A DNA stretch of 38,361 bases from a virus. The position numbers and the translations under genes were made by a program. The stretch covers positions 1 through 38,361 of IMG/VR virus record IMGVR_UViG_3300027902_000329; one strand, given 5' to 3'. Within the stretch, counting starts at the first letter, position 1; the number at the start of each line of letters is the position of its first letter. The notes beneath the pieces were generated by a model that saw only the letters and a program-made list of their open reading frames with translations, had not been told where the DNA came from and searched no databases. Shown piece after piece: positions 1 through 38,361 of the stretch.

Positions 1-240
1 GAGGACCCTTTCGGGCCTGCCTACTTCTCTGGCCCCGATGCTCTCACCACCGGAATTTCTTCACCAGCCGCCTTACGCTCCGTCTGCCTTCTGGACCTAC
101 CTCATCATCTCGGCTGCGGTCGGGGGGCTATCTGCTACTTTGGGTATCGGATGTCTGGCCTGTTCGTCTCCGTCCCCCCGTCTATTTTGTGGCCGCCTTG
201 GCCGTCGCCCTTTTTCTTATCCTCCTTTTTATTTTATTTT
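1..240 (+). other. GC-rich structured segment, possible 3' part of a noncoding RNA
   Basis: No convincing gene is seen. The segment is GC- and pyrimidine-rich and changes abruptly to AT-rich DNA near 235. It holds good inverted repeats: a small hairpin at about 2-17 with a TTTC loop, and a perfect 7-bp pair between 121-127 and 174-180 (six G against six C plus a closing C-G). It ends in T-rich DNA (206-240), as an intrinsic terminator would. A reading frame open from the left edge to 259 has no Shine-Dalgarno and ends in low-complexity DNA, so I do not call it. Positions 241-357 are plain AT-rich spacer with nothing I recognise. Confidence 0.3.
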
Positions 241-357
241 AATATATCTAAATACATAGGGCAAGAAGTATTTTTAATTTATAAAAATAATTCTATAATA
301 ATTTCAATAGGTTAGCAATTCGGGTAAAAATAGTTTTGATTTTGGTCATTTTTTTTG

Positions 358-879
358 TCATTTTCTGTTATTTTTTGGTCTCAAATCGATCAAATGGGTA
401 TGTAAATATTTACTGCATGGACCCGAGTGGGTATACTTGTCATTTCTGAAATCCTCCTCTAGTCCCCAGCGGCCACAGCGACTACATTGCAGAGCATTAA
501 CATTCCCGGTGGCTTGATAAGCCCGCTGACGTTTCTTGAGGAGAAAATGATACTCTCTGTTCTGACAGACGACTAGGTTGGAATTACGACTGTTGGCTTT
601 ACTCCCGTCGATATGAAAGATCTCAGCCTTGGGGGGGAGATACATATCCATGGCTTTTTCGACCACCAGCAAATCTTCCCGGAGATGAGAATTTCTCGCC
701 CGCCTGGCCCTGGGATTTTCTGGAGCGTAGATGGTTTTGGGCAGAGTACTACGAGTGACTCCATTTCTCCAGTTAGGAGAATCTTTCCCAACCCTACCGG
801 TATGATAATGGCCTTTTCTCCAGACACGGCCAGTGGCGACTTGTTTTCCACAGCCGCAGGCGCAAAGTCGTCGTTCCAT
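358..879 (-). CDS. HNH endonuclease, homing type
   Basis: A 173-residue protein. The start is the ATG at 879, one base after the previous gene's stop and behind an AAAGGA site; longer forms would run back through that gene. The N-terminus has a Cys cluster (CACGCGK). The middle matches the HNH_3 pattern: FHIDGSKANSRNSNL, then a His about ten residues on. A C-terminal CSRCGRWGLEEDF segment looks like another zinc-binding turn. Such free-standing HNH enzymes in phages nick or cut DNA and often act as homing endonucleases. It is the last gene of the minus-strand operon. Its target is unknown. Confidence 0.85.
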   Translation of the reverse strand: MERRLCACGCGKQVATGRVWRKGHYHTGRVGKDSPNWRNGVTRSTLPKTIYAPENPRARRARNSHLREDLLVVEKAMDMYLPPKAEIFHIDGSKANSRNSNLVVCQNREYHFLLKKRQRAYQATGNVNALQCSRCGRWGLEEDFRNDKYTHSGPCSKYLHTHLIDLRPKNNRK

Positions 880-880
880 A

Positions 881-1069
881 CTAAGCTTTCCTTTTGGGTC
901 TGTAGGCCAGTAAATTCCTGGGCAGATTTCTTCCGACCAGGAAGATGTAGTTTTGAGCGGTGAAAAGATCATAGTGGAGAGGATCATTAATATCAAGGCA
1001 CAGGAGCACTTCCTTCAAGAGCTCATGTGCCTGATATAATTTTTGTTCGATCGTGTCGTTTTCTGACAT
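881..1069 (-). CDS. Hypothetical small protein
   Basis: A 62-residue protein starting at the ATG at 1069 behind a strong AAAGGGAGG site at 1074-1082, which decides the start over a longer form beginning at 1159. The N-terminal half (SENDTIEQKLYQAHELLKEVLLCLD) looks helical; the C-terminus is basic (RPKRKA). I recognise no family. It is tightly coupled to the HNH gene. The 155-nt gap upstream of it is AT-rich and I see no clear promoter or terminator in it. Confidence 0.55.
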   Translation of the reverse strand: MSENDTIEQKLYQAHELLKEVLLCLDINDPLHYDLFTAQNYIFLVGRNLPRNLLAYRPKRKA

Positions 1070-1224
1070 AAAACCTCCCTTTTCTCCTAAAATACGATAA
1101 TTCTGCAAAAGTTTAAAAGTTGTAAACCTCGATTTCTCATCTAAGGCTGCTGATAACAAGATCTTTTCAGATGAATATTATTATCAAGACGTACACAATG
1201 GCGTTATCTGGGCCTTTAAGTGCC

Positions 1225-1497
1225 TTAGCCGGCGTCTTTTGCATACGGGTGTTCCAGCATGTAAGACGGTAAATAAGGAACAACCACGACGTATGGTTTA
1301 TCACCAGGAGGCGCCCAGGCGTTGACCCTCCATAGCAGGCTATTCTCTTCAAGGATGGAACTGAAAACCTGGTAGATGGACAGGAATCCATCCTTGACCA
1401 AATCACGTCGTTCCTTGATTTTTCCAGCCTTGATGGCCGGTATGATTTGTCTGTTCCATTCCTCTTGGTTGAGGATTCCGGGTTCGAGTAGGTTCAT
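1225..1497 (-). CDS. Hypothetical protein
   Basis: A 90-residue protein of unknown function (MNLLEPGILNQEEWNRQIIP at the N-terminus). The ATG at 1497 overlaps the previous stop as ATGA and has a GGAG site just upstream. An ATG four codons earlier is possible but sits before that site. There are no membrane segments or Cys motifs. The even hydrophobic pattern suggests a small folded cytoplasmic protein. Confidence 0.6.
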   Translation of the reverse strand: MNLLEPGILNQEEWNRQIIPAIKAGKIKERRDLVKDGFLSIYQVFSSILEENSLLWRVNAWAPPGDKPYVVVVPYLPSYMLEHPYAKDAG

Positions 1498-1745
1498 TTC
1501 TTTCTCCATCCTGGCAGACGTGCTCCTCTGCCACAGTTATGATTTTTAGGCGGCCGGACTTCTATCCCAAGTTCTTGCATCCGGCGGCTGACCGTGGTGG
1601 CGCAGATTTCAATCTTTCTGCCGATCTCCTCCATTGTCATCTGATCAACATGGTACCACTGGATGAACATAGCCCGGTCGTTACCCCTGAACTCGTGGTC
1701 CCAGGCTAAGTCCTCCCAGTCCATTTTACATCCCGGTTGGCTCAT
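1494..1745 (-). CDS. Small helix-turn-helix protein
   Basis: An 83-residue protein. The ATG at 1745 overlaps the upstream stop (ATGA) and has a GGAG nine bases before it; a GTG three codons earlier is less likely. Residues around MTMEEIGRKIEICATTVSRRMQELG form a clear helix-turn-helix of the type found in small phage regulators and in the DNA-binding tails of homing endonucleases. The C-terminus is basic and Gly/Arg-rich. It probably binds DNA, perhaps regulating this minus-strand operon. A second HTH protein of similar plan is encoded at 5241-5429. Confidence 0.65.
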   Translation of the reverse strand: MSQPGCKMDWEDLAWDHEFRGNDRAMFIQWYHVDQMTMEEIGRKIEICATTVSRRMQELGIEVRPPKNHNCGRGARLPGWRKK

Positions 1746-1927
1746 TTGCAACACTCCAGGCAGTAGCCTCGACCATCCCCATCAACTGCGTAGAGGTCGA
1801 CGGTAAAGATCACTTTGTCACAATTCCGGCAGAGGGTGGACTTCCCATGACGAACTCGGACCTTGGCCTTTAAGATGTTTGGACCAAAAGTCGCCTTGAC
1901 GATATCACCTTGGTGAAAAGAAGCCAT
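1742..1927 (-). CDS. Small zinc-ribbon protein
   Basis: A 61-residue protein behind a good AAGGAG site, five bases from the ATG. Two CxxC pairs (CRNC and CLEC) are spaced like a treble-clef or zinc-ribbon fold, after an N-terminal beta-rich part (GDIVKATFGPNILKAKVRVR). It probably binds zinc, with a nucleic acid or protein partner unknown. It is coupled to the HTH gene downstream by a 4-nt overlap. Confidence 0.6.
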   Translation of the reverse strand: MASFHQGDIVKATFGPNILKAKVRVRHGKSTLCRNCDKVIFTVDLYAVDGDGRGYCLECCK

Positions 1928-1938
1928 ATATTCTCCTT

Positions 1939-2106
1939 TTATCTGAGCTGTTCGTAGTATCGAAAGAAGGTGGTATGTTCAGAATGAAAATCGGATAGAT
2001 TTCCTGGTCCACCACAATGAATGCCACAACTGATCCTAGTCAATCGTAAGCACTCCTTGGCCCCGCTCTTGGTCCGGTGCTTCTTTCCGCAGACTGGACA
2101 AAGCAT
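1939..2106 (-). CDS. Small Cys-rich (zinc finger-like) protein
   Basis: A 55-residue protein starting MLCPVCGKKHRTKSGAKECL. A CPVC knuckle is followed by further Cys/His residues (C19, C27, H30, C31). A GGGAGG site lies about ten bases before the ATG; the nearer in-frame-shifted ATG directly after that site gives only a 26-codon ORF. This is the first gene of the minus-strand operon, facing the terminase operon. Function unknown. Confidence 0.55.
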   Translation of the reverse strand: MLCPVCGKKHRTKSGAKECLRLTRISCGIHCGGPGNLSDFHSEHTTFFRYYEQLR

Positions 2107-2132
2107 AAATTAACATCCTCCCTTTATACATT

Positions 2133-2161
2133 ATTATAGTATACTTTGGATAAAAATAAAA
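2133..2161 (-). promoter_or_regulatory. Possible promoter of the minus-strand operon
   Basis: On the minus strand a perfect TATAAT occupies 2138-2133, about 27 bases before the start codon of the first gene. The -35 region is only AT-rich (TTTTAT about 17 bases away), so the call rests on the -10 box and on position. It does not share the TTTTATTCTTTGA element of the plus-strand promoters. Confidence 0.35.
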
Positions 2162-2205
2162 TATAATTATATCAAATTTAGTTAATTTTTTGGATACGGA
2201 ATTAA

Positions 2206-2242
2206 TTTTATGCTTTGAATTCCTATCAGAATCCTTTAATAT
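2206..2242 (+). promoter_or_regulatory. Phage promoter, copy A
   Basis: TTTTATGCTTTGA, then 18 bases, then TAATAT. This is the weakest of four copies of the same promoter; the others are at 8437, 19393 and 35473. Transcription should begin near 2249 and read the small terminase gene. The conserved block reaches upstream of the usual -35 hexamer, so it may be read by a phage sigma factor or an activator. Confidence 0.65.
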
Positions 2243-2270
2243 AAGAAGTATGCCAGACAGGATACCGTAT

Positions 2271-3017
2271 ATGAATAAGAAGAGAGGCAGGCCGGTAGGC
2301 AGTAAGAATAGTCCGGGTCATTGTGCAGGCAGGCCTAGTAATGGGAATGGCAGGAAGCCTGTAATGATTCAGGAGTCGGAGAATAGACCCATTAGGATTG
2401 CTCAGCCTCCCCTGCCTAAGCAGGTATGCTGTCCGGTGCCTATACCTAGGCCGGTTGCTAAGCCTGTCCGTATCGCACAGACAGGTCCTCCTAAACCGTA
2501 CTTAGACACCACACTCCCATCTAATGGGAATGGGGAGAGGAAGCTGGTGCCGTCGATTCCTAATAGTATATCCAAGTCAGTAATACAGTCCCGGATGAAT
2601 GAAGAGTTGATCACTCCTGAGCAGATCATCAAAGAAGTAACGAAGATTGCTATCAGCGATATCCGTAGGCTCCCCGGTTGCCCTAAGGGGATTCCGGATG
2701 ATATAGCGGCGGCGGTAGCATCTTTTGAGATCACCAAGACTACAACTAAGGATGGAGCGGTGATAGAGCGGACTCGATACAATTTATGGAGCAAGTCATC
2801 TGCTCATGATCAGCTTATGAAATGGGCTGGGTTGTATTCCAAGGACAATTCCCAGTCCAAGCCTGAAGTTAATATTCAGCAGAATATCCAGGTGAATCAA
2901 GTTGACCTTAAAGACTTTTCTAAGGAAGAGCTTTTGGCGCTGTATAAGTTGGGAGTGTTGAAGAATCAGAATAATGAGGAACTGCTACTCCTACCAGAAA
3001 ATAGTTCTTGTCGTTAA
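2271..3017 (+). CDS. terS: Terminase small subunit
   Basis: A 248-residue protein that recognises phage DNA for packaging. The N-terminus has AT-hook-like GRP motifs (KKRGRPVGSKN, AGRPSNGNG). The family region is near the middle: ITPEQIIKEVTKIAISDIRR, then PDDIAAAVASFEI, then RYNLWSKSSAHDQLMKWAGL, the order known from phage terminase small subunits. The C-terminal part probably contacts the large subunit. The ATG at 2271 has AGGA eight bases before it; another ATG at 2250 lies almost at the predicted transcript start and would be leaderless. Unusually, the large subunit gene lies 3.7 kb downstream. Confidence 0.82.
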   Translation: MNKKRGRPVGSKNSPGHCAGRPSNGNGRKPVMIQESENRPIRIAQPPLPKQVCCPVPIPRPVAKPVRIAQTGPPKPYLDTTLPSNGNGERKLVPSIPNSISKSVIQSRMNEELITPEQIIKEVTKIAISDIRRLPGCPKGIPDDIAAAVASFEITKTTTKDGAVIERTRYNLWSKSSAHDQLMKWAGLYSKDNSQSKPEVNIQQNIQVNQVDLKDFSKEELLALYKLGVLKNQNNEELLLLPENSSCR

Positions 3018-3036
3018 GTCGTTTTCGTCCTATAAT
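3008..3036 (+). promoter_or_regulatory. Sigma70-type promoter of a noncoding RNA
   Basis: TTGTCG at 3008-3013, a 17-base spacer and a perfect TATAAT at 3031-3036. The -35 box overlaps the end of the small terminase gene, so the promoter serves what follows, which has no convincing gene. The start point would be near 3043. Confidence 0.65.
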
Positions 3037-3042
3037 ATAAGT

Positions 3043-3528
3043 AGCAGGTGGGAGCCGACCCGGCCGGCGATAGGACCACCAAAATTGATGCCCGGGGTTA
3101 TCGTTTCATCGTTGCAGTATAATGTAGTTTGCCTCGTGGGGCCATTAGCGCCGACTATTGTGTCTGGCCCGTCGGCCCCGCCAGGCTGGTGGAGGGCTGC
3201 TGATTGCCGAGGAAGGAAGATTACTCGGCCCGTTGCGGCCCCTCTCGGACCCGCCGCCGAGGAAAGTACGGCGGGTGGTGCTGGTGTGGTGCCTGATGGC
3301 ACTGCCGGTCGGCTGTGTCTACCGAGGTCGTTAGGCCAATGAGTCGCCAAGCGTCTCTGAGGTTTCCGTAGTTCATCTTCAAGGAGGAACTATATTGAGT
3401 AATGCCTACTGCAGAACGTGGCGATGTGCCCAAGGCCCAGGTGGTTGGCCCCTGGTGAGCTTTCTGGCAAAGGAATCCTCCTGATCAAAGGCCCGCCGGG
3501 AGCCTATTGAAATCCCGGCCTGATTTTT
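3043..3528 (+). ncRNA. Candidate large structured noncoding RNA
   Basis: About 485 nt between a good promoter and an intrinsic terminator, with no supported protein. It is much more GC-rich than its surroundings and full of hairpins: 3047-3051 pairs with 3076-3080 right at the 5' end; CCGAG with CTCGG around a 12-nt loop near 3210-3230; 3250-3256 with 3269-3275 (7 perfect GC pairs); GTGCC with GGCAC around a TGAT loop near 3291-3304; CCAGG with CCTGG near 3439-3457. Size, phage context and closeness to a tmRNA recall the ornate large RNAs (ROOL, GOLLD), but I do not recognise the sequence as either. A 29-codon TTG ORF at about 3395 behind AAGGAGG is possible. Confidence 0.5.
3495..3528 (+). 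terminator. Intrinsic terminator of the noncoding RNA
   Basis: GCCGGGA (3495-3501) pairs perfectly with TCCCGGC (3513-3519) around an 11-nt loop; a TTTTT run follows at 3524-3528. It ends the structured transcript just before the tmRNA repeat. Confidence 0.7.
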
Positions 3529-3574
3529 CTGGTCGCAGCAGCTATAGAAGTCAACCAGGAGCACCTAAAATAGG
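3529..3574 (+). repeat. Direct repeat R1, upstream of the tmRNA
   Basis: Begins CTGGTCGCAGC and carries TATAGAA, TCAACCAG and CACCTAA blocks. It is nearly the same (about 38 of 45 bases) as R2 at 3950-3995. CTGGT and ACCAG inside the copy can pair as a hairpin. It ends exactly at the 5' end of the tmRNA. Confidence 0.75.
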
Positions 3575-3925
3575 GGGTGTAATGGTTTCGACGGTGGCGG
3601 GAAATCATAGTTGCATTCCGGGGCCAACTTCCGTTAATGTTGGAAACGGCACAATTGCCGACTCTTACCTCCAACTGAAAGCGGCTTAAGGCCCGCTTTT
3701 CGTTCGCTCTGACGATTCTAGATAATCAGATGCGGGCGTCAAACCCAATCTAGATAGGAGATATGATGTTGCTGCATCGTCATTATCCGAAACTTAGCGC
3801 AGCTGGCCTGGCAGGAGTTGATCTCAGAGCAATATTGACAGGCAAGACAGAGTCTGAGATTATGAATGTAGACGCTATGGCAGAATGTTCATCGGACCCG
3901 GGTTCGACTCCCGGCACCTCCACCA
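3573..3925 (+). ncRNA. ssrA: Transfer-messenger RNA (tmRNA)
   Basis: A 353-nt one-piece tmRNA that rescues stalled ribosomes and tags the broken protein. The 5' end GGGGGTG pairs with CACCTCC (3915-3921) as a 7-bp acceptor stem with one G-U pair, followed by an encoded ACCA. GGTTTCGACGG near the 5' end and the T arm (CCGGG, TTCGACT, CCCGG) near the 3' end are diagnostic. The tag frame ends at TAA 3687-3689 and reads VNVGNGTIADSYLQLKAA, codons 3633-3686; the exact resume codon may be GTT 3633 or a neighbour. The LKAA end resembles the LAA-type degron read by host proteases. Two copies of a direct repeat bracket the gene. Confidence 0.95.
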
Positions 3926-3949
3926 CCTTTTACAAGGAGGGCTCTGGAG

Positions 3950-3995
3950 CTGGTCGCAGCATATATAGAACTCAACCAGAACCACCTAATTTAAG
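3950..3995 (+). repeat. Direct repeat R2, downstream of the tmRNA
   Basis: Second copy of the 46-nt repeat, 421 bases after R1. The CTGGT/ACCAG pairing is kept; differences lie mainly between the conserved blocks. It begins 24 bases after the tmRNA 3' end. The DNA from here to 4065 has no other gene. Confidence 0.75.
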
Positions 3996-4065
3996 GTAGT
4001 TAGCATTTTGGCGAATTTCGGTTATTTCGTAAACAATCGTATCCAAAAAGGAGGTGATGAGAGAT

Positions 4066-4110
4066 ATGAACGTTAACAAAAACCAGAAAGAGTTTAATTT
4101 GAAGAATTAG
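4066..4110 (+). CDS. 14-residue micro-ORF behind a near-perfect Shine-Dalgarno
   Basis: Encodes MNVNKNQKEFNLKN. AAGGAGGTGAT at 4048-4058 matches the complement of the 16S rRNA 3' end over eleven bases and sits seven bases before the ATG, an unusually strong site. The product may be a leader peptide for the genes downstream or a small peptide in its own right. It follows the tmRNA and R2 and precedes a 10-bp hairpin. Real translation is likely; function is unknown. Confidence 0.45.
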   Translation: MNVNKNQKEFNLKN

Positions 4111-4140
4111 ATCGCCGGCGGCACCATCAAGTGGATGTTA

Positions 4141-4170
4141 GGGTAGGCGATGAGTCAAAGTCGCCTACCC
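4141..4170 (+). promoter_or_regulatory. Perfect 10-bp hairpin before a membrane-protein gene
   Basis: GGGTAGGCGA pairs with TCGCCTACCC around a 10-nt loop. No T run follows, so it is not a normal terminator. It lies ten bases upstream of the ribosome site of the next gene and could affect RNA stability or translation. Confidence 0.5.
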
Positions 4171-4191
4171 ATTTACCAAAAGGAGCAAGAA

Positions 4192-4392
4192 ATGAATCCA
4201 TGGTGGCTTTTGTTAATTGTTCCAGCGTCGGCAGTAATTGGTTTTGTTATTTCCACTCTTTTATGTATGGCTTCCTGCGGTGATTGTAAAGAGGCCATGC
4301 GATATCGAGAAGGTTTAATAGACAAGAAAGGTTTTGAGGCTGGTTTTAAGGAAGGCTTAAGACAGTCAGCAAATATGGAGTCTTGCTTATGA
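4192..4392 (+). CDS. Small single-pass membrane protein
   Basis: A 66-residue protein. The ATG at 4192 follows an AAAAGGAG site; an ATG at 4150 lies inside the hairpin and is rejected. One membrane segment (about residues 4-26, WWLLLIVPASAVIGFVISTLL) is followed by Cys residues (CMASCGDC) and a basic, helical tail. It is probably an inner-membrane protein with its tail in the cytoplasm. It has no lysis signature beyond size, though a spanin or holin-accessory role cannot be excluded. Confidence 0.6.
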   Translation: MNPWWLLLIVPASAVIGFVISTLLCMASCGDCKEAMRYREGLIDKKGFEAGFKEGLRQSANMESCL

Positions 4393-4556
4393 GCGAAACA
4401 ATTAAACCAGAGATCGTGGCTAAGGCCTTCTTTCGAGATGTCCAGGTAGGTGTTTTAGTCAAGTATGCCGGTACCTGGCACTATTATGGAATGGTGCCCT
4501 TTATGGATGATCACAGGACCCAGAAGATAATCCAGAAAGAGAAGGTGGTGATATGA
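4389..4556 (+). CDS. Hypothetical small protein
   Basis: A 55-residue protein (MSETIKPEIVAKAFFRDVQV at the N-terminus) linked by 4-nt ATGA overlaps to both neighbours, which supports translation. The middle (VKYAGTWHYYGMVPFMDDH) is aromatic and beta-like. I recognise no family. Confidence 0.55.
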   Translation: MSETIKPEIVAKAFFRDVQVGVLVKYAGTWHYYGMVPFMDDHRTQKIIQKEKVVI

Positions 4557-5026
4557 AAACTTTCCAGCGCATCATAGGAGTCCCAGGACTTACTAATCTG
4601 GGAAAAGTGGGAGAATTGATTTTCCGTTCTGCGCAGCCTGAGAATTATACAGTTGATATTTATCCTCAGTTCAACTCGGTTCTTAATCTTAGGGAAGAAA
4701 GCCAGCAGGAAGCAGTTGAAGCGGCAGGCAAAAAATATTTTCAGCTTCGGCTCAACATCCTATCAGACGTGACTGTGGAAGATTTCGATCTGATTGTTCA
4801 AACCCTTTCTAACTTCCAGAATCAACCTATCCTGGTGCATTGTCAGTCGGGTGCAGACCGAACTGGCGTAGCTTGTGCTGCCTACCGGATGGCTGTAGAT
4901 GGCTGGACTTTGGCCGAAGCCCGGGAAGAACTGGAGTGCTACGGCGGTGGTATCCACGACGTTCTGAATCTGAAACTGAAATACCACCTTGAAACTTATG
5001 CCGCAGCAATAGGGTTAAAAATTTGA
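4553..5026 (+). CDS. Dual-specificity / tyrosine protein phosphatase
   Basis: A 157-residue protein with the Cys-based phosphatase signature HCQSGADRTG: nucleophile C97, Arg103. A likely general acid is D72 in the LNILSDVTVED loop. The N-terminal RSAQPENY motif is typical of small bacterial and phage dual-specificity phosphatases. It should remove phosphate from Tyr/Ser/Thr of proteins, or possibly from another phosphoester, in the host cytoplasm. The target is not shown by context. The gene overlaps both neighbours by 4 nt. Confidence 0.85.
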   Translation: MKTFQRIIGVPGLTNLGKVGELIFRSAQPENYTVDIYPQFNSVLNLREESQQEAVEAAGKKYFQLRLNILSDVTVEDFDLIVQTLSNFQNQPILVHCQSGADRTGVACAAYRMAVDGWTLAEAREELECYGGGIHDVLNLKLKYHLETYAAAIGLKI

Positions 5027-5244
5027 AACTCATCTGGTCACAAAACAGCAATGGCAACTGGAACGGCAAGCGAGGTCCGTATACTATGGTAACAGTTGAT
5101 TACCACGATGCAGGTCTAGAATCAGGCTGGTGGGTTCATCCTAAGTTGCCAGGTCTAAAAAGTCAAAGAACATTAGATGCATTAGTAGGCAGAGTAACTG
5201 CAGATCGAATATTTCAAGAATGGATTCTTGAGGTTACCAAATGA
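5023..5244 (+). CDS. Hypothetical protein
   Basis: A 73-residue protein with a TTG start overlapping the previous stop as TTGA. It is rich in aromatic residues (GWWVHPKLPG) and beta-like in its first half; the C-terminal half looks helical. No family recognised. Its last base pairs overlap the next start. Confidence 0.5.
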   Translation: MKLIWSQNSNGNWNGKRGPYTMVTVDYHDAGLESGWWVHPKLPGLKSQRTLDALVGRVTADRIFQEWILEVTK

Positions 5245-5429
5245 ACAGCGGAATCATCATCTGGTCTGAAATCATTTCCGATTACGATCTAGTGCAGATG
5301 TACAGAACCAAGTCTTTACTACAGATGGACAAAATCCTTGGGGTGAGCAAACAATCCATAACTCGTAAGTTGTTGAGTCTTGGCGTCACCCTAAGAGGTC
5401 GAGGAGGACTAAATCATATTAAACCTTAA
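5241..5429 (+). CDS. Small helix-turn-helix protein
   Basis: A 62-residue protein with an ATGA-coupled start. LLQMDKILGVSKQSITRKLLSLG is a helix-turn-helix like that of the 1494-1745 protein, and the tail (LRGRGGLNHIKP) is basic. It is probably a small DNA-binding regulator. Confidence 0.6.
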   Translation: MNSGIIIWSEIISDYDLVQMYRTKSLLQMDKILGVSKQSITRKLLSLGVTLRGRGGLNHIKP

Positions 5430-5437
5430 CCAACACA

Positions 5438-5458
5438 GGGCTGGCACCCAAACAGCCC
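5438..5458 (+). promoter_or_regulatory. Hairpin next to the transglycosylase start codon
   Basis: GGGCTG pairs perfectly with CAGCCC around a 9-nt loop, ending five bases before the GTG start at 5463, where a Shine-Dalgarno would normally lie. No purine-rich site is visible, so translation of the next gene may be kept low or controlled by this structure. Confidence 0.45.
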
Positions 5459-5462
5459 AAGA

Positions 5463-5903
5463 GTGATCAAGGCGATTATATGCTTCTTGCTGTTAATCTC
5501 TTATCCAGTGGTTGCCGCCAGCCCTACTCCTACAAAGGAAGTGACTATGCAATCCTGGCTCCGTCATGTCAAAACCTGCTCAGACAAGTATGGGATCGAC
5601 CCAAACTTTGCCTTGGCAGTGGCAGAGACGGAATCTTCTAATAAGGAGGTACGATTCAGATTTGGCAAAATGGGAAAAGGAACGTACTACGGTCCGTTCG
5701 GTATCCATAAATGCTTTCTCTCCAAATGGGCGATCAATGATCCTTATGTTAACACCGAAGTTGGGATACGAGCCTTGGCCAGATATGGTGATCAGAAGCG
5801 GAGTCTCAAGAAGTACAATGCCTCCTTCAATGAAGGCTACTGGAAGAGGATAAAGGAATTGGAACGCCAGAACCGGTTAGCGAAGGTGTTTAAGGAGAGA
5901 TAA
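5463..5903 (+). CDS. Secreted lytic transglycosylase-like muramidase
   Basis: A 146-residue protein with a signal peptide (residues 1-19, ending VVAAS) and a lysozyme-like SLT domain. The catalytic Glu is E55 in LAVAETESSN; YGPFGIH near residues 75-81 corresponds to the GLMQ-type motif, and Tyr residues near the end line the groove. It should cleave peptidoglycan glycan strands, either for local cell-wall opening or for lysis. The start is a GTG with a hairpin instead of a clear ribosome site. Placement between the two terminase genes is unusual. Confidence 0.8.
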   Translation: MIKAIICFLLLISYPVVAASPTPTKEVTMQSWLRHVKTCSDKYGIDPNFALAVAETESSNKEVRFRFGKMGKGTYYGPFGIHKCFLSKWAINDPYVNTEVGIRALARYGDQKRSLKKYNASFNEGYWKRIKELERQNRLAKVFKER

Positions 5904-5904
5904 C

Positions 5905-6711
5905 TTGCTGGTTTTTGACGGGCAGAACGTGGCGTATAGAGAGTGTTTTAGTAAAGCTGGCCTCTCTCACAACGGCAAGCCAACAGGAGCCATCTTAGGA
6001 TTCCTGAGGCAGCTCAGATCTCTCCTGGAACTGTATCCCGGCGAGGTTGCAATTTGCTGGGATTCCAGGCGATCGCTTCGTAGGGAGTTTCACTCGGAGT
6101 ATAAGGCGAATCGTAGGAACGGCGGAGAAGTTCCTGACCAGATCAAAGACGTATTCACTCAGATCGAAAACCTCCGTGATCACATCCTGCCTCGCATCGG
6201 CTACAGAAATAATTTCCTTCAGGATGGCTACGAAGCAGATGACTTAGTGGCGGTCCTATGCCAGAGGCAGATAGACACCTATAGAGTCATCATTTCCTCT
6301 GATAACGACCTGTTCCAGTGCTTGGGCCCGTCCGTCTTTATGCATAATGTTTCAACCAAGAAGAAATACACCTACAAAGATTTCCAGGAAGAATACGGAA
6401 TAACCCCCAGGCAATGGCCGGATGTTAAAGCCATAGCAGGGGACGCAGGGGATAATGTCATAGGTGTGTCTGGAGTCGGGCCTAAGACGGCTGTCAAGTA
6501 CCTGAGCCCGCCTGACGCTAAAGGAAAAGGAGTATCGGATAAAGTATCGCGGAAGATCTTGGAACACCGCGAAATCATCGTTAGGAACACTCGCCTTGTC
6601 AAGTTGCCCTGGCCAGGTTGTGCACCCGGAGAGATGAAGAAGTCGCAGTTCAACGAACGGGAATACATCCGGGTCTGTCACGAGTATGGACTCAATAGTT
6701 TGCTTAGATGA
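5905..6711 (+). CDS. 5'-3' exonuclease (FEN / PolI N-terminal type)
   Basis: A 268-residue protein with a TTG start behind AAGGAGAG. It has the FEN family residues in order: FDGQN at 4-8, the arch region (DSRRSLRREFHSEYKANR), the metal-binding GYEADDLVAVL, SSDNDLFQCL, and the helix-hairpin-helix GDAGDNVIGVSGVGPKTA. Length fits a stand-alone exonuclease such as T5 D15 or T4 RNase H. It probably trims 5' flaps or degrades DNA during replication or recombination. The end overlaps the large terminase start by 4 nt. Confidence 0.93.
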   Translation: MLVFDGQNVAYRECFSKAGLSHNGKPTGAILGFLRQLRSLLELYPGEVAICWDSRRSLRREFHSEYKANRRNGGEVPDQIKDVFTQIENLRDHILPRIGYRNNFLQDGYEADDLVAVLCQRQIDTYRVIISSDNDLFQCLGPSVFMHNVSTKKKYTYKDFQEEYGITPRQWPDVKAIAGDAGDNVIGVSGVGPKTAVKYLSPPDAKGKGVSDKVSRKILEHREIIVRNTRLVKLPWPGCAPGEMKKSQFNEREYIRVCHEYGLNSLLR

Positions 6712-8240
6712 CGCCTGATAAACAACTTCGTGCAGTAGAGGCTGTACAATATCCCACCTCGATAATCCGTGAGTTATGCAACCGGGAATTCTATTTCTTC
6801 CTCCAACATTTCTGGCCAGCCATCTGCCATGATGAGTTCCGTCCCAACTGGCACATCGAATATCTCTGTAATGTTCTCCAAAAGAAAGCCGAACGAGTAG
6901 CGGCTCGCCTGCCTAACGACTTCGATCTGGTGATTAACGTACCACCGGGTACTACGAAGACGATGACTTGTAACGTAATGTTTCCCGTCTGGTGTTGGAC
7001 GAAGTGGTACTGGATGCGCTTCCTGACATTTGGTTATAATCAGGAACTTTCCTTAGAAGCAGCAGACAACTCTAGAAACCTGCTTGTCTCTCAGATGTTC
7101 AGAGAAACCTATCCTGAATTGGTAATGAAACGAGGTAAGGAAGGGGTAACAAATTTCAGGATCGTCAAAGTTGAAGAAGACGGCACTATCAGATTAGGCG
7201 GCGGCCGGTTTAGTTCTTCTATATCAGGCACAGGTACTGGTTTTCATGGTGACATCATTATCATTGACGATCCACTGAATCCGAAACAGGCCGCCAGTAC
7301 GGTGGAATTGAAGAACAGTATTGACTGGCTTGACCAGACTCTTCCTACACGTAAGACAAACAAAGAAGTCACACCTACGATCCTGATCATGCAGCGGCTA
7401 CATGAAGGAGATCCGTCTGGTCACTTACTAGCGAAGAAGAAAACCAAAGTCAAACATATCTGCCTACCTGGTGAAATCAATACCTCTCAGTATGCTGATA
7501 AGGTGAGGCCAATAGAACTTGTAAAGAATTATGTAGACGGCTTGCTAGATCCTATTCGACTTCCCCAATCCGTCCTATCCGGAATGGAGGAGAGCTTAGG
7601 TCAGTATGGCTACGCGGCTCAGTTTGGTCAATCACCCACTCCCCCCGCAGGTGGTATGTTTAAGATTGACAGATTTGTCATGATAGAGTCAATGGTACCG
7701 CTTGTTAACGTGGTGCAAACAATTCGATCGTGGGATAAGGCTGGGACAGATGTAACAAAGGGTCAAGGAGAAAAAGGGAAGAACAAAGAGCCAGCCTACA
7801 CCGTTGGTACAAAGATACACAAACTGGCTAATGGCAAGTATCTGATATCGGATGTGATCAGAGGCAGATGGTCAGCAGAGGTTAGAGAACAAATCATCAG
7901 ATCAACTGCTGAGGCAGACGGCTCCAGCGTAGAGATTGTGCACGAGCAAGAACCAGGATCGGGAGGTAAGGATAGCGCAGAGGCCACCACTCGTAATCTG
8001 GCTGGTTTCTCTGTTAGGGCAGAAAGGCCCATTGGGAATAAGATAGCCAGGGCAGATACTTTGAGTGTACAGGTAAACTCTGGTAATGTCCTGTTACTGA
8101 AAGGACCTTGGAACTATGAATTCATTGAAGAATTCAGATATTTCCCGTTCAGCAAATTCATGGACCAAGTAGACTCTGCCTCGATGGGGTTTACTAAGTT
8201 GGCACAGAAGAAACAAGTATTGGTACTTGGGAGAACCTAA
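6708..8240 (+). CDS. terL: Terminase large subunit
   Basis: A 510-residue packaging motor and nuclease. The N-terminal ATPase has a Walker A-like NVPPGTTKT (77-85) and a Walker B IIIIDDP (183-189). The C-terminal nuclease half has RSWDKAGT (D343 a likely metal ligand) and later acidic residues, and the overall plan is that of large terminases with an RNase H-like nuclease. Its small partner is encoded 3.7 kb upstream. Confidence 0.95.
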   Translation: MTPDKQLRAVEAVQYPTSIIRELCNREFYFFLQHFWPAICHDEFRPNWHIEYLCNVLQKKAERVAARLPNDFDLVINVPPGTTKTMTCNVMFPVWCWTKWYWMRFLTFGYNQELSLEAADNSRNLLVSQMFRETYPELVMKRGKEGVTNFRIVKVEEDGTIRLGGGRFSSSISGTGTGFHGDIIIIDDPLNPKQAASTVELKNSIDWLDQTLPTRKTNKEVTPTILIMQRLHEGDPSGHLLAKKKTKVKHICLPGEINTSQYADKVRPIELVKNYVDGLLDPIRLPQSVLSGMEESLGQYGYAAQFGQSPTPPAGGMFKIDRFVMIESMVPLVNVVQTIRSWDKAGTDVTKGQGEKGKNKEPAYTVGTKIHKLANGKYLISDVIRGRWSAEVREQIIRSTAEADGSSVEIVHEQEPGSGGKDSAEATTRNLAGFSVRAERPIGNKIARADTLSVQVNSGNVLLLKGPWNYEFIEEFRYFPFSKFMDQVDSASMGFTKLAQKKQVLVLGRT

Positions 8241-8432
8241 ATGGATAAGCCACAGAGTTGTGATTCTTGCCAATTCCTTTCCATGTGTAAAGTCGCAGAT
8301 GGATTTGTAAAGGCCGTAACTGATACTCCGATGGATGATACCGAGTTTGGCAAGATGATGTTCGAACTGGTAGGCGGCTGGTGCCCTTACTGGATCCCAG
8401 ACGGTGCTGTTATGACTCATGGGAATGCTTGA
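8241..8432 (+). CDS. Small Cys-containing protein
   Basis: A 63-residue protein whose ATG directly follows the large terminase stop. Cys residues at the start (SCDSCQFLSMC) and one near the end (WCPYW) could bind zinc or an iron-sulfur cluster. Unknown function; likely co-translated with the terminase. Confidence 0.55.
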   Translation: MDKPQSCDSCQFLSMCKVADGFVKAVTDTPMDDTEFGKMMFELVGGWCPYWIPDGAVMTHGNA

Positions 8433-8436
8433 TATA

Positions 8437-8473
8437 TTTTATTCTTTGAATTCTCTCCTTTCCATATTATAAT
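8437..8473 (+). promoter_or_regulatory. Phage promoter, copy B
   Basis: TTTTATTCTTTGA at 8437-8449, 18 bases, TATAAT at 8468-8473. Same element and spacing as copies C and D. Transcription should start near 8480, only a few bases before the next ATG, so that gene would have an almost leaderless mRNA. Confidence 0.8.
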
Positions 8474-8483
8474 CAAAAACATA

Positions 8484-8804
8484 ATGCTGTGCCACATCTG
8501 TAAACTTCCGGATAGGTGGGCAGAGTACCAAGTTAATGGCACCATTAGGGCCTGTCCTGAATGCAAAGCCAGGTTTGATAATGAGATCCTTTTAGTTTGT
8601 CAGAGGTGTAACTCTATGGCGTTCATTGTTAAGACACCAAAGAATATCGAACGCCTCCAGTATTTTATTAACGCCACCATCACTCACTTCTGGATGTCTA
8701 ACGTTATCGTACCCATGAATGGTTGTCCTCACTGCGTCACCTTTCATCAGTCCTTACTAGGAGAGCCTAGGAAAGTTGTTAAGGAGAGTTGCTGTCGCGG
8801 GTGA
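8484..8804 (+). CDS. Multi-zinc-ribbon protein
   Basis: A 106-residue protein with four Cys pairs: CHIC, CPEC, CQRC and CPHC, fitting two zinc-ribbon modules. There is no Shine-Dalgarno, and the predicted transcript start lies about four bases before the ATG, so it may be read leaderless. The end overlaps the next gene. It may bind nucleic acid or act as a small adaptor; no family recognised. Confidence 0.6.
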   Translation: MLCHICKLPDRWAEYQVNGTIRACPECKARFDNEILLVCQRCNSMAFIVKTPKNIERLQYFINATITHFWMSNVIVPMNGCPHCVTFHQSLLGEPRKVVKESCCRG

Positions 8805-9603
8805 AGTCAACTTTCATATTATTCCTGTATACGGTGGACAGGGCTCCGGCAATTTCGGTCATAGTGGAAGAGTTGGTGCCGTAGGTGGTAGCGGAGGTGG
8901 AGGCGGGGGTGTTTCTGGTAAAGAATTATCCTCTACAGATTTAGTTGAAAAGGTTTGGCCAGTTGCTAATGAGAGAATGGATCAATACAAAGCGAATCCA
9001 GTAGGCTCACTTTCTGGTCAAGATGTCATTCTGAAATCAATACAAGAAGAACAAGGTTACAATGGTTTGCCAAAAGTAGTAGATAAAGAAACTCTCGATG
9101 GAATGATAAGTCGAGGTGAAGTGTTAGAAATGCACCGCGGTTTTGGGACTTCTGAGCAGGTTGAACAATTTAGAAGCGGAGAATTGTTTACAGGGCAAGG
9201 CGGCTATGGGAATGGAACCTATACTGCTTATGGTGAGAAAGGTTTAGATACAGCAAGATTTTATTCAGGAACTTCTCCGAGAGAAGAAGGAATGTTGCGC
9301 ATGGGGCTGAGATCAGATGCAAAAGTAATAGAATACAAAGACTTGAGAGATATGATTTCTAAAGGAACCGGCTTGAATGAAGAAAATCAAGCAGGAAAGC
9401 TTGGCAAGATAACAAAAGACCTTTATGATATGCATGATACTCCTGGAATTAGTAAAGAAAGTAGATTAGGTGCCGGGATGATTCATACTTCTTTAATGGA
9501 GCCAGGACGAGCTGCTGCTATTCTTGGTTATGATGCCATTCGTTCTACCCAAGATAAGTTTATGGTTATCTTGAACCGAACTAAGTTGGTGGTACAGAAA
9601 TGA
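8776..9603 (+). CDS. Linker-bearing ADP-ribosyltransferase-like effector
   Basis: A 275-residue protein with a TTG start. After VNFHIIPVY comes the GSGNFGH linker (residues 20-40) and a poly-Gly run. The rest resembles an R-S-E-type ADP-ribosyltransferase: MHRGFG (possible NAD-binding Arg), then GYGNGTYTAYGEKGLDTARFYSG, as in ART domains on phage head proteins. It may transfer ADP-ribose to a host protein on entry. It overlaps the next gene as ATGA. The cassette is AT-richer than the structural genes around it. The ART assignment is by motif; the catalytic Glu is not certain. Confidence 0.65.
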   Translation: MLRRVAVAGEVNFHIIPVYGGQGSGNFGHSGRVGAVGGSGGGGGGVSGKELSSTDLVEKVWPVANERMDQYKANPVGSLSGQDVILKSIQEEQGYNGLPKVVDKETLDGMISRGEVLEMHRGFGTSEQVEQFRSGELFTGQGGYGNGTYTAYGEKGLDTARFYSGTSPREEGMLRMGLRSDAKVIEYKDLRDMISKGTGLNEENQAGKLGKITKDLYDMHDTPGISKESRLGAGMIHTSLMEPGRAAAILGYDAIRSTQDKFMVILNRTKLVVQK

Positions 9604-12218
9604 ATGCCACTTGGAGCAAGAGAATAGCTAAGATTGTAAACACAGAATATTTCTCTTCTCTTCCTGTGTTAAAACAACTTTCATTTAGAGAGAAAGCGCA
9701 GAGCGTTGATGGATTAGGCGAGCTATCTCAAGAGTACAAAGATATTGTTTCCAAATCTAAAGTAGGCCCTGCTGTTCACTTCCACACCATTCTCCTCCAA
9801 GGAGGAGAAGGCAGTGGGAATTTTGGTCATGCTGGCATCCCGGGTCAAGTAGGAGGGTCTTCGAAGAGCGGAGGAGAAATTGATCCTTATGGACAAGCTA
9901 AGGAAGCTCTTGCTGGTTGGAACAAATCTACAATAATAATTGCGGGGGAAGAATGTTCTTACTATAGTAATCCCGATTTTAAATCTGATGGTGGCAAGTA
10001 TGATTTATTTCATGATATGGGTAAGGAGAATCTATCCAGTGTTTTGAAAGAAGGACTCGATGCTGATAAATCAAGACGTGGAGGATTATGGTTTGTCGAC
10101 AAAGGAATGATGAAGAAATTTGATAGTAATCCTGGTACAGGAACAGACTTGGGAATTCATGTAAGAATAGACAAATCTAATTATGATATTCAAAAATCTG
10201 AGCAGGGTGTTGAAGTTTATAACAATATTCCTTCAAGTAGTATCAAAGGTGTTATTTTATATGATGGAAGTCGTTCTCCCACGACCCAGAAAGAAGTCCA
10301 TTTCCATATTATTCCGGTTGTTTATGGTGGCTCTGGCAGTGGCAACTTCGGACATGCAGGAACTCCAGGACGCCTTGGCGGATCTGGTCCCGGAGGGAGT
10401 TCCCAGGAAGAGATGATTAAGTCTCTTGCCCAGAAGACTCAGGAAAAGTTTGGAATAGAAGTAGAGTATGGGGTTAGTGCTTCAGTGAAAGATGAACCTG
10501 GAATTGTAGGCAAAGTTGCAATTATCGACCAAGAAGTTAACAGATTATTTACTGAATTCCCAGAGATAGCAGAGATGTATAAGGAGATGGAAGCCCCTCT
10601 TTCTGTCAATCTAGATAAATTAGATAAAGGGACATATGGTGTCTGTTATAATGGCATCGGTTTTAGGGTTGATCCTACTCAAACTACCGCTACGGAAGAA
10701 GGAAGATGGAACACAGGCGGTTATCATGGTGGCGGTTATGGTGGCGATAGGCCGATTTCATATGTTTTTAGGCATGAATTCGCACATGATATTGAGGGTT
10801 TAGGATACAAAGCCTCTGATTGGGAGCTTAGTGGGCCCAGGATGGACAGGCTTATGGGTCTACAAGACAGAATAGATAGATCTTATGACAAAACCAAAGA
10901 TATTTCTGGCAAGGGGACAAGGTACGCTGCCTCGAACTCCTCTGAGATGTTTGCTGAATCGTTTGCAATTTATACATCACCTCGATATGGATCTGCTGGC
11001 AGATTGCCTAGTTCTATTGAAAAGACGGTAACTGGTTTAATAGATCCCAGTGGTAAGAAGGTGATTACTCATTCTGAGGTTCATCTTCATATTATTCGTA
11101 CTATGGGTGGTCAGGGAAGTGGGAATTTTGGCCATTCAGGCATTCCTGGTCAGGTGGGGGGTAGTGGTGGTGGAGGGAATACTACCGTTCCAGAAAGTTT
11201 AAAGAAAGAACTTCTTGCTGGAACCGAAGCAGATAGCAGAGAACATGCAGTTATTATTGATTCTGCTGGCAAAATAAGTACTCAAATATCTGGTTCAGAG
11301 GGTTCGACAGATTTCGGCTTTCATACTGATCTAGATAAAGCCGGTGCTGATTTACATATTGTTCATACTCATCCTCTTAACGAGACGCTGAGTAATAGAG
11401 ATATTGAGGTCTTGCAAAATAAAGGTGTTGGATCTGTCTCTGCAATTTTACCGAATGGTTCTGTTCATACAGCTACTGCTATGACACAAGATAGACAAGA
11501 AATTTACCGTCGGACAAATGAATTGTTTCTGAAATCCAAAACAGAGATCATAGATAAGCAGATTGAAGGCAAGATTTCTACAAAAAAAGAATATGATGCA
11601 TTATTAGTAAAGGCGCAAGAAACCAATCTTCGTCAGCTCGATAAAGAAAATCTGATACGATATACTGTTACTTCTTCCCCCACCACCCAGAAAGAAATCA
11701 ACTTCCATATAATCACAACTCAACAGTCCTCCTTACAAGACAACTTCAATCCGAACCACGATGACTGGGGCGGGTTTGCATCTGGGAGTGGTGGAGGAGG
11801 TACAACTACGGATCAACAGAAATTTGATAGTGCACAAAATTTCAATAAGGATTTTTCTAAGCGCGAGGATTTAGATGCGCAAGTGACTAACGAAGAGGTA
11901 CACAATGTTTTTGCAGATAAAGTGGTTTCCTCTATTCATGGAAATGTTTTAGAAAAAGGGAAGGCAATTGGTGAATTTGGATTTGATCTGAAAGTTGAAG
12001 GGGGAAAATTGTCTGCTGTTATGCAGCATTTATATAAAAACGAACATGTTGAATCAACTAAAGGGCTCATGTCCAAGATGTTAAATGATTACTTGACAGG
12101 AATAAAGTTACTTGGAGTTGAGAAGGTTGTGGTGGTGGGTGCAACTAAATTTTGGGATAAAATAACACCCAAACATCCAGAATTTAATTGGGTCGGAACA
12201 CAAGGAACAAAGCCATGA
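9600..12218 (+). CDS. Multi-cassette effector polyprotein (ART-like, zinc peptidase, JAMM, possible acyltransferase)
   Basis: An 872-residue protein made of linker-separated domains. Residues 1-60 are unknown. Linker (68-88). An ART-like domain (about 94-225: LFHDMGKENLSSVLKEGLDA). Linker (243-263). A zinc peptidase (about 270-480) with HEFAH at 392-396 and FAESF at 451-455, like the anthrax lethal factor catalytic domain. Linker (503-523). A JAMM/JAB domain with E548, H589-T-H591, S598 and D601, a deubiquitinase-type zinc site. A degenerate linker (714-734, DNFNPNHDDWGG). A last domain (740-872) faintly like a GNAT acyltransferase. Cassettes end in SPTTQ-type tails. Coupled to the portal gene by ATGA. 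Probably virion-associated, but this is inference. Confidence 0.6.
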   Translation: MNATWSKRIAKIVNTEYFSSLPVLKQLSFREKAQSVDGLGELSQEYKDIVSKSKVGPAVHFHTILLQGGEGSGNFGHAGIPGQVGGSSKSGGEIDPYGQAKEALAGWNKSTIIIAGEECSYYSNPDFKSDGGKYDLFHDMGKENLSSVLKEGLDADKSRRGGLWFVDKGMMKKFDSNPGTGTDLGIHVRIDKSNYDIQKSEQGVEVYNNIPSSSIKGVILYDGSRSPTTQKEVHFHIIPVVYGGSGSGNFGHAGTPGRLGGSGPGGSSQEEMIKSLAQKTQEKFGIEVEYGVSASVKDEPGIVGKVAIIDQEVNRLFTEFPEIAEMYKEMEAPLSVNLDKLDKGTYGVCYNGIGFRVDPTQTTATEEGRWNTGGYHGGGYGGDRPISYVFRHEFAHDIEGLGYKASDWELSGPRMDRLMGLQDRIDRSYDKTKDISGKGTRYAASNSSEMFAESFAIYTSPRYGSAGRLPSSIEKTVTGLIDPSGKKVITHSEVHLHIIRTMGGQGSGNFGHSGIPGQVGGSGGGGNTTVPESLKKELLAGTEADSREHAVIIDSAGKISTQISGSEGSTDFGFHTDLDKAGADLHIVHTHPLNETLSNRDIEVLQNKGVGSVSAILPNGSVHTATAMTQDRQEIYRRTNELFLKSKTEIIDKQIEGKISTKKEYDALLVKAQETNLRQLDKENLIRYTVTSSPTTQKEINFHIITTQQSSLQDNFNPNHDDWGGFASGSGGGGTTTDQQKFDSAQNFNKDFSKREDLDAQVTNEEVHNVFADKVVSSIHGNVLEKGKAIGEFGFDLKVEGGKLSAVMQHLYKNEHVESTKGLMSKMLNDYLTGIKLLGVEKVVVVGATKFWDKITPKHPEFNWVGTQGTKP

Positions 12219-14290
12219 CGACTAAAGCAAAGGTCACTCCGATAAACAGAGATTTCAGTGCCATCCAGGTGATGAGTACCATACTCTCCCGGGCTGTTCT
12301 TATGGGCCAATTAGGTATGTCCTATGATGGCGATCGAGATATGTACAACGCCCTCGGCTATCCCAAGGACATCACCTACTATCAATATCTCGCTGCATAC
12401 ACCCGGCAGGATATGGCGAGGGCGGTAATAGATCGTCCAGTTACAGCTACCTGGCAAGGAGGATTTAAAGTATTAGAATCTGATGATAAAGAAGAGACTC
12501 CTTTGGAAAAGGCCTGGGAGGAACTCAGTAAGAGATTAAAAATCCAAGCCAGGTTAATGCAATTAGACCGTTTGACGGGGCTTGGTTCTTACGGTGTGTT
12601 ACTTCTTGGCTTGTCAGATTGTAAAGATGTGAGTGATTTCTCTAAACCAGTTCAAGGTGTTAAACATGATCTTCTCTATCTGAAACCCTTTGGAGGAATG
12701 GTGCTTCAAGGAAGTGCTCAGATAAATTCTTATGTAACCGATCCAACTGATGAGCGTTATGGTAAACCACTCACATATCGGATTATGGTCAACAACTTGA
12801 GTATCGGAGTAAGTGAACTTCTTCAAGTGCACTATTCCAGAGTCATTCATGTAACAGACGGTCTCCTTGAATCCGAGATCGAGGGGATGCCTCGTCTCAT
12901 GTGCGTATGGAACCGGCTGATGGACTTGGAGAAAGTTATCGGTGGTTCTGGAGAAATGTTTTGGCGTGGTGCTCGACCTGGATATTCAGGAACAATAGAT
13001 AAGGAGTTTCAAGCAACTCCTGACGATTTAAGTGCGTTGGAAGATCAGATTAAGGAATATGAAAACAGCCTGCGGCGTTTTCTGGTTACTAAGGGAGTCG
13101 ATATTAAAGCATTGGGTTCACCAATGCACAGTCCGCAAGAGAATGTTGCTGTTTGCATTCAGATGATTTCTGCTGTCACCGGTATTCCCCAACGTATCCT
13201 GTCTGGTAGTGAACGAGGCCAGCTCGCATCAACTCAGGATCGAGATAACTGGTTTGATTTTGTTGACGGTCGTCGTCAGGAACTTGCCGAACCGGTTATT
13301 ATCAGACCATTTATTGACAGGCTTATTGAGCTTCAAATTTTGCCACCACCAGTTAAAGAGTATGCCATCCAGTGGCAGGATCTTCGGACTCCATCTGATA
13401 AAGATAAAGCGGATGTGGGAGCTACCAGATCGACGGCCATTAAGAACTATGCGTCGACACCAGGCGCCGAACTCGTGGTGCCCAAGAAATCGTTCTACCA
13501 AATCTGCCTCGGTCTGGATGATGATGAAGTCTCCTTGATCGAGGAAGAGCTTCAGGCTGCGTTGGGTTCTGAGACCAACGCCCCAGAAATGCAACCAGGA
13601 GGCGGTGAGGTTGTGCCTCCTGAGGTTCCTGCTGCAGTGCCGGGAGATAAAGGAGGAGAGGCACCCGCAAACCCTAAGCAGGTGACCACACAAGGTGGTC
13701 CTGGCTCAGGTAATTTCGGTCATAGTGGTGTTCCTGGCCAATGGGGTGGCAGCGGCAAAGGAGGTGGAAGTAAAGGGAATAGCAAAATTGAAGAGAAAAC
13801 CCCATCGAAAGAAATAACCTGGAAACCGTCAATGTCATTGGCTGAAGCTAAAGAATGGGCAAAAAATAGCGACTTTAAAGATCCATTGTTTCATGGGACT
13901 ACTGCGGGTGGAGTAGAAGGAATATCAAACAAAGGATTTGATGAAGCGACGCAGGTAAGTGCTTCTGGTGGAGCCATGTATGGAAATGGTTTCTATTTTA
14001 CATCTAATAAAGATTTTGCTACTCGATATGCAAAAGAAGGGACACAACCTCTTAGAATAATGGTTAACTGTGAAAAGGTTTGCAATTTTCCGGAATTTAC
14101 AAAATTAATGAATACACCTGAAAGTAAAATAAAAATGGAAGAAGCGTGGAAAGATCCGTTGAATAAGTATGGGAAAATAGTGACAGAAATTGTTAGAGGA
14201 GCTGGATATGACGCTCTTAATTTGAAATATGATCATGGACATCATGAGTTTATTGTTTATGACAAAACAAAAATAACGGTGATAAAATGA
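12215..14290 (+). CDS. Portal protein (DUF1073 type) with C-terminal ADP-ribosyltransferase
   Basis: A 691-residue protein. The ATG at 12215 overlaps the previous stop as ATGA and has AGGA upstream. Residues 1 to about 450 match the DUF1073 portal family (YYQYLAAYTRQDMARAVIDRP; VHYSRVIHVTDG; GIPQRILSGSERGQLASTQD). This ring forms the DNA gate of the capsid. A Pro/Glu-rich stretch leads to the GSGNFGH linker at 13694-13756. A typical ART fold of the H-Y type follows: LFHGTTAGGVEGI, then AMYGNGFYFTSNKDFATRYA, and HHEFIVYD near the end. Portal rings carry about 12 copies, so each virion would hold about 12 such domains. Confidence 0.85.
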   Translation: MTTKAKVTPINRDFSAIQVMSTILSRAVLMGQLGMSYDGDRDMYNALGYPKDITYYQYLAAYTRQDMARAVIDRPVTATWQGGFKVLESDDKEETPLEKAWEELSKRLKIQARLMQLDRLTGLGSYGVLLLGLSDCKDVSDFSKPVQGVKHDLLYLKPFGGMVLQGSAQINSYVTDPTDERYGKPLTYRIMVNNLSIGVSELLQVHYSRVIHVTDGLLESEIEGMPRLMCVWNRLMDLEKVIGGSGEMFWRGARPGYSGTIDKEFQATPDDLSALEDQIKEYENSLRRFLVTKGVDIKALGSPMHSPQENVAVCIQMISAVTGIPQRILSGSERGQLASTQDRDNWFDFVDGRRQELAEPVIIRPFIDRLIELQILPPPVKEYAIQWQDLRTPSDKDKADVGATRSTAIKNYASTPGAELVVPKKSFYQICLGLDDDEVSLIEEELQAALGSETNAPEMQPGGGEVVPPEVPAAVPGDKGGEAPANPKQVTTQGGPGSGNFGHSGVPGQWGGSGKGGGSKGNSKIEEKTPSKEITWKPSMSLAEAKEWAKNSDFKDPLFHGTTAGGVEGISNKGFDEATQVSASGGAMYGNGFYFTSNKDFATRYAKEGTQPLRIMVNCEKVCNFPEFTKLMNTPESKIKMEEAWKDPLNKYGKIVTEIVRGAGYDALNLKYDHGHHEFIVYDKTKITVIK
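13694..13756 (+). repeat. Linker repeat in the portal gene
   Basis: Encodes GGPGSGNFGHSGVPG followed by QWGGSG. This is the boundary between the portal fold and its C-terminal ART domain, and one of ten linker copies between 8.8 and 20.6 kb. Confidence 0.9.
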
Positions 14291-14475
14291 GCGAAACTAA
14301 AGTCTGTTGGATGTGTGCACATTATGATGTTAAAAGTTTTATAGGTTGTAAAGCCTTTCCTGGTGGAATACCACACCAGTTTGCTTCACGGGAGGCCATA
14401 CATGACAAAGTGGTTGAAGGACAGGTGGGTAATTTCGTTTGGGAAAGGAACCCTTCTCTCCCCGCAGGCAAATAA
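14287..14475 (+). CDS. Small Cys protein, paralogue of the 18718 gene's C-terminal part
   Basis: A 62-residue protein, ATGA-coupled to the portal gene. It has CWMCAHYD, then CKAFPGGIPHQF, and ends GNFVWERNPS. The same order (C..C.H, C.AFP.GI, H, I.YE) occurs at the C-terminal end of the 18718-19218 protein. This small Cys family is common in phage head operons; it may bind zinc. Function unknown. Confidence 0.6.
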   Translation: MSETKVCWMCAHYDVKSFIGCKAFPGGIPHQFASREAIHDKVVEGQVGNFVWERNPSLPAGK

Positions 14476-14591
14476 ATGGGCTCTTCCTACTCATTAAACA
14501 CCTCCGTCTGCTGCCTGAGCCCACGGCTGCAAAGAGTTTCTTATAAGGCGTATACCTTTTAAGGGGTCATCGGAAAAGGAGTAGTTTTAGA
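14476..14591 (+). promoter_or_regulatory. Structured leader, copy X
   Basis: Noncoding gap with TGGGCTC (14477-14483) able to pair with GAGCCCA (14517-14523), and an alternative CCGT/ACGG pair (14504-14507 with 14523-14526). The block CTGAGCCCACGGCTGC (14515-14530) recurs with one change at 34237-34252, in another gene gap. The two gaps also share CATTAAA upstream. It probably marks a shared RNA control or processing element. Confidence 0.4.
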
Positions 14592-17500
14592 GTGTCTGTC
14601 CCGGCTAAAAAACGCAGAATAAAGAACCCAGTTATCTACGGTGGAAGGGGCTCTGGCAATTTTGGTCATGCCGGACGGCCTGGCGCCGTAGGCGGATCAG
14701 GAGGGGGAACATTTACAGAGAAAGATGTTTTCATGGACAAACAATCTTCGCCTAGAATTACAGCAGGACATTTAAGAAGTTTTGTTCCTAGTATAGAAAG
14801 GGCAGACTTCAGAGAAGATAGAGAAGTAGGTCAGATAGTCTACTCGGAATTGTCAAGGTTATCAAAAGATTATAATCTACCTAATGGAGAGATCCCCTTA
14901 AAAGAAATAAAGACGACTCGAGAGATTCAAGGCTTTCCAAACTGTGACGGTTTGTATTCTGGGCTTAAAAACCATACTGAAGGGAGAATACAATTAATCG
15001 TTGGGCTTCCAAAAGAAGATACGAAATTACAATTTGGTAATTATACAGTAACTGATTCTGTTGCGGAAATCTTTAGACATGAGTTAGGGCATTCAGTTTG
15101 GTATAACTCGGGACAGAATAGAAGAAATGATTGGGAGGGTATTTATAAGAGCCAACAGAGGTCTTGGTGGTCAACCAACATTAGTTTTTATTCTTCCGAT
15201 AATCATCGAAAAGCCTTTGCAGAATCGTTTGCGGCTTATACTCATCGAGATTACGGTAAGTCACCACAAGAACGTTTACCACGAAATGTAGAATCTTATT
15301 TTGAAAAGAATTACAAAAAATCCCCTCTCACCCAATCCTCTACCTCAACCCTCAAACAAGTTCAGTCAATTAATATCTACGCACAAATAGCGCGCGTGGA
15401 TCCAACGAAAACATTAGTTCTTAGAAATAACTTTGCCGCTCAGATGGCTGCTCGCTTTAGAAAACTCAAAGCCATCATACAAAAAGCAGTTGTAGACGAC
15501 GATTGCTTTGGAATCGCCAAGCCTGAATCACAAGGCAAGAGGATTGTGGTGCAAGGCGGCGAAGGAAGTGACAATTTTGGTCATGCCGGACGGCCTGGCG
15601 CCGTAGGCGGATCAGGAGGGGGAGAATTAGAAGACAGAGCGAAATCAGTAATACCTTCTTTAGCTTCTTTTGTAGGTCCAGAAGAATTAAAATCTAAAAT
15701 AGTTTCTGATTTAGAAAGAATGAATGAAGAACTTCCTGGAGTTAAAAGTATTTTGCAACAAGGAATTGACCAGAATCGTTATCCTTTAAAATTGATAGAT
15801 TTATCAGTAGATCTTTCAAAGAAAGGAGCTTCGGGTTCTTATCACGAGATGGGAGGAATAAAACTAGGAGAAAAAGTTAAAGTTAGTGATACAGAATATC
15901 CATTAGTGGGAACAATATTTACTCTTTCTGGCGATCATGGTGTTGCTGTTTTTCGTCATGAATTAGGTCATTCTGTTTATGATAACTTGACTGGAAACCA
16001 GAAAAAATCTTGGGAAGATTGTCATACTAACAGAGATCTTAGTAGAGTGAGTCTTTATGCTACTTCAAATGAACATGAAGGGTTTGCGGAAGCGTTTTCT
16101 GCTTATACTCACCCTAACTATGGAAAGGGTAAAGGGGCTTCCCTACCACAAGGGATTGTAGGATTCTTTGATAAACATCTTAGAAAATCTCCCACTGCAC
16201 AAACTGTTTACGGTGGGTCTCTCACCACCCAAGCCGATCTGTCTACCCGGGGCGGCAGAGCGTTTGACTTTCCCACTTCACAGGAGAAATCAGCAGCCTT
16301 CCTGGAGTGGCTCCGGACCCAGGAGCAAGCAGGCATCTTAGAAACAGTAAGAATTCCCCAGGTTGGTACTGGTATAGACTCGGCATGGACTGACACCTTC
16401 ATAAAGGATTCGTACCAGAGGGGCGTTCAGAGGGCCAGAGATGAGCTGCTCCGTGGCGGTTATGCTGTTCCCTCTATGGAGGTTACAGGTGGGATATCCG
16501 CGAGCATGATGCAGCCGTTCCACATCGACAGGTTGGGGGTGGCGTACTCCAGAGCGTTCGATGGACTCAAAGGCATAACATCTGCCATGGACACCCAAAT
16601 TTCCCATGTCCTTACCAAGGGCTTGGCAGATGGTGATGGACAGGCGACGATTGCCAAGAAACTTCTGGCCACCATTGACGGTAACAATGCTGGTACGTTG
16701 GGAATAACAGATTCTTTAGGTAGATTCATTCCGGCGGAGAGACGGGCTGCTATGTTGGCCAGAACTGAAGTCATACGCGCGCACGCGATGGGGACATTGC
16801 AGGAGGCGAAGAACTGGGGAGCGGCAGGAGTATATGCTGAGGTAGAATTCATTAATGCCGGTTTCAATGTTTGTCCAGAGTGTACAAGTCTTCAGGGACA
16901 GATGTTTACAATAGAAGCCGCGATGGATGTAATCCCTGTCCACCCTTCATGCCGCTGCGCATGGCTAATAGTGCCTGTCAGCGGAAAAGGAGAAGTAATT
17001 GAAACCCTCCCAGGGCAGCCTATAGAAGAAGCTGGAGTTATCCCACAAGGTCCTGGAATAGTGCCGGTTGATGATTTTGTTCCAATGTCCGAATTGGAAG
17101 CAGGAACAACAAAGTCATGGATCGATGCTTTAGGTTATGAAGATTTACCAGTTCAAGACGACAACTATTACTATCATGCTTCATTTGCAAATAATTTGGT
17201 GAACATAGAGAAAGAAGGACTTGTTCCGGGTTTAAGCGAAACATTCAAAGGATATGGAACAGATAAACTTGTTTCGATCTCTCCTGACGTTCGCTCTCTT
17301 GAGTACTGGTCTCAAATGGGATTCTGGCAGAAATATGATCTGGCGAAAGCGGCGGGTGAAGATGTGGTTGAAAGACCTATTTTATTACGAGTAGGAAAGA
17401 ATGAAATCACAATATCTAGTAAACCGAGAATAGATGAAATATTAACTCCGAAAGTTCTTCCAGATAAACTGGAGATTTGGAATGGTAAGAATTGGGCTTC

Positions 17501-18686
17501 CCTCCCCGAAACCCCAGCCGCTGGTGTGGTGGAGTGGAAGCCGGCAAATAGTTTGGGTGAATTAAATAAAGGATTTGAAGAGATTGTAGGAATAAAACAG
17601 GTGTCGTTTGGTGATGGGTATTCTGAGATTGAAAGTTTGAAAATAGGGAATGAAACCTTGGAACATTTTAATAGTCTATTTGAAAAATATCCAATATTGA
17701 AAGAAACCTCTTCAGAAAATCCATTGCGTAAATTGTGGATGGGGAAAAGTATTTGGCTTGATGCCGAAGGCGTAATGGGAAGGTATTATAAAAATGATTT
17801 GGCTATTGATATAGGGGCAGAGCAGATAAAAGATCATACTTTAACTATTGGAAAATACGAAGTAGGCAAGGATTATTTTTCTACATTACGGCATGAATAT
17901 GCACATTTCTTTCATGGAAATGGTTTAACCTTACAACAAAGGGAAGATTGGAGTTGGCTTTATCGTACTAAAACTCAGTTAGATCATTCTTTTTCTGTTT
18001 CTATATATGGAGCAGCAAATGAAGGGGAATTGTTTGCTGAGTCATTTTCTGCCTATACTTCGCCTCTTTATAAACCTGGTATGTTACCCAAAGAAATTGA
18101 GTCATACTTCGATAAACTCCTAAAAGGGAAATCTCTCACCACCCAATCCAAACCTCAAGTCAATTATCATGTCATTACAACCCACGGTGGTCAAGGCTCC
18201 GGCAACTTCGGCCACGCCGGGAGACCGGGAGCAGTGGGAGGATCTGGTGGTGGAGGAGATACCATGGAATTTTTTCATGGCACTTCTTCCGAGTACTTAC
18301 AATCTATCCAAGAACATGGCATTATTCCTGGAGCTAAAGAAGGAGCAGATTCGTGGGCAGTTAAAAGAGGTTGGGCAAGTTGTGTTGGTGAAGTTGGCGA
18401 TCATAAAGTTTCTGTTTACATGACTCCTTCTCTTGATCATGCCAAGTCGTATGCTGAATTGGTTTCTAAGGAGTTAGTAGGTGGTCAAGCAGTTGTTGTA
18501 AAAGTTAATCTTCCAATCCATCTCCGCTTAAATTTAAGAACAGACGAGAAAGACAAAAGTGCAGTTAGATACGTCGGAAAAATCAAACCAGCATGGATTG
18601 AACCAATTCAATTATTACAGCAAGATGAAGTAGTAACTTTTTATGTGGTAGCGGTAGTTAAATCAGGTGCTCTTAAGTCATTATGA
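14592..18686 (+). CDS. MuF-type minor head protein carrying three zinc peptidases and two ART-like domains
   Basis: A 1364-residue protein; GTG start behind GGAG. In order: linker (17-37); peptidase 1 with HELGH 163-167 and FAESF from 209; the N-terminal helix of the head protein (about 268-308, RVDPTKTLVLRNNFAAQMAARFR); linker (322-342); peptidase 2 with HELGH 456-460 and FAEAF from 498; the MuF/gp7 core (about 540-796) with RTEVIRAHAMGTLQ and CPECTSLQGQMFT, then HPSCRCAW; an ART-like domain (about 855-980); peptidase 3 with HEYAH 1101-1105 and FAESF from 1148; linker (1199-1219); a final H-Y-type ART domain (FFHGTSSEYLQSIQEHG; VYMTPSLDHAKSYA). The core helps head assembly and enters the virion. 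The peptidases resemble anthrax lethal factor and are AT-richer than the core. Confidence 0.82.
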   Translation: MSVPAKKRRIKNPVIYGGRGSGNFGHAGRPGAVGGSGGGTFTEKDVFMDKQSSPRITAGHLRSFVPSIERADFREDREVGQIVYSELSRLSKDYNLPNGEIPLKEIKTTREIQGFPNCDGLYSGLKNHTEGRIQLIVGLPKEDTKLQFGNYTVTDSVAEIFRHELGHSVWYNSGQNRRNDWEGIYKSQQRSWWSTNISFYSSDNHRKAFAESFAAYTHRDYGKSPQERLPRNVESYFEKNYKKSPLTQSSTSTLKQVQSINIYAQIARVDPTKTLVLRNNFAAQMAARFRKLKAIIQKAVVDDDCFGIAKPESQGKRIVVQGGEGSDNFGHAGRPGAVGGSGGGELEDRAKSVIPSLASFVGPEELKSKIVSDLERMNEELPGVKSILQQGIDQNRYPLKLIDLSVDLSKKGASGSYHEMGGIKLGEKVKVSDTEYPLVGTIFTLSGDHGVAVFRHELGHSVYDNLTGNQKKSWEDCHTNRDLSRVSLYATSNEHEGFAEAFSAYTHPNYGKGKGASLPQGIVGFFDKHLRKSPTAQTVYGGSLTTQADLSTRGGRAFDFPTSQEKSAAFLEWLRTQEQAGILETVRIPQVGTGIDSAWTDTFIKDSYQRGVQRARDELLRGGYAVPSMEVTGGISASMMQPFHIDRLGVAYSRAFDGLKGITSAMDTQISHVLTKGLADGDGQATIAKKLLATIDGNNAGTLGITDSLGRFIPAERRAAMLARTEVIRAHAMGTLQEAKNWGAAGVYAEVEFINAGFNVCPECTSLQGQMFTIEAAMDVIPVHPSCRCAWLIVPVSGKGEVIETLPGQPIEEAGVIPQGPGIVPVDDFVPMSELEAGTTKSWIDALGYEDLPVQDDNYYYHASFANNLVNIEKEGLVPGLSETFKGYGTDKLVSISPDVRSLEYWSQMGFWQKYDLAKAAGEDVVERPILLRVGKNEITISSKPRIDEILTPKVLPDKLEIWNGKNWASLPETPAAGVVEWKPANSLGELNKGFEEIVGIKQVSFGDGYSEIESLKIGNETLEHFNSLFEKYPILKETSSENPLRKLWMGKSIWLDAEGVMGRYYKNDLAIDIGAEQIKDHTLTIGKYEVGKDYFSTLRHEYAHFFHGNGLTLQQREDWSWLYRTKTQLDHSFSVSIYGAANEGELFAESFSAYTSPLYKPGMLPKEIESYFDKLLKGKSLTTQSKPQVNYHVITTHGGQGSGNFGHAGRPGAVGGSGGGGDTMEFFHGTSSEYLQSIQEHGIIPGAKEGADSWAVKRGWASCVGEVGDHKVSVYMTPSLDHAKSYAELVSKELVGGQAVVVKVNLPIHLRLNLRTDEKDKSAVRYVGKIKPAWIEPIQLLQQDEVVTFYVVAVVKSGALKSL
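14657..14708 (+). repeat. 52-nt perfect DNA repeat, copy 1 (linker)
   Basis: The DNA coding for the first linker of the minor head gene is identical over 52 bases to 15572-15623. Other linkers code for similar residues with different codons, so this pair is a recent copy or gene-conversion event. Confidence 0.95.
15572..15623 (+). repeat. 52-nt perfect DNA repeat, copy 2 (linker)
   Basis: Second copy, 915 bases after the first. Just upstream this linker has one odd residue (GSDNFGH instead of GSGNFGH). Exchange between the copies would delete or duplicate peptidase 1 and the split head-protein helix. Confidence 0.95.
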
Positions 18687-18717
18687 AGCCCTGGAATTCT
18701 TAAAAGGATAAAATAAT

Positions 18718-19218
18718 ATGGAATCTAATAATCAACTAAAGCATGGAATGAATTGCTCAGGATTGATCCCGGGCCGAGAGGATGAATGTACCTGTGGGTT
18801 AAGGTATCGAATAGATGTTCAGACTGAACAAACCTTAAAGGATGCCTGGATAAAGAGGGCAACGGAAGCTGAAATGGAACTTCTTGCCATAAAGTCGAAT
18901 TGGAAAGAAGCTGAAAAAGCATTGCAAATATTCTATTCTGGGGCCTGTCCTAACTGTAAACAGACTATGGATACCTACTTCTCGAGGCCTAAAAAGGAGA
19001 TAATCATGCTCGCTGAACCAACCTGCTATACCAGAAAATGCAAACATTTCCTGGGTGTCAAGTGGTACGGTAATGAGGAATCAACTGAAAACAATTTCTG
19101 CGAAGCGTTCCCAGATGGCATTTCCCAGGAAATAGCCTATGGCACAAACAAGCATCTGAAACCATTGTCTGACCAGGGTAATGAAATCGTGTATGAGAAA
19201 GAGGCTCCTCTTAGATGA
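18718..19218 (+). CDS. Small Cys-rich protein, two modules
   Basis: A 166-residue protein. The N-terminal module has C13, CTCG near 25-27, a long helix and CPNC near 77-80. The C-terminal module (from 97) is a paralogue of the 14287 protein: CYTRKCKHF, CEAFPDGI, EIVYEKEAP. A strong AAAAAGGAG site just before Met97 suggests that this half is also made separately. Possibly zinc-binding; function unknown. Confidence 0.6.
   Translation: MESNNQLKHGMNCSGLIPGREDECTCGLRYRIDVQTEQTLKDAWIKRATEAEMELLAIKSNWKEAEKALQIFYSGACPNCKQTMDTYFSRPKKEIIMLAEPTCYTRKCKHFLGVKWYGNEESTENNFCEAFPDGISQEIAYGTNKHLKPLSDQGNEIVYEKEAPLR
19006..19218 (+). CDS. Possible separate C-terminal product of the 18718 gene
   Basis: A 70-residue in-frame product from ATG 19006, six bases after AAAAAGGAG (18992-19000). 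It would match the free-standing 62-residue paralogue at 14287 in length and content, which supports internal initiation. Confidence 0.4.
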   Translation: MLAEPTCYTRKCKHFLGVKWYGNEESTENNFCEAFPDGISQEIAYGTNKHLKPLSDQGNEIVYEKEAPLR

Positions 19219-19370
19219 CCACCAAAACTTTCATTGACCGGCATCACCAAGACATGGTAGATAACAAACGATGGGGTCAACTAATCATCGTATACCAGAA
19301 CGGTGAGCCGGTCGTGGTCAAGAAGGAAGAGACCTTGAAACCACCCAAGGAAAATGGGAACGGGAAATGA
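19215..19370 (+). CDS. Hypothetical small protein
   Basis: A 51-residue protein, ATGA-coupled to the previous gene. The middle GQLIIVYQNGEPVVVKKEET is beta-hairpin-like; the tail is Lys/Pro/Asn-rich. No family recognised. It is the last gene before promoter C. Confidence 0.5.
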   Translation: MTTKTFIDRHHQDMVDNKRWGQLIIVYQNGEPVVVKKEETLKPPKENGNGK

Positions 19371-19392
19371 ATTTATTTTGATTAAAGTTAAA

Positions 19393-19429
19393 TTTTATTC
19401 TTTGATCTGAAAGAAAGTTCCATTATAAT
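19393..19429 (+). promoter_or_regulatory. Phage promoter, copy C
   Basis: TTTTATTCTTTGA at 19393-19405, 18 bases, TATAAT at 19424-19429. It drives the protease/scaffold and capsid genes. The transcript begins near 19436 and first meets the hairpin leader and terminator below. Confidence 0.82.
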
Positions 19430-19449
19430 AGCAGTATATAATTAATTTT

Positions 19450-19506
19450 GGCAACTGAAACAATCAGGGCCATCTACCCATAACAGGGCAGGTGGCCTTT
19501 TTATTT
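19450..19506 (+). terminator. Leader hairpin plus intrinsic terminator (attenuator-like), copy 1
   Basis: GGCA, then CTGA-AACAA-TCAG (19455-19467), then GGCCATCT (19468-19475) pairing with AGGTGGCC (19490-19497, one G-U), then TTTTTATTT. It lies downstream of promoter C, about 15-60 bases into the transcript, so it would stop that promoter's own RNA unless overridden. It may also end transcripts coming from upstream. The same plan with a compensated stem is found at 35534-35583. Confidence 0.7.
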
Positions 19507-19515
19507 GGAGACAAA

Positions 19516-19749
19516 GTGGTAGAGGTCAGTCCGGAGACATGTAAGTTTGAAGATTTGCTTTGCACCGAATGCTCGAGTCGGACTGTTTGTCAACCTCTGG
19601 ATCCGAAGTTTATTCAATCGACGGTATATGCAGCAGTAGGAAATGAACCAGTACCAGTTAAAACTAAAGTTCATCAACCCAAACATCGTAGAATGCCATC
19701 TTGGCTCAAAGATGCATCGGCATCAGTCAGACGGTCATACGGTTTTTGA
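19516..19749 (+). CDS. Small Cys protein
   Basis: A 77-residue protein. GTG 19516 has GGAG five bases before it; a GTG at 19492 lies inside the terminator and is rejected. Cys residues (CKFEDLLCTECSSRTVC) suggest a metal site; the C-terminus is basic (KHRRMPSWLKD, SVRRSYGF). It stands just before the protease/scaffold gene. Unknown function. Confidence 0.55.
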   Translation: MVEVSPETCKFEDLLCTECSSRTVCQPLDPKFIQSTVYAAVGNEPVPVKTKVHQPKHRRMPSWLKDASASVRRSYGF

Positions 19750-19760
19750 GGAGAGATAAG

Positions 19761-22187
19761 ATGCCCTTCGCACTAAAAGATGTCGAGAAGCATAATAAGG
19801 GACTGGACGATAAAAAGAAGGCGCAGTGGGTTGCTGTGGCCAATTCTGTCTATGCCAAGTGTATCAAGGATGGCGGAGATGACAAGTCTTGCGCTCCTAA
19901 AGCCATACAGCAAGCCAACGGAGTTGTAGCCACCCATTCCAACTCTGAGATGAAACATGAATCCATAGGTGCTTACAACTACGAAATCAGATACGAGAAG
20001 TACAAAGGCAAAGATCGCATCGTGGTACCAATTATCATGATGACATCTGGCGTCCACTCGGGCTCCCACGGACCACTCCTCCATCTAGCAGAGGATCTGG
20101 GAAAGTTCCCTGCCTCTTGGGATGGCATTCCTGTCTCTATCCAACACCCACAAGAAAATGGTAGCAATGTCTCTGCTAACCAACCTCATATTATTGACAA
20201 TCAAGTAGTCGGTCGAGTCTTCAATACTCACATGGAAGATGGCAAGTTAAAGGCGGAGGCCTGGATCGACCAAGACAGAATTCAGCAGATCTCTCCGGAG
20301 GCCTTGAAATACATTCAGGATGGCAAACCTCTCGATGTGAGTGTCGGAGTATTCACCGAGGACGAATATTCCACTGGCGATTACAATGGCGAGCATTATG
20401 AAGGGGTCGCCAAGAATCATCGTCCGGATCATCTAGCTCTCTTGCCGGGCGGACGAGGCGCCTGCTCGTGGACTGACGGTTGCGGAGTGAGGGCTAATTC
20501 TGCCGAAGAGATTCAGGCGGATGGCGGATCTGGCTCCGGCAATTTTGGCCATTCCGGCATCCCGGGTCAGAAAGGTGGTTCGTCGAAGGTAGGTGGTGAT
20601 ACTGGTAAGTCCTCTGAAGGGAAGACTAAAGAGGCCAAGGCGGCTTGGAAACTAACAGAGGTAGCCAATAAATCAGGCTCTGCTCTTGACCATGAAAAAG
20701 CAATGAATGCTCACTATAAGGCGGCTGCTAAATGGCAGACGAGTCATGGCACTAGTGAGTTAGATAAACATTATAAACAAGCATCAGAGCGCGGTAAGAG
20801 CATGTGGGAAAAAATAAGACAAACAAGCCCCGCTTCCCATGAAGGAGTTACAGATATGCAGACGAATGCAAGTAGGCCGAAGTTCACGGGCACTGAAAAG
20901 ACTCCCTGGACTGGGATAACTCTCAGTGACTTCAACATTAAGGGCCAGTGGGCAGATCTTTCTCCTACCGATCGTTCGATGATTGCCTCTCACTTCCTCA
21001 TTGGTCATGGTGATGCCCCTACCTTCGAGGCCCTCAAACTACCCGTTGTAAATCCCCATTCTCACAAATTGAATGAGGGGGCCTTACGAGCGGTAATCAG
21101 TGGTCGAGGTGATGCGGTTACTGGAGTTTCACCATCTGAAAAGTCTGGCGCCAGGCGAATGGCCTATGACTTGCTTAATAGTGAGTTCGATGCCAAGCTG
21201 ACCATCCCTACCACCCTGGAATTTGTGCCAGTCTTAGATAGAAAACTTCTTAAAGCTCTGGCTGCCTTTGGTGTTAATGTTTCAGTCAACCCATTGAGTT
21301 TTGACGACATCACTGAGAGTATTCAGGAGAAGTTGAGCGAGATGGATACGGTTACCAAAGTCAACTATCTCAAAGAAACTTTCCCTGGCTATTTTATCTA
21401 CTGTAAGTGTCCTGCTCAGAATGATGCCACTGGCTTGAATGTTGTGGAAGGGCCGGCGGAAATGGAAGGGGATTTATTTAAACAAACCTACAATGTCTTG
21501 AAAGATAATACAATCGAATTCACCGGCGAGGCGCAGCCTGTCGTGAAGAAGGTCGAGTATATAACCATGAAACAAGGAGAGACAATTATGACGGACAAAA
21601 AGAAAGGACCTTGTTGTTCCGAACAGATCGAGTTGATGATCCAAAGTGATTTGGGTCTCTTCACCGAAGCTGATCGGCCAGTCCTGGAGGCCCTGGGCGC
21701 AGCTGATAACGCCCAGATCGACAAGATGCTCGCCATGATGGATAAGCTCAAGGCGGCAATGGCGGCCTTCAAAGAGGTCGAAGGTCCGGAGACGGATGCT
21801 GCTGGGAAGAAGAAAACCCCGGCCGGTGAACAGGCGGGTGGAAATCCCAATGTTCCTGCTGCCAATGCCGAGGTTGTCCAAGAGCTTCAGGCTCTTAAGG
21901 CCCAATTGTCTGACCCGGACAAAGTTCTGGCTCTTCTGCCCGCCGAGACCAGAGCGACCATGGAACATGGCCTTCGGCTTTATAAGGCCGAGAGAGAAAA
22001 GAAGATTGGTCATATTCTGGCCAACACCAACTCCGACGTGTATAGCCAGAACCGCCTGTCCACAATGGTAGATCAAGATCTGGACGATCTGTACCGTGCC
22101 ATCAAGGCGCCGGCTAACTACGCACCGCTTGGTCCACAGACCAACGTCAATGCCGACGAGATGTTGCTGCCTCCTGGCGTAGCATAA
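19761..22187 (+). CDS. DUF2213-type prohead protease / scaffold fusion with linker
   Basis: An 808-residue protein; the ATG at 19761 follows AGGAGAG. Residues 1-55 (KHNKGLDDKKKAQWVAVANSVYAKC) match the ChaB-like start common on such proteins. About 60-260 is a DUF2213-like domain; SIQHPQENG and LDVSVGVFTEDE are candidate His and Ser of an assemblin-like protease. The GSGNFGH linker starts at residue 255 (20523-20585), followed by a helical segment, another folded part and, from 610, a helical, charged scaffold region. It probably shapes and then cleaves the prohead. Presence of the same linker here ties the protease to the effector proteins. Confidence 0.75.
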   Translation: MPFALKDVEKHNKGLDDKKKAQWVAVANSVYAKCIKDGGDDKSCAPKAIQQANGVVATHSNSEMKHESIGAYNYEIRYEKYKGKDRIVVPIIMMTSGVHSGSHGPLLHLAEDLGKFPASWDGIPVSIQHPQENGSNVSANQPHIIDNQVVGRVFNTHMEDGKLKAEAWIDQDRIQQISPEALKYIQDGKPLDVSVGVFTEDEYSTGDYNGEHYEGVAKNHRPDHLALLPGGRGACSWTDGCGVRANSAEEIQADGGSGSGNFGHSGIPGQKGGSSKVGGDTGKSSEGKTKEAKAAWKLTEVANKSGSALDHEKAMNAHYKAAAKWQTSHGTSELDKHYKQASERGKSMWEKIRQTSPASHEGVTDMQTNASRPKFTGTEKTPWTGITLSDFNIKGQWADLSPTDRSMIASHFLIGHGDAPTFEALKLPVVNPHSHKLNEGALRAVISGRGDAVTGVSPSEKSGARRMAYDLLNSEFDAKLTIPTTLEFVPVLDRKLLKALAAFGVNVSVNPLSFDDITESIQEKLSEMDTVTKVNYLKETFPGYFIYCKCPAQNDATGLNVVEGPAEMEGDLFKQTYNVLKDNTIEFTGEAQPVVKKVEYITMKQGETIMTDKKKGPCCSEQIELMIQSDLGLFTEADRPVLEALGAADNAQIDKMLAMMDKLKAAMAAFKEVEGPETDAAGKKKTPAGEQAGGNPNVPAANAEVVQELQALKAQLSDPDKVLALLPAETRATMEHGLRLYKAEREKKIGHILANTNSDVYSQNRLSTMVDQDLDDLYRAIKAPANYAPLGPQTNVNADEMLLPPGVA
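21588..22187 (+). CDS. Nested in-frame scaffold protein
   Basis: A 199-residue product from an internal ATG eight bases after AAGGAG (21574-21579), in frame with the protease gene. Content is typical of a scaffold: helical, Ala/Glu/Lys-rich, a Gly/Pro/Asn hinge in the middle, and a coiled-coil-like VVQELQALKAQL. The arrangement copies lambda C/Nu3, where scaffold is made separately from the C-terminal part of the protease gene. Confidence 0.6.
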   Translation: MTDKKKGPCCSEQIELMIQSDLGLFTEADRPVLEALGAADNAQIDKMLAMMDKLKAAMAAFKEVEGPETDAAGKKKTPAGEQAGGNPNVPAANAEVVQELQALKAQLSDPDKVLALLPAETRATMEHGLRLYKAEREKKIGHILANTNSDVYSQNRLSTMVDQDLDDLYRAIKAPANYAPLGPQTNVNADEMLLPPGVA

Positions 22188-22217
22188 ACATTTCAAAAGG
22201 AGAAGGAGAATAAAGAT

Positions 22218-22682
22218 ATGACCATTAAGAACACCATCAAACTGAAGAAGTTTCTGGATATCCAGGAAGAGTTCACGGCCAATGCCGCTATCTTCCCGGG
22301 TATGCTTGTGGAACTCATGTCCACTGGTAAGGTGCGGAAGCATGCTACCAAAGATGGCCATGTCTGTGCCATGTTTGCTCTTGAAGATGAGTTACAGGGT
22401 AAGACCATCCACGATGCCTACGCTGCCGGCGACCAGGTCCAGGTTTGGATCCCTCAGCGTGGGGAAAGAGTTTATGCCCTCTTGGAGGATGGTCAGGTTA
22501 TCGCCATCGGTGACTTCATGGTCTCGGCGGGGAATGGCCACCTGAAAAAGCAGCAGGGAACTGGCGTCTCGGATTACAACCCGGATATCAAGATCGTTGC
22601 CGTGGCTCTCGAAGCCATGGATTCAGGTCAGAGTTCTGGTGGTAACTTTCCGCAGCGTCACATCCGGGTGATGATCACCTAA
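22218..22682 (+). CDS. Capsid decoration protein-like
   Basis: A 154-residue beta-rich protein just before the major capsid gene, with strong AAGGAGAA sites upstream. Phrases such as IFPGMLVELMSTGKVRKHA and FALEDELQGKTIHDAYAAGD fit head decoration or cement proteins of this position. It should bind the outside of the capsid lattice. It is more GC-rich, like the capsid gene. Confidence 0.7.
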   Translation: MTIKNTIKLKKFLDIQEEFTANAAIFPGMLVELMSTGKVRKHATKDGHVCAMFALEDELQGKTIHDAYAAGDQVQVWIPQRGERVYALLEDGQVIAIGDFMVSAGNGHLKKQQGTGVSDYNPDIKIVAVALEAMDSGQSSGGNFPQRHIRVMIT

Positions 22683-22713
22683 CAAAACAAATCGAAAGAA
22701 AGGAGAGAAAGAT

Positions 22714-23820
22714 ATGGTTAATATGGATCTGATGACCCCAAATGGTGTTTCGGGGCCTGTTGCCAACTATATGGCACAGCAGGGTCACATTGACCCGAAC
22801 CGCCTGCGTCCGTGGTTTAACACCCGGGATGGCAGAACCTATGTCACGATTTATGGTGGCGGCGATCCGAAGAAAAAGGAGAGTTACCGGAACATCGAGA
22901 TCAATCGCAGCGAGATCCAGACTTACGGCACCCTTCGCCGTGATGAATGGAAACAATTGGACGAGGCTCTCCTGCGTATCTCTGAATTTCGCCTCGGTGG
23001 AATTCAGGACCTGATTGACAACGGGCTGGTTTACAACCTCGGCAATGCCATGGGCACCACGGTCCTGGAATATCATTCCATGTCCAATGCCATGGAGGCG
23101 GTGGTTACCATGGATGGTGTTACTCGCAGTTCGGGTGATCGCCCCACCTATCGGTACCATTACATGCCGATCCCGGTTATTCACAGTGACTTCGAGATCA
23201 ACTCTCGTTCACTGGCGGCCAGCCGGTCACTCGGTAATCCTCTCGATGTGGATTCGGTTGAGCGTGGTACTCGGAAAGTCAATGAGCAACTCGAATCTCT
23301 GCTGTTTGGCACCGGCTCCTACACCTTTGGCGACAAAGGCGAAGATGGCCGGAACAGTATCTACAGCTATCTGTCTCACCCCGATCGAAACAAAGTGACC
23401 TTGAGCACGTCTTGGGCGTCACAGACAGCGGCCCTGATCATCACCGACGTGATGAATATGAAGCAGGCATCCATCAACGCCAAACACTATGGCCCTTGGG
23501 TCCTGTATATCCCAACGGCTTACGAAACCATCATCGACCAGGATTACAATGCGGTCACTCCCGGCACCACCATCCGTGAGCGCATCCTGAAGATCGCCGG
23601 CATCAAAGGCATCAAAGTCATTGACACCTTGCCAGCCAACAATGTGGTTATGGTACAGATGACTTCTGATGTGGTTCGGCTGATCAAGGGCATGGGCATC
23701 CAGGTTGTGGAATGGCAGACGGAAGGCCAGTTCATTACCAAGTACAAAGTGATGACGATCCAGGTCCCTCAGGTTCGTGCGGATCAGGATGGTCATTCCG
23801 GCGTCGTTCATTTGGCCTAA
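22714..23820 (+). CDS. Major capsid protein, encapsulin/linocin-like HK97 fold
   Basis: A 368-residue protein with AAAGGAGAG before the ATG. The C-terminal half (YGPWVLYIPTAYETIIDQDY; GTTIRERILKIAGIKGIKVI; VVRLIKGMGIQVVEWQ) is that of encapsulin/linocin-like phage capsid proteins. No long N-terminal delta domain is present, in line with a separate scaffold. Codon use is GC-rich, as for a highly expressed gene. Confidence 0.88.
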   Translation: MVNMDLMTPNGVSGPVANYMAQQGHIDPNRLRPWFNTRDGRTYVTIYGGGDPKKKESYRNIEINRSEIQTYGTLRRDEWKQLDEALLRISEFRLGGIQDLIDNGLVYNLGNAMGTTVLEYHSMSNAMEAVVTMDGVTRSSGDRPTYRYHYMPIPVIHSDFEINSRSLAASRSLGNPLDVDSVERGTRKVNEQLESLLFGTGSYTFGDKGEDGRNSIYSYLSHPDRNKVTLSTSWASQTAALIITDVMNMKQASINAKHYGPWVLYIPTAYETIIDQDYNAVTPGTTIRERILKIAGIKGIKVIDTLPANNVVMVQMTSDVVRLIKGMGIQVVEWQTEGQFITKYKVMTIQVPQVRADQDGHSGVVHLA

Positions 23821-23864
23821 ACTAAACTGGAGCTAATCATGCTCTTTAACATATTGAGGTTAGA

Positions 23865-24383
23865 GTGGCCAAGTGGGGATATCGAGTTGTTAATCATGTC
23901 GATATTAATCGTTATAATCAATCTGTAGTTAGGCTTGATCAATTCGATGTGATTAGGAATTCTGATAACAAAATTATTAACCCCGGCCCTCTAACAGTTA
24001 AGGGCGCCGAGAAGCTGGTTTGGGACCTACCGACGCCAGTTGAAGAAGTCATTGAACCAAAGGAGAAGATCATGACTAATCAAAGTCAAGAGTTAAAATG
24101 GCTGAATGTATCAGGGATCTTTCAGACCAGAGATGGTAGAGTAATCCAACCTGGTGAAACCTTTAAGGCTTGTCCGGAAGATGTTCCTGAGGCCTTTCGT
24201 AATACAATTAGTCCTCTTGAACCACTTCCAGAAGATCGCCCTCTGGAAGTGGTTGAGCCACAGTATCAAATTATCTCTCGTGGCCCGGGCTGGTTCAACG
24301 TCGTCGATGGTAATGGCAAGGTGAAGAATGAAAAGCCATTAAAGCAGGCCGACGCCCAGGCTCTTATAACAAGTCTTTCCTAA
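23865..24383 (+). CDS. Hypothetical protein with repeated small domain
   Basis: A 172-residue protein; GTG start with GAGG upstream. FDVIRNSDNKIINPGPLTVKG (about 27-47) and FNVVDGNGKVKNEKPLKQAD (about 144-163) look like two copies of one beta-strand module. Between them lies an SH3-like GRVIQPGETFKACPED. An internal ATG at 24072 has AAAGGAG upstream and would give a 103-residue product with the last two parts. It follows the capsid gene, so a head role is possible. Confidence 0.6.
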   Translation: MAKWGYRVVNHVDINRYNQSVVRLDQFDVIRNSDNKIINPGPLTVKGAEKLVWDLPTPVEEVIEPKEKIMTNQSQELKWLNVSGIFQTRDGRVIQPGETFKACPEDVPEAFRNTISPLEPLPEDRPLEVVEPQYQIISRGPGWFNVVDGNGKVKNEKPLKQADAQALITSLS

Positions 24384-24402
24384 CTGACGGAGGATTGTAT
24401 GA

Positions 24403-24840
24403 ATGGTCCAGACTCGGCCTCAGCAAGCCTTCGGTCTTCATCTGACTCTTGACGGATACGACTGCCCGAAAGAGAGGTTGATAAATCTTGATCTGGTTTA
24501 CAGGTTTTTAGATACCTGTCCAGATCTGATTTATATGACTAAGATTATGCCACCTTACGCCTTCAAGTATCAAGGCAAGGTGGCAGACGACTGGGGCCTT
24601 TCTGGATTTGTCCTCATAGCAGAATCTCACATTAGCGTTCATACTTTTCCCGATCGTAATTATCTAAGCCTCGATATCTTTTCTTGTAAAAAGTTTGATA
24701 TTGAAGAGACGATTTCCTACGCGGTAGATTTGTTCGGAATTGGGAGACACGAGAAGAATACTTTTGATCGTGGGCTTGAATTTCCTCGTGATCAAGAAGC
24801 AGTAACAGAATTTTTAGAAGGGCAGAGAAAAGAATTATGA
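24403..24840 (+). CDS. speD: S-adenosylmethionine decarboxylase
   Basis: A 145-residue protein of the short bacterial class (SpeH/SpeD type). AESHISVHTFPD (73-84) holds the self-cleavage site E74-S75 that yields the pyruvoyl group; H80 and C95 (FSCKK) match catalytic residues. It makes decarboxylated AdoMet, the aminopropyl donor for spermidine. Polyamines could neutralise packaged DNA or fit host physiology. GGAGG lies upstream of the ATG. First gene of the metabolic island. Confidence 0.88.
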   Translation: MVQTRPQQAFGLHLTLDGYDCPKERLINLDLVYRFLDTCPDLIYMTKIMPPYAFKYQGKVADDWGLSGFVLIAESHISVHTFPDRNYLSLDIFSCKKFDIEETISYAVDLFGIGRHEKNTFDRGLEFPRDQEAVTEFLEGQRKEL

Positions 24841-25523
24841 AATGGACGCCTCCGAACATGTGGGAGGGAGGTGATTGTTTTATAATTGGTGGAGGCGCAT
24901 CGATAGTGAGCCAGTTTGGTATTCCTCAAGAAGTAGTTGATCAAGTTAAAGTAAACCAAACTATGGCTCATCTTTACTCTCCATATATGAAGGAACTTCA
25001 TGATAAACATATCATTGGGGTCAACAACGCCTACATGTTAGGAGATTGGGTAGACTGTGTTTTCTTTGGTGATTGTGCCTGGTATCTTGTTCACCGTCAA
25101 AACTTAGCTAAATTTGCTGGTCTGAAAGTAACTTGCTGTCCACGATTTGCAGAAAAACCTGAGAGCAGATGTGAAGGAATCAAATATCTTGCCAAGGATG
25201 GTAGTCATAGATATGGTATAAGCGAGATTCCAACACGAGTAGCTTGGAATCATAACTCTGGCGCTGCTGCAATTAACTTAGCAGTTCACTTAGGAGTCAA
25301 GAAGATCAACCTGCTGGGATTCGATATGTGTCTGGACGAGAAGAATACGAGTCATTGGCATGGCTCTCATGGCAATAAAAATTGTCCACCATTCAAAAGA
25401 CACTTAAAGGGGTTCCCGGAGATTGCTGAGGACGCACAAAAAAGAGGAATTGAGATCCTCAACACCAGTAGTATAAGTAACATTGAGGAATTTCCTAAAG
25501 TCGAACTAAGGAGTTTGTTATGA
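24837..25523 (+). CDS. DUF115-like protein (phage norphogenetic family)
   Basis: A 228-residue protein, ATGA-coupled on both sides. DCFIIGGGASIVSQF at the N-terminus is a Rossmann-like loop; GVNNAYMLGDWVDCVFFGD and HNSGAAAINLAVHLGVKKINLLGFDM match the DUF115/MptE-like family often named norphogenetic protein in phages. Relatives include glycosyltransferase-like and pterin pyrophosphokinase-like enzymes; the substrate is unknown. Confidence 0.7.
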   Translation: MKWTPPNMWEGGDCFIIGGGASIVSQFGIPQEVVDQVKVNQTMAHLYSPYMKELHDKHIIGVNNAYMLGDWVDCVFFGDCAWYLVHRQNLAKFAGLKVTCCPRFAEKPESRCEGIKYLAKDGSHRYGISEIPTRVAWNHNSGAAAINLAVHLGVKKINLLGFDMCLDEKNTSHWHGSHGNKNCPPFKRHLKGFPEIAEDAQKRGIEILNTSSISNIEEFPKVELRSLL

Positions 25524-25885
25524 AAAAATTGGTTCTTGCATTGTTTTTGGTATGTTTAATGACTTCGGTGGTCGTGGCTGCTAATTCTACGATCGTAGAT
25601 AGGAATTTTATTTATGTGATCTTTGATGGGACATCTAGTTGGAGTATCTTAACTGATGGTAAGATGCCCAATGGGTGTTCTTTATGGACTATTGCTATCA
25701 AACCTAATGCTGCTAATGACAACGCTATAGTGCGAAATCTGAATGCAACTGGAATCCCCATCTTTGATTTTAAAGATACTACAGGTGGTGGTATTCTTGA
25801 CAACTATGGAGGAGTTCCTGCAAAACCATATGTTGTTGGAACGGAAGTTACCGCCGGTAGTAAAATGCTGATCGTGGTTCAATAA
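25520..25885 (+). CDS. Secreted small protein
   Basis: A 121-residue protein with a clear signal peptide (about 1-21, ending VVVAANS) and a beta-rich mature part (FDGTSSWSILTDG; NGCSLWTIAIKPN). It should be exported by the host to the periplasm or surface. No family recognised. It lies between the DUF115-like gene and the dehydrogenase. Confidence 0.6.
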   Translation: MKKLVLALFLVCLMTSVVVAANSTIVDRNFIYVIFDGTSSWSILTDGKMPNGCSLWTIAIKPNAANDNAIVRNLNATGIPIFDFKDTTGGGILDNYGGVPAKPYVVGTEVTAGSKMLIVVQ

Positions 25886-25886
25886 A

Positions 25887-26888
25887 ATGAAAGGGGCCAT
25901 CCTGACAGAATTAGACGCTCCTCTCATCGTAGCTGAACTAGAAGCCCCGCCCCTTGGGGTAGGCCAAGTTCTGGTAAAGGTTTTTGCCAGCGGTATCTGC
26001 GGTGCTCAGATGGGGGAAATATCAGGAGCCAAGGGTTCTGACAAATGGCTTCCTCATCTTTTGGGCCATGAAGGCGGCGGGATCGTTTTGGAAGTCGGCC
26101 CTGGGGTGACTCAGGTCAAGCCTGGCGACCACGTTGTCATGCACTGGCGGAAGGGGCCGGGGATTGAAGCAAAGCCTCCCCGGTATCAATGGGGCGACAA
26201 ATCCGTGGGCGGTGGTTGGGTCACCACCTTTAACGACCATGCTATCGTTTCTGAGAACCGACTTACTCCGATTGGTAAGAACATCCCCTTTGAGATTGCG
26301 GCCCTTATGGGGTGTGCGGTAACCACTGCTCTGGGGATGGTCAACAATGAGGCCAAGTTGAAAATTGGGGAATCGGTGGCGGTGGCCGGCTGCGGCGGGG
26401 TGGGTTTGAACGTCATCCAGGCAGCGGCCTTGGTTGGTGGGAACCCTATCGTTGCCATGGATAGAGAAACAAGTAAACATGTAATTGCAATTCAGGCAGG
26501 GGCTTCCTTTGCCGTCAACTCCTTTCTCGGTGTAGATAAAGTCGATGTTTTCGTCGACACTACCGGCAATGTGGATGTGATTGTCGCAGGGTACGACCTC
26601 ATTAAACCGGCTGGGGGGAGAATGATCCTCTTGGGCCAGCCTCACCATGAAGATTGTTTGACCTTGCCCGGGATGCGACGGCACTATTGTGGTAAGACCA
26701 TCCTGGACAGTCAAGGCGGGCTCACGGACCCGGCGGTAGACATTCCCCGATATCTTGCTCTTTACACAGCCGGGAGGCTTCCCTTGGAACAGTTTATTAC
26801 TCATCGGTTTCCCTTGGAGGAGGTAAACGAGGCCCTGGACGTGGTTCGTAGTGGGCAAGCGGGCCGGGTTATCCTGGAAATGACATGA
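25887..26888 (+). CDS. Zinc-dependent alcohol dehydrogenase (MDR family)
   Basis: A 333-residue medium-chain dehydrogenase. Catalytic zinc ligands: C38 (SGICGAQ), H61-E62 (LGHEGGG) and C143 (LMGCAVTT). The NAD(P) loop is VAGCGGVGLN (166-175). The usual four-Cys structural zinc lobe is missing (no Cys between 90 and 115). It oxidises or reduces an alcohol, here likely a sugar intermediate, given the SDR, kinase and ThDP genes downstream. GC-rich stretches differ from the AT-rich genes before it. Coupled to the SDR gene by 4 nt. Confidence 0.9.
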   Translation: MKGAILTELDAPLIVAELEAPPLGVGQVLVKVFASGICGAQMGEISGAKGSDKWLPHLLGHEGGGIVLEVGPGVTQVKPGDHVVMHWRKGPGIEAKPPRYQWGDKSVGGGWVTTFNDHAIVSENRLTPIGKNIPFEIAALMGCAVTTALGMVNNEAKLKIGESVAVAGCGGVGLNVIQAAALVGGNPIVAMDRETSKHVIAIQAGASFAVNSFLGVDKVDVFVDTTGNVDVIVAGYDLIKPAGGRMILLGQPHHEDCLTLPGMRRHYCGKTILDSQGGLTDPAVDIPRYLALYTAGRLPLEQFITHRFPLEEVNEALDVVRSGQAGRVILEMT

Positions 26889-27508
26889 AAACAGTTCTGA
26901 TAACAGGTGCCAATAGAGGATTGGGAGCAGAACTTGCCAGAGTATTTGATGAGGCAAGCTATAATCTGATCCTTCATTCTGGTCGAATTGATGGGAATCT
27001 ACGCAATCAGAAAACTATTGATACTCTAGCATCGGAGGCGCAAGTAAAAGGTCTCGACATCCTTATCAATAACGCTGGTGTCCACCTGACCAAACCTTTT
27101 GTAGATATGACTATTGAAGAAATCAGAGAAGTGATCGAAGTCAACCTCATTGCTCCGATACTTTTAACAAAGGCAGTATGGCCAATTTTCTTAAGACAAA
27201 ACTCCGGCCTGGTGATCAATATCAATTCCTTATCGGGTAAGTTTGGCGGTCCAGGAGAATCTATTTATTCTGCTAGTAAAGCAGGATTGGCTGGTTTTTC
27301 CGATGTTTTACAGTACGATTCTCCACCCGGCGGTATTCGGATACTTAACTTAAACATAGGCGCTATGCGCACTGACATGAGCCAGAGCAGGCCGGATAAT
27401 GATAAGTTCATCGACCCTCATGACTCAGCCAAAGCGATCCTTGGCTTCTGTGAGAACTATCCTAGTTTACGTATCACCTCGGCTGATCTGAAGAGGAGGG
27501 TCTATTGA
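26885..27508 (+). CDS. Short-chain dehydrogenase/reductase (SDR)
   Basis: A 207-residue protein. Cofactor loop TGANRGLG (7-14), NNAG (62-65), catalytic S115, Y128 and K132 (YSASK). It is slightly shorter than most SDRs and may lack part of the substrate lid. It reduces or oxidises a carbonyl on the same pathway as its neighbours. It overlaps both neighbours by 4 nt. Confidence 0.9.
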   Translation: MKTVLITGANRGLGAELARVFDEASYNLILHSGRIDGNLRNQKTIDTLASEAQVKGLDILINNAGVHLTKPFVDMTIEEIREVIEVNLIAPILLTKAVWPIFLRQNSGLVININSLSGKFGGPGESIYSASKAGLAGFSDVLQYDSPPGGIRILNLNIGAMRTDMSQSRPDNDKFIDPHDSAKAILGFCENYPSLRITSADLKRRVY

Positions 27509-28437
27509 AACTTGGAGGCAACATTGTAGTCATCGGTGACGTGATGCTGGACGTTTATATCAGTGGTCAGGCACACCGCCTGTCCCCGGAAGCCCCGGTC
27601 CCTGTCGTGGCGGTGGAATCTAAGACTTCCACTCTGGGTGGTGCGGGCAACGTGGCCCTTAATCTGGCGCACCTGGGTTGCAAGGTTTGGCTGTTCGGAG
27701 TCAAGGGTGATGATGTGGCCGGCAAGAAGATCGTCTCTATCTTGTTCGCTAACGGGATAGAAAACCGGCTGGTGACCGACTACAACGTGCCCACTATCAC
27801 CAAAACTCGGGTCATGGCCAACTCTCAGCAGCTTCTCCGGTTCGATGAGGAAAAGAAGAGTAGTGGCTCGGGTATGCTCACAGAAATCAACGGGATATTG
27901 GAAGGCGATGTGCAGGCAGTGATCTTATCAGATTATGACAAGGGAATTCTATCTTCTGATTTAGTTACTTCTATTATTACTCAATGCAAAGCTAAAAGAA
28001 TTCCTGTTTTTGTAGATCCCAAACAGAGTGATTGGAGTAGATATAAAGGGGCAACTCTTATTAAACCAAACTTAGCCGAGTTAGAGTCGGCAGCAGAAGA
28101 GAAAGCCAAAACTCCAGATGACATAGTTCGTTTAGCAATTAAGATGAAGTGTAAGTATAATTTTGGATCTATTCTGGTAACAATGGGTCCTCAGGGAATG
28201 CTTTTACTTAATATAGGTTCTCCTCAGTTTGTTCCAACCAGAGCAAAAGAAGTTTTTGATGTTTCCGGAGCCGGTGACACTGTGATCGCCACCATGGCAG
28301 CTTGTGTGTGTTCTGACTATTCTATTTCTGAGTCTGCTCAGATTGCTAACGCTGCGGCCGGTATTGTTGTGGGCAAGTTAGGAACTAAGTCCATTACACT
28401 TGAAGAATTAAAAGAAACTTTGGAGGTAGTATGCTAA
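27505..28437 (+). CDS. PfkB-family sugar kinase, HldE/RfaE kinase-domain type
   Basis: A 310-residue protein with a TTG start behind GAGGAGGG. GDVMLDVYISGQAHRLSPEA and VPVVAVESKTSTLGGAGNVA are close to the heptose-7-phosphate kinase domain of HldE; the catalytic base is D258 (DVSGAGDT). The nucleotidyltransferase half of HldE is absent. It probably phosphorylates a heptose phosphate or related sugar at C1. Composition shifts from GC-rich to AT-rich near 27900, suggesting a mosaic. Confidence 0.85.
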   Translation: MKLGGNIVVIGDVMLDVYISGQAHRLSPEAPVPVVAVESKTSTLGGAGNVALNLAHLGCKVWLFGVKGDDVAGKKIVSILFANGIENRLVTDYNVPTITKTRVMANSQQLLRFDEEKKSSGSGMLTEINGILEGDVQAVILSDYDKGILSSDLVTSIITQCKAKRIPVFVDPKQSDWSRYKGATLIKPNLAELESAAEEKAKTPDDIVRLAIKMKCKYNFGSILVTMGPQGMLLLNIGSPQFVPTRAKEVFDVSGAGDTVIATMAACVCSDYSISESAQIANAAAGIVVGKLGTKSITLEELKETLEVVC

Positions 28438-29618
28438 CCAAGCAAAATTTGATAGACTTTGAGAAGAACCTAGCTGACAAATACGATGCCGGTGAGTATC
28501 CGTATCTTGTGCACCTATCAGGAGGTAATGAAGATCAGCTTATTGAACTATTCAAAGAGGTGTCGTTAGATGACTATGTCTTCTCGACACACCGCTCTCA
28601 TTATCATTATCTCTTACATGGCGGAGACCAAGTTCACCTGGAGTCCCTGATCGCCCGTGGTAAGAGTATGTTTGTCTTTGACCGGGTCCGAAATTTCTTC
28701 ACCTCTTCTATCCTGGCGGGGACTGCGGCTATCGCGGTCGGCGTGGCCTGGGCCTTGAAGCGGAAAGATAGCAAGCAACGTGTCTGGTGCTTTATCGGGG
28801 ATGGGGCGGCCGATGAGGGCCACTTTTATGAGGCGGCCAGGTACGTTGAAGGCTTTGGCCTGCCCTGTACCTTCATTGTGGAGGACAACAATCGCTCTGT
28901 GACTGCCTGCAGAGATGAACGGTGGGGTTGTTACACGGAGCCCTGCCAGTTCAAGTGTGTCCGTCGATACCACTATACCCCTACCTACCCCCACGGCGGC
29001 ACGGGCACTCCGGGGTGGCTCAAGTTCAAGAGCAAGGCGGTCCTGGAGGAAATGCCCAGGCCCCGACACCTGGATTATAAAATTCAGCCGTCTTTCAGGA
29101 AATACAAGGAAGCCATTACTGAATCCATGAATATGCTGGCCGATGCTGGCGCCATCTTTGTGGGTTACAACGTGCGCCACGGGTCTGCCTATGGCACCTT
29201 GAATGATATCCCCGAATCTAAGCGTCTGGAAACCCCCGTGGCCGAAAATCTGATGGCTGGCCTGGCTATGGGAATGTCGCTGGAAGGGTTCAAGCCTGTC
29301 CTGTTCTTTGAGCGCCAGGACTTCATTTACAACGCACTGGATGCTCTAGTTAATCAGGCTGACAAGGTGGAGGTTATCTCAGAAGGACAGTATCGATTCC
29401 CGATCATCATCCGGTCTGTCATCGGCGGAGTGACCCCCTTCTATGCCGGTATCACGCACACCTCGGATTTGACAGAGCTCTGTCAAAAGATGTTCACGTT
29501 CCCCGTGCTTCAGCCGCGCACCTCCGGCGAAGTGCTGGGGGCCTATCGGGCAGCCCTGGATTATCCGAGTCCGGTTTTAATTTCTGAACCCAAAGAATTG
29601 CATGAGACGGTGTGCTGA
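28431..29618 (+). CDS. Single-chain thiamine diphosphate enzyme (E1 / transketolase-like)
   Basis: A 395-residue protein that joins an alpha-type part (ThDP site GDG 123-125 to NN 153-154) and a beta-type pyrimidine-binding part (TPVAENLMAGLAMGM, activating Glu E272). It is smaller than transketolase and lacks the third domain. It should make or break a C-C bond next to a keto group. Alongside a sugar kinase, SDR and dehydrogenase it likely builds an unusual sugar. GC-rich from about 28650 on. Confidence 0.8.
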   Translation: MLTKQNLIDFEKNLADKYDAGEYPYLVHLSGGNEDQLIELFKEVSLDDYVFSTHRSHYHYLLHGGDQVHLESLIARGKSMFVFDRVRNFFTSSILAGTAAIAVGVAWALKRKDSKQRVWCFIGDGAADEGHFYEAARYVEGFGLPCTFIVEDNNRSVTACRDERWGCYTEPCQFKCVRRYHYTPTYPHGGTGTPGWLKFKSKAVLEEMPRPRHLDYKIQPSFRKYKEAITESMNMLADAGAIFVGYNVRHGSAYGTLNDIPESKRLETPVAENLMAGLAMGMSLEGFKPVLFFERQDFIYNALDALVNQADKVEVISEGQYRFPIIIRSVIGGVTPFYAGITHTSDLTELCQKMFTFPVLQPRTSGEVLGAYRAALDYPSPVLISEPKELHETVC

Positions 29619-32020
29619 TGAATTGCCTTTGTGGATGTAACACCTATAAAACCGAAATCCGGGCCGGCTTTATTACCGACAAACACGGCGCATCGGTTGC
29701 TCAGGAAATCCCGATCGGCGTCTGCGATTGCTGCGGCATGATCCGGCAGATTGACCTTCCCTTTTCCAATGAGGAGGAGTACGGGCGGTATTATTCTGAA
29801 AAGTACCCTCCGGGGGGAACAGAATATCTGCCTGGCCATCAGTATGAACATGACCAAGCTTCTGCACAAAAGACCTTTGAACGACTAAAACTGACTGGTG
29901 CCAAACGTCTTCTGGACCTTGGCTGTGGCAGTGGTGCTCTGGTAGAATACTGCCGGGGGAAACGAATTGAATCTTACGGATGCGAGCTCTCCCGGTATCA
30001 TTATGCCCCTGAAAACCCCTTCATTTATTATCGCAAGTTTGAAGAGATCTTCTTTCCCACCGATCATTTTGACCGGATAGTTTGTGCAGATGTGGTGGAG
30101 CATGTTTTAGACCCGATCCAATTCCTTAAAGAGATTTTCCGGGTGACTTCCCAACTCGGGATCTGCTTTATCGAAATTCCTCTGTTCTTTGATGAGAAAG
30201 AAGGAAAGGGTCACTGGAAAAGGATCGAACATATCTGGTACTTCACTCCGGAACAATTCAAGAAAACTTTGCGGCGGGTCGGGTTTACAGACATAGAGAC
30301 GATGGTCAAACCCGGTGCCAAGATCGTCTTCATCGTCAAGAAGCCGGAACAGACGAGGATTAAGTTACTTCTTCCCCCTGGGGTAGGAGACTCTTATTGG
30401 ACGCTCATAAAAATGGAAGCCTTTTTTAAACGGGAGGGAATTAATCCTCCGGTTGATGCACTTGTAGCTTGTCCTAGGGCAAAGAAACACGACTCTCACT
30501 CCAGAGTTTTTCCTTACTTAGCAATGTTTCCCTTCCTTAACTCTACCGGAGAGGTTAAATTTAACCCTCGGGACCCGGTTTGGAAAGAAGCCTATCTGCA
30601 ACAGGGCCTGTCAATATTCGAGAATGTTCAGGGCTGCGATTACTTTATCACCTGGAACGGGCACCAACGGGCAGGCAAGGACCTGGACAAGGACATCGAA
30701 CCAGATTTGAAATGTAACTGGTATCTTCCCAGGTTTATTTCCCTTCAGGAAGAAAACTATCGTCAGAACAGCATTGCCAAGTATGGAGACTACCTGGTGT
30801 TTTATTGGAGCTTTCAGGGCACCGGGCGTCGAATTTTTCGTCACTTCTCTCTGGAACAAATCTCTGATGCCATCGGTTCGATAGTTGAGGCAACTGGATT
30901 GACTCCAGTTCTGGTCGGGGCGGTGTGGGATCTGGACGATGTGGAACTTGAAAAACTGTGGCATCTACTCCCAAAAAATTCTATTGACCTTCGTGGAAAG
31001 ACCACCATCGAAGAGGTTTTTGGTCTTATGCGAGGTGCCAAGGCTGTTATAGGTATGAACTCTGGGATCACGATCATGGCAGGGGTTTTTGGAGTAAAGA
31101 CGATCCTACTTTATCATGATTATCTTTTCACTGGTACCGTCCATCGGGATTTCGCTTGGAAGACCTTTCCACCTGACGTTCGTAAGAAAACTTATTTTGC
31201 TGAGTTTGCTGACACCTCTACACCAGAGGGATTTGCAGCTCGAGCTATCTCTGTGATCAAAGACTTTCCTTATATCCAGAAAAAAGATTATGTTCGGAAG
31301 TCTGGAGAGGGAGTTATGGAACTATCCAGTGAAGACCCCCAGTCGAGTCATGCTTCCATAAGGGCTATAGAAAAGAAAGGGACCCCTCACGAAACCACCA
31401 TCGCTTGTGTTTTGAAGACAGGAGGTGACTTCAATGCACGTTATGTAACCAACTTGAAGAGTGCACTAGATAGGAATCTTACTTATCCTTTTCGGTTTGT
31501 CTGTCTTACAGATGACCTAGAGGTTAAGGGTGTAGACACTATCCGTCTGACAAACGGCCATCCAGGATGGTGGTCAAAGATAGAATTATTTCGTCCTGGC
31601 TGGATATCTACTGAAAGAGTTTTATACTTTGACCTTGACACCATCATCCTGAGGAACATCGATGACCTCCTGGAATTGGGTGGTAGCTTCTACGGCTTGC
31701 AGCCCTGGAACCGAGCAAACCGATTGGCTGGAAATGTCGCTTCCGGGATCATGTCTTGGAAAAACGGTGCTTATGACTTCCTGTACAATGAGTTTAATCT
31801 GACAGAGATTCACAGGAAAGGCGATCAGGCTTATATTTCTGCGGCACTACGAGCTCATGGGGATACGTTCACACCTCTTCAAGAAGTGGTCCCAGGAATC
31901 TACTCCTATAAACGAGAGTATCGACTGGGAAGACATGACGATGCCCGGATCATCTGTTTCCATGGTCGTCCTCGTGTACATGAAGTTGAAGAGCATTGGG
32001 TGAAGGAGGCTTGGAGATAA
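29618..32020 (+). CDS. Methyltransferase - GT9-like - GT8-like trifunctional fusion
   Basis: An 800-residue protein; ATG 29618 overlaps the previous stop, and a GTG two codons earlier is possible. It opens with Cys pairs (CLCGC, CDCCG) and a class I AdoMet methyltransferase (LLDLGCGSGAL near residue 100; CADVVEHV), like sugar C-methyltransferases. About 250-540 resembles a GT9 heptosyltransferase (GMNSGITIMAGVFGVKTILLY). About 585-800 is a GT8/GT-A-like glycosyltransferase (VLYFDLDTIIL, with a DxD metal site). It could methylate a sugar and add it and a second one to a glycan or phage component. Confidence 0.75.
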   Translation: MNCLCGCNTYKTEIRAGFITDKHGASVAQEIPIGVCDCCGMIRQIDLPFSNEEEYGRYYSEKYPPGGTEYLPGHQYEHDQASAQKTFERLKLTGAKRLLDLGCGSGALVEYCRGKRIESYGCELSRYHYAPENPFIYYRKFEEIFFPTDHFDRIVCADVVEHVLDPIQFLKEIFRVTSQLGICFIEIPLFFDEKEGKGHWKRIEHIWYFTPEQFKKTLRRVGFTDIETMVKPGAKIVFIVKKPEQTRIKLLLPPGVGDSYWTLIKMEAFFKREGINPPVDALVACPRAKKHDSHSRVFPYLAMFPFLNSTGEVKFNPRDPVWKEAYLQQGLSIFENVQGCDYFITWNGHQRAGKDLDKDIEPDLKCNWYLPRFISLQEENYRQNSIAKYGDYLVFYWSFQGTGRRIFRHFSLEQISDAIGSIVEATGLTPVLVGAVWDLDDVELEKLWHLLPKNSIDLRGKTTIEEVFGLMRGAKAVIGMNSGITIMAGVFGVKTILLYHDYLFTGTVHRDFAWKTFPPDVRKKTYFAEFADTSTPEGFAARAISVIKDFPYIQKKDYVRKSGEGVMELSSEDPQSSHASIRAIEKKGTPHETTIACVLKTGGDFNARYVTNLKSALDRNLTYPFRFVCLTDDLEVKGVDTIRLTNGHPGWWSKIELFRPGWISTERVLYFDLDTIILRNIDDLLELGGSFYGLQPWNRANRLAGNVASGIMSWKNGAYDFLYNEFNLTEIHRKGDQAYISAALRAHGDTFTPLQEVVPGIYSYKREYRLGRHDDARIICFHGRPRVHEVEEHWVKEAWR

Positions 32021-32412
32021 TGGTGATCTTAATCACCGGTAAACCAGGCGCTGGGAAATCCCATTACGCTTTCTCACTGGCCCAAGAACTTAGAGATGAA
32101 GGTAAGCTTGTTCGTGTACTAGATGGTGATGCGGTTCGCTTAAGTAACAATGATAAAGACTATTCTGACTATGGTAGAAGAAATCATTTGATGAGAATGG
32201 CGACTCTCGCTGTTAAAACGGAAGAAGCAGATGTAATAGTGATCATTGCAGCGGTATCTCCTAAAAGAGAATGGAGAGACGCTATGAGGTCTATGTGGAG
32301 ACAAGGAGGGAGATTAATTTTTTTACCAGGCGGAACTCTTTGGGAAGGAACTGAATATGAACGACCTGATGAATCAGAATTTATATTTCCATATTTAAGC
32401 GGTGTTAAATGA
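32020..32412 (+). CDS. Adenylylsulfate (APS) kinase-like protein
   Basis: A 130-residue P-loop kinase. GKPGAGKS (7-14), LDGDAVR (34-40), DYSDYGRRNHLMRMATLA and AAVSPKREWRDAMR follow APS kinase order. It is shorter than usual APS kinase (about 200), losing part of the C-terminal end. If active it makes PAPS, the donor for the sulfotransferase two genes on. The ATG at 32020 overlaps the previous stop. Confidence 0.75.
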   Translation: MVILITGKPGAGKSHYAFSLAQELRDEGKLVRVLDGDAVRLSNNDKDYSDYGRRNHLMRMATLAVKTEEADVIVIIAAVSPKREWRDAMRSMWRQGGRLIFLPGGTLWEGTEYERPDESEFIFPYLSGVK

Positions 32413-33107
32413 ATAATAATTTTTATATCTACTATCTACGCAGACCAGACAAAGTTGATTCAGAAGATTCAACTTTAAACCAGCCTTTTTACGTAGGTAA
32501 AGGTAGTAATGGACGAATTGGTAATCATAGAGGGGAGGCTCAACAACTTCTACATAAACCAGGAAGGAAATCGATTAAGATTACAATTATTCATAAACTG
32601 TGGAAACAAGGGCTTGACTTTACTGAAGATGTATTCCTTGATGGTCTTTCCGAACAAGATGCATTTGATATTGAGATATCAACTATACAATTATATGGTC
32701 GATTAGACAAAGGCACTGGGTGCTTATCTAATATGACTGATGGTGGTGAGGGTCATGTTGGAGGAATTCATTCAGAAAATACTAAGATGATGATTAGCAA
32801 TTCTCTAAAAGGACATGAAACCTCAGAAGAAACAAGAGAGAAGATTAGAAATGCATTGTTAGGGAGAACAGTTACAGCGGAAACGAGGATTAAGCTTGGT
32901 AATATAAGAAGGGGAAGGGAGATGTCAAAAGAAGCTAAACAAAAAATAAGTATTGCAAATAAAAATAAGATAATTTCAAAGGAGACAAGAGAAAAAATAA
33001 GCAGAACTTTGATGGGACATTCTTTTTTTGGAGGAGGATGTAAAAAAGGTAGTATTCCTTGGAATAAAGGAAAGAGAAAACAGCCAGTAAGGATTCCTTA
33101 TGTATGA
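32409..33107 (+). CDS. GIY-YIG homing endonuclease with NUMOD3 repeats
   Basis: A 232-residue protein. The N-terminal nuclease has FYIYYL and FYVGKG (GIY-YIG equivalents), R36 and the DIEIS Glu. From 115 come tandem NUMOD3-type DNA-binding repeats (HSENTKMMISNSLKGHETSE; KISIANKN) and a basic end. It is clearly more AT-rich than its neighbours. It lies between the APS kinase-like and sulfotransferase genes, so it looks like a mobile gene that entered the island. Confidence 0.85.
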   Translation: MNNNFYIYYLRRPDKVDSEDSTLNQPFYVGKGSNGRIGNHRGEAQQLLHKPGRKSIKITIIHKLWKQGLDFTEDVFLDGLSEQDAFDIEISTIQLYGRLDKGTGCLSNMTDGGEGHVGGIHSENTKMMISNSLKGHETSEETREKIRNALLGRTVTAETRIKLGNIRRGREMSKEAKQKISIANKNKIISKETREKISRTLMGHSFFGGGCKKGSIPWNKGKRKQPVRIPYV

Positions 33108-33813
33108 AAATAAATTATCTGACCCTATCCTGGTCACGGGGTGTGCCAGGAGCGGGACCTCGATGGTGGCTGGTGCGATAAATCTTTGTGGTACCTTCGG
33201 TGGCATTATGCGTGGCCCAAACTCTGCAAATGCTAAGGGAATGTTTGAAAATGCGCGCATTGTCAATACTATTACAAAGCCATATCTTAGAGAGTTAGGA
33301 TTAGATCCATTGGGTCAGTTTCCTTTGCCAGATATTAACAACTTACCTATTCCAACAGATTGGCGTAGGAGAGTTGAACAAGTTTTTATAGATGAAGGAT
33401 ATCAAGCAGGGCCCATTTTTTATAAAGGTGCAAAGATGTGCCTATTTTGGCCGGTCTGGCATTCCGCCTTTCCAAAATCTAAGTGGGTGATTGTAAGAAG
33501 ACGTACTGGAGACATAGTGAATTCTTGTTTACATACCGGCTTCATGCGAGCATTTCAAAATAGGAATTTCCAGAAAGCAGTTGGAGTAGATAATGAAATA
33601 GACGGTTGGACCTGGTGGGTCAATTCTCATCTTTCCAGATTCCGTGAGATGATAGACACTGGCCTTAATTGTAAAATAGTATGGCCGGAAAGAATGGTGG
33701 ACGGTGATTTTTCGCAGCTGATGGAGTTAATGGATTGGTTGGGTCTCAAGTGGAATCCAGAAGTTCTTATATTCATTGACAGCAAACTTTGGAAGGCAAG
33801 ACAGAAGAGGTAA
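33100..33813 (+). CDS. Sulfotransferase family protein
   Basis: A 237-residue protein. VTGCARSGTSMVAG (12-25) is the 5'-phosphosulfate-binding loop; WVIVRRRTGDIVNSCLHTG (about 128-146) is the 3'-phosphate-binding part. It should move sulfate from PAPS to a sugar or other hydroxyl. With the APS kinase-like gene it suggests a sulfated product. Coding overlaps the endonuclease end by 8 nt. Confidence 0.82.
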   Translation: MYENKLSDPILVTGCARSGTSMVAGAINLCGTFGGIMRGPNSANAKGMFENARIVNTITKPYLRELGLDPLGQFPLPDINNLPIPTDWRRRVEQVFIDEGYQAGPIFYKGAKMCLFWPVWHSAFPKSKWVIVRRRTGDIVNSCLHTGFMRAFQNRNFQKAVGVDNEIDGWTWWVNSHLSRFREMIDTGLNCKIVWPERMVDGDFSQLMELMDWLGLKWNPEVLIFIDSKLWKARQKR

Positions 33814-33819
33814 ATAATT

Positions 33820-34197
33820 ATGGCCAGAACCACAGCCGTAGATGTTAAGGCTATCATAAAAACTAAGCTCACTGAGTCAGAAGTGACTCCATATGTGACC
33901 TCTGCCAACATCCTGGTTACTCAGGCCCTGGGTAGTTCGGGTCTTAGCGATGACGTTCTTACAGAGATTGAGCGCTGGGTTGCAGCACATATGATCGCCG
34001 TCACTAAGACTCGTCAGGCAACTGATGAGAAGGCCGGAACTGCCAGTGTGAAATACAGTGGCCAGTACGGAGCCAATCTTTCATCTACTACATATGGCCA
34101 GATGGCACTCACCCTTGACACGACTGGCATCTTGGCAACTTTGGGCGGAAAGGCAGCTTGGATTTATGCTGTTCCTACTGCGCCGAGTAAGTTCTAA
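33820..34197 (+). CDS. Head-tail connector protein
   Basis: A 125-residue protein after the island; the helical N-terminus (TTAVDVKAIIKTKLTESEVTPYVTSANIL) and EIERWVAAHMIAVTKTRQ fit adaptor proteins that bind beneath the portal (gp6-like/DUF4054). Position before stopper and tail completion genes agrees. AGAGG lies upstream of the ATG. Confidence 0.72.
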   Translation: MARTTAVDVKAIIKTKLTESEVTPYVTSANILVTQALGSSGLSDDVLTEIERWVAAHMIAVTKTRQATDEKAGTASVKYSGQYGANLSSTTYGQMALTLDTTGILATLGGKAAWIYAVPTAPSKF

Positions 34198-34321
34198 TGT
34201 GGGTATCGGTGGCCATTAAATACTGTCTACAACCGTCTGAGCCCATGGCTGCTAGTAGATAAATAGAGATGGGCAAAAAGGGTAAGGCATAAAATAAAAC
34301 CCAGAAATTTAGAGGTTCATC
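34198..34321 (+). promoter_or_regulatory. Structured leader, copy Y
   Basis: Noncoding gap. CCGT (34233-34236) can pair with ATGG (34245-34248), and CTGAGCCCATGGCTGC (34237-34252) repeats the block of copy X at 14515. The rest is AT-rich with no clear promoter. Confidence 0.4.
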
Positions 34322-34684
34322 ATGTCGATTATAGATTTTGTAGAGGGAGTCTGCGTGCAACAATGTGTATACTGGGGGACTCCAAAGCCAGACGGTTATG
34401 GTTCTGAAACTTATGCTGAACCAGTAGAGATAATGTGTCGTTGGGACAGCAGCACTAAACTGGTTACTTCTGCTAAGGGAGAGCAATTTGTTTGCGTTGC
34501 TGAAGTCATGGTCACTCAGGAACTAGACATTGATGGTAGACTTTACCTCGGCAGTCTTGACGACCTGGATTCAAACCAGGAATTAGATCCAAAGTCGATT
34601 ACAAAAGCATATCGTATAAAGCAGTTTGGCAAGACACCTCTCTTTCAAAGCACTGACGAATTTGTAATGGTTGCTTATCTTTAG
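34322..34684 (+). CDS. Head-completion (stopper-like) protein
   Basis: A 120-residue protein in the stopper position. Mostly beta (CVYWGTPKPDGYGSETYAEP; IMCRWDSSTKLV; EVMVTQELDIDGRLYLG), as in gp16-like/head closure proteins. Sequence identity to a named family is not certain; the call rests on length and order. AGAGG precedes the ATG. Confidence 0.6.
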   Translation: MSIIDFVEGVCVQQCVYWGTPKPDGYGSETYAEPVEIMCRWDSSTKLVTSAKGEQFVCVAEVMVTQELDIDGRLYLGSLDDLDSNQELDPKSITKAYRIKQFGKTPLFQSTDEFVMVAYL

Positions 34685-34694
34685 GAGAGAACAA

Positions 34695-35081
34695 ATGGGA
34701 ATCAAAGGTCTGGAAGCAGTTGTAGCCAAGCTCAACAAAGAGATCAAAGGGATTGAAGATCGTTCATTGGAGGGATTGTTATTGGCTGTAGCTATGGTTC
34801 GTCAGAGCATGGAAGACACTCCTCCTTTGATTCCGATACAGTTTGGAAATCTTCGCACAAGTTGGTTTGCAACTCCTCTTCATTATGCTACCGGTCCTGC
34901 GGTGATATGTGGATTTGCAGCCAACTACGCTATATATGTGCACGAAATGTTAGCTAGCATGACAGGCAATCCAATCAATTGGTCCAGGCCTGGTTCTGGT
35001 CCTAAGTTCTTTCAGTCTGCTCTACGTAGAAACAAAGATAAGATTTTGCAGATTATAAGAGAAAACGCAAAGGTGAAATGA
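34695..35081 (+). CDS. Tail completion protein, HK97 gp10-like
   Basis: A 128-residue protein; the ATG at 34695 follows TAGGAGAG, while an ATG at 34671 lies in the previous gene. Helical start (GLEAVVAKLNKEIKGIE), then TPPLIPIQFGNLRTSW and YAIYVHEML, then GPKFFQSALRRNKDKIL: the pattern of gp10/Neck1-type proteins that join tail to head. Confidence 0.78.
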   Translation: MGIKGLEAVVAKLNKEIKGIEDRSLEGLLLAVAMVRQSMEDTPPLIPIQFGNLRTSWFATPLHYATGPAVICGFAANYAIYVHEMLASMTGNPINWSRPGSGPKFFQSALRRNKDKILQIIRENAKVK

Positions 35082-35470
35082 TGAATTTACCATCAGATGA
35101 TGTCAAAAGCATTTTAGTGGCGGCTGGATTATCATTAACATTTGGTACTAATTTGTTTGTGGGCCTAGAGCCTGCAACTCCGGTAAACTGTGTGACTGTG
35201 TATGACACTCCGGGTTCTAAACCTGACTCTGCATTTGATAAGAGTAATATCTACAATCCGTCTATACAAATCAAGGTCAGGAATAACAGTTACGTGGCAG
35301 CAGGAATTCTTATCAACCAGATTAAAGACTCTCTGCATAACATTAGCAATGAAGCCTGGAATGGAACAAATTATATTCTTATCCAGTGTTCTCAAGAACC
35401 ATTTTCATTAGGCCCGGATGTTAATGGAAAGCATCAATGGGTTTGTAATTTTGACCTGGCAAGAAGTTAA
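35078..35470 (+). CDS. Tail terminator-like protein
   Basis: A 130-residue protein, overlapping the previous gene by 4 nt (two ATGs in a row, 35078 and 35081). The alpha/beta plan (SDDVKSILVAAGLSLTFGTN; NPSIQIKVRNNSYVAAGILINQIKDSL) fits gpU-like tail terminators or minor capsid Gp12-like proteins and the gene order. Confidence 0.68.
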   Translation: MMNLPSDDVKSILVAAGLSLTFGTNLFVGLEPATPVNCVTVYDTPGSKPDSAFDKSNIYNPSIQIKVRNNSYVAAGILINQIKDSLHNISNEAWNGTNYILIQCSQEPFSLGPDVNGKHQWVCNFDLARS

Positions 35471-35472
35471 TT

Positions 35473-35509
35473 TTTTATTCTTTGAGTTGGAGTAGTTTCA
35501 TAATATAAT
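35473..35509 (+). promoter_or_regulatory. Phage promoter, copy D
   Basis: TTTTATTCTTTGA at 35473-35485, 18 bases, TATAAT at 35504-35509. It drives the tail tube and later tail genes, starting near 35516. Confidence 0.82.
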
Positions 35510-35533
35510 AGACGTATAAGTTTTATAAAAAGC

Positions 35534-35583
35534 GGCACCAGAACAACTGGGCTGACAAGCATTGAGCTTGCCAGCTCTTTTTT
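35534..35583 (+). terminator. Leader hairpin plus intrinsic terminator (attenuator-like), copy 2
   Basis: GGCA, then CCAG-AACAA-CTGG (35538-35550), then a long hairpin (35549-35560 with 35566-35577; ATTGA loop, one A-C mismatch), then TTTTTT. Compared with copy 1, the first stem changed from CTGA/TCAG to CCAG/CTGG with the AACAA loop kept: compensatory change. The last GG of the small hairpin can also join the terminator stem. Confidence 0.75.
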
Positions 35584-35610
35584 GTTTAACTTAAAGGAGG
35601 GGAAAAAGTT

Positions 35611-36045
35611 ATGCCACAACATACGCATGTTAAGGCCTATTCTGGGATGGGAACTCATTTCCAAAGGTTTAATTCGGTCACTCACAAGTATGAAACCATA
35701 GGTAGTATTACCAAGATCGGAGGACCTGACAAGAAACGAGAAACTCAGGACGCTACAGCTCTCGATACTGTAGGTGGGTATCGGACATTCATTGGTGGCC
35801 TCAGAGACGGAGGCTCTATCAAGTTGTCAATGATTTTCACCCGAGACACCTACGAGTTGATGAATCACGATTTCGAATCAGATGTCGTGCAAAGCTATAT
35901 GATTACCTTGCCAGATGAAGACAGAACCACGTTTGAATTTTCTGGTTTGGTAACTGAGATACCTTTGTCTGTAGATGAGAAAATCATTACTGCTGATGTT
36001 ACTATCAAAATCAGCGGTGTGGTGGTAATCGAATCTGGTAGCTAA
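35611..36045 (+). CDS. Major tail tube protein
   Basis: A 144-residue protein with a strong AAAGGAGGGG site. It is beta-rich (YETIGSITKIGGPDKKRETQ; DGGSIKLSMIFTRDTYELM; FEFSGLVTEIPLSVDEKI), as expected for lambda gpV / TP901-type tail tube subunits, and stands directly before the G/GT genes. Confidence 0.82.
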   Translation: MPQHTHVKAYSGMGTHFQRFNSVTHKYETIGSITKIGGPDKKRETQDATALDTVGGYRTFIGGLRDGGSIKLSMIFTRDTYELMNHDFESDVVQSYMITLPDEDRTTFEFSGLVTEIPLSVDEKIITADVTIKISGVVVIESGS

Positions 36046-36115
36046 CAGAGGTCGGTAACTCAAAAAACTAAACAAACCCTAATCATGGGCCTGACTTTTC
36101 ATAAGGAGCCTGATC

Positions 36116-36496
36116 ATGGCATTTTTAACCAGAGAACAATTGTTGGCCAAGGAAGAACTCAAGATTGAAAAAGTGATCTTGGGTAAGGATCATGTCTTTG
36201 TTCGTCAGATGAATGCCCACGAACACTCTCTCTATTCCCAGTTGTTGACCAAGCAAGTTCCGGTATTGGAAGATGGGAAAGAGACCGGGGAAACATCAGT
36301 CGAATCAGTGGTAGAAGACTGGCCCTCAAAGCTGGTGGCCTGCACTTTATGTGACGATAAAGGTAATCTCTTGCTCAAAGCAGAGGATTGGCAGACTTTG
36401 AGCCAGAACATGACGGCTGCTAAGCTGGACAAAATTGCCACTGCCGCCATGAAGTTGAATCGGATTAAAGATCAGGAAACCAAAGTAAAAAACTAA
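36116..36496 (+). CDS. Tail assembly chaperone, short form (G-like)
   Basis: A 126-residue protein (MAFLTREQLLAKEELKIEKV at the N-terminus), AAGGAG before the ATG. It is alpha/beta with a helical C-terminus, the usual form for lambda gpG analogues that coat the tape measure during tail assembly. Its last codons form a -1 slippery site. Confidence 0.85.
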   Translation: MAFLTREQLLAKEELKIEKVILGKDHVFVRQMNAHEHSLYSQLLTKQVPVLEDGKETGETSVESVVEDWPSKLVACTLCDDKGNLLLKAEDWQTLSQNMTAAKLDKIATAAMKLNRIKDQETKVKN

Positions 36497-36852
36497 GGGG
36501 CCGCCCGGGGCGGCGCTTCGAGTTTCGGCTGGCATTAGCATGTGGGGTACCTCATCCAGATTTCATCTTGCCTTATATGACATTGGAGCAGATAACAGAT
36601 GTTATGGCCTATGACAGAATTGAACCGATTGGGGGATACCGAGAAGATTATCGGTTCGCCCAAGTCTGTCTGTTGCTTCATAACCAAATCCAGCAACAGA
36701 GAGGAGATGGTAAGTGGAGAACAGCCACCCTACAGGATTTCATGTTGTGGGGACCGAAAGGGAAGTCAGAATCTGGTGATAAACCACAATCAGTTGAAGA
36801 GCAGAAGGCGATCATGCTGAGTTTAGCAAGTCCCAAAAAGGAAAAGAGATAA
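36116..36852 (+). CDS. Tail assembly chaperone, frameshifted long form (GT-like)
   Basis: A -1 slip at 36487-36493 joins the 126-residue short form to 119 further residues read from 36493. The extension starts LRGRPGRRFEFRLALACGVP and continues HPDFILPYMTLEQITDVMAY, as in T extensions of chaperones. The total is about 245 residues. The extension has no start codon in its conserved first part (before the ATG at 36568), which supports a frameshift. Confidence 0.85.
36487..36514 (+). promoter_or_regulatory. -1 programmed frameshift signal
   Basis: A slippery heptamer AAAAAAC in the right phase (A AAA AAC), a 0-frame stop directly after, six bases, then a GC hairpin (GCCGCC at 36500-36505 with GGCGGC at 36509-36514). 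Confidence 0.88.
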
Positions 36853-38361
36853 TGGGTGCCGGTGACCTCGGTAGATTAGAAGCCACTCTCGGCGTAAATA
36901 CAGATCCGCTTCGCCAAGCCGAAGCCCAAATGCAGCAGTTTGGATCGACTGCCGAATCTATGTTTAGCCAAGCTGGTGGCCATGCTGTTGCTTTTGGTGG
37001 TCACTTAATGGCTCTTGTTGGGATTTCTTTGTCTGTGGCCGCGGCTCTGCAGACAGTTAAGAAAGGGATTGAAGAAATTACTACCTTTAATATTGGAGCG
37101 ATTAGTACAGCGGCTATGATGTTAAGTAGGGCCAATGTAGAGGGAATTGAAGCACAGACGGTTGCTTACGGACAGTATAAAGCTTATGTTTTAAATATGT
37201 ATGAAGCTTTGGAAGCTGAAACAGAAAAACATTTTGCTTCTGGTAAAGAAATGATAGGTTCATTTGATGCCTTTGCTAGGAAAGGCATTTACGCCGCCGA
37301 GGAAGAGGCTGGAGCCATTGGCGTTATTACTGATGCAGTAAAACTTCTACATCGAGGCCATGTTAATGAAGCGACAATGCAACATGAAATTCAAGGCCTT
37401 TTAGAGGGACATGCTGGTATTCGTTTTAAGTTGGCTCAACAGCTAAAAGGTTTGATGGGGGAGTCTTGGAAAGAGCAAGTACAAGCGGCAGTCCAATCTG
37501 GTACCTTACTTGAACTTTTGCAGGAAAAGTTCAAGGGTCTTTCGATGGCTGCCGGTGACATTCAAAAGAATTTACAGGCCCAAGAAACTACTTTTAGTAC
37601 TTTGATTTCTCAGATTGGTAGAGATGGATTGGGAGGTCTTTATATAGATATTGTTGATTCTGTAAGAAGTATAAATGATTTTCTTCGAGAAAACAAAGAC
37701 ACTATAATAACAGGAATCCAGACTGGCTGGTTGGGAATCAAGGCGGTAATCTCTACAGTTAAAGAGAGTATTGAATGGATAAATACTCATGCCTCTTTCA
37801 AAATTCAGGGAATTACAGATAGAGGGCAGGGAGCGCAGATAAATTGGGGAGCTCAATTATCTGGAATTGAAAAGTTTAAAAAAGATTTATCAGATGTGAT
37901 CGGCGGTTGGCATATGTTTACTGTTCTTATTCCAATGGTATTTTCTGCTCTTTCTACTGGTTTTCAACAAATGGGGAACATAATTGTAGGAGGTGTTACG
38001 CTTGGCGCTCAAAGGTTAGCTGCTGGTTATGATTTTTTAGTTGCCAAAGCTGGCGAGTTTGGGTCTTCAGTGGGTAGCGGTATTGGTGTGGCGATAGGAA
38101 AATTTGGGGAGCTTTGGAATTGGATTATCAATCTGAGCGAGACGATTACCAATTCTGTTAATTGGGTTTTAGAGATATCAGTAGTTAAAGAAGGAATAAT
38201 TTGGCTAAAAGAAACCGTTGATTATCTTGTTGATATTTTTTCAAAAGCGTATACTTGGACGATAAATGTAGTTGCTAATATTCCAGAGATTTTAAGAACT
38301 GTCTTAGGAATAGGAGGGGCTCCTAAAAAACCCGTATCTGTTATAGAGCAATATAATCGGG
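36852..38361 (+). CDS. Tape measure protein, N-terminal part (runs off the window)
   Basis: Open from ATG 36852, overlapping the previous stop by one base, to the right edge: at least 503 residues. The start GDLGRLEATLGVNTDPLRQA and later QAEAQMQQFGSTAE are typical of tape measure proteins. Hydrophobic stretches (near LMALVGISLSVAAAL and MFTVLIPMVFSAL) and long helices follow. It sets tail length and is ejected during infection. Incomplete. Confidence 0.9.
   Translation, partial: MGAGDLGRLEATLGVNTDPLRQAEAQMQQFGSTAESMFSQAGGHAVAFGGHLMALVGISLSVAAALQTVKKGIEEITTFNIGAISTAAMMLSRANVEGIEAQTVAYGQYKAYVLNMYEALEAETEKHFASGKEMIGSFDAFARKGIYAAEEEAGAIGVITDAVKLLHRGHVNEATMQHEIQGLLEGHAGIRFKLAQQLKGLMGESWKEQVQAAVQSGTLLELLQEKFKGLSMAAGDIQKNLQAQETTFSTLISQIGRDGLGGLYIDIVDSVRSINDFLRENKDTIITGIQTGWLGIKAVISTVKESIEWINTHASFKIQGITDRGQGAQINWGAQLSGIEKFKKDLSDVIGGWHMFTVLIPMVFSALSTGFQQMGNIIVGGVTLGAQRLAAGYDFLVAKAGEFGSSVGSGIGVAIGKFGELWNWIINLSETITNSVNWVLEISVVKEGIIWLKETVDYLVDIFSKAYTWTINVVANIPEILRTVLGIGGAPKKPVSVIEQYNR

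Follow-up and report, generated by a model that had tools for sequence, protein, structure and literature searches.

A predicted structured-RNA gene of a new family beside a phage tmRNA, with a covarying homologue in a related phage

Comparison of two phage sequences identifies positions 3043–3528 (+ strand) of a tailed-phage contig as what we take to be a genuine structured-RNA gene, a new family of a known kind with two members at present. The window, meaning the whole stretch of DNA analyzed here, consists of a single virus record (38,361 bases) that encodes a large terminase (TerL, 6708–8240), a portal (12188–14290) and head proteins. Its rightward genes start with a 275-aa gene in the small-terminase position (2190–3017), the product of which had no match in Pfam or PHROG. 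This gene lies directly upstream of the RNA interval of ~485 nt, which is followed by a complete tmRNA gene (3573–3925, + strand; tag ADSYLQLKAA; found by ARAGORN, and by Rfam at 140.6 bits) and, 3 kb downstream, by TerL. The GC content is ~60% in 3043–3528 versus ~46% around it. A sequence-only reading of the window had placed an unknown large structured RNA here, and its account of location, size, lack of a gene, high GC and tmRNA neighbor was confirmed throughout; the identification itself is borne out by a covarying homologue, by the failure of every Rfam family to match at a cut-off as loose as E ≤ 10, and by the lack of a coding signal. On balance, the interval probably encodes, as a stand-alone gene of the phage, a large structured noncoding RNA that belongs to a new family and would act in trans.

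The comparison was made with a single independent homologue in a related phage, located on contig 3300025307_000067 (L003/L008), which was reached independently via the 275-aa protein and via TerL. The homologue occupies L003:5852–6276 (~425 nt versus ~485 nt in the window; the profile match spans 5847–6290), and its placement is that of the window RNA, preceded by the same 275-aa-type gene and followed by a tmRNA. Across the 6.2 kb that they share, a further contig, L004, has the same sequence as L003. Between the window and L003, TerL is 89% identical as a protein and only 44% identical at fourfold sites, which is near saturation. Since the RNA core (3177–3528) nevertheless retains blocks of up to 19/20 identity, including the segment CUUCAAGGAGGAACUANAUUGAGUAA and the terminator region, it is likely to be under purifying selection. 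The identity profile ranges from 2 to 12/20 before position 3177 and has many blocks of 15–19/20 after it, and over the first 140 nt the two phages lack any useful similarity in sequence. The first gene past the terminator also differs, being the tmRNA in the window versus an 81-aa ORF in L003 (6299–6544, past the RNA terminator and ahead of the tmRNA), so that there would be no fixed downstream gene to regulate.

Single-sequence stability alone is no proof of a structured RNA, which in our reading comes from the homologue comparison: folding of 3043–3528 gave a z-score of −2.1 against dinucleotide shuffles (2/100), and the reverse strand gave −1.8. The 5′ domain D1 of the window (3047–3182, + strand) is closed by a 12-bp helix, P1 (3047–3059/3171–3182), and the equivalent domain of L003 is closed by a 14-bp P1 (5854–5868/5943–5957) of wholly different sequence. 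In both phages, shuffled sequences give weaker closing duplexes (window, p = 0.0005; L003, p = 0.008). In the window, P1 has a pair probability of 0.997 when the domain is folded alone and is not part of the full-length minimum-energy fold, so the case for it is best if the domain forms co-transcriptionally. These values support the conservation of P1 as a predicted structure, without sequence conservation, right at the transcript start.

The core that follows on the same strand contains five helices with compensatory changes, each resting on one or two changes between two independent sequences. Hairpin P2 (3194–3200/3235–3241) is capped by P3 (3206–3211/3224–3229), the last pair of which is G-C in the window and C-G in L003. 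Next comes an H-type pseudoknot (3243–3274) with loops of 2, 0 and 6–7 nt and one compensatory change in each of its stems, S1 (3243–3248/3257–3262; UCUCGG/CCGAGG in the window versus UCUCGC/GCGAGG in L003) and S2 (3251–3256/3269–3274; CCGCCG/CGGCGG versus CCGCUG/CAGCGG). After an insertion of ~30 nt that is not in L003 and includes the hairpin GGUGCC/GGCACU (3277–3306), the 3′ domain (3312–3422) is formed by P8 (3312–3318/3416–3422; GCUGUGU/ACGUGGC) and the stacked P5′ (3319–3327/3363–3371; CUACcGAGG/UUUCcGUAG, with one C-C mismatch in the window). P8 and P5′ have one compensatory pair each, and the free-energy fold of the 3′ domain in L003 contains both. A 4–5 bp hairpin, P5 (3309–3325), taken from the first alignments, was superseded by the 9-position P5′, which covaries. 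The variable part of the alignment was adjusted by hand, and the MAFFT alignment A3, for which the 30-nt window insertion was removed beforehand, has the pseudoknot stems in register.

When shared stems were required to have 6 bp or more and to lie within 40 columns, three had a compensatory change versus 0.117 expected (p = 0.001, class-preserving column shuffles); with two sequences, the pair counter did not reach significance in its shuffle control. For the core, consensus folding gave a z-score of −3.7 against column shuffles, and the reverse strand gave a similar −4.0, which paired sequence would be expected to do, so folding does not fix the strand, which is instead indicated by the promoter, the terminator and the neighboring genes. 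With compensatory changes in P3, S1, S2, P5′ and P8, plus the P1 structure, the covarying secondary structure in phage homologues that marks phage structured noncoding RNAs in general is present here in two members, and the search for covarying homologues that the sequence-only reading had proposed has thereby found one. The parts of the predicted fold supported by comparison are the P1-closed 5′ domain, the core with P2/P3, the H-type pseudoknot, P5′ and P8, and the near-invariant segment CUUCAAGGAGGAACUANAUUGAGUAA.

This segment (3376–3401, + strand) is partly exposed and has a Shine-Dalgarno-like core, AAGGAGG, most of which can also enter a long-range helix, P7 (AGGAGGA 3382–3388/UCCUCCU 3476–3482), that crosses P8 as a pseudoknot. 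P7 is invariant in both phages and has no covariation because it never varies, as is also the case for the terminator stem. That stem belongs to a terminator-like hairpin followed by a U-run (3495–3528, + strand; GCCGGGA/UCCCGGC), which the sequence-only reading had called strong. The stem is indeed perfect and identical in L003, although its loop of 11 nt, the 4-nt gap to the U-run and its absence from the list of the terminator scanner weaken the term. At the other end, the promoter-like site TTGTCG-17-TATAAT (3008–3036, + strand; score 10/12) overlaps the stop codon of the 275-aa gene. “Strong promoter” is too strong a term for it, since it is one of four promoter-like sites found versus 4.1 expected by chance. 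The sequence TATAATATAAGT at the site is nevertheless identical in L003, as is the string ATAATATAAGT, following the T of the −10; the −35 of L003 is poor. The comparison thus supports an RNA that would begin just past a conserved TATAAT and end at a likewise conserved hairpin followed by a U-run.

A search of all 4227 Rfam families with both homologues, at the gathering threshold and at E ≤ 10, returned only tmRNA, a sub-threshold permuted tmRNA and chance matches. The permuted-tmRNA match (3311–3689; 18.9 versus 47 bits) overlaps the real tmRNA, and ARAGORN and Rfam searches for a tRNA-like domain and tag frame find the neighboring 3573–3925 only. Neither the window RNA nor the L003 homologue matched covariance models of ROOL, GOLLD, OLE, RNase P, group I/II introns or riboswitches, so the search that the sequence-only reading had called for leaves the sequence outside known families. 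The string GAGGAAAGU recalls a conserved region of RNase P; here it falls in pseudoknot stem S1 and the loop after it, L003 has GAGGAAGAGU instead, and the RNase P models gave no match. The resemblance to ROOL and GOLLD that had been suggested holds at the level of kind and fails at that of membership: the RNA appears to be large, pseudoknotted, phage-borne and beside an RNA of translation, and neither covariance model matches. GOLLD and ROOL are phage-borne and occur near tRNA islands, and ribosomes have been reported bound to GOLLD in pull-downs (PMC12286853). Like GOLLD, a large structured RNA of phages and prophages, the new RNA lies beside a tRNA-type gene and is conserved at its 3′ end and less so at its 5′ end (PMC12286853), which is a resemblance and no proof of kinship. 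It differs in size (~485 and 425 nt versus more than 800 nt for many GOLLDs). GOLLD forms an RNA-only homo-oligomeric nanocage. ROOL is likewise pseudoknotted and of comparable though larger size (659 nt in the solved ROOL), and differs in that no kissing-loop pair was identified in the new RNA; palindromes seen by eye in the 5′ domain of the window have no counterpart in L003. The adjacent tmRNA (RF00023) similarly has H-type pseudoknots and a short reading frame, and the new RNA differs from it in having no tRNA-like domain.

The family is rare in the data searched, and its absence elsewhere is not firm. Three exact-motif scans of viral contigs recovered the same contig pair only, with its shared sequence identical, and a covariance model (R1) run on 28 related virus records gave no further member. 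A scan of a genome collection gave four chance matches (Shine-Dalgarno strings, scores of at most 13 bits), a plasmid collection gave one chance match of 26 nt, and the INPHARED phages contained no homologue. Three contigs with the same upstream gene (L005, L006 and L007) and other phages with the same TerL family do not carry the RNA, which would therefore seem dispensable in the wider phage group.

In the principal alternative, which we consider possible but unlikely, the RNA would regulate the late operon in cis as a leader or attenuator, sensing a ligand, or the translation of a 29-codon leader ORF, and controlling the passage of polymerase past 3495–3528 into the tmRNA and packaging genes. 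The candidate ORF (3395–3484, + strand; 30 codons in L003) begins with UUG 7 nt after AAGGAGG. It is open in both phages, and the perfect Shine-Dalgarno, the spacing, the start and a stop just upstream of the hairpin are all kept, much as in attenuators and leader peptides of the trp or TnaC type. The UGA/UAA stop is 5–10 nt ahead of the hairpin, and a ribosome there would mask the 5′ arm of the hairpin and block termination, while P7 would keep the Shine-Dalgarno shut. The 3′ arm of the terminator, CCGGCCU, also has a possible pairing partner in a conserved (A/G)GGCUGG (3183–3189) in both phages (by alignment and alifold), and the RNA heads the stretch from the tmRNA to TerL. Against such a leader, the structured region of ~340 nt ahead of the ORF is unusually long, the gene right after the terminator differs between the two phages, and the frame has no coding constraint. 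Its 28 differences fall 13/7/8 on codon positions 1/2/3, versus 86/61/129 in a neighboring real gene (P = 0.04 for so few third-position changes), so the excess of third-position changes expected of a shared coding frame is not found. This pattern argues against selection on a peptide in the UUG frame and is compatible with a translated leader of indifferent sequence.

The same UUG-frame counts weigh against an mRNA in which a long, structured 5′ untranslated region would precede the coding sequence of either the 29–30 aa peptide or that of an overlapping AUG frame of 17–18 aa at 3402 (changes of 4/8/9 at codon positions 1/2/3, a small count), which we judge decidedly unlikely. Both frames are open in both phages, the sole gap within the ORF is of 3 nt, and strong Shine-Dalgarno sites are used elsewhere in the phage; yet the conserved parts are kept to the nucleotide, also before and after the ORF, and the peptides are otherwise very different. 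Other ORFs in 3043–3528, on either strand, are not shared, and protein coding of the interval was rejected. A packaging-type RNA working with the terminase, in a role like that of phi29 pRNA, is suggested by position, with a gene in the small-terminase position adjoining in both phages, 3 kb before TerL. We regard it as very improbable, because packaging in this group does not seem to need an RNA that is missing from L005–L007 and from other phages of the same TerL family; the upstream gene, moreover, has no Pfam or PHROG match. Functionless GC-rich intergenic sequence that folds by chance would fit the modest single-sequence z-score, and is contradicted by the homologue, which is conserved far beyond the fourfold background, has compensatory changes and keeps P1 as a structure, so that we regard chance folding as exceedingly improbable.

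For the stand-alone RNA, we propose transcription in the direction of the packaging genes and an action in trans, as RNA and not as a messenger. AAGGAGG, the perfect complement of the 16S rRNA 3′ tail in most bacteria, would be the segment likeliest to contact a partner, and from this complementarity comes the proposal that during infection the RNA may bind ribosomes or 30S subunits, next to the phage’s own tmRNA and perhaps alongside it. P7, which can tie down CUUCAAGGAGGAACUANAUUGAGUAA, would open or close the site. Ribosome binding is the weakest step, a speculative one to which we give a modest chance within the stand-alone-RNA explanation, and a translated leader would be just as likely to have a Shine-Dalgarno-like segment. 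More ambitious still, and in our estimation unlikely, is a new ornate class of phage RNA that has a pseudoknotted fold of its own and, jointly with the phage tmRNA, influences host translation by presenting a P7-gated Shine-Dalgarno-like segment to ribosomes, possibly as a multimer like GOLLD and ROOL. Known large structured phage RNAs are few, and ROOL and GOLLD have no settled function; another, unrelated family beside a tmRNA with an invariant ribosome-complementary segment would be a test case for the idea of such RNAs acting on translation. The RNA is small enough for probing, folding and purification and, with two members so far, is a well-defined lead, not yet a functional result.

Several further features of these contigs were observed. 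A 30-nt direct repeat, CTGGTCGCAGCA..TATAGAA.TCAACCAG, lies on both sides of the window tmRNA (3529–3559 and 3950–3980), and is not in L003 and has no further copy among the viral contigs searched. Comparison of the tmRNA itself with samples of two phyla gave no close counterpart, the match being essentially confined to the universal 3′ end. In the syntenic place, L005 and L006 (6488–6509) and L007 (1036–1057) retain precisely the final 22 nt of the tmRNA (TCGACTCCCGGCACCTCCACCA), with the rest missing; a decayed tmRNA and an attachment site are candidate readings. Downstream of its tmRNA, the window encodes a dual-specificity/tyrosine phosphatase (PF00782; 4553–5026). Proteins of the head/portal region (8776–18686 and 19701–22187) repeat the linker motif GGxGSGNFGHxGxPGxVGGSG many times, and these linkers connect metallopeptidase-like (HELGH) and ADP-ribosyltransferase-like segments to structural domains, as called by eye. 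Between the major head protein and connector genes lies a block of metabolic genes (24403–33813), comprising by Pfam an SAM decarboxylase (PF02675), an E1/transketolase-type dehydrogenase and a methyltransferase/glycosyltransferase, and by eye alcohol-dehydrogenase-like, short-chain-dehydrogenase-like and sugar-kinase (HldE-like) genes.
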